NCBI GenBank assembly: GCA_012845835.1
Contig: JABAKD010000010.1
Coordinates: 12,558,473 to 12,622,472, forward strand
Direction of reading: 5' to 3'
Origin: Undaria pinnatifida
Taxonomy: Eukaryota; Sar; Phaeophyceae; Laminariales; Alariaceae
Length of the DNA stretch: 64,000 nucleotides
The position numbers and the translations under genes are program-made. The notes beneath the pieces were generated by a model, which was not told the origin of the DNA, searched no databases, and worked only from the letters and a program-made list of their open reading frames with translations. Numbering within the stretch: the first letter of the stretch is position 1; each line of letters opens with the position of its first letter. Shown here one piece after another: positions 1 to 64,000 of this stretch.

Positions 1-740
1 ACGTGGTATCCACTGCGGGCTGTCAGTTCGTAGCTGCAATATGTAGTGCTGGGCACGGCCGCTGCGTTCTGCAGTTCTTCTGCCAGGCCTTATTGCGTCG
101 CCCCCGTCAGCGTCTTCGTGTGCGTTATGCACCGGGGTTCTTTTGATGCTTTGGCGTACTACCGGTGTGTATTTTTTTTGGGGGGTCTTTCATGAACGTT
201 TGCAACTTCAAACATACCCTGTCGAGCAAGCTGGAGTATACATCGTGTGGAGCGTTTCCAGTCCTGAGAGTTTCTCGACGTGCCGCTGACGTTCGAGGTG
301 CCTCGTATAACCGCCATGATGATGGCGAACCCCATATTGCGCCGTCGCATGCCCGAGGTTCTTGTTGTCCCGGTTCCAGATCCTCGCAACTCGTACTCAA
401 CTCGTACTCATACAGCAGTCCCGGCTGGAGGACTTCTTCTGTGATGGTGACCACACTGGTTTCGTAGTTGCGCCGACCTGAATCTCATTTCTCTTCCTCT
501 TGTCTTGCACCAGGTGGCGAAATCCATGGTTGATAACCTGTGGCTGGTTCATCTGAAGGAGGATATGTTGGTCTTGGAATGAAATTCGAATGGTGGTGAA
601 GGCTGCTCAGAAGGCCGGCAAATGGTTCGACGAGTAGAGGAGGGAGCCGAGTTTTTCATGCGGAAATGGCATGAGAAGAAGAGACGCAGAGCTGCAGAGC
701 GACGCGCAAAGGCCGCGGCAGCGCCATCCACCGTCGGCAT
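1..740. other. No recognised gene
   Basis: Mixed-composition sequence. Short open frames overlap on both strands, but none shows a domain, splice signals or repeat relationship I recognise. A T/G tract near 170-186 and an AG-rich stretch near 650-720 lead into the G-rich satellite. I see nothing I can annotate. Confidence 0.5.
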
Positions 741-748
741 CTCTACGC

Positions 749-1228
749 GGCCGGGGGGAGGGGGTAGGGGGGGAGGGGGTAGGGGGAAATGGGGTAGGGG
801 GGGAGGGGGTAGGGGGGGAGGGGGGTAGGGGGGGAGGGGGTAGGGAGGGAGGGGGTAGGGGGGGAGGGGGTAGGGGGGGAGGGGGTAAGGGGGGAGGGGG
901 TAAGGGGGGAGGGGGTAAGGGGGGAGGGGGTAGGGGGGGAGGGGGTAGGGGGGTAGGGGGTAGGGGGGTAGGGGGTAGGGGGGGAGGGGGTAGGGGGGGA
1001 GGGGTAGGGAGGGAGGGGGTAGGGGGGGAGGGGGTAGGGGGGTAGGGGGTAGGGGGGTAGCGGGTAGGGAGGGAGGGGGAAGGGGGGGAGGGGGTAGGGG
1101 GGTAGGGGGGAGGGGGGTAGGGGGGAGGGGGGGAGCGGGGGAAGGGGGGAGGGGGGAGAGGGGGAGGGGGTAGGGGGGAAGGGAGTAGGGGGGGAGGGGG
1201 GGAGGGGGGTGGGGGGGAGAAGGGGGGG
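749..1228. repeat. G-rich minisatellite (GGGGGTAGGGGGGGA-type)
   Basis: About 480 bp of near-perfect tandem units of G-runs (5-7 G) separated by TA or A, with almost no cytosine on the plus strand. Almost every stretch of about 25 bp has four or more G-runs, so G-quadruplex formation is likely. The minus strand reads as an open proline/leucine/tyrosine frame (PPYPL repeats) only because of the repeat. I do not regard that as a gene. Confidence 0.9.
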
Positions 1229-1429
1229 CGTCCTGCCCAAGAGACTGGAGTCTGCGTCTGGCCATCATCGTGTTGAAATTTGTGGGCCTTCCAATGGCCG
1301 TCACAAGTTAGCATAAGGCCGCCCTGACTTCTTCGCCTTGTTGCGTTCTCTCCCCAGTGCCATTGATGCACTTGATACCCTCTAAGAGCCCAATGCCGTC
1401 TTTAGTCAGTTTCTAGGGTCTGCTATTAT

Positions 1430-1860
1430 TATAAATATAAAAATACACTGCAGCTGTGAGATCGAAGATTTTGTCGAAACTCATCTTTGCAAGCTGTGTG
1501 GGATACTCCTATCGCGCGTATTACGGGTTGTGTGTCCTCATTAAGGATAGAGGTCGGCGACTCCCCTTGCAACTACAGTGTAGCTATCAGGGTCAACAGG
1601 GTGATGTTAGTCAATCTGTGCGCGGGAACTATAAAACCCGTTTTTGAGGGGGACAAAATCTGACAGCTGTGGAAGGAAATGCATCAGTTTATCAAGTGAA
1701 TCCTGTAAGTCGAATAACCGGTGAGAGGAGGGCGGAGTTTTTAAGGACGTAGGGACCTGGGTTTGATCAAGAGGGAGCGAGGGGGGAGGGGGGGCGGGGG
1801 GCGGGCGGGGCAGCTCAATCTGTGCGTGGAAACTATAAATCCTTCAAGGGGATAAATATA
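1430..1860 (+). repeat. Dispersed repeat family R1, copy 1
   Basis: About 430 bp that recurs in inverted orientation at about 25,960-26,410 and in the same orientation at about 48,314-48,570. Shared landmarks are a CAGCTGTGAGATCGAA block, a TTTGCAAGCTGTGTG block and a CTGTGCGC..AACTATAAA block. A partial second copy of its right half follows directly at 1,820-1,940. No open frame or terminal motif identifies the transposon class. It may be a non-autonomous element. Confidence 0.75.
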
Positions 1861-1944
1861 CCTGACGGTTTTGGAAGGAATGCACCAGTTTATCATGTAT
1901 ATCCTGTAAGTCGTACAACCAGTGAGGAGAGGGCGGAGCGCTCG

Positions 1945-2005
1945 AGGGGGTTGGGGGGGGGGGGGGGGGGCGGGGAGGGGGGGGGAGGGGGGGGGGGGGG
2001 GGCGA
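1945..2005 (+). repeat. Poly-G tract at the end of repeat R1
   Basis: A nearly uninterrupted G tract of about 60 bp closes the R1 repeat. Matching C-runs accompany the inverted R1-like sequences at 25.2-26.1 kb, so the homopolymer appears to travel with the repeat family. Its exact length should not be trusted. Confidence 0.7.
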
Positions 2006-2154
2006 AAGGGTTTTTTAAGCAACATCTTTAGGTCGCATAGATGTAGAGGTTTGCTATACGCGTGGTGCTAGGTCTAGGCAATGGTGCGGGTGGTGGGAAA
2101 GGAGGGGGCCTTGGGGAGGGGGGGAGGGGGAGGGTGAATTGCAGCTCTGCTTTT

Positions 2155-2312
2155 ATGACGTTTTTTCTTTTTTCTCGTCCTTGCTTCCTCTTGTCTTGTC
2201 TTTTCTTTCTTTTCTTTTTTTTGTTTTCTTTACTTTCCTTTTTTCCTTTTTTTTCTTTCCTTTTCTTTCCTTTCCTTTCCTTCCCTTCCCTTTCCTGTCC
2301 TTTCTCCAATTG
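2155..2312 (+). repeat. Polypyrimidine (T/C) tract
   Basis: About 155 bp of almost pure TTTC/TTCC units, grading from T-rich to CTTTCC-rich. It is low complexity and could form a triplex. No gene is supported. Confidence 0.8.
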
Positions 2313-2712
2313 ACTTGCGTCTGACGTGCGTATGCGTAGTGATAGATACTGCGTGTAATATATACGTGGTAGTCTTTCTTGGGTGGCAAACGGTATAATA
2401 GTCGTTTTTTCCACGCGCGAGAAGTGAGACGTATGCACCAGTATGCACCTGGCACATCGTAGGCTGATTCCCGATTTCACTTTTTTTCAAGTTTCTGGCG
2501 GAGGCATGAATTGCGTCAGCTGTGATATGTACGTGTAACACCTTTGGTTTTGTTTGTGTTTTTCCCTGGGGTATTCCTCAGCTCCAGAGTGACTGGAGCC
2601 TGTCCTGTGACCACGGACTTGATTGTGCGAGTTAATGTGAGAACAACAAATGCAAACCTGTTGAAATTCTGGTGTCCTACATTTTTGTGTCTGTCTCCAT
2701 GGATGGAAGGAT

Positions 2713-2737
2713 CTAACCCTAACCCTAACCCCAACCC
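2713..2737 (-). repeat. Interstitial telomeric repeat (CCCTAA)n
   Basis: Three to four CCCTAA units with a degenerate CCCCAA end. They match the TTAGGG-type telomere repeat in the complementary orientation. A G-strand counterpart lies at 46,649-46,680. Confidence 0.75.
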
Positions 2738-3249
2738 ATACGAAAAATACCGATGACTGCCCCCTGATGACGTCACGGGGGTGAAATGGTTGAAAAAACA
2801 CATTAATGCAACTGCAACAATGTGTAACTCTGTAAAATTCGCTGGCTGCGGCGTAATGTAGAACCTGGGGCTCCTTGGCAAGAGTTCCCTTGTTTTTGCG
2901 CGAGTGTGCGTCTTCTGCTTGTTGTGTATAGTGTGATGCGGTGTGTGTTCTTAACCGTATGTAAGGTGTCGGCGACGAACGTATACCGATCACCAAGACA
3001 ACTGATTGACGCAATCTGACGAGTAATTCACTGGGTGGAAACGAGCACTAAAGAGTGAGCGGAGTTAATGATCAGATGCCACACATTCATTGGTGTATGG
3101 TTCCGATGAAAGAAAATATCCATTCATTGGTATCGCGTGGAAACGCTTTCATTTCTGGTCTGATAAGACCGGTGATTGTGGCAAAAAATGGAATGGAATG
3201 ATTAGTGTCAGGGGCTTCTCGTGAGACCTGATACGATGACTGCATATTC

Positions 3250-3540
3250 AACTTCTGCAATAAAAATTCCAAAATATAGAAGACTAATAAAAAAAATGGA
3301 AAAAAAATCAAGAATCGATTTGGCAGAAACCAAACTTGAGGAAACAGTTGAAAAATTCAGAAATAAATACCTGAAAAAAAACAACTTCCGCAAACGAAAA
3401 AAGAAAAAAGAAGATAGAGTAGAGAAAAAAAGAAAGCACTCTAAAATCGGGTTGGTAGGAACCGAAAGTTTAAAGAAACAAACTGTTGAAATTAAGACAT
3501 GAAAAAAAGGAAAAAAAAAAAACAGAAAAAAAGGTGAAGG
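3250..3540 (+). repeat. A-rich purine tract
   Basis: About 290 bp dominated by AAAAAG/GAAAAA. The Lys/Glu-rich open frame across it (about 93 residues) follows from composition and shows no domain. The flanking 2,740-3,250 and 3,540-4,200 contain no recognisable feature. Confidence 0.5.
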
Positions 3541-4217
3541 AAGAAGCCAAAGAACAGCTGGACCGTTCCGCAAGTAATGGAAGCAGGCGGTGTTCAAATG
3601 TGGGAGGTCTTGAGAGGTCAGAGGGATGTACTAAAACGAACCCGCTCACAAAAACCAAAAAATAAATAATAAGTAAGTGTAAATCCGACAACAGAATAAA
3701 TGTATGGGTAGCATATGATAGTCAGTACTACTGCGACATTGCTTGACTCGCTCGTAGCACGTTACAGATCCACTGTATACCCCTGGTACTGCTACAGTTG
3801 TGTGTTGGTTTGTGCTTGCGGACAAGTCTGATGAATTGGTTCGTGTTGGTGGGGTAACGGTAGCATCTGTGGAGACTCATGGTATCCCGAAAGAGTACAA
3901 TCAATTGGTATGACATGCGATCGTCCATCCGGGGTCACGTATTTATACCAAAATATGACAGTGGGGCAAGCCCCCTACGTCAGTCTGCGTCGATTTATAT
4001 TTAGGATCATATCTACATATTCTTCTCTTCTTCTCCCGTCATGATGGCCTCACGGGTGTCGAGACTCTTCTCCTCGTGATCGAGCCCGGCCAGCCTGCAC
4101 CCCGGCAACAACTGTTTTATCGTTTACTGTGGTTATGACGTTTCGCACCTCGGATAACATACCACTAAACGTTCAATATCAATCTTCCGGTTGAGCGTAT
4201 GTTTTTCGTAACGTTAC

Positions 4218-4271
4218 TGTTGAGGTATTAGTGGGGTATTAGTACGTTTGACCACTTACAAAAGGTTAACA
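4218..4271 (+). repeat. 54-bp TGTTGAG..TTAACA unit
   Basis: A short sequence starting TGTTGAGG and ending GGTTAACA. A near-identical copy lies in inverted orientation at 6,970-7,018, inside the rearranged gypsy copy, where it replaces about 1 kb of element sequence. The TGTT..AACA ends resemble LTR termini, so it may be a miniature LTR-like remnant. That is inference. Confidence 0.5.
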
Positions 4272-4458
4272 AATAGCTTACCCAAACTAAGCCCTATAAC
4301 ACTTTCCCCCTGAAACGGCGGGATAGCAGGTCGGCCGGATATACGGGCGGACCTGTCAATTATCCAAGCCGTTTCATTCCCTGGGTATACCGGGGAGAGT
4401 ATTTTTCGAGTTCGCAATAGACTATAGTCTACATGGGGAAAGTCTGAAAAAGTTTATT

Positions 4459-4520
4459 ATGGCGGATGTTGGATTTGAACCCACGACCCAAAAAACCCAT
4501 GGTCTGTCGACGACGCCATT
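4459..4520 (-). other. tRNA-like tail / PBS-like sequence beside an LTR
   Basis: Read on the minus strand, the bases just outside the LTR end are TGGCGTCGTCGAC. This is almost the 17-base primer binding site of copy B, with the same two-base spacer after the LTR. Further on comes a T-arm-like GGGTTCAAATCC. It may be the start of a second element's interior, or a degenerate tRNA sequence next to which the element landed. Confidence 0.35.
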
Positions 4521-4790
4521 TGTTAGGTTATTGGGTGGGGACACAGAGTGCCCCTTGCAGGTCTGTCAATTGAGCAGGTCCTCGGAGAGGACTCACTTTG
4601 TTTGCCTTCGTAGAGCCGTAGCTTTATTCGATTCCACCAGAGCCCCGGATGACTTCTGAGATCGGAGGCAAGTGCCTCCGATCTATTTCCTAACTTTCCC
4701 GGATATTAAACGCCAACCTTATCATACGAAACCCATCCAAAGGATCTTAAATTCGGATAATTACAGGCATTTCGAGGCCGTATCTTAACA
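4521..4790 (-). repeat. LTR of gypsy copy A (minus strand)
   Basis: 270 bp with TGTTAG..TTAACA ends, clearly homologous to the 268-bp LTRs of copy B but with many substitutions. The internal hairpin formed by two GGAGGC/GCCTCC arms is kept. On its high-coordinate side comes AGGGTGGG (complement), the polypurine tract that precedes a 3' LTR. So it serves as the 3' LTR of the minus-strand fragment. Confidence 0.9.
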
Positions 4791-6586
4791 CTAGCCCACC
4801 CTGATGAGTCACATATGCAGAAAAATGGGAGATTCGGGGAAACTCCGGCTCTACGAAGTAGACCATGAGTCGAAGATGCGGCTCCTCAAAACCCACTCCC
4901 ACACCTCTAACGGTCTGGCTATGGACCATAAAGACGCGAAGAAAAACAGTTGAAAGAAACGCAGACCTTAAAACAAGGCAAACGTCACCCACCAAAAACC
5001 TGTCGCGTGCCGCCGGTATGGCGGGGGGGGGGGGAAGAAAAGGCTCTAGAAACTGCCGCATACCGCCGGTGTGGCGGGTGGCGCAGGAAAGGCTCTACGG
5101 CAAACCAACCACAGAAAAGGCACTATGGCGAGGCGAGCCCTCGTCGATATGGAGGGGAACACAGGCGCTAACACAAGGGAGAAGTCATGCGAAAAATGTC
5201 CCCCGGGCCATCAGCATGGCGGGGGGTTAGATGAGGAAACGACAAATACCCGGGATGGAAGGTGGCAACACCTACAGCCCCGCTAGGGGGGGAAGTGATT
5301 AGCCGAAAAAACAAAGTAGAACAAATACAACACACAAAAGATAAAATATGACACACAGACCCGTACGTCGCCCTGTACCACGTTACGCGCGAACAGGGTA
5401 CCCTGGTCGCCCCCCGGCTCTGAGCTGAGGAGGGCGTCGGCAGGGCGAAATTGAACAACGACGAAAAAGCAACAGCCCTGCGCCTCAGATAGCGGCGTTT
5501 TACCCGAACCCTGGCCCCGCACTGAGCAGGGGGTTCGGCAGGACAAAAAAAAAAATGATGGGAAGAACCGCCCCAAAACCCGACGAAGACTTTCAGGACA
5601 CTACGAACAACCCAAATACAAAGACTCAAACCTCATAAAATCCAAAAATTGAAGAACTATCGAGGAGCGGTGGCGGCTTGAAAGTCAACTGGCCACGATC
5701 GCGCCTCGAGATTCATCTACGTTACGTTGGATTCCACGAGGTAACGCACTGACGATGTGAACTTGCAGGCACCAAGAGCCTCGTACAACTCCCGTCGAAG
5801 TCGTGTAGCGCGCCGCCGAAAGATGAAGTTTAATCGGTCCGGGGTCGTCCAGAAAGCGGACTAGGTATACCTTGTCCTCGGTGGTGCTCGCGCTTTTTTT
5901 TCCAAGCCACCATAACCCATCGTCTCCCTTGTCTCAAAAGTGGACACTATTAGGAAGTACTGTGTCGTGGTAGCGACGGAGCCAATCGGCAAGGGGAGCA
6001 CAGGCGTAGCCCTGCGCTAGGAAACGTTCCCCGTTGTTGCGGGAGAGCTCGCGCTGTGCCGCCCCGATCTGCATTCGGCGGTAGAGGCGGTTGGTTTGGC
6101 GGAGAGGTGGAGATCCATTTGTCGCTCCCAGGAAGGTTCGGAGAGTCCCGTCCAATGCGTCTTGTATAGCACCGCGATGACGCCACCTCGCCCCCGTACC
6201 GACTGATGACCAGTGATCTGCTCCACCTCCAGCCGTTGTAGGGGAGTACGTCGTCTTGAGTGACGTGGTACGGCGGGGACTTCTTGGGAAAATTGTAGAG
6301 CACGTACTGCGTCAGCCCCGCCGGTAGATATTTGGGCATGTCCCCGCTGTCGTGGGGGTTGGCACAGGGTTTGCAGCGCTCGATGGCCACATGCCGACGA
6401 GCGTCCCAATCGGGCAGGTCGGAAGGGAGATCCAAATAGAGGAGGTTGCTCCCGAGCGGCGAACCGTCCAGGGTCTCGGCGGCGGAGCAGGGACCGACGT
6501 CCAGGACCTTGTACGGGCCCGTCCAGTTAAGCGCGAGTTTGGCCTTGAGTACCTTGGCGTCGGCGTTCGCCTTCAAACCCTGGCGG
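4791..6586 (-). mobile_element. Ty3/gypsy copy A, minus-strand 3' fragment
   Basis: This is the reverse complement of copy B positions about 22,133-23,942: 3' untranslated region, integrase C-terminal half and the LTR. It ends at a TGGCGG hexamer (6,581-6,586) where the sequence switches, without a spacer, into a plus-strand fragment of the same family. The segment between the chromodomain and the downstream Arg-rich part carries a deletion relative to copy B. Confidence 0.85.
5934..6576 (-). pseudogene. Integrase C-terminal fragment (GPY and chromodomain), gypsy copy A
   Basis: The open frame matches the C-terminal third of the copy B integrase. It begins at the segment before the GPY module (LNWTGPYKVL) and runs into the sequence ahead of the chromodomain, then loses frame at the chromodomain itself and continues with shifted residues. 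The catalytic core is missing because the fragment starts downstream of it. With no promoter, no N-terminus and a broken frame, it cannot encode a functional integrase. Confidence 0.8.
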
Positions 6587-7024
6587 TCGATTTGAGGTGT
6601 GGGAAGGCCAACACTAAAACACCGAGATCTTTTGCGAGGCTCGATCCGGTGTTTGCTCGCGATAACAGCGGGCGCTCTGTCCTTTTTTCCATCAAGGAGG
6701 AGTCGACAAGATTAGCTACCTCGTCTCCATTCTCCAAGAGGCATAACGGAAAAGAACCTCCTCGGGTAAAAACATTATTGCCACTTCCCCGAGCCCCGCT
6801 CCAGAATACGCCCACAGGGTCTACGGCCCCTGCTTCGTCTTTTAACACGCTAACCCACGTGTTTCAGGCTGCGTTTGCCCCAGTGGCACAGAAAGAAAAT
6901 CCGACACTGCGCGATGGGCCAGTGGTGACGCCACGGCCTCCAGCCTGATTAGCTGGACGCTATTCCCCTACCTTTTGCAAGTGGTCAAACGGACTAATAC
7001 CCCACTAATACCTTAACATCATCA

Positions 7025-7330
7025 TGTCGTCGCCTACGCAAACGCATCGGCCGAGGCGTTCTCAACTTTGACTCCGGTGCTGGCGACAGGGAGAAGCAAA
7101 ACGCCGTGTTATCTGGCACCTACGCCAAATTCACGCAGAATCCAGCCATAAAAAAAATCACCTTTTGAGCTCTGACAACAAGCGCCTGGCTGAATCCAGC
7201 CCTCTGGACCCAGTGTGGGGCATTGGTCGCCGGGAGGATGGTCCCAGCGCCAACAACCCATGCAAGGGGAGAGAAAAACTGGCCCGGTGAGGCGTTTTCT
7301 GCCGTTCGCGAAGTTATTCGCGACAATGAG
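7025..7330 (+). pseudogene. NADAR-domain C-terminal remnant, gypsy copy A
   Basis: Corresponds to the second half of the NADAR-like domain of copy B. The conserved KFTQNP region is followed, after a frame change in an eight-A run, by the LAESSPL..WGIG block. After another frame change come GEKN and a C-terminal helix with FSAVR. The N-terminal half with the EQYMM motif was removed by the 54-bp replacement, so no active protein is expected. Confidence 0.7.
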
Positions 7331-7764
7331 ACCGGGTCGGCGCACCCGGCCTCCCCTAGTCGGTTTCGCACCTGCACTGCGAATGCAAGAACCAAAACAT
7401 CTCGTCCGCGCCGCGGCCGGGCCGTTAACAGCGGCCAGCGCTCGCAAAGCTTCCCCTTCCGACCTATTTCTCGGGCGCGTTGGCCAACTAAAAGCCGTGG
7501 AGTTTTGAAGATAGCTTCTGGCGTCGGCCCTGACCTTGTGCTGTCAGAACACGGCCCCTGTTTCGTCGAGGGTACTGTGATGGTGGACGACGTTTCGCTC
7601 TCTATGAAAATCGTGTATACCAGTCGAGCAACGCTCGAGTCGGAGAGCCACTGGACTCCTCTAGATTTGGGAACGGCAGCATTGTTTGGGCTCCCAAACG
7701 CCTCCGAGGGTACTTTGGGGAACAAAGTTCCGCACATCCTCCGGCCACAAGACACAGGAGAGCA

Positions 7765-8605
7765 TTGGCAAAGTGGGGACCCTCAATGCACGAGTCCAGC
7801 GGTAGCTTGAATTCGTCACCGCGTTCGATTGCAAACTCGAGTACCGCAAAGGCAGCGCCAACGGCATCGCCGATTTTTCTGGCCCGTTTTCCAGAGCCTG
7901 CTACGGAGTACGACCGCAGTGGCTTGACAAACTTTAAGCCCGTAGGATTGACAAGCCCCAACCCCGTTGGAGATAGCGGTATCTACCTCCTACGGACCCG
8001 CGGGCTGCGCGCTCCCTCCTCGCCGATCCCAGGGGTCGGTTTGGGTGGACTCGCGCCCCTCGCCGAAAGCACTGTCTTGGGTGGGCTCGTGCCCCACATG
8101 ACAGCACTGTTTTTTGGGTGGACTCGAACCCCTCGCCGAAAGCACTGTCTTGGTTGGGCTCGTGCCCCGCACTAAACATGCTGCCTTGGGTGGGCTCCCT
8201 CTCACCCCTACCGCATTTCACGCTTTTCGCACACACGAGCCATGTATAGGGATTAACGGCCTTTCTGCTTCCCCGGGGAGATTCGTCGCTCGTGTTTCTG
8301 CCTCCGTCGCCACTACCGAAGGCTGTACAGGCCGCGGGTCGATTTCGCCTGCCGCTAGCACCGTTTTCGCTTCGGTTTTTGCCATACCCATCGGCGGCGG
8401 CACGGGCTCCGCAGAAGCCCTGGCTGCAGCGACGCCCATCGCACAGCCGACTTATCTATCCCGGAGTTCTATACAGGAGACGGCCCCCGCCGCGACCATC
8501 GGTTCGACTGTGTCCATGTCTGCCTTGCTTGGCACTCCAGCTCCTCCGTCGTTGACGACGCGCCGACGAACAGCGACAGCAACGGGAAATGCACCCCCGC
8601 TGTAG
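7765..8605 (+). pseudogene. RNase H tail and repeat linker, gypsy copy A
   Basis: Around 7,790-7,880 one frame encodes the typical gypsy RNase H end (LEYRKGSANGIADF), as in copy B. It is followed by the Ser/Thr/Pro-rich linker with 36-bp repeats (about 8,040-8,185) that encode GGL-P-E-S-T-units. One unit carries a T-run expansion that shifts the frame. No reverse transcriptase precedes it. Confidence 0.6.
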
Positions 8606-8775
8606 ATTACGGATTCGGGCCCGACGGGGCTCCTCGGCCATCTTCCAGACGACTTACAACCCCGCCGCGAGTCCCATGGCCGCGGCCGACCCCGTCGACA
8701 GCCGCGACTCATGCTCCTGCCGCTCCTCCTGACCCCGCGGTACTGATCTCATCCGACCGCGACCATGCAGAGCCT

Positions 8776-10577
8776 ATGGAAACTCCTCTCCTACGGCTCA
8801 CGCCTTTCTCTGGTGAAAGGCCAACTGCGCCTACAAGGTCGGACGCCCTCGGCGACGCTGCTGAATTGCCGTTCGCTGATCCCGTCGCGCGTTATTCGCA
8901 TGCCCATTGGAAGCGAGAGCAGCACGCTGAGCTGACGTGCCACGCCACGATGCGTTACATCTCTATCAGCCGGCCGTCGGTCCTGCCGCCCGACTTTTTG
9001 GCGTGCTACCTCTCGCTCAAGCGTCCATCCCTCTCAGACATCAAAGAGCTGGCGGGTAAGGGTCGACTACATACAACCGACGACGACATTGTCCTACTCG
9101 TCCGTAACCCGGCACTGCCGCCAACAAGGTCTGACAAACCCAACTCTGTGGGGCGAGCTGCTTGCTTGCTAAACGACGAGCCAGTTCGCATCTACGTTTC
9201 CCTGCTCATGCGCCCTTGGATCATGCAAGCTTGTCACTCGACGGCATCTTGTCACCTTGGCACCACCCGCACGTTGCGCATGCTGGAGCGGTTTTATTGG
9301 CGGATTGGCATGAATGTGTGCACCCGGTGGTGGCTTCGCCACTGCTTGAAGCGCCAAGTGCGGAAAAACCCACGGCTGACTGTCCGCTGGCCCATCATCT
9401 CAATGCCTCTACCGGAAGGTTCAGGTGTCGCCGTCAGTGTTGACTACTTCTGCTCCTTCTGGTCACACCACGAGGCAACATCTGTATCCTGCTGTTCACC
9501 GATCGCTTCAGTCGTCGGGCCGACATGTTCCCGGTCACTGCCGCTGAGTTCACCGCGGAGGGTACAGCCAATATCCTGGTGAACCAATACATCCCCTTGT
9601 GGGGGTGCCCGCGCACCATACTCTCGGTCAACGGACTGCAGTTCTGCTCCAAGCTTTTACGAGCTGTATATCAGCTGTTGGGTGTGCACAAGCTTGCTAC
9701 TAGCTCCTATCATCCCAACTGTATCGGCGGCGTTGGGCGGGTAAACCACACTATAGCCCAAATGCTGGCAATGGTCGTCAACGAGCGACAAGACGATTGG
9801 GACTTGCATCTGCCCCACCTCGAATTCGCTTACAACAAGTCAGTCAGCGCGGCGACGGGTATAGCGCCCAACGAGGTTCACATGGGCAGACTCCCACGGC
9901 TCCTCCTGACGGTTTTCGACCGCACTGGCGTCGTGGGACACCAGAGTCTAGCCCACGACCACCTGGCCTGTTGCGACTTGGTCACCGACCGGCAACAGCG
10001 CGCGAACGACATTGTCCAAGCACACCACGCCCTCACCGTTTCTCGTGTTAACCGCAGAAACTCCGCCCTCGCCGACGCGCTGCGTCCAGCACCTAACTTA
10101 GCTACGGGTGGTTGGGCATGGGTGTATAATTTTGCCTCTACCATCCGCTAGGGTGTGAAGGCGAACACCGACGCCAAGGTACTCAAGGCCAACCTCGCGC
10201 TTAACTGGACGGGCCCGTACAAGATCCTGGCAGTCGGTCCCTGCTCCGCCGCCGAAACCTCGGACGGTTCGCCGCTCGGGAGCAACCTCCTCTATTTGGA
10301 TCTCCCTTCCGACCTGCCCGGTTCGGACGCTCGTCTGCGAGTGACCATCGAGCGCTGCAAACCCTGCGCCACCCCCCACGACAGCTGGGACATGCCCAAA
10401 TATCTACCGGCGGGGCTGACGCAGTACGTGCTCAACAATTTTTCCAAGAAATCCCCACCGTATCACGTCACCCGAGACGACGTTTCGACCCCCCTACAAC
10501 GGCTGGATGTAGAGCAGATCACCGGTCATCAGTCGGTACGGGGGCGAGGTGGCGTCATCGCGGTGCTATACAAGACG
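8776..10577 (+). pseudogene. Integrase remnant, gypsy copy A
   Basis: Homologue of the copy B integrase. The N-terminal linker is better preserved than in copy B. The zinc-binding HHCC motif has lost a cysteine (CLKC reads CLKR). The core is frameshifted right after the first catalytic aspartate (VDYF). The second aspartate is Val (SVNGLQF) and the catalytic glutamate is Gly (GGVGRVNH). A TAG stop interrupts the frame near 10,149, before the GPY module. All three catalytic regions are damaged, so this is a dead copy. Confidence 0.85.
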
Positions 10578-10904
10578 TACATTCATCCGCGCCTCACGCT
10601 CAGTTCTATCCGTGGCTAGTGGGATTAATACTAGAGCTTCTCCAATACAAGTGAATGATCAACGTGAAATCTGCCTAGTAGAGAAATCTGAAAGAGGGTG
10701 GCCTGTGTTGTAAACAGCCCCCTAATATTACAATACCTCGACGCGGACACTTTTTATAGACAAAAGCCGCGAGGGGGAACGTTGAAATTCCCAAACGTCC
10801 ATCGCAACCTCGTTTTTAGACCCCCAAAGCAGTTTTCTCAGCGTACATCAATATGTTTTGCGAATATGCACAACAGGCCACCCCCCCCCAACCACTGTAA
10901 ACTA
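10578..10904. other. Flank of the satellite; short dispersed repeat
   Basis: No gene seen. The stretch about 10,645-10,725 (CTGCCTAGTAGAGA..GGGTGGCCTGTGT..AACAGCCC) is similar to 50,490-50,575, so at least part is a dispersed repeat. Confidence 0.4.
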
Positions 10905-11665
10905 ATATGTATTTGAAGACACCACTCTGAAACAACACGATAACGAAGTCTGGAACATCACCCAAAACATACACGTATAGCAACAACCACGCGAACACAA
11001 AAGAATACGTGTTCAAAAACACCACTCTGAAACAACACGATAACGAAGCCTAGAACATCAACTAAAACATACACGTGTAGCAACATCCACGCGGACAAAA
11101 ATAATATGTATTTGAGAACACCATTCTAAAACAACACGATAACGAAGTCTAGAACATCACCCAAAACATACATGTATAGCAACAACCACGCGAACACAAA
11201 ATAATATGTGTTAGAAAACACCACTCTGAAACAACACGATAACGAAGCCTAGAACATCAACTAAAACATACACGTGTAGCAACATTCACGCGGACACAAA
11301 CAATATGTATTTGAGAACACCACCCTGAAACAACACGATAACGAAGTCGAGAACATCACCCAAAACATACACGTGTAGCAACAACCACGCGGACACAAAA
11401 TAATACGTGTTCAAAAATATAACTCTGAAACAACACGATAACGAAGCCTAGAACATCAACTAAAACATACACGTGTAGCAACATTCACGCGGACACAAAT
11501 AATAAGTATTTGAGAACACCATTCTGAAACAACACGATAACGAAGTCTAGAACATCACCCAAAACATACACGTGTAGCAACAACCACGCGGACACAAAAT
11601 ATTATGTATTCGAAAACACCACTCTGAAACAACACGTTCGCGAAGTCTAGAACATCAACCAAGAA
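10905..11665 (+). repeat. Satellite of ~100-bp units in a ~199-bp dimer
   Basis: Eight tandem units, each with AACAACACGATAACGAAG. The motif starts near 10,931, 11,031, 11,130, 11,230, 11,329, 11,429, 11,528 and 11,628. Units alternate between two subtypes (GTCTAGAACATCACCC versus GCCTAGAACATCAACT), giving a higher-order repeat of about 199 bp. No coding frame is maintained. Confidence 0.9.
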
Positions 11666-12175
11666 TGCCCATACACTAAAACCACATACACGTCTACATA
11701 CGAAACCCAGTCAAAAGATGGAACCCATGTACCCTGGATTCCAAATTGAGGCCCCTACGACTCAGAAACATCGATTAGTCTACATGTAGTCTTTACACAC
11801 AACTAAAATACGTCAAAACTGCTCGTTGCCAAATAACAGGTTCATCAAGAACGCAAGAACAAACAGAACAAGAGACGAGGTAATCGTAGCAGCGCCCATC
11901 ATTATAGCATTCGCCCACCACATCACCTCCTTTGTAATTGGTTTTGGGCATCAGCGAGCTGGGTCCAACGCATGCCCGTAGTGTCTTAGGTGGAGTGAGG
12001 AGCGGTAGTAAAATGAAGTGCGCTGCTCGATAACCTGTTCCTGACCATCGGTATACTGAACAATCTTCGGGCCGCGTCTCCTCTGTATCAGGTGTGTGAG
12101 GAATTTTATTAGTCGTTTGCAAGCAAGCGGTTGCGTTGACATATACTACCTGGCTTGATGTAAAGGAAAGGAACA
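11666..12175. other. No recognised feature
   Basis: AT-rich sequence between the satellite and the young gypsy element. Overlapping short frames on the minus strand show no domain. Confidence 0.4.
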
Positions 12176-12179
12176 CCAC
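12176..12179. other. Target-site duplication (left), copy B
   Basis: CCAC immediately before the 5' LTR, repeated as CCAC at 24,211-24,214 immediately after the 3' LTR. Four bases fits a gypsy integrase footprint (4-6 bp). Confidence 0.7.
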
Positions 12180-12260
12180 TGTTAAGATACGGCCTCGAAA
12201 GGCCTGTAGGTATCCGAATTTGAGATCATTTGGATGGGTTTCGTATGATGAGGTTGGCGG

Positions 12261-12268
12261 TTTATATT
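12261..12268 (+). promoter_or_regulatory. TATA-like box in the 5' LTR
   Basis: TTTATATT in the GC-richer LTR, about 20 bp before the hairpin and about 75 bp before AATAAA. The position suits the promoter of the genomic RNA. The same site lies in the 3' LTR (about 24,024-24,031). Inferred from position and motif only. Confidence 0.45.
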
Positions 12269-12285
12269 CGGGGAAGTTAGGAATT

Positions 12286-12311
12286 AGATCGGAGGCACGC
12301 GCCTCCGATCT
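12286..12311 (+). promoter_or_regulatory. Perfect 11-bp stem-loop inside the LTR
   Basis: AGATCGGAGGC and GCCTCCGATCT flank an ACGC loop. The stem is kept intact in the old LTR at 4,521-4,790 with a different loop (AAGT). That suggests it is selected as RNA or DNA structure. Confidence 0.7.
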
Positions 12312-12449
12312 CAGAAGCTATCCCGGGCTCTGGTGGAAACGAATAAAGCTACATCTCTACGAAGGAACGAAAGTGAGTACTCCGAGGACCTACCCAATTG
12401 GCAGACCTGCAGGGGGCACTCTGTGTCCCCCACCTATTAATTTAACAAG

Positions 12450-12466
12450 TGGCGTCGTCGGCAGGA
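12450..12466 (+). promoter_or_regulatory. Primer binding site (tRNA-Ser-like)
   Basis: TGGCGTCGTCGGCAGGA two bases after the LTR. The complement ends in CCA and looks like the T-stem/acceptor 3' end of a tRNA-Ser. The exact 17-base complement is present in this window at 36,013-36,029. Confidence 0.7.
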
Positions 12467-12473
12467 CGAATTC

Positions 12474-14118
12474 TTACACTGTGCTTCCACCCCTACACTA
12501 CACCTAGGGTAAATGCTGCCCGTTTTGGTGCGATGAGTGTCAGCGTGTTGGGCGATCTTACACTGTGCTTCCACCCCTACACTACACCTAGGGTAAATGC
12601 TGCCCGTTTTGGTGCGACGAGTGTCAGCGTGTTGGGCGATCTTTCACTGTGCTCCCCCCCTCCACTACACCTAGGGTAAATGCTGCCCGTTTCGGTGCGA
12701 TGAGTGTCAGCGTGTTGGGCGATCTTACACTGTGCTTCCACCCCTACACTACACCTAGGGTAAATGCTGCCCGTTTTGGTGCGATGAGGGTCAGCGTGTT
12801 GGGCGATCTTTCACTGTGTTCCCCCCCCTCCACTACACCTAGGGTAAATGCTGCCCGTTTTGGTGCGATGAGTGTCAGCGTGTTGGGCGATCTTACACTG
12901 TGCTTCCACCCCTACACTACACCTAGGGTAAATGCTGCCCGTTTTGGTGCGATGAGTGTCAGCGTGTTGGGCGATCTTACACTGTGCTTCCACCCCTACA
13001 CTACACCTAGGGTAAATGCTGCCCGTTTTGGTGCGATGAGTGTCAGCGTGTTGGGCGATCTTACACTGTGCTTCCACCCCTACACTACACCTAGGGTAAA
13101 TGCTGCCCGTTTTGGTGCGACGAGTGTCAGCGTGTTGGGCGATCTTTCACTGTGCTCCCCCCCCTACACTACACCTAGGGTAAATGCTGCCCGTTTCGGT
13201 GCGATGAGTGTCAGCGTGTTGGGCGATCTTACACTGTGCTTCCACCCCTACACTACACCTAGGGTAAATGCTGCCCGTTTTAGTGCGATGAGTGTCAGCG
13301 TGTTGGGCGATCTTACACTGTGCTTCCACCCCTACACTACACCTAGGGTAAATGCTGCCCGTTTTGGTGCGAGGAGTGTCAGCGTGTTGGGCGATCTTTC
13401 ACTGTGCTCCCCCCCCTACACTACACCTAGGGTAAATGCTGCCCGTTTCGGTGCGATGAGTGTCAGCGTGTTGGGCGATCTTTCACTGTGTTCCCCCCCT
13501 ACACTACACCTAGGGTAAATGCTGCCCGTTTTGGTGCGATGAGTGTCAGCGTGTTGGGCGATCTTACACTGTGCTTCCACCCCTACACTACACCTAGGGT
13601 AAATGCTGCCCGTTTTGGTGCGATGAGTGTCAGCGTGTTGGGCGATCTTACACTGTGCTTCCACCCCTACACTACACCTAGGGTAAATGCTGCCCGTTTT
13701 GGTGCGATGAGTGTCAGCGTGTTGGGCGATCTTACACTGTGCTCCCCCCCCTACACTACACCTAGGGTAAATGCTGCCCGTTTTGGTGCGATGAGTGTCA
13801 GCGTGTTGGGCGATCTTTCACTGTGCTTCCACCCCTACTCTACACCTAGGGTAAATGCTGCCTGTTTTGGTGCGACGAGTGTCAGCGTGTTGGGTGACCT
13901 TTCACTGTGCTCCCCTCCTACACTACACCTAGGGTAAATGCTGCCCGTTTCGGTGCGATGAGTGTCAGCGTGTTGGGCGATCTTACACTGTGCTTCCCCC
14001 CCTACACTACACCTAGGGTAAATGCTGCCTGTTTTGGTGCGATGAGCGTCGGCGTGTTGGGCGAACCCTTTTTATGATAACCCCTACACTACACCTAGGG
14101 TAAATGCTGCCCGTTTTG
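12474..14118 (+). repeat. 84-bp minisatellite in the leader, about 20 copies
   Basis: Units start with a CACCTAGGGTAAATGC anchor at 12,501, 12,585, 12,668, 12,752 and so on to about 14,092. The period is 84 bp (28 codons). Most copies differ by a few substitutions, mainly CTTCCACCCC versus CTCCCCCCCC. Since 84 is a multiple of three, the frame stays open on both strands for long stretches, including a 289-residue frame at 12,649-13,518. There is no start context or domain. I read it as a leader satellite, not a gene. Degenerate relatives continue to about 14,300. Confidence 0.95.
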
Positions 14119-14577
14119 GTCCGATGAGCGTGGGCGTTTTGGGCGACGCTCTCCTGTGCTACCTCCCCCAGCCTAGGTCGAATGATGCCTGTTTAAGTGC
14201 GATGGCTGCAGACGTACCTTTACTGTGTTGCACCCCCTGCACTGCGGTTGGGGTCAGTGCTGCCCAGTTTTGGCTCCTTGTGCTGCGGTTCGTGCGGGCG
14301 TTACCCATATACCCTACGGTCAGACTGGGCGCTGCTCTTATGTTGCGGTTGTGATGATTGGTACCTTGTTACTGCTGTACTCCTCTTATACGGCTAGTTG
14401 ACGTGGCTGCTACCATCACTGAGGCTGGATGGAGTCAAGGCCCATATTGTTGCTGTTTGCTGAAACACAGATATACCGCTACTTGGAGCAGGAACACCAC
14501 AACAATTTATCTGTCTCCATAGCTTCTTCACGCGTCGTTCCTATCCCCCCCCCCCCCCTTCACTGCACCTAGGCACC

Positions 14578-16480
14578 ATGTCCACCAGTGACGATGGGGG
14601 CTACTCGGGGCTGGCTGAGGTCTTCCACGCACCCCAACCTGGATGCCCACGAGACAGGGAGAGCTCGCTCGAGATGCCGCGACTCGAGACGGGGGGAACC
14701 ATCGGTGGCGGGTTCCGGTGACGAGACAGAAGACGGAGCACCATACCTCCACCCGTTCCCACCAACCAAGCGGGTCGATTCGCTGGTTCGCGCTGAGAAG
14801 GAGACGGACCAACCCCCACCGGACTCGGGGGCGTCTCGACGCCAGCTCTCGCCAGCCCCGGGGGAGCGCTACCAGCTGCCCCCCCCCCGCGCTCGACAGG
14901 GCACCACCGCCGCCACCTGGGCTCTCCGCGCTCGACAGAGCGCCACCCCCAGAGCTCCCGGGACCGGGGCACCCATGCCGCCCCCTTGGTCTTGGCATAC
15001 GCGGCGGCGCGGGCCCAGCGGGCGCTCGACGACGTCAACCAGACGATAGCACGCCGACGTCGGTTTGACGAAGATATCGAACAGGCGAAGACCGCTGCGC
15101 GGGAGTCGTCCCTGGTTGCGAAGAGGGCGCAACAAGCCCTCGCTCAATCAGTTGCGTCGTCTGTGGCGGGAGCTAACGCGGCCCTCTTGCCTTCGTCGCG
15201 CCCGCAGGGTGTCGCATCCCAGCGACCACGACCCGGGAACGACGCCTTCTTCAAGGGCATCGTTGCGTGCATGGCGTCTGCACCGCGGGTAGTCTTCTCC
15301 TCAGCGTTGGCGACCCGCGGTGGTGGAAACGGCCTGCGCCCTCCTCCCGTCAGAGAGGCCGGCGTCGCGGCAAGCGGACGTCCTCAATGGAAGCGGCCTG
15401 GGCTCGCGTGGATTGTACGCCCTATGCTAGACAGACGAGAGCCGCCCCGACCCTTGCCCTCGTCAAGGCCCTGCTGATAGCCCACGACGAGGACCCCGAC
15501 CCTGTCTTTTGGCCGGACCCCGGAGAAAGAGTTGGCAGAACGAAACCGGGGAAAATGTCGCGACAGTCGCGACCGCGGGGACCGCAACCGTGGGGGTGGC
15601 AGCAAAAATGGTGGGGGTGGCGACCACCACCGCCGCCGCGGGGGTGACAGCGCATCGGGTGCTGGTGTGCCTGAGGGCGCCGCCGAGGGGGCAATTTCGG
15701 TCCAACAACCGGGGCAGTTGGCCGCAGCTCTGGCAGAGGAATGGCGCGAGAGGGCGTTCAGCGTGGGACAGCTCGTCAACCTCCTCCCGCTCGTCTTGGT
15801 CCTCGAGCACGGACCACACCGAGGTGGTCGTGGTAGCAGGCAAAAAGTGCAAAAACCATGGCAGGAGGAGCATCTGGGCCTGAGGCTTTCACCCTCCTGT
15901 TGCGTCTGCTGATCACGCACTTCGACGGGGTTGATACGGAGGAGGGCTACACTACGTTGCATACTTTTGGAATGTGTAACGGCATGCCTTTTTCTGATTT
16001 CAGTTGGGAGTTTCGCGTACTCATGCCGACCGCTACGGGAAGTGAGCGTGTTTTGTCTCCGGGGACGGATGTGGTGTTGGAGGTGGTTCGGGTGGCGGCG
16101 AATGAGCAATTTCCGGCTCTCCTGCCTGCGTTGTACCCTGGTTCGAAGGCAACGAACCCGCGGCCGTACATCTCGTTGGATGCTATGTGGCGGTCTTTTA
16201 GTGACTAAGAAGACACCTGCCGTCAACGGCGAAACATTTTTTCTCTCCCTGTTTCTTCGACGGGAGCGCGGTCATGCGCCCTGTCGGGGCCCCGGCCCGC
16301 CGATCATGGGCGCGGCCAGGGCCGAGTGCCGTCCCAGTCGCTTTCGTGGCAGACGGGATCGAGCCATCATTCAACTGTCATGCCCATCGATGATTCATCT
16401 GACCCTTGGCTTGACCACACATCGAACTGCTGGCCACTAGAAGAGCATCATTATGCAGAAGGTTTCGCCGTTAAGGCCTC
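14578..16480 (+). pseudogene. gag-like region, frame-broken
   Basis: In the position expected for gag, the region splits into several overlapping frames. The clearest are 14,986-15,477, with an Ala/Arg/Gln-rich helix likely to form a coiled coil (residues about 10-70), and 15,858-16,208, a 116-residue compact frame (TLLLRLLITHFDG..WRSFSD) that could be a capsid fragment. A 12-C run at 14,549-14,560 and G/C-rich repeats make frame errors likely. The assignment rests mainly on position ahead of the zinc knuckle, since I recognise no capsid family motif. Confidence 0.5.
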
Positions 16481-16486
16481 GTTTAA

Positions 16487-16678
16487 GACAGTCGACCCCT
16501 TTGGAGCGGCCTCCTTTCACCTCGCGCTGATGCCCTCCGAGAAAACCGGGGGCTTTGCCTCAACTGCCACGAAGACAACCATTCCTTCAAGCATTGTAGG
16601 CATCCTTATTTTACTGCGAGTGGCTGCTTGAACCCTGAACTAGGCCAACTTGGCGACGATGACGCACACCGACGTTGA
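16487..16678 (+). CDS. Gag nucleocapsid fragment with CCHC zinc knuckle
   Basis: Open frame from just after a TAA at 16,484-16,486 to a TGA at 16,676-16,678. Codons 16,556-16,597 encode CLNCHEDNHSFKHC, a perfect C-x2-C-x4-H-x4-C retroviral-type zinc knuckle. In Gag proteins this module binds genomic RNA for packaging. The frame has no start codon of its own and is probably the C-terminal part of a longer Gag whose upstream frame is broken or shifted. Confidence 0.75.
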   Translation, partial: DSRPLWSGLLSPRADALRENRGLCLNCHEDNHSFKHCRHPYFTASGCLNPELGQLGDDDAHRR

Positions 16679-17960
16679 CAAACACGCATGGTCTGCTACC
16701 GCCGAGACGACAAATCCTCTCGCCCAAACAACCACAAGAAAAATCGTCGCCATCTTTCAGGATCAGGGCCAGGTAAACTGTTACGACGATACCACATACA
16801 CGTCGGATCACCATGGTATCCTGCGCTCGCCCGCCTCTTCTGCCCCCGCTCCCGCTTCTCGAATGCGCTTTGGAGCAGCCCACAACCCGGGCGAAAATAA
16901 ATGTGCGCGCCAACCTGGCACATTCCGTAACGGCAATTGACAGCTCGACGGCGGTACGGCACCGTCGACAACACTGTCGGGGGGTACCTATTTTGGTTTC
17001 AGGAAATGCTCGTGTTCTGTTCTAGCCTGTCCAGAAACGCAGCACAGATTGCCTCTGTCAAGAGCCTACGGGCTCCTACGCCGTCTGCGGACGATTCTCA
17101 CGGCGTAGTACCGGCGGCGGAAACTAGCGCTTCAAGCGTGGTTTCCTCCAGCCAGGTAATTTTTTTTCTTTTCTTTCTTTTTCGACGGCGAGAACGCGCG
17201 CTTTCAGCGACGTTCCCCTCGGTCATGGTCTGAGTTCGGCAACGGGAACCGCGCTTCCAGCGCCGTTTCCCTCAGCCGCGGCATAAACTCAGCAATGGGG
17301 GTACGCGCTCCAAACGCCGCCCCCATCAACCATGGCACGGGAGCCTGCGCTTTGCGCGCTCCCCCTCTAGGTACGCGCCGCGCAACAATATAGCTGCAGC
17401 GACGGCGCGTCGCCTTTTTTACGCGTATGTGTGCATCCCCCCCTCTCCCTGACCAGGCGGTGGCGGTCGGTTTGAGGTGTGGGACGGTCGACCCTCGAAA
17501 CACTTTTTCTGACCACGAGGTGGCGGTCGGTTTGAGGTGTGGGAAGGCCAACACTAAAACACCGAGATCTTTTGCGAGGCTCGATCCGGTGTTTGCTCGC
17601 GATAAGAGCGGGCGCTCTGTCCTTTTTTCCGTCAAGGAGGAGTCGACAAGATTAGCTACCTCGTCTCCCTTCTCCAAGAGACATAACGGAAGAGAGCCTC
17701 CTCGGGTAAAAATATTATTGCCTTGCCCGAGCCCCGCTCCAGAAGACGCCCACAGGGTTTACGGACCCTGCTTCGTCTTTTAACACGCTAACCCACGTGT
17801 TTCAGGCTACGTCTGCCCCAGTGGCACAGGAAGAAGATCCGACACTGCGCGACGGGCCAGTGGTGACTCCACGGCCTCCAGCCTGATCAGCTGGACGCTA
17901 TTCCCGTAAATTTACGGAAGAATCGCGCCTCTCGTCAAGCAGAAACAGCTCAGAGCCCCT
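16679..17960 (+). other. Copy B interior without recognised domain
   Basis: Where protease and reverse transcriptase would be expected, I find neither a D-T/S-G protease motif nor a YxDD-type RT motif in any frame. A 60-bp tandem duplication (TGGCGGTCGGTTTGAGGTGT at 17,461 and 17,521) occurs here. The second copy is the breakpoint used in the rearranged copy A. Confidence 0.55.
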
Positions 17961-17999
17961 GCCCCTTTGGGCGCAGTTAGAGCAGTTTTCTTGCGATTA

Positions 18000-18800
18000 T
18001 ACGCCAAAAAGCGAAGAGGCCACGAAGCGAGAAACCGTGGGTTCGGACTCGCGTCGTGCTCCCGAGGCCTGGTGTTCCTGAGAGGGACACTACAGGCCCA
18101 AAGAGCCGAGGACTGGTGTTCCCAGACGGGGACATTGCAGACCCAAATGCCCAAAGAGGCTACCGACGGGTTGGCACCGTCGGTGTTGGACTCTTTTTCG
18201 GGTGTAATGAGGGCGGCTTCTTACGAGTTTCCGCCAGCGAGTGAGGAGGACCCGAGGCGAGAAACCCCAGGTTCGGACTCGCATGTTGCTCCCGAGGCCT
18301 AGTGCCCCCGCAAGGGGACATTACAGACCAAAGAGCCGAGGACTGGTGTTCCCAGACGGGGACATTGCAGACCCAAATGCCGAACGAGGCTACCGACGGG
18401 TTGGCACCGTCGGTGTTGGACTCGTTTTCGGGTGCAATGAGGGCGGCTTCTTACGAGTTTCCGCCAGCGAGTGAGGAGGACCCGAGGCGAGAAACCCCAG
18501 GTTCGGACTCGCATGTTGCTCCTGAGGCCTGGTGCTCCCGCAAGGGGACATTACACGCCCAAGTAGCCGAGGACTGGTGTTCCCAAAAGGGGACATTGCA
18601 GACCCACAAATGCCGAACGAGGCTACCGACGGGTTGGCACCGTCGGTTTTTGCCATTTTTCGGGCGCAGTTAGAGCGGATTCTCGCGCTTTTCCGCCAAC
18701 GAGCGAAGAAAGACCCGAGGCGAGATACCACGGGTTCGGATTCGCGTCGTGCTCCCGAGGCCTGGTGTTCCTGGAGGGGGACATTGCAGGCCCAAATTTC
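18000..18800 (+). repeat. Four ~230-bp tandem repeats
   Basis: Blocks beginning near 18,021, 18,251, 18,481 and 18,714 share a GCGAGAAACC..GTTCGGACTCGC opening, a GAGGCCTGGTG core, repeated GGGGACATT(G/A)CAGACC and a CCGACGGGTTGGCACCGTCGG palindromic segment. They lie directly upstream of the NADAR frame and are absent from copy A because of its deletion. Confidence 0.85.
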
Positions 18801-18842
18801 AACACGGATTTTGACCCTTCTCTCGAATACTCCACAGCCAAA

Positions 18843-19305
18843 GTGGTGTTATTCTGGCAGCCCCCATCCTATTTTCCACCGTGGTCCCCTTCGTCGTTTG
18901 CCGTGGACGAGGTACCATATTCTTGCGCGGAGCAGTACATGATGGCCGAAAAGACGAAGTTTTTGCAAGACCATCGAGCAGTGGGGCTCATTATGTCGTC
19001 GCCTCGTCCAAGCATACGCAAACGCATCGGTCGAGGCGTGCGCAACTTTGACTCCGCTGTTGGGGACAGGGAGAAGCAAAACGCCGTGTCGCCTGGCACC
19101 TACGCCAAATTCACGCAGAATCCAGCCATAAAAAAATCACCTCTTGAGCTCTGACAACAAGCTTCTGGCTGAATCCAGCCCTCTGAACCCAGTGTGGGGC
19201 ATTGGCCTCCGGGAGGATGGTCCCAGGGCCAACAACCCATGCCAGGGGAGAGGAAAAACTTGCTCGGTGAGGCACTTTCTGCCGTTCGCGCAGCTATTTG
19301 CGACA
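18843..19305 (+). pseudogene. NADAR (YbiA-like, DUF1768) domain carried by the retrotransposon
   Basis: The first frame (18,765-19,154, 129 residues) gives VVLFW, then a segment aligning with the family's SNF..P-F-V-D-G region. Next come CAEQYMMAEK (family E-x-Y-x-x-x-x-K), a D-H..SSP..RKRIGR segment and KFTQNP. Two further blocks follow in shifted frames: LLAESSPL..VWGIG, then KNLLGEALSAVR. Order and spacing match the whole NADAR domain of about 150 residues, as in E. coli YbiA. Known family members hydrolyse N-glycosidic bonds in riboflavin-pathway intermediates or act on ADP-ribose-type ligands. The breaks fall in A-runs (about 19,131 and 19,249). This may be decay, sequencing error or ribosomal slippage. 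Copy A shows both frame changes, with a different first A-run length. Confidence 0.75.
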
Positions 19306-19474
19306 ATGAGACCGGGTCGGCGCACCCGGCCTCCCCTAGTCGGTTCCGCACCTGCACTGCGAGTGCAAGAACCAAGAAATCTCGTCCGCGCCGCAACCGG
19401 ACCGTTCACAGCGGCCAGCGCTCGCAAAGCTTCCCCTTCGGCGTTTCCGACCTATTTCTCGGGCGCGTTGGCCA

Positions 19475-19705
19475 ATGAAAAGCCGTGAAGTTGTGGAGAT
19501 AGCTTCTAGCGTCGGCCCTGACCTTGCGATGTCAGAACACTGCCCCTGTTTCGTCGAGGGTACTGTGACGCTGGACGACGTTTTGTTCACTATGAAAATC
19601 GCGTTTATCAGTCGAGCAACGCTCGACTCGGAGAGGCACTGGACTCCTATAGATTTGGGGACCGGCAGCATTGCTTGGGTTCCCAAACACCTCCGAGGAT
19701 ACTGA
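19475..19705 (+). CDS. Unrecognised 76-residue frame between NADAR and RNase H tail
   Basis: Also present in copy A (in part of 7,223-7,810) with substitutions that mostly keep hydrophobic positions, such as PCFVEGTV..DDV. The position would suit a protease, but I see no D-T/S-G catalytic motif, so no function is assigned. Confidence 0.3.
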   Translation: MKSREVVEIASSVGPDLAMSEHCPCFVEGTVTLDDVLFTMKIAFISRATLDSERHWTPIDLGTGSIAWVPKHLRGY

Positions 19706-19753
19706 GGGGAACAAAGTTCCGCATATCCTCCGGCCACAATACATAGGAGAGCA

Positions 19754-20593
19754 TTGGCAAAGTGGGGACCCTCAATGCACGAGTCCAGCGGTAGCTTGAA
19801 TTCGTCACCGCGTTCGATTGCAAACTCGAGTACCGCAAAGGCAGCGCCAACGGCATCGCCGATTTTTCTGGCCCGTTTTCCAGAGCCTGCTACGGAGTAC
19901 GACCGCAGTGGCTTGACAAACTTTAAGCCCGTAGGATTGACAAGCCCCAACCCCGTTGGAGATAGCGGTATCTACCTCCTACGGACCCGCGGGCTGCGCG
20001 CTCCCCCCTCGCCGATCCCAGGAGTCGGTTCGGGTGGACTCGCGCCCCTCGCCAAAAGCACTGTCTTGGGTGGGCTCGTGCCCCACACCGAAAGCACTGC
20101 TTTGGGTGGACTCGAACCCCTCGCCGAAAGCACTGTCTTGGGTGGGCTCGTGCCCCGCACTGAACATGCTGCCTTGGGTGGGCTCCCTCTCACCTCTACC
20201 GCGTTTCACGATTTTCGCACACACGAGCCACGTATAAGGATTGACGGCCTTTCTGTTTCCCCGGGGAGATTCGTCGCTCGTGTTTCTGCCTCCGTCGCCA
20301 CTACCGAAGGCTGTACCGGCCGCGGGTCGATTTCACCTGCCGCCGACACTGTTTTCGCTTCGGTCTTTGCCATACCCATCGAGGGCGGCACGGGCTCCGC
20401 AGAAGCCCTGGCTGAAGCGACGCCCATCGCACAGCCGACTTATCTATCCCGGAGTTCTTTACAGGAGACGGCCCCCGCCGCGAGCACCGGTTCGACTGTG
20501 TCCGTCTCCGCCATGCTTGGCACTCCAGCCCCTCCGTCGTCGACAACGCGCCGACGAACAGCGATAACAACGGGTAATGCACCCCCGCTGTAG
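19754..20593 (+). CDS. Ser/Thr/Pro-rich linker frame with 36-bp repeats, overlapping an RNase H tail
   Basis: A 279-residue open frame, rich in Ala, Ser, Thr and Pro. At 20,030-20,190 it has four 12-residue units of the type GGLVP-TESTAL. In the +1 frame, about 19,790-19,880 encodes FDCKLEYRKGSANGIADF, the recognisable end of a gypsy RNase H domain (normally ..YRpGk.N..AD.LSR). The true polyprotein therefore switches frame here, or the long frame is fortuitous. No RNase H catalytic core or RT is seen upstream. Confidence 0.45.
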   Translation: MAKWGPSMHESSGSLNSSPRSIANSSTAKAAPTASPIFLARFPEPATEYDRSGLTNFKPVGLTSPNPVGDSGIYLLRTRGLRAPPSPIPGVGSGGLAPLAKSTVLGGLVPHTESTALGGLEPLAESTVLGGLVPRTEHAALGGLPLTSTAFHDFRTHEPRIRIDGLSVSPGRFVARVSASVATTEGCTGRGSISPAADTVFASVFAIPIEGGTGSAEALAEATPIAQPTYLSRSSLQETAPAASTGSTVSVSAMLGTPAPPSSTTRRRTAITTGNAPPL

Positions 20594-21035
20594 ATTATGG
20601 ATTCGGGCCTGGCGGGGCCCCTCGGCCATCTTCCAGACGAGGTACAACCCCGCCGCGAGTCCCACGGCCGCGGCCGACCCCGTCGACCGCCGCGACCCCT
20701 GCTCTTGCCGACTCGCCGGTCCGCACGGTGCCACTACCGTCCGACCGCGACCATGCAGAGCCTATATGAGAACTCCTCTCTTACGGCTCACGCCTTCTCC
20801 TGGTGGCACGCCGACCCCATATACAAGGTCGGACGCCCTTGGCAACGCTGCTGAATTGCGTTTCGCTGATCCGTCGCGCGTTATTCACATGACGATTGGA
20901 AGCGAGAGCAGCACACTGAGCCGACGTGCCACGCCATGATGCGTTACGTTTCTATCGGCCGGCCATCGGTCCTGCCGCCCGACTTTTTGGCGTGCTACCT
21001 CTCGCACAAGCGTCCCTCCCTCTCAGACCGAGGAG

Positions 21036-23084
21036 TTGGCGGATAAGGGTCGACTACATACAACCGACGACGACATCGTCCTACTCGTCCGTAACCCGAC
21101 ACTGCCGCCAACAAGCTCTGACAAACCGAACTCTGTGGGGCGAGCTGCTTGCTTGCTAAACGACGAGCCAGTTCGCATCTACGTTCCCCTGCTCATGCGC
21201 CCTTGGATCATGCAAGCTTGCCACTCGACGGCCTCCTGCCACCTTGGCACCACGCGCACGTTGCGCATGCTGGAGCGTTTTTATTGGTGGATTGGCATGA
21301 GTGTGTGTACCCGGTGGTGGCTTCGCCACTGCTTGAAGTGCCAAGCGCGACAAACCCCACGGCTGACTGTCCGCTGGCCCATCATCACAATGCCTCTGCC
21401 GGAAGGTCCAGGTATCGCCGTCAGTGTTGACTACTTCGGCCCCCTTCCGGTCACACCGCGAGGCAACACCTACATCCTGCTGTTCACCGATCGCTTCAGT
21501 CGTCGGGCCGACATGTTCCCCGTCACTGCCGCTGAGTTCACCGCGGAAGGTACAGCCAATATCTTGGTGAACCAATACATCCCCTTGTGGGGGTGCCCGC
21601 GCACCATACTCTCGGACAACGGACTGCAGTTCTGCTCCAAGCTTTCACAAGCTGTATATCAGCTGTTAGGTGTACACAAGCTTGCTACAAGCTCCTACCA
21701 TCCCAACAGTAACGGGGGCGTTGAGCGGGTAAATCACACTATGGCACAAATGCTGGCTATGGTCGTCAACGAGCGACAAGACGACTGGGACTCGCATCTG
21801 CCCCACGTCGAATTCGCTTACAACAACTCTGTCAGCGCGGCGACGGGTTTGGCGCCCAACGAGGTCCACATGGGCAGACTCCCACGGCTTCCCCTGACGA
21901 TTTTCGACCGCAAAGGTGTCGTGGGACACCAGAGTCTCGCCCGTGACCACCTGGCCTATTGCGATTTGGCCACCGACCGGCAAAAGCGCGCGAACGACAT
22001 TGTCCGCGCACACCACGCCCTCACCGTTTCCCGTGTTAACCGCAGAAACTCCGCCCTCGCCGACGCGCTGCGTCCAGCACCTAACTTCACTGTGGGTGGT
22101 TGGGCATGGGTATACAATTCTGCCTCTACCATCCGCCAGGGTGTGAAAGCGAATACCGACGCCAAGGTACTCAAGGCCAAACTCGCGCTTAACTGGACGG
22201 GCCCATACAAGGTCCTGGCCGTCGGTCCCTGCTCCGCCGCCGAGACCCCGGACGGCTCGCCGCTCGGGAGCAACCTCCTTTATTTGGATCTCCCTTCCGA
22301 CCTGCCTGGTTCGGACGCTCGTCGGCGTGTGGCTATTGAGCGCTGCAAACCCTGTGCCAACCCCCACGACAGCGGGGACATGCCCAAATACCTACCGGCG
22401 GGGCTGACACAGTATGTGCTCAACAAGTTTTCCAAGAAGTCCCCGCCGTACCACGTCACTCAAGACGACGTTTCGACTCCCCTCCAACGGCTGGAGGTGG
22501 AGCAGATCACTGGTCATCAGTCGGTACGGGGGCGAGGTGGCGTCATCGCGGTGCTATACAAGACGCATTGGGCGGGACTCTCCGAACCGTCCTGGGAGCG
22601 GGAAATGGACCTTCACCTCTCCCGCTCCCACATCTTGCGTTATTGGGCCGGAACCCCGGACCAGCACCGCCAAACCAACCGCCTTTACCGCCGAATGCGG
22701 ATCGGGGCGGCACAGCGTGAGCTCTCCCGCAACAACGGGGAACGTTTCCTAGCGCCGGGCTACGCCTGTGTTTCCCGCACCGATTGGCTCCGTCGCTACC
22801 ACGACACCGTACTTCCTAAGGGAGCCCACTTTTGGTACAAGGGAGACGATGGTTTATGGTGGCTAGGAAAAATCAGCGCGAGCACTACCGAGGACAAGGT
22901 ATACCTGGTCCGCTTTCTGGACGACCCGGGACCGATTAAACTCCCTCTTCCCCCGGCGCGCTACACGACTTCAACGGGAGCCGTACGAGGCTCTTGGTGC
23001 TTGCAAGTTCACATCGCCAGTGCGTTTCCTCGGGGAATCCAACGTAACGTAGACGAATCTCGAGGCGCGGCCGTGGCCAGTTGA
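21036..23084 (+). CDS. Ty3/gypsy integrase with chromodomain and Tudor/PWWP-like C-terminus
   Basis: 682 open codons. Zinc-binding HHCC: H63, H69, C99, C102. Catalytic core: D132 (VDYFGP), D194 (SDNGLQF), E230 (GGVERVNH), with exactly 35 residues between the second D and E. GPY/F module at about 389-391 (LNWTGPYKVL). Chromodomain at about 486-540 (ITGHQSVRGRGG..THWAGLSEPSW). An extra C-terminal module at about 598-645 (FWYKGDDGLWWLGKI..VYLVRFLDD) looks like a Tudor/PWWP-type barrel. Integrase inserts cDNA into the chromosome, and chromodomains steer it to modified histones. The true N-terminus lies upstream: copy A has an intact linker where copy B has a short deletion near 21,028, so the first Met here may not be the real start. 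Confidence 0.9.
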   Translation: MADKGRLHTTDDDIVLLVRNPTLPPTSSDKPNSVGRAACLLNDEPVRIYVPLLMRPWIMQACHSTASCHLGTTRTLRMLERFYWWIGMSVCTRWWLRHCLKCQARQTPRLTVRWPIITMPLPEGPGIAVSVDYFGPLPVTPRGNTYILLFTDRFSRRADMFPVTAAEFTAEGTANILVNQYIPLWGCPRTILSDNGLQFCSKLSQAVYQLLGVHKLATSSYHPNSNGGVERVNHTMAQMLAMVVNERQDDWDSHLPHVEFAYNNSVSAATGLAPNEVHMGRLPRLPLTIFDRKGVVGHQSLARDHLAYCDLATDRQKRANDIVRAHHALTVSRVNRRNSALADALRPAPNFTVGGWAWVYNSASTIRQGVKANTDAKVLKAKLALNWTGPYKVLAVGPCSAAETPDGSPLGSNLLYLDLPSDLPGSDARRRVAIERCKPCANPHDSGDMPKYLPAGLTQYVLNKFSKKSPPYHVTQDDVSTPLQRLEVEQITGHQSVRGRGGVIAVLYKTHWAGLSEPSWEREMDLHLSRSHILRYWAGTPDQHRQTNRLYRRMRIGAAQRELSRNNGERFLAPGYACVSRTDWLRRYHDTVLPKGAHFWYKGDDGLWWLGKISASTTEDKVYLVRFLDDPGPIKLPLPPARYTTSTGAVRGSWCLQVHIASAFPRGIQRNVDESRGAAVAS

Positions 23085-23930
23085 CTTCCAAGCCACCACC
23101 GCTTCTCGATAGTTCTTCATTTATTGAGGTATGAGTTTTGCGTCTTTGTCTTTGGGTCGTTCGTAGTGTCCTGAGGGTCTTCATCGAGTTTTGGGGCGGT
23201 TCTTTCCATTTTTTTTCTTTTCTGTCCTGCCGAACCCCCTACTCAGTGCCGGGTCAGGGTTCGAGTGAAACGCCGCTATCTGAGGCGCAGGGCTGTCGTC
23301 TTTTTGTCATAGTTCAAATTCGCCCTGCCAACGCCCTCCTCAGCCCAGAGCCGGGGGGCGACCAGTGTACGGGTCTGTGTGTCTTTTTGTTTTGTGTGTT
23401 GTATTTGTTCTGCTTTGTTTTTTTTTTTCGTCTAAACACTTCCTCCCCTAGCGGGGCTGTAGGTGTTGACACCTTCCATCCCGGGTATTCGTCGCTTCCC
23501 CGTCTAACCCCCCCGCCTTGCCGATGGCCCGCGGGAGGTTTTTCGCATGACGTCTCCCTTGTGTTAGCGCCTGTGTCCCCCTCCATATCGACGAGGGCTC
23601 GCCTCGCCATAGTACCTTTTCTGTGGTTGGTTTACCGTAGAGCCTTTCCTGCCCCCCCCCGCCACACCGGCGGCATGCGGCAGGTTCTAGAGCCTTTTCT
23701 GCCCCCCCCGCCTCACCGGCGGCATGCGGCAGGTTTTTGATGGGTGACTATTGCCTTGCTGTAGGGTCTGCTTTTCTTTCTACTGCTTTTCTTCGCGTGT
23801 TCCTGGCTCCGTAGCCAGACGGTTAGAGGTGTGGGAGTGGGTTTTGAGGAGCCGCATCTTCGACTCATGGTCTAGTTCGTAGAACCGGAGTTTCCCCGAA
23901 TCTCCCATATTTCTGCATATGCGACTCATC
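23085..23930 (+). other. 3' untranslated region of copy B
   Basis: About 850 bp between the integrase stop and the polypurine tract. T-rich in parts, with two GCCTTTCCTGCCCCCCCC..CACCGGCGGCATGCGGCAGG units (about 23,640-23,730). Homologous to 4,800-5,900 in copy A and, more distantly, to 28,690-29,130 (both minus strand). No coding function is supported. Confidence 0.7.
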
Positions 23931-23942
23931 AGGGTGGGCTAG
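23931..23942 (+). promoter_or_regulatory. Polypurine tract (weak)
   Basis: AGGGTGGGCTAG directly before the 3' LTR. The same sequence adjoins the old LTR at 4,521-4,790. Interrupted by CT, but in the correct position for plus-strand priming. Confidence 0.55.
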
Positions 23943-24210
23943 TGTTAAGATACGGCCTCGAAAGGCCTGTAGGTATCCGAATTTGAGATCATTTGGATGG
24001 GTTTCGTATGATGAGGTTGGCGGTTTATATTCGGGGAAGTTAGGAATTAGATCGGAGGCACGCGCCTCCGATCTCAGAAGCTATCCCGGGCTCTGGTGGA
24101 AACGAATAAAGCTACATCTCTACGAAGGAACGAAAGTGAGTACTCCGAGGACCTACCCAATTGGCAGACCTGCAGGGGGCACTCTGTGTCCCCCACCTAT
24201 TAATTTAACA
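23943..24210 (+). repeat. 3' LTR, copy B
   Basis: 268 bp. I find no difference from the 5' LTR at 12,180-12,447. It is followed by CCAC, the right target duplication. Confidence 0.95.
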
Positions 24211-24344
24211 CCACCCAGCGATCATCTACTACACGCTAGAGCATGTTTTCATGAGCACCACTAAGAAGAGCACCAGACATGGACGCGGCATCTACAGGAC
24301 TATAACATCTTCGACGACAGTGGGGAGAAAACAGGGCGTATAAT

Positions 24345-24990
24345 TGTACACTAGATAATAACAATGTGAAAAAGAAGTACAGACAGATATGTTGACACTG
24401 CGGTAGACCACACTACCAACCTATTACGCAGGGTATTTCGTTCCTCCGGCCGTTTGCATGACCGCCTGACAACCTCTACCAAACGCAGTAGTATATGCCT
24501 AACAAAGTAAAGTCACCCTCGCGTTCAATAATGGTGACATCGCATGCCCACGTCACCTCGCTTGGTGTGTTTGTAAGATGTATCTCTGTCTTAGAGTTGG
24601 CGACCTCAGAGCCCCACATCGGCACGGTAAAAATCATAGGCGTAAAATCGTATATGTGAGACAATAATAATGTGAAAAGGAGGTACAGGCAGATATGTTA
24701 AAATTGCGGTAAACCGCAATAACTACCAACTTATTACGTAGGGTATTCCGTACACACCGTCTGCATGATCGCCTCCCAACCTATGCCAAGCGAAGTATGA
24801 CCAACGAAGTAACGTAATGGAGCGCGTGTACACTAAGCGTTCCTTTCAAAACAATAACGATTCGCATTTCTCCCTTTCGTTCTCAATGGCGGTGACATTG
24901 CATGACCACATCACCTCGCCTGTTGCATTTGGCAATAATATGTATCTCTTTCTTATAATTAGCGATGTCAGAAAATAATGGTATCTACAT
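24345..24990 (+). repeat. Diverged tandem duplication (~320 bp units)
   Basis: 24,345-24,620 and 24,665-24,985 share AATAATGTGAAAA, CAGATATGTT, TATTACGTAGGGTATT and CAATGGTGACAT-type blocks in the same order. No gene is recognised. Confidence 0.65.
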
Positions 24991-25129
24991 GATTGTACCT
25001 ATCGATTGAAATATTCTATCTTTCGATCCATGTACAATAACAATTATGAAGGTTTTAACACTCTGTTTACTACACATAAGAACTGGGTTGCATACTACAT
25101 GTAGCATCAAACCTTCTAGAATAATAAAC

Positions 25130-25647
25130 ATGACCAGGCGGGTGATATAAAGGGGTGTCTTCTTGCTACAACCGTCAGATTCATCCCCTTTAAGGGTTTA
25201 TAGTTTCCGCGCACATATTGAAATGCCCCCCCCCCCCCCCCCCCGATCCCTCTTGTTCAAACGCCCCACCTAAAATCAAAATCTACCAGAGTAGTGAACA
25301 CTACCAGCCAGCTGATATCATCTCATTATCCATCTAGCCATCCATGCCGTAGCTCCAACTCATCTTCGCCCCCCCCCCCCCCCCTTGTTCCCCGCCCAGT
25401 TCGTTCAAACGCCCCACTTACAATCGAAATCGGCCAGAGTAATATACACTTCTAAGCAACTGATATCACCCCGCACGATCGCGTAGACCCAGCACCGCGC
25501 GTATAGCAAGCCCTTACATATATGACTAATACGCGAGATCGGAGGAACACACACAATGTTGCGAAGATCAGTGTCGACCAAATCCTTGATCTCATAGCTG
25601 GAGTGTATTTTAATATTATATGTGGCCTAAACCTCCTGAAAGACCTC

Positions 25648-25685
<38 letters not shown>

Positions 25686-26415
25686 CTTTTTTTTTTTTTT
25701 TCCTCGCTCTCTTTGCTCAAACGCCCCACCTAATATCGAAATCCGCCAGAGTAATAAACACTTCCACGCCCTGGATATCGCCTCATTAACTTTTTAGAGC
25801 CCTCTCGCCGCTGCTGCAATTCCCACCCACCCCCGCCCCCAACGCCCCCTCCTTCCCCACCACCCGCACCACCGCCTAGACTCAGCACCACGCGTATAGT
25901 AAACCCCTACATCTGTGCGACCTAAAGCCCTCCCCCAATTCCCCCGCCCCCCCCCGCCACAACCCCCCCCCCTCCCCCACAAGAAGGACTTATAGTTTCC
26001 ACGCGCAAATTGAGGTACCCCATCCGTCCCCTCCCCTCCCTCCCCCCCTCCTGCCCCCCCTTTTGATCAAAATCAGGCCCCTACGTCCTTAAAAACTCCG
26101 CCCCCCCCTCACCGGTTATTCGAATTACAGGATTCACTTGATGAACTGATGCATTTCCTTCCACAGCTGTCAGGTTTTGTCACCCTCAGAAACGAGTTTT
26201 ATAGTTTCCGCGCACAGACTGACTAACATCACCCTGTTGACCCCAATAGCTTCACTGTAGTTGCAAGGGGAGTCGCCGACATATATCCTCAATGAGGACA
26301 CACAACCCGTAATACGCGCGATCGGAGTATGTATCACACACAGCTTGCAAAGATGAGTTTCGACAAAATCTTCGATCTCACAGCTGGAGTGTATTTTAAT
26401 TTTTATAATATATAT
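25130..26415 (-). repeat. Cluster of repeat R1 copies with poly-C tracts
   Basis: About 25,960-26,410 is an inverted, well-preserved copy of 1,430-1,860. About 25,440-25,630 is a more diverged inverted copy (GATCTCATAGCTGGAGTGTATTTTAAT end). About 25,140-25,240 matches the R1 tail. C-runs of 19, 16 and 32 bases begin at 25,226, 25,369 and 25,649, the last followed by a T-run. The family thus appears as a nested minus-strand cluster. Confidence 0.75.
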
Positions 26416-28070
26416 CCTCCGCTGGATGGGGGAAAAACAAAGCGCACCACTTCAGGTATTTTCATACATACGTCAATGTCGCGTGTCAATTCAATTCAAT
26501 TGTAGATGCAATCGAGCGCTATTAATCGCTGGCGTATCCTTTTCATTTCCCTTGGTAGCAAAAGGGCGAGCTGTCCCTGCCGGCGGTCACCGTTGCTGCT
26601 CCAGCAGCGCAAGCTGTCGTTGTATACGGATGCGTGTGTATGTCGACCCGACTTGATCCCTGGATATCAGGTGAGGTGGAGATAGCCACCCGGGAAGTCA
26701 TCCCTCCGGGTTATATGGGACTTGCGCAAGCTCACCCACTAATAAAACCCCCGGCCACGAGAAAACAGCCTTCCGCCGGACTTGGTCCAGTTGCGGTCCA
26801 CCCTACCCATTCGGGCGTTGCGTTGATTCTCGGAACACTAGAATACGGTTAGTCTGAGAGACTCCACACTTTTAGCCTGGAATATACAAGATCAATAGTA
26901 TGCATCCTTGAAACGTGTGTAGCTCAGGAGGTAGACGAAGCTTGTACCAATTGCACGGCATGAAAGAGGGAGATGTTATGCATAACGCGTGTAACACAGC
27001 AGACTACCCGGACAACCCCGTGGCGGATAGGCGAAGGTGTAAAAAAAATTACAAGCTGGACATTTTTTGCCGCCGTTGCACTATAAAGTGGCACCAAGTG
27101 GAACCTGTACCATCCCACGCACACGTGCAACGGTGATGCTACGTGTGTGTACTTGCCCCCCTTGACAGTACAATAATAGAATTCACGCAAAACGCCTCAT
27201 CCATTGGTAAGGCAACACCATTGCATGCCTCCGGTGAGGAGGGCGCAGCAGCGTTCTGCTCATGCCCTCGGCTACTGTTAAACAGGTGACAAGACATATG
27301 GAAAAATTCTCTTTTGTCGTTTGTAATCTTGACAACTCAACCTGCTAGACGGCCGCCAGTCTTTTCCGACCAGAAGCGGAAAAACCCAAGTACTGCCTCA
27401 TGTGTGTGAACGACGGCGAGTCTCAGACGTCCCTCCCACACATGAGGCAGTTGTTGGGAATTTCCACGTCTGGTCAGAAAAAGCTGGCGGCCACCTGGCG
27501 GGTAACGTCTATTAGATCGCCTACTAAGAAGGGGCCTTTGCCAACTCGTTTCATACTTTTAACAGCTGTTCAGGGTAGCTATGATACCTGTGCAGGGCCT
27601 AAGTTCTCCCCCAACGGGAAGGATGCCGGGGTGGTTGTTATCGGGTTGAGATGGGAGGAGGAGAGGTCTCGTGTGGATGTATTCGTTTTCGCCGTTGAGC
27701 ACCCTACTATTAATATTGAGTACTGGAATCCCGAGATGCTGCATTTGAGTACGCTTGTTATGATATCGGTACGGGGACACAGATTATCTCCTGCCAGATT
27801 GCCTCGGTGTCATTAACGTTGTGCGTTGGGAAGAGATAGAACAAGGCAGCTCTACTTCAAACGCAGGTCGCTATGAAGTCTAATTCGAAGGGCATATCGG
27901 TATATCACATGTCCCATGTTTTTCCTATCTGAACAAGCCTCCCATGTGTCAATGAAGCCCCCGAGGGGGACGCAAGGTTGTCGGTGTTGGGAAGCGTTCT
28001 CTTCATGGTTCGCAGTGTCTTATTCGTATTTCGTTGTGCTCGCCGTTTTTAGACGTCAACAAGGCTGACA
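26416..28070. other. No confident gene; one 138-residue open frame
   Basis: A plus-strand frame at 27,400-27,816 (SLPHMRQLLGIS.. to ..SPARLPRCH) has ordinary amino-acid composition but no domain I recognise and no clear splice sites. The block GGTACGGGGACA near 27,770 recurs near 29,640, so part of it lies in repeated DNA. The rest of the interval shows nothing identifiable. Confidence 0.35.
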
Positions 28071-28071
28071 A

Positions 28072-28310
28072 CATCACGCTCTATGAAACACCATGTCACA
28101 GTGACTGACGAGGCGATGCTCTTCCCCAGAGCATCACCGTCACTTACCTTCTCACCCCATCTAAATGATGGCTTTGACGTGACAGCTGTCGCTCTATAGA
28201 ACACCATGGAACAGTGATTGATGTGGCGATGCTCTTCCCCAAAGCACCACCGTCACTTACCTTCTCACCCATTAAACTTATGGCCTTGGCGTAACTGCTG
28301 TGACATCTAC
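28072..28310 (+). repeat. Tandem duplication of ~118 bp
   Basis: Two copies with GCGATGCTCTTCCCCA(A/G)AGCA and CACCGTCACTTACCTTCTCACCC. The first starts near 28,072 and the second near 28,190. The interval 28,310-28,690 after it shows no feature. Confidence 0.75.
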
Positions 28311-28689
28311 TATCACCTGGTTTCACCCCAACCATGACTGAATCTATAGAACCACCCACGTAGAGCACTCCATAACACAAGCCTCACTTAACCCGCTTCC
28401 GTGTCTATTTCCTAAGGTTACACCGGCTCTCAGCGGAAATACCATGACATGCGGTGCGGTAGAGGTGCTCCGTTGCTTCTGAGGTTCCCCACTTGACGAG
28501 CTCTAGGCCTCACACCCAAAATTAAAACGCAATCCAATGTACAAACCCGTGACCTAGGTATAAAAATAGTGCATGGTGCAAATCAAGTGACATTTCGACG
28601 ATTTGGGATTTACGAACCCCGTCATTCAGCCGAAAATAGGCCAAAACGTGCAACCTCTATCGTAGCACGCGTCCCACAACACTAGTACC

Positions 28690-29130
28690 CCCTGATGATC
28701 CGTATGCGCAGAAACATGGGAGATTCGAGGGAGCACCTGCTCCGCGAACTAGAACATGGGCCGAAGATGCGCTGCCGGCTGCCACATCTCGCAGAACTGA
28801 CCCCCGTCGAGATGCGGCTCCTCAAAACTCGTTCCACAACCCTGAACGGCGAGGCTACGAAGCCACAAAAAACGCCAAGAGAAAAAAAATGGAAGGAAAC
28901 CCTAGCCGTAAGGGGCCAGAAAAGTGCAAGCGCCGCAAACGACGTCCCCGGGATCCGCAACGGGGGGGGTAAGGCGAGACTTCGTTCACAAGAAACAGGA
29001 AAGACACGCTATCGCCACCTCCCCAGCGAGGGGGTGGAAGGGGTCGAGAATATATCGCCGAAAGATTACACGAAAATCCCACAGTCCTGTGCCATAGTCA
29101 TGTATGTAGCCATACTACCGAGGCCTCCCC
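28690..29130 (-). mobile_element. Diverged fragment of the gypsy 3' region
   Basis: The stretch CATGGGAGATTCG..GAAGATGCG..CGGCTCCTCAAAAC matches 4,800-4,900 in copy A, which is the 3' untranslated region on the minus strand. The sequence just before it ends ACAACACTAG, resembling an LTR end followed by the primer/polypurine side. This is a third, more distant relative of the family. Apparent open frames are not coding. Confidence 0.6.
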
Positions 29131-29378
29131 CGGCTCCTAGCAGGGGGGATGGCTGGACGGAGAGAAAAGAAACGAAAACACTATGCCATGCATAACTACT
29201 GGCGGCCAGCTTACCCAGATCGCCCTCGCAATTCTGAACGGGAGAGAGAGCCGGCAGGACGGTTCCGCCAACTCGGGACAGTAATCGCCGCCGTAAGTAC
29301 GCCGGGCGGCCATGACTCCCAGGAGTCACCGGTCGAGCCCGGCCTCAGACCTCTGCTATCCATATAGGGTGACTTTGA

Positions 29379-29585
29379 CCCATCAAGCACCACAGGCAGG
29401 CTGCTAAAGGTCCAGCCTCGGCTGTAGTCTCCGCCCTAGCTTTTGAACGCGCCGCGGAAGTTCTTTCTCGCCCTGACGAAGCTTCTGCTCAAAACCGTGA
29501 CCACCGTCAACAAGTCGTGGCGGAGCGTGCTGACACGATGCCCTACGCAAAAAAATATACGGGCACAGGAGATAAAACAACTTGA
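29379..29585 (+). CDS. Possible coding fragment, unrecognised
   Basis: A 68-codon open frame (..ALAFERAAEVLSRPDEAS..ADTMPYAKKYTGTGDKTT) with gene-like composition. It is Ala/Arg/Gln-rich and probably helical. It has no start codon of its own and may be a retroelement gag relic, since it lies between two retroelement fragments. Function unknown. Confidence 0.3.
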   Translation, partial: PIKHHRQAAKGPASAVVSALAFERAAEVLSRPDEASAQNRDHRQQVVAERADTMPYAKKYTGTGDKTT

Positions 29586-29589
29586 AGCT

Positions 29590-30340
29590 GCAAAAAGGCT
29601 TGAAACCCTGCCGACCTCGTTAGGTTGTTATGGTGTTGGTACGGGGACAAATATTCCTCTGCCAGGTTTGCCCATAGAGCAGGTCCTCACTGCCACTCAA
29701 TTGTGTGCTGTGAAGAGATACGTAGAATAAAACAGACATGTTTCCAACTGTACTGCAGCGCCGGTACAATTGGTCTATATTTCCATAGGTGCCCTAGTTT
29801 AAGGTTGGGTGATCGTACAGCAAGACGGATACCAACGTCGATCGCGCGCCGTCGCTGGTTCGTCCGATCGCTTGGTCGCTCGCGCCACCACTTTCTTCGC
29901 TGTCAAACCTTTCGCTTGCTGTTTGTTGTCCTCATGAACACGACGGTTAGGATCCATTATATATGAGGGAGTTCCACGTATTGATGAGGTATTTGTGTGT
30001 AAGGTATAAGGGGACACTCAGCGGAAGGAATGCAAGATTTATTTCGTCGATTGCTTGCTTGCATACATTGCTTGCATGAATCGCCACGAGCTGTCACTCG
30101 ACGGCTGGATAATGTCAGAGAGTTCTGTGTCACCGTCTTGAGTCAGTACCACGCCTTTCCGCGCCAACTGCGTGTACACCTTTAGAGACCAATCAACACA
30201 CTAGTGGGTTAAAGCCGGTTCATATTCCAATAGTAAGCGCAGCCAAGGCCAGCCCATAGAGGTGGGAAAAAGCCAAACATGCCAGATCACGATTGTCAAA
30301 ACATTGAAGCGAGCGTGTTAGCAGAGAGAGAGCAGAGAGG
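29590..30340. other. No recognised feature upstream of the copia element
   Basis: A 5' LTR for the copia element would be expected here, but I cannot find a direct repeat partner because the 3' end of that element is missing from the window. Confidence 0.35.
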
Positions 30341-30348
30341 TACAAGAG

Positions 30349-31180
30349 ATGAAACAGGAGATAGAGATCCTGCGAAGGACAGTGGAGGAGCAGAAGCTGC
30401 GTGCCGAGATGGAGGCGCTGCAAGCTGAGGTATCAAGGGGGGGCCGGTGGGGGGAGGAGCGGAGAAGCAAAAGCGAGGGATTTTACATTGTCTCTTGCTG
30501 TGCCAACATCTGGGCTGGCAACCCAACCTGGCACGTCGCAACTTTCACTGTCTCGTCCGAATTTGCCTCAACTAAAACCCTCCAAATTTGATAACATGGA
30601 GGTACACTTCGGAATGTGGCGTAGCAAGTTTCAGGCATTTTTGTCGTCGGTTCGCTGTCTATACGTCCTCAAGGCAACCGACAATCCGGTCATGGTAGGT
30701 GACATGAATGTGTCACAGGAGGAATTGGAGCAGAAACACACTCAGAAGAAGAAAATGAATGCAAGATTGGTATATGGTCTGTTAATGGACTCCATGACTG
30801 GATATGACATTGCGGAGTTCCGCATGCAGCAAGCCAAGTCGCCAAGTGGCGCTTGGAGAGAGTTGGAAATTACTACATGCCGCAAACCCTAGCTGCAACT
30901 CACAGACAAAATAGAGAGATTGAGGCTATCCACATGGAAGAGGGAGGGGACCTCCTTGTGTTCCTCGGTAGAATTGACAAGGCATTGACAAGGCGGCCGA
31001 TGAATTGGCCGTGCTCTGTTGTGGGAAGAGCGTAGAATAGGTGAACGGACACATCGTAAACAACCTTTCATCACTGTACACTATACAGAGCAAATCACTT
31101 ATCTCCCGCCCTTCAATCCCTCGTTCCAAAATCGACGAGATTATTCGCCATGCATATGTAAATGATAAGCTTTAACGGGA
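30349..31180 (+). pseudogene. copia gag, frame-broken
   Basis: Starts with a coiled-coil-like N-terminus (MKQEIEILRRTVEEQKLRAE). The classic copia gag segment FDNMEVHFGMWRSKFQAFL follows in a second frame near 30,590, with helical segments ending in YYMPQTLAATHRQNREIEAI. Stops near 31,030 and 31,170 interrupt the last helices. Gag builds the virus-like particle. Assigned by the WKxxFQAFL-type motif and by position. Confidence 0.7.
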
Positions 31181-31181
31181 G

Positions 31182-31991
31182 ATGGTGACCAAGGCATTGG
31201 GAGTAAAAGGTGGGGTAGATCAGCATGCCTTGTACGCCGGAGCTGTTCAGCCTGCCGGCGGAGGAGGCACGGGTTCAAGTAGTCGAGGTAAAAACAAGAG
31301 AGGGGTGAGACACAAGGGTGTGCGGCAGCAGCAGCAGCTATTCCAGCAGCAGTTCAGTCCAGCAGCAGCAGCAGCAGCAGCAGAACAGCACGGTCACCCA
31401 AAGCATAATCGTTGGGACAACTCTGGCCCAAACCCATTTGGGACGGGGGGACAGGCTCCTGCAATGGGTTGGGTACCTACCGACCCACCGCCAGGGGTTA
31501 TGCCGCCGATGCCCCCGCTGCCGGTGGGAAATCCGACGGGTTGGCGTCCCCCACCGAATCCTGAACCACTAGGACATGAGGGGGTATGTTACAGATACCA
31601 CCGGCCGAGTCACTACGTAGCAGAGTGCACGATTTCTCCGGCACATATGAACGTAGGGGTCCCTTTCACAGCTCAACAGCACCCCCACCCCATGCACTAT
31701 GGTGGTGGCTGGGTACAAGAGTCACCCCCCGGCAGTGATGGGTACACTTCCGCACCTCAGCCCCTCGCGAACAACTCCCACGAACAGAAAAATGACGGCA
31801 GTTGTGCGCCTACGTCCAACCCACATATTATTGCCGCACAGTTTACACGAAAAGGCAAGCATGGCCGTAGCGGTATTTTTCGGGGGAATAGGAGAGAGCA
31901 GTGGGTAGCTGATTCGGGGACTACCTTTAATGAAACTGGTAACTCCGTTGGCATGGTAGATGGTAAACCTAGTAGGAGTATTTTGGTATAA
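31182..31991 (+). pseudogene. copia gag C-terminus with mutated zinc knuckle, and protease N-terminus
   Basis: 269 codons. Residues 1-150 are Gln-, Gly- and Pro-rich, with a CAG-repeat stretch (31,324-31,385). CYRYHRPSHYVAEC (near residue 136-149) is a CCHC knuckle whose second Cys has become Tyr. QWVADSGTTFNET (near 240) is the copia aspartic protease active-site motif with D-S-G. The frame ends at a TAA before the rest of the protease, which resumes in another frame at 32,003. Confidence 0.8.
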
Positions 31992-32002
31992 AAGTAGGCG
32001 AC

Positions 32003-32242
32003 ATGAGGTCGCTGCGGGTGCATTGTTTTGGAAAAGTGCCGATGATAATGCATTGCAAGCAGGGCGATGTTCAGGTTAAGCTCCAGGACGTAGCTTATGT
32101 ACCTGGTGTGCAATTTAATCTGTTCTCGCTCCATGTCGTCATGCCGAAATGCTCCGTCTCGCTTGATGCTGAAGGAGTTCATATGTTAGATGGAGTTATG
32201 TCTTTGCGTAGGGACGCTGGGTCTCATGTAGAGGCCACTTGA
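32003..32242 (+). pseudogene. copia protease C-terminal part
   Basis: Contains VQVKLQDVAYVPGVQFNLFSLHVV, the conserved copia pattern after the protease (L-x-D-V-x-Y-V-P-x(3-4)-N-L-x-S). It continues the protein from the preceding frame and stops at TGA near 32,240. Confidence 0.8.
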
Positions 32243-32271
32243 GTAGTTGAGAGACCCCGATTGCTGCCGCC

Positions 32272-33120
32272 GTGTTGGCTCCCATAAAGATGAGGAGCAT
32301 TGGTATTAATGGCCTTTATGTTTCCCTCGCACATTCCCATGGTGATACCCCTCGAGAAACAGTGCGGCAGATGGGAATTAAAGCTTTCGGGGGGTTGGTT
32401 CCGTGTGCTGGGTGCTCCGCAGCGAAGAGGAGGAGGATGGCGGTACCGTGGACGACCGGATGCCGCTTTACCAGTCTTCTGGAGCGTCTCTTCGTGGATC
32501 TATCGGGGCAACAGCCTACGTCTGCCGGCGGTGCGCAGTACTTGATGATGATCGTCAACGACTACTCGCGGATGAGATGGCGTATTTCTTGAAACGGAAG
32601 TACGATGTCCCGACGGCCTTCGATTGTTTCTGGCCGATATCAACGCCAGGGATGCTCCGTCCATCGTCGAGTGCATTCGCTCGGACAACGACACTGAATT
32701 CACCAAGCCGGAGTTCGTGGCGTTGCTCCACGAGCGGGGATCCGCCATGAATACACGCTGGTCAATTCCCCGAAGCACGATGGTATGGTTGAGCGTCGGA
32801 TAGCCATGATGCTTGAGCTTGCTATAGCGTCTTGCTTGGAGCCCCCCCGTCTATTTGGCGACGCGAAGATGCCGTCAACGCAGCCCCTCTGGGCTGGGGC
32901 GTGTAAGTACGCCAGCGACGTGGTTAACATGACGGCAAGGGTTAGGGACAAGCCGGACATGTATTCGCCATACAGGAAGTTTTACGGGGGACCGGCGTTT
33001 GCGCGGCTTCTCCCGTTCCTGACGCCGGGCTTCCGCCATGTAACAAGGACCGTACAGCGGGAGCCCAAGGCGGAGGCTTGTTTCTACCTGAACGGAGGGA
33101 ACAACCGCTCTTCTCCGAGT
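32272..33120 (+). pseudogene. copia integrase, frame-broken
   Basis: GAG-pre-integrase and zinc-binding region LAHSHGD..CAGCSAAKRRR, followed by the core over three frames: FVDLSGQ (first D, about 32,490), RSDNDTEF (second D, about 32,685) and MVERRIAMM (E, about 32,790). All three catalytic residues survive, but frame changes near 32,580 and 32,740 prevent a continuous protein. It runs into the first forward unit of the zigzag repeat. Confidence 0.8.
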
Positions 33121-34245
33121 GGTTGCACACTTTAGGGTCCTTCTTACATGGTGGAAACCCGGCGTCCGGGACGGGAGAAGCCGTGCAAACACCGGTCTCC
33201 CGTAAAACTTCCTGTACGGCGAATGCACATCCGGCTTGTCCCTGACCCTTGCTGTCATGTTAATCACGTTGCTGGTGTACTTACACGCCTCAGCCCAGAG
33301 GGGCTGCGTTGGCGGCGTCCGCCGTTTGCGCTGCTTCTTCCGTTCTTGACGCCGGGCTGCCACCATGTAAGAAGGATCCTAAAGTATGAGCCCAAGGCAA
33401 CGGCTTGCTTCTGCCTGAACGGAGGGAACAACCACTCTTCTTCCGAGTGATTGTTCCCTCCGTTCAGGTAGAAACAAGCCTCCGCCTTGGGTTCACACTT
33501 TACAGTCCTTCTTACATGGTGGAAACCCGGCGTCAGGAACGGGAGAAGCCGAGCAAACGCCGGTCCCCCGTAAAGCTTCCTGCATGGCGAATACATGTCC
33601 GGCTTGTCCCTGACCCTTGCCGTCATGTTAATCACGTCGCTGGCGTACTTACACGCCTCAGCCCAGAGGGGCTGCGTTGGCGGCATCCGCCGTTTGCGCG
33701 GCTTCTCCCGTTCCTGAAGCCGGGCCTCCACCATGTAACAAGGACCGTAACGTGTGAGTCCAAGGCGGAGGCTTGTTTCTGCCTAAACGAAGGGAACAAC
33801 CACTCTTAGGACCGTAGAGTGTGAGCACGAGGTGGAGGCTTGTTTCTACCTTAACGGAGGGAACAATCACTCGAAAGAAGAGTGGTTGTTCCCTCCGTTC
33901 AGATAGAAACAAGCCTCCGCCTTGGGCTCACATTGTACGGTCCTTCTTACATGGTGGAAACCCGGCATCAGGAACGGCAGAAGCCGCGCAAACGCCGGTC
34001 TCCCGTAAAACTTCCTGAATGGAGAATACATGCCCGGCTTGTTCCCGACCCTCGCCGTCATATTAATCACGTCGCTGGCGTACTTACACGCCTCAGCCCA
34101 GAGGGGCTGCGTTGGGGGCGTCCGCCGTTTGCGCTGCTTCTCCCGTTCCCGAAGCCGGGCTTCCACCATGTTAGAAGGATCCTAAAGTGTGAGCCCAAGG
34201 CGGAGGCTTGTTTCTACCTGAACGGAGGGAACAACCACTCGGCAG
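32865..34245. repeat. Zigzag of alternating inverted copies inside copia pol
   Basis: Seven segments alternate in orientation: forward 32,865-33,120, reverse 33,125-33,310, forward 33,315-33,440, reverse 33,450-33,690, forward 33,695-33,860, reverse 33,880-34,120, forward 34,125-34,245. Forward segments carry GGCTTCTCCCGTTCCTGA..GGAGGGAACAACCACTC and reverse ones its complement. Turnarounds at one end are GAGTG/CACTC hairpins; at the other end they sit at GTCCGCCGTTTGCGC. The last forward copy re-enters normal copia sequence (..RDVTWEHP). Confidence 0.9.
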
Positions 34246-34261
34246 ATTGTTGCAAGATTCT

Positions 34262-34645
34262 GCTGATGTCTGAACGGACGTCATACTCCCGCGACGTTAC
34301 TTGGGAGCACCCGAAGAAACCGTTTGTGGGGGTACTGCCTCCGGAGGACAAAGGCTCCCCGCCGCCACCTTCACCGCCGCCGTACCCGGGGACGCCGGAG
34401 CCTCTGGGAGACCCCAGAGTCTGGTCTGGACCGCCGCCACCGTCTTCGATGTTGCCGCCGCAACCGCCGTCACCACCGTCGCTGCCACCGCCGCAGTCAC
34501 CGTCGCCGTCACAGCCGCCGTCATCGTCATCGCCGCTGCCACCGCCATCGTCTTCGCCGTTACCACCGCAACAGCCACTGCAGCCACAGCTTTCAAGGCG
34601 TGCTGCCCGGGAGCTGGGTAGATACAACCCGGGCCCGTAGGATGA
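34262..34645 (+). pseudogene. copia integrase C-terminus and Pro/Ser-rich linker
   Basis: After the zigzag the frame reads CCKILLMSERTSYSRDVTWE, the usual copia motif ahead of the RT (..SRDVTWE). It then enters a Pro/Ser-rich low-complexity stretch (about 100 residues, PPPSPPPYPG.., CCG/TCG repeats) and stops at TAG near 34,640. Confidence 0.7.
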
Positions 34646-34649
34646 CGGT

Positions 34650-35110
34650 GTGCAGCGGGGCAGGACCAGGGGGGAGACAGTGCGACACAGAGAGGCTGCG
34701 ACATACCCGGATGGTGACGATGTGCAGCTAGGCAGGACTAGGGGGGAGACTGAGCGGCACCGAGAGGCTGCGGGGCACGGGTTTCTGTCGTTTATGGCAG
34801 CGAGAGAGAGCATAGGTCAAGTGATTTTTCACCAAGCCCCGCCGCACGATAATCACCCTCTTCCCACACGCCCGGTGAGCGAGCTGTCAACGCCGAACTC
34901 GTATGCTGAAGCGTGTGCGGACGGGTATTCGGCTGTTTGGAGGCAGGCGATGGACAAGGAGTACCGTGGACTGGCGAGCGCGGGGACGTTTGGGGAGATG
35001 TAGCAATCAGACAGGACCTGAATGTCATCTCGGCGAAATGTGTGTTCGCCTGGAAGCCCAACGAGCATGGCTATGTGGTTCGAGCGCGCCTGGTCCCTAA
35101 TAGAGCGTAA
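34650..35110 (+). pseudogene. Start of copia reverse transcriptase, truncated
   Basis: One frame contains PNSYAEACADGYSAVWRQAM and DKEYRGLASAGTF, the conserved sequence leading into copia RT. A second frame continues with NVISAKCVFAWKPNEHGYVV and RARLVPNR, where the family has WVFKWK..G..RYKARLVARG. The usual Trp is Cys and the RG is lost at a stop. The rest of RT and RNase H is missing. Confidence 0.8.
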
Positions 35111-35172
35111 AACCCTTGCTGATGGTCGCACGTGCCTGGTCCCTAATAGGGCGTAAAACCCTTGCTGATGGT
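35088..35172 (+). repeat. 39-bp direct duplication at the copia breakpoint
   Basis: GCCTGGTCCCTAATAG.GCGTAAAACCCTTGCTGATGGT occurs at 35,088-35,126 and 35,134-35,172 with one difference, exactly where the element is truncated. Confidence 0.85.
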
Positions 35173-35980
35173 GCGTCGATCCTTTCTCTTTTATTTGCTC
35201 TCGCTTCGGGCAGCGTCTCCTTTTACGCCCATGTTCCGACACCCAACCAGTAGTGCAGAGCTTTCCACCAGTGCCCGCCATTGCTCTCTCCCTCTCCTCC
35301 TTCCAGTATGTGATAGCAATTTCCTCAATTTCTCCCCCGGCCTCCGCCAGCCCATCAATTCCTTCTCTCTTCTTGTACAAAATAAATGAGGCACAGATTC
35401 AAGCATAGGCCTGGCTTAACTGCGGGCTTACAATTGCAGCGGTAACAGATATCAAAACACAATTCAACCACAAATTACTCGATTGTAGTAGCAATAGTTA
35501 GTAGTAGTAGAGTTGGTGCTGGTGGTAGCCGTAGTGATGGTTGTAGTGGTAGTTGTAGTTGTACAGCGGTAGTTGCAGTTGTAGTTGTAGTAGTAATGGT
35601 AATAACAGTGGTGGTGGTAGTGGTGGCAGTGGTGGCAGTGGTAGTACCTGCGTTATGAGCACTAATCTTGCGCTCGCCCGTCGCGCTCGTCCTCGGCAAG
35701 TTTTAAAGCGGGAACCATACCAATCTAGTCTACGGAGAGAATTCCAGGTATTTTATCCCGGGGCGCTGTTAACCCCGTCAACGATGAGGGGACCGCCTGC
35801 GACCCGATATCTTAGAGCACCAAGTTATTTCATGCCTGAATTGTAACGTGTTCATCCGCGCATGCTCGTTACGATATCTGCTATAGGACGTGGGACTCTG
35901 TTCTTCACAGGTCCCTTTTAGCACACCGCAGTTATATCGGTAGTAAATACTACCTGGTACGCATTACGCATCACTCACGA
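35173..35980. other. Low-complexity region, no gene
   Basis: A TC-rich stretch (35,170-35,390) is followed by a GTA/GTG/TGG triplet-rich tract (about 35,485-35,645) and then ordinary sequence with no recognisable domain. Confidence 0.5.
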
Positions 35981-35984
35981 GAAA

Positions 35985-36300
35985 CGTTTGTGATTTCACG
36001 CGCAGGTTGGGATCCTGCCGACGACGCCAATCGTGAGAAGTCGTGGTGCCGGGAAGGTGTGAGGGAAGGGATGCAGAGGTATCAGCTTCGCTTGGAGACA
36101 GCACCGGTTGTTCTTGGTAGATTTCTTATTGCTGGCGTTGAGCTATGCTCGTGATTTCACCCGCAGGTTCGGGTCCTGCCGGCGACACCATTTGTGATAA
36201 GTCGTGGTGCCGGAAAGGTGTGAGGGAAGGGACGCAGGGGTATCAGCTTCGCTTGCAGACAGCACCGGTTCTTCTTGGTAGATTTCTTATTACTAGCGTT
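35985..36300 (+). repeat. Tandem duplication carrying tRNA-Ser-like 3' ends with CCA
   Basis: Two ~155-bp units. Each has TGATTTCAC, then a T-arm (GCAGG-loop-CCTGC), an acceptor-like strand and CCA. Unit 1 ends CCGACGACGCCA (36,018-36,029) and unit 2 ends CCGGCGACACCA (near 36,191). The 5' halves do not fold as tRNA, so these are not tRNA genes. They look like tRNA-derived or primer-derived sequence. Unit 1 is the exact complement of the gypsy primer binding site at 12,450-12,466. Confidence 0.65.
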
Positions 36301-39300
36301 GAGCTATGAGAAGCTCGAGGAGACAGGAAAGGAGGAGCGAGACCATGGGGGGAATGAGACTCATAGAGTTCGCTTCCCCCCAGCATTGCTGCGGTGCTCT
36401 GTTCTGGACCTTTTTCGGTTTTATGCACTACGCACGCCGTAGGTGCTTATTGAGGCGTGTTGTCCACCTTGTTTCCGTCATATCGCCCTGCGCAAGTCCC
36501 CTCTTCCCGGTTGGACATCCATGTACTTTTGCGTATGTTTTCCCCGATTTTTCACCGCTTAGCTTCCAATAGGAATGGCTCTATCGTAGGCCACATTTTC
36601 AGAGTTTCACGACATCAACTTTTTTATAGTATTTTCGGGTCCGTCGTTTATTCACGACCCCGCCTCTCTAGGCATTTTTATATTGTAAACCCCCGAAACC
36701 ATGGTAGTTTCGCTTGGTCCCCATTTGCCTGAACTTCGCTTGCACGCTGTGTATGCACCCCGCTAGCATGTCGCACGTCATCCCCCATCCCCCTGTCCGG
36801 CTTATGGTATCAGCCCGCGACATCGTGACAGTTTCGTCTGATTCCTTCTCAGCCGAGATATCGTCCGCACCATATGTGTGCTCTTTCGCGGAATTTCCGA
36901 ATCTTCCGTTCTGTTAAGACCCCGTTTTCGCCGTTTTCACGATTTAAGTTGGAAAAAAAAACATCGTGTTAGTTTTGGTTCTTCTGTCTTGGTTTTTCTT
37001 CCCCCTGCACTGTGTGCCGGATGGGAACGTTTACCCCCTCCCCTCTGCAATGTGCGTGCGCATGTTCAGAACTGCCTCCCGCCTCTGGCGTGCGTGCATT
37101 TTCGGAACCTACACCTTCCACTTTTGCGTCCATTCAACGCGATTATTGTTTGTTTTGCTGTTATTTCTCGACACGCTTGTTCCTCACCGGTAGTGGTTAT
37201 AGCTGTGCGCGGCTATCAACAGTGTAGCCTTCTCTCCTTCTTTCTGGGAGAATTTGTTCGCGAACGCTTAGTGCGCGTATTAGATTTGGAGCGTACTTTC
37301 TTAGTACAATTCTACCTGGTAGGTACCAGTATAGTCAGTGTTATCGCCTCGTGGCTCCCTAAAGTACCCCCTTAAAGTCTGACTATCGTTGAGGCTCCAA
37401 AAACGTTTTAACGTAGTAGTATGCCCTCTGTCTTTCTTCATCGCATTTAAAGTGTGGCATTTGTTCGTTTTTCGGTGATTTTCACGGTCGCCTTAATCTT
37501 CAACTTGTGCCCAAGTTGTTCTACTTTTCTACAGTACGACGAGTGTTCGTCTTTGTGGTTTTGCTTCCGTCTTCTACCGCCGATGTAGCCTGCCCACGTT
37601 TCGTGCATACCGACGAACCATGGCGTTTCCGAACCAAGTCGAGGTTTTCCATAGTCTCGTTTCCACCTCGCCCTATGCGCTTGGTGATGACATGGATGAT
37701 TTTCGCGTTATTTCTCTTCGTTTTCGCGAGGCATGAACTCCTTCGTGGTTGTTCTCGGACTTCTCTTGCCCCTTGGCATACTTCCCTTTTGTTATTGGAC
37801 CTTTCTTGGCGTACTTCTTCCCACGACCAACTTCGCTGCACTTTAGCCCCAGCCACTTAGTATTACGGCATTTCAGCTATAGGCACCGTCTAAGGTCCCA
37901 CATAGTCGACCACTGGTTTCATGTTGAGAGCTCCTCTTAGGTCCCACATTAGCGGTCCCGTGCCGCCTCTCCAGTCGATTTATCGGTTTTCTTTGGCCTC
38001 TACCTCCTCGTTGGGTCGTACCTGCCTCCAAGAGCTCCTTGCTATCGGGCTCCGTTCTAGCTTTGTAGCCAGCGGATCTATTCCTCTGGACCATTTTTTC
38101 TTACCTTTTTCTCGGCACCCCTGCCCTACGGTCCAACGACACTGACTCCCGTCCTGGCTTTGCAGCCAACAGCTCTTGTTTATCTCGACCACTTTTTCTT
38201 GTCGATTTTCGGCATACCTGCCCATAGGGTTCAACGACACCGGCCTTAATCGTGGCTTTACAGCCCGTCCTAACTGTGTAGTTCACTGGCCGTCCCCTCT
38301 TGGCCCCCGCTTTCCTCTTGCCTTGATGGCGTACCTATTGCATGGGCCCCACGCTTTGACCCCAGTTTGGCTTCGCAGCCCATATAGGTCGTTTCCTGTC
38401 GACCCCCTTTCATGTTATGTTTTCGGCGAAATCGCTTTAGGAGGAATGCTTTCGCTACGTACCTAGTGTTGTTCCTTTGCTTAAAGCTAGCCTTGCAAGG
38501 TCTCTTGCCATGGACCCTCCTTTTTTTTCAGGCTGCAGTACGTCGCTATGGCACGATTGCTTACTTTCTGTTTCCCCCTACTTTCTCTCGGTTCACCTTT
38601 TTAGGATTGCTCCACGTTAGCGACCCCGTGTTTCCGACGAATAGAACCTAGCTGCGGCTTTCTTTAAATTGCCTTCTCTGTTCCCTACATTCTCTCTGGA
38701 GCTAGACGCTTCCCGCGCTGTTTCGAGTATCTTCTTGTTGACCCCAGTTTTGGCTTGCTTTGTTATGGTTGAATAGCCTCGTTACGTTTGCTGGCATTGT
38801 TCCCGTTATTAGTTAGCCTCTCACGGTGTCATGGTGTCGACTCTCTTTCCGGCTTCCGATAGTACCTTCCCTCTTTTTGTGTCTACGTTTCAGTTTCGTC
38901 CTTGTTTACGTACGTATTGCTTTGGCTAGGTGACCTCACCACTTATTTCGTTCTGTTTTCCTGGTACTGTACACAGATAGCTTCCAAGAGTAGTCCGCTG
39001 TTGCCCCCCGGTTCAGCTTTCCGGCGTATCACACACACGCCTCCAGTACCACCATTTTGGTGTTGTCTGTGCCACTGTTTAAGAGCTGTCTTTCTCTGCG
39101 TTCACACGTTTCGTTTCGGTAGCCTCGGTTTCCCGTTCTACAGTTCGACCAAGGGCCTTGTGCTAGCCTCCTAGGTCCCATGTGCTTCCGTTACACCTCA
39201 GTGTACTGGTTCTTCATAGTTTTGCCTCTCGACCAATGACCCCACGTCAGCCTTCCAGGTCCAACCTTGCGGACCCTGACATTACTTTAGGCAGTGTTAT

Positions 39301-40012
39301 TTGTTTTATCTCGTTTCAGGCTCTTTCTCTTCTGCCTTTCGACCAATGGCCCGACGCTTGCGTACTTCTTCGCGTCCTGGTTGTTTCTCTTTCACCGTCC
39401 AACCGATGGCCCCACGTCACCTTTCCATGTCCAATGTAGCGGACTCTGACGTTCTTTTAGACTGTGTTCTTTGATTTCTCTCTGAACTTTCGGCAAATGG
39501 CCCTACCGCCCCCCCGTTGGCACTACGCTTCAGGCCGTAAATTTGCCTGGCCTTTACATCGTGACACGTATTCCTTTCTTCCTTTCTGACATTTTTTCTG
39601 CGTTTATACCATACTCTTGGCTCCCTTCGCATCCTTGCGCTCATTGGCCGCGTCCTTCGTGTTTTCGTTTAGATTCTGCCACAAGAGTGTTCTCGGTATA
39701 TAACGTTCTTCCTCTGGACAAGATAGATAGATGTAAGCGCCTTCAGCACCCTCAGGAATATATTAATAGAACGTCTAGGAGAACGTTCCTTGTGCGTTCC
39801 ATAGAAAAAGGTCCTGAAGAGAGCACAGCAGCAATGCCGGTGGAAAGCGAACTCTGTGAGCCTCGCCCCCCTCATGGCCTCATTCCTCCTTCCATGTCTC
39901 CTCGAGCTTCTCATAGCTCAACGCCAGTAATGAGAAATTTACCAAGAAGAACCGGTGCTGTCTCCAAGCGAAGCTGATACCCATGCGTCCCTTCCCTCAC
40001 ACCTTCCCGGCA
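36195..40012. mobile_element. Large inverted-repeat (fold-back) element, 3.8 kb
   Basis: Arms 36,195-36,430 and 39,785-40,012 are inverted copies with roughly 85% identity by eye (AAAAAGGTCC..GAGCACAGCAGCAATG, TGTCTCCTCGAGCTTCTCAT, CCAAGAAGAACCGGTGCTGT). The 3.35-kb interior is T/C-rich on the plus strand and has no recognisable coding domain. Each arm is followed by a tRNA-tail-like or GGTGCC sequence. The arms could be LTRs of two oppositely inserted elements or ends of a fold-back transposon. Confidence 0.6.
38030..38420 (+). repeat. Degenerate ~112-bp tandem repeats in the fold-back interior
   Basis: Recurring TTTGTAGCCAGC / TTTGCAGCCAAC / TTTACAGCCC followed by GACCA(C/T)TTTTTCTT and GGTCCAACGACAC. 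Similar blocks (TCGACCAATGGCCC..CACGTCA..CCAGGTCCAA) recur at 39,220-39,470. Confidence 0.55.
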
Positions 40013-41895
40013 CCGACATATCACAGTTTGGTGCCAAAGATACCATTTCTGAAGGATTTTTCAAAAGTTTCAAAGTTTTATGAACAGATTGGGCTTGAAA
40101 CATTTGACGAGATCAAATAAAAAAAAAAAAAAACGTCAAAATTCTGGCATATAATTAGAGGTGGTCGTTTTTTTCTTGGGTCAATTTTTGGTGGAAACCA
40201 TAGCTTGTTCGAAAATTTCGTCCAAGCAGTCTGTGCTGCCTCATGTGGTACGCGCCAGCTATCCCATAGCAGCAGTGGCAGCTAGATAACTCGAGGTGGC
40301 AGCAGCAGCACAGGGCAGCAGCCACAGAGCGGCGAAGCGTGATATGCCTGGTAAACGCGCCCGGCTAGAAACACGCCTCAAAAATACTTTGGAAACAAAA
40401 ATGTTGTTTCGGTATTGCTGGTACAACTACGAGACGTATCCCCGACTCCCCTCGATCTCTGTCTTTAATAGACTCATATTCCCCCCGTGCGTGCAGTGTA
40501 TAGGCATGGCTCGAGCTCATTCTAGGCGTCACGGGCCGCTTGAATCAATGGCATGTCTGGGATATTTTCTCACCTGTTGGACGAATGTACGACGTATAGG
40601 GGCCGTAAATTTACTTAACGAATACCTAGCGATCCTTATGTTTCCCGCCGTTTTGGTTACTGCATTTCGACTATGGCTGACGGAAGGACCTTCTCTACAG
40701 GTGTCGAACCTCCACAAGCCGGCAACGTCGACACGGGAAATCGGCCGCCCACCTTCCTTCTCAGGCCCCCCTATGGCGCTTGGCTTTCCGGGCGGTCAGA
40801 GGGACAATCGGATGTACAGCTCGACAAATTGGCGACAGAATTATCAGGAAACTGAGGAATCATGTGCCTTGTTCGCGTTGTGAACTGAGGTGCAGCGCTA
40901 ATGAATGAAATTGGTCAGCTGTTCCTTGGGAATTCGTCAGGTTGGATTGAGGCATTGTTCCTTTTTGGGGGGATTCCAATATGGGTACATCGTAGATATG
41001 ATTTGATTAAAGAACGCCTCCTCGTAGATTCGCTGGAATACAGCAACGATTATTTACTGACAATAAAACAATTTGATTACTGTATAATCGCTCGCACGTT
41101 TTTTCCGGGTAAGATCAACTGTTACGCACCCCAAGACAGCATCTGAAACAGATTTTACACGTACCAGGTAAGGAACAAGGTGGAGAGAGCGAGCGCCACC
41201 CCCACCCCTACTAGAAGCAAGAGATTCAATAAGATGTTGTAGCTCTCGCTAGGCACTCACCATGGGGGATATTGATAAGTATCATCAATTGTGTGTGTTG
41301 GTGCACAGAAAAGTCAAACACGAATAATACGATGAAATAACCCGATCAGGTAAGACCTAAGCAGCAGCCACCGATAATGATCAATTTCATATATTGCTAC
41401 TGCAACGCAGACAACGATATGCGTTGCCCTGCCGTTCCTCAGTGTATTGCAATAAAACTTCGTTAGGTCGGACGTTTTACGGTGTGTATAGACTAGCAGG
41501 TAAGAAATATATGATGTGAGTTGCAAGTTGTGGGTGACTGCCAAAAAAAACAATAAAAGAATCAGAGAGTGCAGTACGAGTACAGTTAGGATGAGGGCAC
41601 AACAAGCAAGAGCATTACTACAGCAGTAAATCGTTTATTATCAGGGAGTTGGTACTGTACAGTACATGATACCCATAAATATAAAAGAACAGGGCAATAC
41701 GAAAGCCAGCTGAGAAAATACTACAAGAAGTAGAGCACGGCAAGCACACAGTAAGCAAGAGCACCCTAGAGCACCCTTTCCCAATGAAGAACTCTACTAG
41801 CTCAAACCCAATATACTGGCTTCTTATCAGACATACAAGCGACCGTAATACAAGCTGTAATGCAAGAAGCAAGAACAGAGTACTGTATGGTACAC
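40013..41895. other. No confident gene
   Basis: A 195-residue plus-strand frame (40,296-40,883) begins Ala-rich and has a short hydrophobic stretch (NEYLAILMFPAVLVTAF). It has no domain I recognise and no obvious splice or promoter context. An A-rich tract at 40,119-40,134 and a duplicated TACGTACCAGGTAAGGAACAAGG-like motif (41,160, again at 48,705) are the only other landmarks. Confidence 0.35.
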
Positions 41896-41899
41896 GCTG

Positions 41900-41975
41900 T
41901 TGGTTATATAGAACTACCCATTGAACCACGTAGTCACGTGACTTCGTGGGCCAGTGGGTAGTTCTATATAACCAA
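41900..41975. repeat. 76-bp palindrome with pol III A-box-like arms
   Basis: Two 38-bp arms meet with no spacer at 41,937/41,938 and differ at about four positions. Each arm read outward contains GGGCCAGTGGGTAGT or GGTTCAATGGGTAGT, resembling a tRNA D-arm/A box, then TATATAACC. Confidence 0.8.
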
Positions 41976-42164
41976 CAAAATATATGTTTGCGAGTCCGTC
42001 AATTGACTCTCACCGACGTCGTAACAGGGATCTCGGGGTCTCCCCTCGCCACGCACTACCGTAGTACTCAGGAGCAAACTATCATAACCATTCACGTCTC
42101 CAGCGCGCACGCTCGCAAAGACGTTATTTCCTTTTTTTTTCTTTTACCGGAAAAAAGCGGAAAT

Positions 42165-42240
42165 ATGAAGTCGGTGGGATTCGAACCCACGACATGAAGA
42201 CGTCGGTTATATAACACTACCCACTGGCCCACGTAGTCAC
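42165..42240 (-). other. tRNA-like sequence with A and B boxes (SINE or tRNA pseudogene)
   Basis: Minus strand: GTGGGCCAGTGGGTAGT (A-box-like), then an anticodon-arm-like hairpin, then GTGGGTTCGAATCCCAC, a perfect T-arm with B box. The acceptor strands do not pair (CGACTTC at the 3' end lacks a 5' partner), so it is probably not a functional tRNA but a tRNA-derived SINE head. Confidence 0.55.
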
Positions 42241-42277
42241 TGTGACTACGTGGGCCAGTGGGTAGTTCTATATATCC
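42205..42277. repeat. 73-bp palindrome sharing the same tRNA-like arms
   Basis: 36-bp arms around a single T at 42,241, three mismatches. Its left arm is the 5' part of the tRNA-like sequence at 42,165-42,240. The right arm and what follows (TTTGCGAGTCCGTCAATTGACTCTCACCGAC) repeat the sequence after the first palindrome. Confidence 0.8.
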
Positions 42278-42929
42278 AACAAAATAAATGTTTGCGAGTC
42301 CGTCAATTGACTCTCACCGACTTTGGGACAGGGATCTCCGGGGCTTTCCCCTCGCCACGCGTGCAGACCAAACCCCCACGTCACGTCGAGGTCGGTCAAG
42401 CGAGCCAGACCTTCGTCCTGCTCGTCCATCACCCCCCCACACCTCGATCTGACAAGCTCACGTAAACGAATGACCCAAAATAAATGCATACGGCATGGCA
42501 TGGATTTGTTACCAGCGGCCTGGCATTGCCAGCACGCAGCTGCAAAATGTACGTGTGACTCCTACTATTTTACTGCAATGCAACAAGCTGTACTGCGAGA
42601 AAAACAATAAAAGTCATAGTACACCTGATAAGGTACACGCGATCTGGAAGAAAGCAATACGAGGTATGTATTGTTATTGCCCTCGATGGAATGCAGTCGA
42701 GCGCTTGCTCTCAGTTTGTTTGTTTCTTGTGAAGTCGCAGTTGCTTGGTGTGGTACGATATATGGCACGTTATGGCATACCTGGGTGGTCGGTTAGGTTG
42801 ATCGATGACGGCTTTATGTGTGGCGGTCTGGTATGTGGGTGGGTATGGCCCGGAATGGAATGGGGTTGGGGTGGTATACAGTAGGGGCCTGGATTTAGGA
42901 AATATGCTATGAACGAAGAGAGGCTCAAA

Positions 42930-43040
42930 CTTTGGAGAAAACAATAAACTGGATGTAAGAAAGACAGCCGAACCTAGGCAACAATATAAGAAACAGCCAC
43001 AATAAATTGGGTGTAAGAAAGACAGCTGAACCTAGGGTGG
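42930..43040 (+). repeat. Short tandem repeat flanking the CATGG array
   Basis: AACCTAGGCAACAATATAAGAAACAGCC and GTGTAAGAAAGACAG(C)(C/T)GAACCTAGG are repeated here. CCTAGGCAACAATGTAATAAACAGCC recurs at 45,065, on the far side of the CATGG array. Confidence 0.55.
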
Positions 43041-43323
43041 GCTCCGAGCTAAAGTCGGATGTTTTTCTCGAGTTTTTCAGAGAACAGCAAGAAATACATC
43101 TTGAGCTCTGAAAGCTTGCACAAAGTTTTGTTAGGTCAAGTGGATCACGAAAAAATACATACTGTATAAATTATATTTCGTGATGGTGGTGTGGAGGTAT
43201 TCACGATCAAGTGGGTAAAATGGGAGGGCAAAATCGGTTTAAATCGTCTCCACGGGGTCCCCAAGAAAAAATGGACCCTCTCCGAATCGTATGAAATTTT
43301 CAGGGGTAACGGAGATGACCCTG

Positions 43324-44945
43324 AACCATGCGACATGACATTGCCATGGCATTGCAGCAAGACATGCCACGGCATTGCCAATGGCATGCCATGGCACGAT
43401 TGTGGGGATATAACGGGACAACGTACCATGGCATACCTGCGAGAAAACATAGACGTCCCATGGTAGTGCATGGCAGCGCCATGGTCGCTTATGGCAATGC
43501 CATGGTCATATGTGGTCATGCGATGGCAATGCCTTAGCAATACCATGAACGACCGTGGGCGCCCCCATGGTCCTCCATGGTCATACCACGAGCAACCACG
43601 GTCATACCACGAGCAACCATGGCAATGGCACGGTCAACCATTGCACGGTCAACCATGGCATTGCCATGGCCAGCCATGGGAATGCCATAGTCATTTATGG
43701 CCATCTATGATCATTCGTGGCAGCCCGTGGTCATCCATGGCCGTACCATGAGCAACCCACGCAATGCCATGGGTGACCATGGGCATAACACGGGCGCTCG
43801 TGGCAACCCATGGTCATCCATGGCTATACCACGAGCGACCATGGCCATCTATGGTCACCCATGGGATTGCCACGGCCAACCATCACGGCAATGTCATGGT
43901 CGCCCATGGCAACCCATGGCACTGCCATGGTCGCCCACGGTCATCGATTCATGGCAATTCACGGTCATCCATGGCCATCCATGGCAACCCATGACACCTT
44001 CATGGCCGCGCATGGTCATCCATGGTCGCCCATGGGACTGCTTTGATGGCCCGTGGCAACCCATGACAATGCCATCACCGTCCATGACAGCCCATGCCAT
44101 AGTGTGCCATGGGTTGCCACGGGCGATCATAGCAGTCCCATGGGTGACCATGGAAGACCATGGACGACCATGAACGCGCCATGGGTTGCCATGGATGGCC
44201 ATGGACGACCATGGCAGTGCCACAGTGTGTCATGGATTGCAACGGGCGATTATAGCAGTCCCATGGATGACCAGGGATGGCCATGATAGTGCCCTGGGTT
44301 GCCATGGGCGACCATGGGTTGCCACGGGCAATCATGGGTTGCCACGGGCAACCATGGATGACCACGGGCGATCATGGCAGTGCCATGGGTTGCCATGAGT
44401 TGCCATCATGGCAGTCCCATGGGTGACCATGAATAACCATGGGCGACCATGGTCGTGCCATGGGTTGCCACGGGCGATCATGGCAGTCCCATGGGTGACC
44501 ATGGATGACTATGGGAGACCATGGCCGTGCCATGGGTTGGCCATTGGTTGGCATGGGGGACCATGACATTGCCGTGGGTTGCCACGGGTGATCATGGCAG
44601 TCCCATGGGTGACCATGGAAGACCACGGGTAACCATGGCATATTCACCAAGACGGGGCCATGGGGCATCCATGGCGTGTCCCCGGGAATATGTCACGGAT
44701 AACCATGACATGCCGTGGCAAAATTCCCATGACCATTGCCATGGCCTCACATGAACCATGGCCCATAAAGGGTCCATGGCAACTGCCATGGCATTACATG
44801 GCATTACCATGGCATGCCATGACGTGCCATGGCATGTCGTGGTAGTGCCATGGATGGCCCATCACGTGCCATGGCACGTGCCGTGGCATGTCATGGCATG
44901 CCATGGCAATTGCCATGACGCGGGCCATGGCATACCATGGCGTGT
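43324..44945. repeat. CCATGG/CATGG array with central inversion of orientation
   Basis: About 1.6 kb built almost entirely of CATGG and CCATG pentamers separated by short fillers (GCAAT, GTCATC, GCGACC, GTTGCC). From 43,480 to about 44,080 the phrases read GGCAACCCATGG and GTCATCCATGG. From about 44,100 to 44,640 they read CCATGGGTTGCC and CCATGGATGACC, the reverse complement. The final part (44,700-44,940) is dominated by CCATGGCATGCCATGG-like palindromes. Frames full of His, Trp, Met and Gly on both strands are a consequence of the repeat. Confidence 0.95.
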
Positions 44946-46640
44946 CCAATTAATGTACAAGACCCTCGCTTTTGGGCGTTTGAAAGCGAACTGTGAACTC
45001 GACTTTCCTATTTTTATTTTTTTTCACGGTGGGAGAGGCAACGCGGCTTCAGCTCGGATCCCGCCCTAGGCAACAATGTAATAAACAGCCGCGTTCGGCG
45101 CCAACCCAATATAAAAAGGAGGCCGCTGCGGAGGGGGGCACATAACAAGAAACGGCAAAAGTCACAACCTTCCAGCAGCAACGTTTAGAAAAGCTGTGAT
45201 ATGTATGCGAAAATTCCAAAAAAATGACCGCGTGGGGTGCTTGTTTGGGACGGGGTTGATTCGGCGAGGTAATTATACGTATTATAGAGTAAACCAGAGT
45301 TCTAGGTGGGAGTATGGCTACTGAGTGACATTTCATGCGCGAACAGCTTGAAGCTGCCATTGGAGTCGAACAGCCGACGAGGGCGCCGCTGTTGGGACGT
45401 GGGCGCTGCTGAGGACGTCGGGACAGGCGCTGACTCTGAATGTTCGCAACGTGGTGCTGTCTGCGGTAAGGCGGAGTATGATAGCTCCATTTTCACTACT
45501 AGGTACCATATATGGGCCGCTCGCACGTGCGGCTGTGTATCTCGCCCTTAAACGAATTTAAACGTCAACCAAGGCTACGGCAGGGCGTTCCCTCCTTTTT
45601 TAGTGCTCGCAATAGAGTCGCATTCCTATTCGTGTGTAATGCTGAGCTTTGACTTTATGGTCGAGTTTGCGCTATAAAGCGATCGCCATGGCACTGCTGC
45701 TTGTTGTTACACCGCGGCAACAAAAACATGTTTTTTTTGTTAATATCCGTTTTTTGAGTGAGATATAGCAGAGACGATGGCGCGAGTGGTCTATACTATT
45801 CATAAGTGAAACTCAGAGTCCCCTATACGGAGCCGGTCGCCCCGGTGGCGAATCAGGTTGTCCTTGACCCTGGTACAGGTCAGTTTCGTGAGTTCGACCC
45901 CCCCCCCCAGTGCACACTCGTATAAATTAGTAGGGACTTTTCTTGTGCACAAGTTGATTTGAGAAAAGCGCGAGAGCGTGAGTTAGCAACACTCAGTGAA
46001 AAATCCACAAGCAGTGGGATTGCTGAACCCTATGCGCGATAAAAATTGAAGGCAAGAACCGCGGGGGAGAGAGGGGCGACACCTGTGACCACGGCTTGTC
46101 CAGAAGCTGGAAAGTGGAAGTGTGCAAAAACAAAGTCAAGAACAGGGGAGCGAGTTGATTTTCGTTGGTCTGCGTGTTATGCTGATATGCAGCACTGTAT
46201 GTGAGGCTAGAGGTAACTTTCAGTTTCCAGTGTTGGTTCGGTTTTCGTCGTAGCTCGTGATGGGTACAGTACGTACCGGCTGCAGCGGCTTCAGCCGGGC
46301 TTGCGACGTTCTACGCATTGTTGCTGTGATTGGGTAGTAACCCTAGATAGTATGTTAAATAAACTACCCTGACAGCAAAGAGGTATGGCAGTAATCTTCG
46401 GTTGCGGCTGACCTGCAAAACGTCAAAGGCAAGACGTGGTCTCGCGGGACACCATGCAAAATATACAAAACAACACACGCCAAAATTGTTCGTAAAAAAA
46501 ACAAAAACAGTGAACGCTGAAAGTGCTTCAATGAAGGCCACAGAAATGACCAGTCATTTACTTGCACGTACGTGCAAGGTTTTCAGATTTGCAGGTAAAC
46601 TCAATACTGCCCCTGCCGACCTCGAGAGAAGACCTCCAGC
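44946..46640. other. No recognised gene
   Basis: Ordinary sequence. At 45,838-45,905 GCCCCGGTGGCGAATCAGG and GAGTTCGACCCC resemble A and B boxes of a tRNA-like repeat whose relative is at 51,812-51,889 (minus). A 10-C run follows it. Nothing else is identifiable. Confidence 0.4.
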
Positions 46641-46648
46641 CCCTCAAA

Positions 46649-46680
46649 GGGTTAGGTTGGGGTTAGGGTTAGGGTCGGGT
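46649..46680 (+). repeat. Interstitial telomeric repeat (TTAGGG)n, degenerate
   Basis: GGGTTAGGTTGGGG, then GTTAGGG twice, then GTCGGG variants to about 46,700. Opposite orientation to the copy at 2,713-2,737. Confidence 0.75.
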
Positions 46681-47039
46681 CTGGGGTCGGGTTGGTCTAG
46701 GCACCTCGACCGTCGTTTTGCGCGGACTTGCACATAGGGAGCCGCCATACAAACACGCTATTGAATTTACGTGCAAATTCGTGCAACTTCGCGGGGGCTG
46801 CACAAAAATAGGAAAACGCAATATAGTCTAAGGAAATATCTGGTGCGGACACGCAAAGTAAGACTTTTGAGTCTGGGTGCCATACTGACGTTTTTGCCCG
46901 GTAGAGGTTTTTCCGCCTCCTCCTCGTGGAGCGGCGACGGGGACTTCTCTTGCTGAGAGAGCCCATCGGCGTGCATACACCTTTGCTGACGGAGCCAGAC
47001 CGACCTAGTTTCTTAACACCGCCCCTCCCTCTGTTGGAT

Positions 47040-47215
47040 AGTATACTACAAGTGCGGTATGGAATGTAGTGTAGCATGGTCCCGTGCAGTTTGTGGTACC
47101 GTATTGAACGGTACAGTATTGTGCGGTACGGTATGTGATGTACGGTGCGGATCGGATGATAGTATGGTACATCATGACAGAGTGCCGTTACGGTATCGTG
47201 GTACCAAATAATCTG
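47040..47215 (+). repeat. GGTACGGTA-type low-complexity repeat
   Basis: Irregular repeats of GCGGTA(C/T)GG, GGTACCGTA and GTATGGTAC, partly palindromic (GGTACC). No gene. Confidence 0.55.
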
Positions 47216-47340
47216 TAACGAACTTATCTACCTGGGATCGATCATCGGCACACTAATCCCAAGAAATGTACGGGTCATACGTAGCTAGTCATATGTAACG
47301 AACTAATTTTAATCCAAAAAATGTAAGGCATGCGGTCGGA

Positions 47341-47596
47341 CAGACCGACAATCGGGCAAATCTGCCTTCAACAAAACAGAGACCCAGTTTTACACACTGA
47401 GAACTGCTGCAACTGCTGTGAGAGTACGAATGAGCGCCCCATGTCACACCGCCGTGCTCCATTGAATACAGACCGACAATCGGGCAAATCTGCCTTCAAC
47501 AAAAAAGAGACCCAGTTTTACACACTGAGAACTGCTGCAACTGCTGTGAGAGTACGAATGAGCGCCCCATGTCACACCGCCGTGCTCCATTGAATA
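47341..47596 (+). repeat. Near-perfect 128-bp tandem duplication
   Basis: Copies 47,341-47,468 and 47,469-47,596 differ at about one base (ACAAAACAGAG versus ACAAAAAAGAG). So recent a duplication implies little divergence time. No coding function is recognised. Confidence 0.9.
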
Positions 47597-48313
47597 GAGG
47601 GTGGTTGTGCTCGGAGAATGAAGGTTGGCTGTGTTGTGCGCTACTACACTATGAATACCTCTAGTACCAACTATTACGAATTTTCCCCGAGGAAAACATC
47701 CAGGATCTTTACGAAAAATGTACGAATTCTGGCCTTGGAAACCGACATTTCCGCGAGATTGCAGCATTCAGCACACACGTGCACGGGGGGGGGGGGGCTT
47801 CTCGCACACGGCTTGTCTCGGTTTGATGCTATCTTCTTCGGAGCCCCTTCCCTTGTTTTCTGCGTTGCCTTGCATCAGCACTTTCTGCTTGACACTCTGC
47901 TTGACAGTAAAGCCCACAGATTAACCTCTACCAGAGGCGTCTTAGTCCCAACAATCAATTATCAATTACGAGGCGTGGGTTGGTGTATAGCCTCATTTGC
48001 TGTTGTTTTTAATATTAATAGCAGTATTTTCGATCCAATTTCCCATTTCCTGATGTCTTAGTTAGCCATCGCTATATCGTCGTGTAATCTGCATCTACGA
48101 CTATTCAGAGTGGGCTAATGTTATGGTGTACCACCAAGTATGCGCTATTTATGTGAGCAATAGATGAACCTGTCTATTTTTGCTACTAGCTTAAGATCTG
48201 ATTTCCGTTATTCAACTGCTGTTGTGTGATTCGGAATCAGCCGTGGGAATCGAAATCTGTTGGGTGATTAGGAAACTGTCGTGCGATCCAGAAATAGGCA
48301 CGTACATACTGTA
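47597..48313. other. No recognised gene
   Basis: A 147-residue plus-strand frame (47,618-48,061) has no domain and crosses a G-run (47,787-47,797). Nothing else seen. Confidence 0.35.
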
Positions 48314-48570
48314 AAAATACAAATACACTCCAGCTGTGAGATCGAATGTTTTGTCGAAACTCATCTTTGCAAGCTGTGTGTGATACTCCGATCGCGCGTA
48401 TTACGGGTTGCGTATTCTCATTAAGGATATAGGTCGGCGACTCCCCTTGCAACTACAGTGTAACTGTAGCTATCAGGGTCAACAGGGTGATGCTAGTCAA
48501 TCTGTGCGCAGAAACTATAAAACCCGATTCTGAGGGAGACGAAATCGGACAGCTGTGGTCGGAAATGCTA
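48314..48570 (+). repeat. Dispersed repeat R1, copy 3
   Basis: Same orientation as 1,430-1,700, ending near GGACAGCTGTGGT..GGAAATGC. It lacks the poly-G tail. It has a 5-6 bp internal duplication (GTGTAACTGTAGC). Confidence 0.8.
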
Positions 48571-50590
48571 AAATATTTGTGCGACAGAAAATATCCTACT
48601 GTAATACCAAACACGTGTTTCAGACAAAACTGTGTACTATCAATAGCTATATTTAAATAGTACGAATATCAACAAAATAGAGTCCGTTAACAGTTTTTCA
48701 CGTGCCAGGCAGGGAACAAGGAGAGAGCAGGAAGAGTAGGGCGGCACCCCGACCTTATGACAGAAGACATCCCAATTCACCACTACGAGTATTCAAGTAG
48801 TCCCCCGCGGCGATCATACAGCATGTGGTATTCAGCGACTAAAACTAAAAAAGGTGTCCATCAAAAGAAACGGCGTCCTTCCCTCCGGGCTAGAAGCAAG
48901 GCGTTCGACGTCGTGCTAAATACTAGAGGAAGTGGTGATCTACGTAAAAAATGTACAATATCAAACCAGGTAGGGATAAAACTCTTTCGTGATGGGTTTG
49001 GGGTGGCTGGGTACCACCGTGAACTACCATTCAGAAACACACCTAGTCCAAAGCAATTCGGAAAGGGCAAACCTGTGATGGTTGAGTGACGCAGGTTAAA
49101 CTACAGCGCGCGGTGGTCGGATCGCTTAAGGTCACGGAGGATCTTATCCGTCCCCTGGTCCCCGGATTCAATATTCCGACCACATTATTTATAAATCAAT
49201 ACTTGGTACCAGGTACCTGGTAATGAAGTTTGTTTTTAAAGACTGTCACTTTCCAGGGGTCGGTGGCCACCATGTCCCTGATTTTAATGGGAGCAACACC
49301 CAAATCGCACCCAAATCGCACCCAGGCCATGAGGATCGCAGGCTACCTTGTTGGGGTCATCTGCATAGCGTGCTATAGCTGACCGGCAATACGGCGGCCC
49401 CACAAATTAAAAGCGTGGCCGATGTCCTCAGTCATTATGTACGTGAAAAAACGGGGGCTCCTGGCTTCCTTTGTGTCGAAAACTCCATGACGCCTTACAC
49501 GTATTTTATCCGATCAACACGGATGCAGGTCGCACAGAAGCTCCATCCTGAGGCCTTATTCTGGTGTTCTTCACAGGACGTTAGAGATACCGAATACAGG
49601 AGGGAAACCGTAGGTGTTACAAGCATACGAGTTCGGCCAGCCAAGGTGTTGCCGAAGCGATTGAGTGGCTATGCCCCGCTCAATTATACGAAATTTGACG
49701 TGATATTTCGACAGTGTTCCTTACGTACCAACCAAACTTAAACATGATTTCATTTTTTCAAGGACACATGACCGATCCAAAGATCCGTATAAGAGAAAAA
49801 ATTACCATCGCCCGAATGGGTAGGGTGGACCGTAACTGGACCAAGTCCGGCGGAAAGCCATCTCCCACGATCGGGGGGGTTGTGAATGGGTGAGCTTACG
49901 CAAGTCCCACACTACCCGGAAAGATGGCATTCCGGGTGGCTATCTCCACCGAACCTTTGGAAAAAAAGCGGTGGCGTTAGAGCCTGTGGAAACCTTATCC
50001 GTCTTCGGGTTGGCCCAGCTCGTATGAACATAGCGCCACGTCCAAAAAGTCCGCACAAAAGTTTACTTGGACCAAGTAATAGATTTCACGCCTGTTAGCA
50101 AAACGACCCGCAGGCCTAAGTTTGGCGCAACTACCCGGCGTGCACCAACCAGCAAACATATGCCACCACAAACCTCTGCTACCTGCTCACCAATATCCTT
50201 GCCCTGACGTATAGTCGGGTCGCTGCGGTGAAACTGGCGCGCAGCGCGCTGTACCGTCGCAGAGATTATTATTTTTTGGGCATTATTGCGTCCCAGAAAG
50301 TCTGGCTCAAGGCAGCCACTGTTATGGTATTGCCCTAGAAGCCTAAGGAGGCGTAAACTCTACATACTGAAATGATATAAAGGGGTTCCACACGCGAAGG
50401 CATGTGCGTATAGCAAAAAGGGGATGATGCCCTCGCTTCGAGGAATTGCACGCGTTCAGTTCGTCCGTGGCGTGTGTGGAATGCAAGAGCTTATTTTCTA
50501 GTACAAGTGAGTAACCAACGTGGGACCTGCCTAGTAGAGATACCTGCAAAGGGTGGCCTGTGTCTGAAACAGCCCTTCATCCTTAATCCT
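48571..50590. other. Repeat-derived or unrecognised sequence
   Basis: Two modest plus-strand frames (48,757-49,089 and 49,415-49,741, about 110 residues each) show no domain I recognise. 49,820-49,860 is the complement of 26,755-26,820 (GGTCCACCCTACCCATTCGGGCG-type sequence), so a dispersed repeat is present. 50,490-50,575 matches 10,645-10,725. Confidence 0.4.
49113..49183 (+). other. tRNA-like hairpin sequence (71 nt)
   Basis: The ends GTGGTCGG and CCGACCAC pair perfectly (8 bp). Inside are ATCGCTTAAGG (D-arm-like), a 5-bp stem ACGGA/TCCGT with an 8-nt loop in the anticodon-arm position, and GGATTCAATATTCC in the T-arm position. The loop sizes and the weak T-stem argue against a functional tRNA. 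Confidence 0.35.
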
Positions 50591-50595
50591 ACCAG

Positions 50596-50735
50596 CTATT
50601 TTATAAAAATATTTCAAGGACGTCAGCTGTGAGTTCGACGAAACTAGGATCAATATTCATATTTGCAAGCTGCGTTTTTGGTACTTGTAGTTTACTATGT
50701 GGGTGAGTCAACCCTATTTTATAAAAATACAAGGA
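50596..50735 (+). repeat. Dispersed repeat R2, copy 1
   Basis: AAGGACGTCAGCTGTGAG, TTTGCAAGCTGCGTTTTTGG and GGGTGAGTCAACCCTATT, flanked on both sides by CTATTTTATAAAAATA as direct repeats. Related to part of R1 (CAGCTGTGAG..TTTGCAAGCTG). Further copies: 53,440-53,528 (plus, shorter), 53,836-53,937 (minus) and 54,000-54,115 (minus). Confidence 0.75.
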
Positions 50736-50739
50736 CTCC

Positions 50740-50771
50740 GCATGGGCGCCGGCATTCGCCGGCGCCCATGC
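50740..50771. other. Perfect 14-bp GC-rich hairpin with 4-base loop
   Basis: GCATGGGCGCCGGC and GCCGGCGCCCATGC flank ATTC. Twenty-eight of 32 bases pair, immediately after repeat R2. It lies outside any gene I recognise. It could be a cruciform or a terminator-like structure, but I assign no role. Confidence 0.8.
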
Positions 50772-52630
50772 TTCGGGTAGGGCAGGGCAGCACTTCGACA
50801 ACTTGAGGTGTAGCTGTCCGATTTGGCATGCATTGAACTTTAAAGTAATGCCAAGAGTTTAATACGAACATGGGATTATGAAAGTCATGATTTGACAGAA
50901 AAAAAACGTCATATTATACAACGAAGAAGGCAAGGATAGGCGAAACACACTATCTATGTTAAATAAGCCGTCAAGCAAAAGTTGGCGTCTGTCAAACAAA
51001 AATACCGTAAAGAGTATTATTGAGAACCTGCGTCGCCTCTAGGCGAAACAAAAGAGGCCTTGGCATTAATGAAGAGACTGCACTGCTGTCCCCGTTGCAA
51101 TGGAGGTTCGAAGTCGACAGGATGCAAAGTCGGTTTGCATCAAACGTTGACGTGGGGCCATGTCAGCCGGCGAGGTTTTGGAAGAAGATTGCTTTGTTTG
51201 TTACGTGAAGGCTGTCGCATTGATTGGTCTGCGTGGTTGCGGGCGAGGAGAAAAACGAAGGAGAGGAGGGCGATCTCTCGTTGAGGCGGCGTTGTCTAAG
51301 ATAGGTGCGGGGGTGGCTTTGCTCGTACGGGATGTTGGCGTAGCGCTTCTTCTCTGTTTTTTTCTCGAGAAGGCGGGATATGTGTGTCTGCTATCTTTTC
51401 TTCGTGGGTGCTTTCACGTTGTCGAAATCGGACGCGTCCCCTCAATACATAATATCCGGAGTGCCTCTACCATGACGAGGGCTGATGGTGCCGTGCGTAT
51501 TTCCCAGAGACTGACATATTATTTACGGGTAGAAATAATCATATACATTTCTTTGCAACATTTTTTTTTCTTCATCCCATTTATCATCCCCGCACCATTC
51601 TCGCGATCCCTCCCAGTAGTAACTCAGATCCGGGGTCACATAGTGGGCTCTCCTCCTCCCTCCCCACTTCGGCACGTGCCTTCATTTTTACCGCGAGGAG
51701 AATCGAGCATTTTCTTCCCTCGTCGCCTCGGGTCGAATTGTACCTAGCAGGCGCTCTCAGCAGTTGATCTCTTTTTTTATTGCATTTTTGCAAATTAAGT
51801 CATATTTCATCGTGGTGGGTGTCGAACTCAAGGACAACCAAACGTTGGAGGTATTCGAGGGAAAAACCACTAGACCACCGGGGCGGCCGGCTGACCATTG
51901 ATTCAAACAAACCAGGATCTTTGCATAGAGATTACATTCCCTCCCCCATATTGTATGATATTCCGATGGTTGACGCGACATAGAATAAAGCGCCAAATAC
52001 CTAAATATCAGCCTACGCGGAGTTTTAGATATCATGCCAAACTAAAGGCAAAATAATGTAAAAGCCGAATTATTAGAGCGATCTACTACTGCTATAAAAC
52101 CAGAAGAAAAGATCTATTCATTATTTGCGCGGTCGCAATTCGGCTGGTCATTTGCGTCATGTACGTTGTCTAGCAGATATTTTATTTGTCCGTGAAGGGT
52201 GTCCGTCTATTTTTTGCTTCCTAATAAAGTTGTATTCCCGTTTTCGTTGCCAGCCGTAGGTACCCTTGCGTAGATAGATAGATGTCATATTATGCACATT
52301 CGTCTACGAAAAGCACGCCATCGTCAACGCGTTATTTGTTTAGTTCTTTTTGTAGGTTGTCCGTCGTTGTTGTACTAATAATACCTTATCAGACTGTAAG
52401 TAGATGTAATTTCTTCATGTATGTGCGAATTCACCCGACGAAGTCATTTCATACACATTCTTCGTGCAGTTAGTAACTCCTCCTCCAGAATGTTTTTGCG
52501 TAAGGTCGCGCAAAGGAACGGTTTTGAGCCAATCTGTACCTGCAGACCAAGCAATCTCAAAATGATGGAACACTCCAACAGCACCAAACGCAATAGTATA
52601 AAAAGCCGCATTGTTTGAGCGATCTACTAC
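50772..52630. other. No confident gene
   Basis: A 195-residue plus-strand frame (51,160-51,747) is partly hydrophobic but has no recognisable domain, and overlapping frames begin nearby. The minus-strand sequence 51,812-51,889 has GTCTAGTGG (A-box-like) and GAGTTCGACACC (B-box-like), so it is probably a tRNA-derived repeat. Confidence 0.35.
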
Positions 52631-52841
52631 TGGTACAACACGCGTTCTTCTGGACGTATCATGTGTCGTCTTGCAGCCGCACCTTCAGCCACATGGCCTG
52701 CACGCACACTGCAGTACATGACAGCCCAACAGCACACACGCAACCAACCGCTGCACGTATGAAGCCTACAGCGCGGCACCATGAATAACGAATGACCGCG
52801 ACGGCTTGATTAGCACCCTCTTGCAAAGTTGTATTTGCGGA

Positions 52842-53180
52842 AACATTATCAAGTACCGTTTGTATATGATGCCAATTTTGTAAATCGTCCAGGCGCGTGC
52901 AATTAAATGCCTGGTGCACAATCAGTAACCAAACATCGAAAAGTTGCACCATGCACCGCAAAATTCCGAACATTATCAAGTACCTATTTCTTGGAAACAT
53001 TATTACGTACGGTTTGGAAATGATGCCAATTTCGTAAATCATGCAGGCGCGTGCAATTAAACACACCTGGTGCGCAATCTGTGACCAAACAATAGAAAGT
53101 TGCACATGCCACCGCAAAATTCCAAACATTATCACGTACCGTTTGGAAATGATGCCAATTTTGTAAATCATTCAGGCGTT
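52842..53180 (+). repeat. Tandem repeat of ~140 bp, about 2.5 copies
   Basis: Units share ACATTATCA(A/C)GTACCGTTTG..ATGATGCCAATTT(T/C)GTAAATC, AGGCGCGTGCAATTAAA and GTTGCACC/ATG..CCGCAAAATTCC. The 170-residue minus-strand frame across it is an effect of the repeat. Confidence 0.8.
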
Positions 53181-53440
53181 GCAGCCATCAAGATTCAACA
53201 TTTTTTCCAAAATTCCTCCTCGACACTCGCTCGTCTCGCTCGGCGCCCGTCCGCGTTCACGTCGATGTGCGGAACGGACACGGCAGGGCGAGGGGCGTTG
53301 GAGCCGCCCCCCGAAGGCGGCGCTCGAACCAAGCCATATTCGACCGAGAAATCCAGTTCCGCGAATCGCATACTTAGGCCGAGACAAAAAAATCCGGACC
53401 AAAGTCCATGACACCAAGGAATGGCTCTATATTCAAGGAA
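53181..53440. other. GC-rich insert of unknown origin
   Basis: A roughly 240-bp GC-rich island (CTCGTCTCGCTCGGCGCCCG..CGAAGGCGGCGCTCG) between AT-rich repeats. It is open in two frames for about 80-160 residues but has no recognisable domain. Confidence 0.35.
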
Positions 53441-53835
53441 TGGTTTTATATATGTTTATTTCAAGGACGTCAGCCGTGAGTTCGACGAATTTCGGGTCAA
53501 TACTTCAGAGTCAACCCTATTATACATGGCGCCGACGACAGGACCCACGCCAAGACGTCTACCACATTTACCATTATGTTATTAGGTGCGGCTGTTCGTT
53601 CTGGATCCCACGCATACAAAAAAACATCCCCGGTGCAAAATTAAGATACCCGTAGCTAAGGTCAAGACAAATCTGTCATTTCAATTTGCGGTCGTTTAAC
53701 TAGATGGGGCGATATCAATTAGTTCGAAATCCGCAGACCTACAAAAAGTCGAAATTCCCCACCTAAAGTAAAAATACCAACACGTACCACTTTAGTGAAC
53801 AAGAAATAGGAGCCCTCCGGATAAAAACTCTCATA

Positions 53836-54115
53836 GTATATTACAGGTACCAACAACGCAGCTTGCAAAGATGAGTATTGACCCGAAATTCGTCGAACTC
53901 ACGGCTGACGTCCTTGAAATGTTTTATAATAAAATATGTATATACTCGTATATATATGTGTTTGTTTTTTTAACCGAACAATATGACCCCTCCCATTATG
54001 AAAAAACTCACCCACATAGTATATTACAAGTACCAACAACGCAGCTTGCAAAGATGAGTATTGACCCGAAATTCGTCGAACTCACGGCTGACGTCCTTTA
54101 AATATTTTTATAAAA
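53836..54115 (-). repeat. Repeat R2, two near-identical minus-strand copies
   Basis: 53,836-53,937 and 54,000-54,115 share about 85 bp almost without differences (ACCAACAACGCAGCTTGCAA..GAACTCACGGCTGACGTCC), ending in TTTATAATAAAATA or TTTTTATAAAATAG. They are separated by a T-rich and AT-rich 60 bp. Confidence 0.8.
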
Positions 54116-54879
54116 TAGTAATACCGAAAAAACTTAGATTCTGAACACATTCACACATGCAATATAGCTGGTAATTCAGATACTTTTGTACTAGAGTTAG
54201 TTAGTGAACATACCTTTGCGCGAGAGTACATACAGGATGACTTTGTACTCAACGCTATGCTCTTTACCGTGTTTGGGCGCTGCTGTATATTTTGGAATCC
54301 GAAACATAGTAAAAATAGGTCAGATTTTACAGAAAGCCAGCTGATGTCGGCATCCTTGCATAATACTCGTAGCTGAGGTCGAGACGCCTTTATCAAATCC
54401 CATTGGCGGTCATTTCAATAGATAGGGCGATGCCAAATAGTTGAGAATCCAGAAACCAAGTAATACCTAAATATCGTACATTCTGACAACACATTCACAC
54501 ATGCCCGAAGGTCTGTAAATAGACCAGTGGTGGCTCAAGGGGATAATAGCTCAATGATGTGCCCGTGAAACGAATGTCGCCGAAGACATAAGAGGTATTG
54601 ACACTATGTACCCAAAAATCATTCAGCTATGTTAACGAAGAAATCGCCGATGTACCATGTATTTCCTCCAGATATTACCCAACGCGTCTATCGGCACATT
54701 CTTAAGTGCTTGGCCAGAAGTTACCGCGGGGGTGAATCGCCTATTTATGTACGCATTGCACGGTGCCAAACGATAATGCGGAACCAGCGTTGGAATGAAA
54801 ATATGAAAGAGTGCAACTACGATCCATCGGGCCCACACCGAAGACCGATGCGTACCAATCAAAGCGTCTTTTTTGACGG

Positions 54880-55830
54880 CTCCTCATATCGAAATCCGAC
54901 ATAGATGTATAGAGCGTACTCGGCACGGTACTCTACTCCAGCTTTCTGGGTCTTGATGGACTCGAAGATGGGATCGCTTCCCCATACGCCGCCACCCATG
55001 AGTGGAACCTAACTTACGGCATACATGCGTGCCACGGTCGGGATTGACCTCGATCTTCTTGATGGTACTCGATATTGATGCGCAAAAAACAAAGCTGTGC
55101 AAGCAGAAGGCGATGGTCTCTTCCTCGAGTGTGGGGCACTTCGCTTGCTCAAGCGCGGTTGCCGCTTGCTTGCAACTGGGTGCTGTGCGAATGCCGCCTG
55201 CAATGCGCGTGTTTCACACGCGGCCAGGCGTTCAAAGACAATCTCGCCACTGACATGAACAAATGATCCGAGCTGTGCTCCTCTGTAACGAGATGGTTTA
55301 TCTTAGCGTACACGCATAACACAAAACTGCGGATAGCATTTGCATGCTGCCTACACATGACACACAACGCATACCATGTTGCTCCTTCCATCGGCTGGTC
55401 AGGCGGCATATTTCGTCGAAACAACACACCCGAACGCCGCAGGGGAACGTCTTCAGAGCCGTTGGTACCGACACTACATCACGTTCAAGCCTTCGCCTAG
55501 CCTTACGCGCTCCTCGCAATCCCTCCAGCCTTGTCTGATGAGAACCGCCAACGCCATCGAAAACGCTCAAGCACGCCGTCGACGCTAGAGGAGGTAACAA
55601 CGTACCAACCTAAAGGTCCATTTGCGCACAAAATCTGACTTCCTCGCACTCCATTTGAACGACCTTCTTCATCGTGGCCGACTTGATGCTGGTTTCTTGA
55701 TCGTGTTCCTCAAGACGGGACAACTCCACGCTGCTTGGGCTCTCACCAACACACCCCCCGACCCGTCGACGCACTGTACTGACAACGTTCAGAGCCTTCA
55801 CGCATCCCAAATAGTAGCTTTAATTCGCCT
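54880..55830 (-). pseudogene. Possible degraded or intron-split gene, unidentified
   Basis: Minus-strand frames with gene-like composition lie close together. One at 55,610-55,810 ends ..MKKVVQMECEEVRFCAQM. One near 55,000-55,200 reads ATALEQAKCPTLEEETIAF and IKKIEVNPDRGTHVC, followed by a GTAAGT donor-like site. One near 54,895-55,010 reads MGGGVWGSDPIFESIKTQK and AEYALYIYVGFRYEEPSKK. They could be exons, but I recognise no family and cannot link them reliably. Confidence 0.25.
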
Positions 55831-56298
55831 GTCGCCCCCCGATGGCTCCCGCCATCACCACCTAAACGAGCCGCCCCTTACTTGTGTTCCCCGGTATGTT
55901 ACCACCAATGTGACTTACTCGTAGGACTATCCACCTTTCTCCCCCTTAAAACCATCACCTCGCATGATTCAAAACAAAAATACCATCACCTTTTCTCCCT
56001 GCTGGTTTAAGCTGTCTCGTGCCATACACCGTCGGAACACTCCACCTCGACACGACACCTCACTCTGCCCAATTGTCTTCTAACACAACGCCTCACCCTT
56101 CCCATTTGTCTTCAAGCTGCCGTTCTCAACCCACATCTTACGCGACGCCATATGATGATGATGCCGCGTCTACTTTCGCTCCGCCAGACCGCCTTCTCCG
56201 AGCTCCCTGTGAGGCAAACCCATCCAAGCGCCACCTATGAACCTACGCGTTCGCCCATATTCGTCAACGCCACGCGTGTCTGCCTGTTGTCCTCCAGC

Positions 56299-56502
56299 TC
56301 AGCCCCACCGCTGCTGCCCCCCAGGGTTGTACTCTGACGGTGCCGTGCTGTACATCGATTGAGGGGGCTGAGGGGGCTGAGTGCCCACGGGCAGCGGCGG
56401 GTACGCCTGGTGCTGCTGGGGTTGCTGCTGCAACTGCTGCGGCTGCTGCTGCATGTATGGCAGCTGCTGTTGCAGCGGCGGCGGCTGTTGTAGCTGCTGC
56501 TG
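56299..56502 (-). CDS. Candidate last exon, Gln/Pro-rich (same gene as 58,366-60,864)
   Basis: 67 codons of Gln/Pro-rich sequence ending ..SEYNPGGQQRWG and TGA at 56,299-56,301. The exon starts after GTCCAG (AG at 56,503-56,504) preceded by a C/T-rich stretch, in phase 0. Composition (QQQ, PPL, QQP) continues that of the upstream exon. Alternatively the frame could start at a Met at 56,580 as a separate short gene. The plus-strand frame across it is a shadow. Confidence 0.5.
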   Translation of the reverse strand, partial: QQQLQQPPPLQQQLPYMQQQPQQLQQQPQQHQAYPPLPVGTQPPQPPQSMYSTAPSEYNPGGQQRWG

Positions 56503-58365
56503 CTGGACCACGGAAGTTATGTTGGGCATGGCAAACAGAGGGTGTTTCGGGAGATGGAGATCTTCGTCATTTGGAGACATAGACGCGTTACATACTTTGC
56601 TGACCTTCCGAATCCACTTACATATACGTGCATCAATGCGATCCCGTTATTAGACGAGACAAAACTTGGCACGAAGAGTGCACAGAGCACTACGACAATC
56701 CTATCCACCGGCGTCTATACAAAAAAATAAAGCGAAGGAACAGCAGCGAAGAAAACGCAACAGGAAAGTGGTTGCCCCCGTCATGTTTGCTTGCTGTTAC
56801 CTCGCACCAAGTTATTTTACAAGCAATGCGTTATGAAAGTGATTGGTGTTGTTCTCACAAAAACACATCGCCATAACCTCGTCCGTGAAAAGTGCGGCAT
56901 CATATTCACAAGTGGACCAGACGACGGCATCTGGCACACCGGCCTCGTGCTCATCAACCAATGCGCATCACCTGAGCATGGTGCCCGGACACGAGTAACT
57001 GCTACGACGACCAACAGACACAAAGATCCTCCGCAAACGGGGCACGTCGATGGTGTCCGCGCTAAAACGAAACCTGTCCCGAGTTCTGGGTTAACAATAA
57101 AAAACGAGCCAATGTGGTCGCCGCTGGTAACAAATATAACACCAGAACTGCGACCAGCCACAACACAAGAACAACCTGGTTGTACGACCGTTTCACGAAT
57201 AGCGTTCCTGCTGTCGGAACTGAATGAACCCTAAATGGGGAACAAAACAAGGACAAGGTCAGGAAAGGGGCAACGATCGGCTGTCCCATGAAACACGCAT
57301 CGTGCAAAACCCCTACGCTTCAAGGGTATGCTTTTACGTCATTACTGCCCTCGTATCTGCCAAGAACTGTCCGAAAAATTTCGGTTTGTACCAGGCCGAA
57401 TCGACGACGGGCTATTGCATAATACCTAAACATCATAGGTTGGCCCCAACATTGAAAGGGGGAAATAAAAGAACGGTCAACACGGCAAACGCAATGCCTT
57501 AATTAAAATTGGCTTGATTTATCATTGAAGGTACGACTCTGTCCAAAGGTGTAAGGACCGTTGGAGTATTCGTGGTATGAACTCCGGACGGCCCTAGCAC
57601 GTTTTCACAAGAGTGGGCAGTATATCATACCAGGTAGGTCAATATCAGTCCCCAAGGTGCCATCCTCGTTTAGACGCTATTCAAGACCGACGCGTTGTAC
57701 ATTATTTACTCAGCGAGGTACAACGTTGTGCGCCAAATTTGGCGTGAGTGAAAAGACGCGAGGAGGTACGGAATCCAAGCTTTTTCTCGCTACCGCGCAC
57801 GAGAAAAAACTCAATCTACTGTAGCTACTGTGAGTACCATCTACTTTTGAATTTCGAATACGCTTCGTAAAACCCCGACCGAGACTTTTTTACAGCAAGA
57901 TGCTGTACACGGGAGACGAGCCCCCAATGATGTTACGTACACCAACAATGCTTCAACAACGGTTTGCGCGGTTAGGTCTGTTGCGACCAAGGCAAATGGT
58001 TGAGTTAGATGTTGGACTATTAATAGAGTTTCTCTTTCGCCTTGTTAGCACATGAATGGAGTCTGACACAGGCAGCAAGAGGTGTTGCTATGGAACGCAT
58101 TTCACGCCAACATAAAATTGATACTTGAATATTTCCACGCAAAACCAATGAACATATTACTTTGGACACATTACCATGTAAACAGCGCCAGGAACTCTCC
58201 TGGCACGCGGCAAAGCCCACGGGTGGAGCAGAGAGTAACACACACAAGCACGTTGGCAACGTTTAAAAACGGTGAATAAAAGCTCAAGTTAATACCGGGA
58301 TGACCAAAGGCGCGGAAAACGACAAGTATTATGCCATGCGCCAACCCCTATACCCTCACCCTCAC
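56503..58365 (-). other. Candidate intron (1.86 kb)
   Basis: Runs from the donor CAG|GTGAGG at 58,365 to the acceptor at 56,503. It contains a 147-residue plus-strand frame (56,791-57,234) and other short frames, none with a recognisable domain. Confidence 0.4.
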
Positions 58366-60864
58366 CTGCAAGTACTGCTGCTGCTGCTGTGGCTGCACGC
58401 TCGCTATCGTAGTATATTGCTGCGCGCCCGTTGCGCTGGAACTCTGCACAACGGTCTCCAGCGGCGCAGCCGGTGCAGGGGTAGGGACACCGGCCGCCGT
58501 CTTCCCGGCTTCCTGTCCAGTGGCCGCCGGCACTGCTGTATCGTACCGAGAAGAAGATTGCAGATGCTGCTGCTGCTGCACTCCGGGGGCCGGCGGCGCA
58601 GCCACGGGGGCGTACGAAGCTGGCTGGTACGTAGAAGTAGGGTACGCCTGTTGTCCAGCACTACTGGCGCTCGCCGTCTGCGCCGGAATCTGCTGGGCCT
58701 GCTGTTGCTGCCAACTACTCGCAGCTGCACTCGGTCCACTACCACTCGCTGCACTAGGTGAAGTCGCTACTGGCGCAACTGAACCAACCTTGGACGAGTT
58801 CCACGACTGGCTTCCGCCACTGATGTACCCTACTGTGCCGCTCGGTACGGGCGCGGCGGCAGCCGCGGGACGCGTGGACGTTTTATAGTTACCTTGCCCG
58901 TCTATTTCACTGTACGTAACAGACGGGACCGCTGCAATCTTCTCCGAAGGTGACGATATCGCAGCAGGCTGCTGCTGCGGCTGCTGGGAGTACGGGGCAT
59001 ACACGCTACTAGCGTCAAGACTTACTGATGCAGGTTGCGGAGTAACGTGGGGCAGCTGCTGTTGCGCTGCCTGTCCTCCGGGGGTGTACTGATATTGGAA
59101 AGGTTGTGTGAACGACTGTTGCTGCTGTTGCTGCTGCTGCGGTTGCTGCTGCTGCGGTTGCTGCTGCTGCTGCGGTTGCTGCTGCTGCTGCTGCGGTTGC
59201 TGCTGCTGCTGCGGTTGCTGCTGCGGTTGCTGCTGCTGCGGTTGTTGCTGCTGCTGCTGCTGCTGCTGATGCTGTTGCGGTTGCTGCACCTGTTGCTGGT
59301 ATGTCTGCTGCTGCTGCTGAGGTTGCTGTTGAACGGGCGAAGCTACCTTCGCCGGTGGTACCGCCGCCCTCGGCCCCGCAGTTCCTGGCACTGTCGCCGC
59401 CGCCTCTGCCACATTTGGCTGCTGCCGTGTGTCTGGCCGCGGCTTCACACCTCCCGTCGCTTGCTGAGGCTGCTTCCAAGCCATGTGCTGCTGCTGTCCA
59501 CTGGCCTGCTGCGCTCCACTTGTCACCTTAGCCGCCGAGGCTGCAGCACTCGTCGGGGCAGCAACCTTGCTGTGTCCTTCCTTCGCCCTTGCTGAGCCAG
59601 CAGCAGCTGGAGAAGGGCCACCAACGACGGAAGCGCCGGCAGGCGATCCACCCTTAGCAGCGCCCTTGCCACCACCACCACCACCGCCACCGCTACCACC
59701 GCTACCACCGCTACCACCTCTGACGCCAGCTCTGCCTCCATTACTACCTGGCACCGCCCCTGCTCTCGCCCCAAGCACATCCCGATGCGGCGCGGGAGTC
59801 TTCCCGAGCCCGTTGGTACTGAACCCCGCATTGCCCGACCTCCCGGAGACAACAGGCGACGATTGGTTAGGAGCGGAAAGTGACGCCCCCGACCCCGCAG
59901 GGGCAGGGCCAGCAGATGACTGGTATGCCGAGAAGCCGCTCATTGAGGCACCCGGGCGTCCTCCATCGCGAGTGGGGGCGGTCCCCCCCGGCTGGTAGGT
60001 GTGCTGTTCGCTCCGCGTCGCGCCCGGGCGCCCTCCATCTCGAGTGGGGGCGGTTCCCCTCGGCTGGTAGGTGGACTGGTCGCTCCGCGACGGACCCGGC
60101 CGCCCTCCATCGCGAGTGGGGGCGGTGCCCCCCGGCTGGTACGTGGATTGGCCGCTCCGTGACGCGCCCGGCCGCCCTCCATCGTGCGTGGGGGCGCTCC
60201 CCCCCGACTGGTACGATGGTTGCTCGCTGCGCGACCCGCCTGGTCGTCCTCCATCGCGAGTGGGAGCGGTCCCGCCCGGCTGGTAGGAGGGCTGATCACT
60301 CCGAGGAGCGCCCGGCCGCCCTCCGTCGCGAGTGGGGGCGGTCCCCACCGGCTGATAGGTGGGTTTATCGCTCCGCGACGCGCCCGATCGCCCTGCATCC
60401 TGCGTTGGGGCGATCCCCCCCGGATGGTAGACGGCCTGCCCGCTTCGCGACGAGGCCGGCCGCCCCCCAGGCGGGGCCGGCGTGGAGCTTGACTCCTTGT
60501 ACCCGGACAAATCGCTCCTCGGTGCGCCCACCCTCGAGCCTCCGGGGAGAGAGGCGGAGGGAGTTTGGTAGGCGGGTGGGTCGGCCATGGACCCGCTTTG
60601 TGATCGCGGGCCTCCGTGGGCGGGAGTGGAGGACGGTTCGTAGGCCGACAAGTTGGTCCTCGTTGCTCGCCAATCTCTGCTGGAAGGGGCGGGCTTCGGG
60701 CCTCCCGTAGGGCGATCACCGCCACGCCCCGCGCGAGGCGCCGCTCCGTGCTGATGGCTGTCCGTCATGTGCGCGGGTGCTGCGGTGCTGCCGCTGCCGC
60801 CGGGTTGGCTGGAGAGGCGCTCGGCGGTATCATGCTGCTGCTGCTGCTGCTTTGGTGGGCGCTC
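58366..60864 (-). CDS. Large low-complexity exon: 24-residue repeats plus poly-Q
   Basis: 2,499 bp (833 codons) open throughout. It starts after a TTTACAG acceptor with ERPPK-polyQ. Next comes a Ser/Gly/Pro/Arg-rich part with Y-E-P-S and Y-Q-T-P motifs, then about seven 24-residue tandem repeats of the type GGTAPTRDGGRPGASRSDQ..YQP (60,440-59,950). A Gly-rich segment, a poly-Q/QP stretch (59,340-59,110) and a Ser/Ala/Gln-rich C-terminal third follow, ending YLQ before a GTGAGG donor at 58,365. An internal Met at 60,768 could be an alternative start. Without splicing the frame would end VRVRV-stop at 58,348. No globular domain is seen. Such sequences are typically disordered, and regularly spaced Tyr in a Gly/Ser/Gln background suits condensate-type RNA-binding proteins (inference). 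Confidence 0.65.
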
Positions 60865-62251
60865 CTGTAAAGTTTAGGGATTGCGGTTATATCAAAGGGC
60901 CCATTGGCGCGAGAGAGATGTCTTTCCCGCAAACAAAATGTCACATCTGCTTTCACATTTTGGTGTATTACCAGACTGCATATGCTACTGATATCGATGC
61001 TGCCTCTTTATCTGTCTAGCGCCTTTTGTGCTGCGTCCGTCCGTCCGTTCGTCCGTGAGCTCCAGACTGTCTTGACTGCTTGAAGACGTGCCGATCCTAC
61101 ACCAATACGCTTCAACACACTCTGATAATATGAAAACGCGTAAATTTTTCGACATCTCTCGACAGTCCAACGACCAAGCGCGTCGCGGGAATCAATAAAA
61201 ATAGCCCAGCACCACTCGACGGCGAAAAGTTTTTCGGCTGCTGCTGCTGCTGCTGCTGCTGCTGCGAAAGTACTACTGAGGATCTACATTTTGTACTATG
61301 CACTTACTATATATTGAATATACCACCGTACCACGCTTGCGCTGCAGTGTGCAGCAGACGCACGGCACAACATGCTCTGAACCGCCTTCGCGACCAAGTC
61401 GACATTTCGATCACCATGAAATAACTGAAGCCAAACAATTATGATGCCCACTTCTATCGTTGGACCAACCATTTCATACGCATTTACATCGTAGAGGCAA
61501 CCAATTTGATGTGCATTTCTATCGTAGAACCAACAACCATATTATGTGCATTTCTGTCGTAGCCTTGCGCGGTTGCGACAAGAGAGGCACAAGACCCCTG
61601 GAGGAAAACTGCGCGTCTTCATTCTTGGCGGAGTCCTGTGCAACCTGTATTGAAAACCCTCTTCACAGTGTGTCAACTTGACCCGGCAATCCCTTCTCCG
61701 GCCGCCGCTCTACCTTCACTATCAGACACCTCGACGCAAGCTCTGTATAGTCGAGCCGAGTCCTCAAAAATACATTGTAAAACTAATATCTACCAAACTA
61801 AACCATACGCACGTACGCACGCGGGTTCCGCCAGCACAGGCGTTGCAAGGACGACACCTACGCTACATTCTTGGCGCGCGATCCGTTTGTTCATCTGCAC
61901 GAGATCCTGTTGAACCGAGCGGTCAGTATTTTCATCCGCAGGGAAGCTCCAGCGTAGCGTAGACAGCGGACCGACGGGAACGGGCAGCAAAAGTGCCACG
62001 TCTCGCTCTCGAAAGGATCCAGGGACGACCCCCGAACCGAAAAAAGAGCATCAATCTGCCGAGCACAAAAGATACGGTCTTCCCAATAACGTGTGGGCGG
62101 TTGTTCCCGCACATTCCACGACGGGATGCGTTCTGTGACTTTTTTCACGGTAACCCTCCCCCCTCCCACCCCATTTCGGAATCGCTAAGGACAGCATCAA
62201 CACGTAACTTCAGGTACAAAAGCTCCATGTTAATAGCGCGCAATTACTCAC
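60865..62251 (-). other. Candidate intron (1.39 kb) with a CTG repeat
   Basis: From the donor GAG|GTGAGT at 62,251 to the acceptor TTTACAG at 60,865. It contains an uninterrupted CTG run (61,237-61,265). The plus strand also has a ~30-bp TCGTAG-associated repeat (GTGCATTT(C)TATCGTAGA, 61,480-61,560). No other gene is recognised. Confidence 0.4.
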
Positions 62252-62827
62252 CTCCGGAGCATGAAGCAGGGGGATGTCCATCATGTCCAGATCGAGTGCG
62301 GACATATCAGCGCCCCGCCCCCCCCCCCCCCCCCGAGCCGCTGCCGCCGCCGCTGGCATCAAGCACCGCTCCCTTCGGCTCAACCCGTTGGTTACCCATC
62401 GTAGGCGGGTGCCCCTGCCCTTGCCCTTGCCCCTGCCCCTGCCCCCTCCCCTCCCCACCCCTCCCCCGCCCGCCCCCTCTACCGCGGCCGCCGCCTCCCC
62501 GGCCGTCAGGCGGAGCACCGCGGCCGGACCCTCTTTGGCCACGGATTTGCCCCCTCCCGCCACCCCCCCTTCCACCACCACCGCCACCGCCAGGCCCTGA
62601 CATAATGTCATCCCTGCCGCCGGAGGACGTCTGCCCCTGCTCGTCCTGCGGTGGACCCCTTCCGTACTGCCCGGTAGAAGGTGGTACATGTTCAAGAGGC
62701 GAAGATGAAGGAGGAAGAGGACCTCCGCCCCCTGCCCTCCCCTGCAAGTATCCCCCCTGTTTCTGCTGCTGCTGCTGCTGCTGCTGCTGATGCGGTTGCT
62801 GCTGCTGCTGCTGCTGCTGCTGATGCG

Positions 62828-62858
<31 letters not shown>

Positions 62859-63710
62859 ATGCGGTTGCTGCTGATGCGGTTGCTGCTGCTGTAGTTGCTG
62901 CTGCTGCGGAGGCGGTGCACCGTGTTCGCCGCCGCCGCTGCCACCGCTGCGCTCATGGTACAACGCGGGTCTATCGTTACCCCCCTCGAGCCTTGACCCA
63001 CCAGGGGGCCCCGTCGGCCCACCCGGGGGTCCACCCGGCGGCCCAACAGCCCCCGGCGGCCCAACAGCCCCCGGCGGCCCACCAATCCCCGGCGACCCAA
63101 CCGGGGGTCCACCTGGCGGCCCACCCGGGGGTCCACCTGGCGGCCCACCCGCGGGTCCACCTGGGGGCCCACCAGGGACCCCACCAGGTGGCCCACCCAA
63201 CGGCCCACCCGGCGGCCCTCCCAGCCCCCCCGGTGCACCCTGCCCCCCAGGTCCCCCCGGTCCAGCCGGTCCTCCAGCCGGCGGGCCGGGGCGCCCCAGT
63301 CTCCCGAGGGGCGCTCTACCAGGGTCAGAGCCCTGCCGGCGTGTCGGCGGTCCACCGTGCGGCTGCGGTGTACCAGACCCAGGTCCAGGCCCGGCCAAAG
63401 CTCCCGGTGGCCCGAGCGGAGGGCCTACACCGCCACCACCGCCGCCCTTACCGCCGCCTCGTCCCCCTCCACCGTCGTGGTAGCCCGAGTCCCGCCTGGG
63501 CGGAGGGCCATCCTGTACGGGTGGGGGGTAGCTGCCGACACCGCCACTGCCTTGGGGTAGTGCGCGTTCTAGTGGGGGGCGGTCCCCACGCATTGGCCGC
63601 TGGTGCAGCGGGCCCAGGCCCGGGCCCGGGCGGTCTGTCGGCCCGCTGCTGGGCGGGGGAGGGCCTCTCCTCGGGGGACCGTAGCGATCGTCCTGCCGAA
63701 GGTCGCGCTG
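62252..63710 (-). CDS. RGG/GPP/poly-Q exon, partial gene at right edge
   Basis: Starts after an ACAAACCTAG acceptor (AG at 63,711-63,712) with QRDLRQDDRYGPPRRGP. Next come a Gly-rich part, a long collagen-like GGPPGGPPGG tract (63,250-63,000), poly-Q broken by His (62,900-62,760), then a C-terminal RG/RGG-rich segment (GRGRGGGRGRG; 62,560-62,420). It ends with an acidic hydrophobic tail (ADMSALDLDMMDIPLLHAPE) before a perfect GTGAGT donor. The 17-G run (62,318-62,334) breaks the frame. The exon is 3n+1 bases long, exactly one base more than phase 0 to phase 0 requires, so a one-base length error is the simplest cause. RGG boxes usually bind RNA. The exact function is unknown. Confidence 0.6.
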
Positions 63711-64000
63711 CTAGGTTTGTGAGAAGAAGGCGGTCGTTTTTTAAATGGGAGGGGAGGCGTGGGGGGAGGGGGTTGGGCGGGGGTCAGTCAGAGTTCAAAT
63801 CGTGAGGAAGAAAAGGGCAACGACAACATACCGGCATAAACAAGATACCAATTATATATTTTTGCTAACGACGCTCCGAGAGCAGCCTCGCGTTGTTTTG
63901 CTGTCCAAAATACAATAAAAAAACAGATATCGGGTAAAATGATGGCAGGCACAACAGAACCTCCCCAGTCTCGCGACCTGTAGGCCTTTCCGAGCGAGGA
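63711..64000 (-). other. Candidate intron at the window edge
   Basis: Upstream of the exon at 63,710 the minus strand has a pyrimidine-rich tract ending CTTCTTCTCACAAACCTAG, a good 3' splice site. No further exon is recognisable before the end of the window. Confidence 0.4.

Follow-up and report, generated by a model that had tools for sequence, protein, structure and literature searches.

The closest described relatives of the element reported here are Gypsy retrotransposons of the brown alga Ectocarpus sp. 7, such as Gypsy-12_Ec32, which are described as carrying a NADAR domain within Pol (PMC12477816). The same source describes a Tx1 LINE of Crassostrea gigas, likewise a retroelement with a YbiA-type NADAR (in its ORF1) but a non-LTR one, which is known here by description only. 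Among the listed open-licence reports of NADAR or YbiA in retrotransposons, Gypsy elements or brown algae, this paper alone was relevant. The first-pass annotation of the present locus had known of no established role for NADAR in Ty3/gypsy elements, whereas NADAR-bearing Gypsy elements had already been published (PMC12477816). For DNA, NADARs are reported to strip guanosine of its ADP-ribose (PMC11543638); for RNA, they are described as the only hydrolase family found to remove guanosine ADP-ribose and as inactive on phosphate ends (PMC11833690). This activity is better supported than general NAD metabolism. For Ectocarpus, the authors suggested that the element NADAR processes RNA intermediates and proposed its horizontal transfer from bacteria (PMC12477816).

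In a 64,000-nucleotide stretch of Undaria pinnatifida DNA, the whole of which we call the window, a NADAR segment lies inside an LTR element spanning 12180-24210 (12.0 kb), here called element B (Table 1). Element B has the TG...CA termini and target-site duplication of a Ty3/gypsy LTR pair, and, as its two LTRs are identical and CCAC, a 4-bp target duplication, lies directly outside both, its insertion is recent. A full-length relative was cut into pieces, each compared singly with the window, giving 95% identity for the 5′ leader, 96% from the pre-integrase region to the 3′ LTR and ~69-84% for the middle; because the middle is more distant than both ends, element B looks mosaic in sequence. 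Near 19598, element B lacks ~2.1 kb that pol has in full-length copies, including the reverse transcriptase (RT); here a protease stub (19478-19612) meets a match to residues 291-370 of the RT/RNase H query (19598-19836), residues 1-284 giving only chance-level matches in the window (E 3 or worse), and the protease and RNase H are mostly missing. The gag label of the ORF at 14464-15909 is given by position alone, with no match in Pfam. The leader carries at 12472-14196 a repeat family, D1, with 18 members at 83-84-bp spacing, which is also found in the full-length copy.

Table 1 Element B and related copies in the window
Feature	Position	Strand	Details
Inverted 3′ end of related copy with LTR	4521..6586	-	LTR 87% to that of B; in head-to-head contact with copy A
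Copy A, fragment of an element RT-less like B, without the NADAR N terminus	6581..10577	+	blastn of B against rest of window
5′ LTR of element B	12180..12447	+	268 bp, TGTTAAG...TTTAACA; 268/268 identity with 23943-24210
Leader with repeats at ~84-bp spacing	12472..14697	+	95% to L051 2083-4305 (full-length relative); repeat family D1
Broken gag-like ORF	14464..15909	+	37% to ORF preceding pol in full-length copy, with stops
Imperfect direct repeats, ~230 bp spacing, directly upstream of NADAR	17988..18779	+	Families D9, D10, D15
NADAR (YbiA-type) relic, frame-broken	18809..19305	+	PF08719 pieces; tblastn with 2 stops; indels
Protease N-terminal stub joined to RNase H stub near 19598	19478..19836	+	Comparison with full-length pol pieces
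Open integrase ORF (H2C2 and rve)	20943..23081	+	Pfam; 95.8% to integrase piece of full-length copy
3′ LTR of element B	23943..24210	+	268/268 identity with 12180-12447

A profile search of the translated window pieces (hmmscan) matched the N-terminal part of the segment to PF08719 at E=2e-19 and 70.9 bits against a cut-off of 35.1 (profile 2-109), which confirms the domain first recognised by eye, and matched the C-terminal part alone, in a different frame, at E=0.029 and 15.1 bits, under that cut-off (profile 117-148). The motifs do follow the family order that had been claimed for them, but not in one continuous frame, the two parts lying in different frames and tblastn with an intact relative as query crossing 2 stops. 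The equivalents of E43, K50 and E125 are retained as letters spread over different frames, and the equivalents of W89 and D130 are G and N. Judged by its sequence, the NADAR of element B is dead and cannot yield the enzyme; its frame-changing indels, common to its kin, mean that this copy itself is unable to modify host NAD/ADP-ribose signalling, a possibility previously raised for it. The domain had also been assigned to both copies A and B, which stands for B, in frame-broken form, and fails for A as written, since the equivalent of B 17906-19011 is absent from copy A and its NADAR begins only at about codon 64, without the N-terminal block bearing the catalytic E and K.

The head-to-head pair at 4521-10577, with an LTR (4521-4790) 87% identical to that of B, looks like an older rearranged insertion. 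Elsewhere in the window, eight repeat units at 99-100-bp spacing lie upstream of element B, beyond its LTR (10899-11662), ORFs at 30365-31991 resemble by eye the gag of another (Copia-like) retroelement with no Pfam match above cut-off, and long proline- or glycine-rich simple repeats at 549-1401 and 62210-63805 produce long ORFs on each strand or in more than one frame.

A search of the Undaria pinnatifida genome (511,146,479 bases in 68 contigs) gave 1454 first-look NADAR candidates, and all 150 of those scored, the window copy lying outside this set, passed the Pfam cut-off, which excludes a one-off host capture. Together with the common deletion junction described below and the NADAR-RT fusions, this upholds the initial view that the domain is part of the element family, not of a host gene nearby. 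Frames of at least 2300 aa hold 20 of the 150 scored copies, with recurrent lengths of 2473 aa (nine copies) and 2371 aa (five copies), and in the full-length relative PF08719 scores 177.3 bits. There, a gag-like ORF is followed by a long frame of NADAR, protease-like part, RVT_1, RNase H, Integrase_H2C2 and rve, which, as assembled from pieces, keeps the Ty3/gypsy order of protease, RT, RNase H and integrase and puts NADAR inside the Pol polyprotein, ahead of the protease. The protease-like part is assigned by an LLDTG motif only, Pfam giving no protease match in the full-length copy.

In the open NADAR domains of relatives, the catalytic E43 and K50 and the YbiA-type glutamate E125 are present in 54, 55 and 55 of 57 copies, respectively, and the catalytic E or K is absent in 5/57, one of which (L027) has a frame of 2365 aa. 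The equivalents of E43, K50, K75, R79, W89, E125 and D130 all fall within 46 columns that are identical in four divergent representatives. The dN/dS across copies is low for L002 against L067 and L087 (0.16-0.18) but reaches 0.5-0.9 in some pairs. For the full-length copies, this sequence evidence points to selection that maintains NADAR with its active site intact. The two subtypes, of 2473 and 2371 aa, have RTs 78% identical over 370 aa and NADARs 47% identical. A structural model of the homologue P0003, which is distinct from the window copy and has S at its W89 equivalent, showed pLDDT of 90 or more in 145 of 260 residues and a YbiA fold matching 8bau and 2b3w.

The deletion in element B is not private to it. 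A 1401-base junction query (19500-20900) gave 1304 first-look candidates in the same genome, and all 40 copies that were scored, that of the window among them, have the junction and match the whole query at 96-100%. Alignment of 20 of these 40 (loci L031-L050, L031 being the window) to an intact relative revealed a broken NADAR in every one. A deletion of 1-2 bases near codon 150 occurs in 20/20 loci and in copy A, while at codon 109, 19/20 loci and copy A carry an inserted A-run whose length differs between copies; in two of these 19 loci the length is a multiple of three. NADAR was probably already failing in the founder of what is a recently mobile, non-autonomous derivative. Over the part covered, the integrase matches are stop-free in 16 of the 20 loci and split near residue 70 in 14; the open integrase could be due to recent recombination with full-length elements. 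Since the NADAR-dead derivative still spread, the enzyme is unnecessary in cis, and we infer that full-length partners mobilise the RT-less element in trans.

With the 2473-aa subtype as protein query, 1222 homologues were found; among the best 120, which were examined, identities rose to 91%, with Nannocystis NADARs at 58-61% and short brown-algal proteins from Pylaiella (60%), Ectocarpus (61% and 59%) and Scytosiphon (58%). NADAR is the sole Pfam domain of these short algal homologues, which we take from their sequences as standalone genes. The best 120 of 295 homologues of the 2371-aa subtype comprised eight at 71-92%, followed by matches of 54% and less. In the tree, the Ectocarpus Gypsy NADAR, the short algal NADARs and the 2473-aa subtype form one group (99/89), and the position of the 2371-aa subtype is elsewhere (98/92); a single common origin was not rejected for the element NADARs. 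Acquisition via an algal NADAR gene may be an alternative to bacterial transfer. An unusual fusion, P0131 (896 aa), joins NADAR with PF10021 and PF03747, which we take to be two other ADP-ribose hydrolase-type families.

Our preferred reading, in which we have moderate confidence taken as a whole, is that element B is a young, non-autonomous Ty3/gypsy element of Undaria pinnatifida, moved in trans by full-length partners whose NADAR would serve as a guanosine-ADP-ribose eraser. A host transferase would place ADP-ribose on guanosines of element RNA or cDNA; the partners' NADAR, which its location inside the Pol polyprotein would put in a position to act on these molecules, would hydrolyse the modification, and reverse transcription would thereby be unblocked. 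This may be viewed as a sharper form of the RNA-intermediate idea of the Ectocarpus authors. The main weakness of the eraser model, and a point against it, is that no host guanosine-modifying enzyme was found in the genome, with zero matches to DarT (PF14487), one short match to PARP and a KptA/Tpt1-like match broken into three; enzymes of the latter kind leave ADP-ribose on phosphate ends, which is reportedly not reversed by NADARs (PMC11833690). The spread of the NADAR-dead derivative, the five of 57 open copies without a catalytic E or K and the higher dN/dS of some pairs also count against it. A version framed as counter-defence, in which the host ADP-ribosylates retroelement guanosines, the element carries the eraser, the 2371-aa NADAR was re-acquired from a bacterial-like source, as an arms race would lead one to expect, and RT-less parasites use their partners' enzyme, seems doubtful to us.

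Alternatively, NADAR might act on host targets and shift host ADP-ribose signalling in the element's favour, leaving the element's own nucleic acid untouched. The conserved active site and K75 equivalent would fit such a role, as would a position directly before the protease-like part, from which NADAR could be cut free, but the reported substrate of NADARs is ADP-ribosylated guanosine within nucleic acid (PMC11543638, PMC11833690) and fusion to Pol would favour a location in the particle, so we consider it unlikely. Even less probable is a structural or ADP-ribose-binding module whose catalysis is incidental, for although the catalytic E or K is missing from some open copies, the seven residue equivalents named above are identical in the four divergent representatives. 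That NADAR is an anciently captured passenger decaying everywhere, of which the window copy is typical, would suit the broken state of this copy and of the 19 further RT-less ones aligned with it but is largely contradicted by the long open frames, the low dN/dS of L002 against L067 and L087 and the NADAR-RT fusions of Ectocarpus (PMC12477816), and appears very improbable.

If the eraser reading is correct, nucleic-acid ADP-ribosylation may be erased by an enzyme that a eukaryotic retroelement encodes, and the RNA or cDNA of retroelements would then have to receive ADP-ribose marks from the host. Full-length elements with an intact NADAR and derivatives that moved with a dead one offer a natural contrast. 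Compared with the NADAR/YbiA hydrolases of known structure (Phytophthora nicotianae NADAR, 8bau; E. coli YbiA, 2b3w), the kelp NADAR differs in being fused into a retroelement polyprotein. LARDs and TRIMs are non-autonomous LTR derivatives of plants, with which element B shares LTRs, a target duplication, an internal deletion and many copies, but, unlike them, it keeps an open integrase ORF together with relics of gag and NADAR. The toxin-antitoxin arrangement of DarT and NADAR is not seen here, there being no adjacent DarT and PF14487 being unmatched in the whole genome in six frames, exon by exon. The Ectocarpus proteins P0127 and P0128 combine NADAR, RVT_1 and RNase H as the kelp family does, with NADAR identities of 58% and 56%, and the RT of the 2473-aa subtype is 69% identical to P0126 and, over 327 aa, 64% identical to P0127. 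The Ectocarpus lineage is reported to have a C-terminal chromodomain (PMC12477816), for which one full-length integrase piece gave no Pfam match here up to E 0.1, a threshold that a divergent one could escape. The kelp family widens the sole report of Gypsy-NADAR elements found to a second brown-algal host and differs from that lineage in having at least two NADAR subtypes and a many-copy RT-less, NADAR-dead derivative; new here are the family itself, this derivative, the divergence of the two subtypes and the kinship with short brown-algal NADAR proteins.
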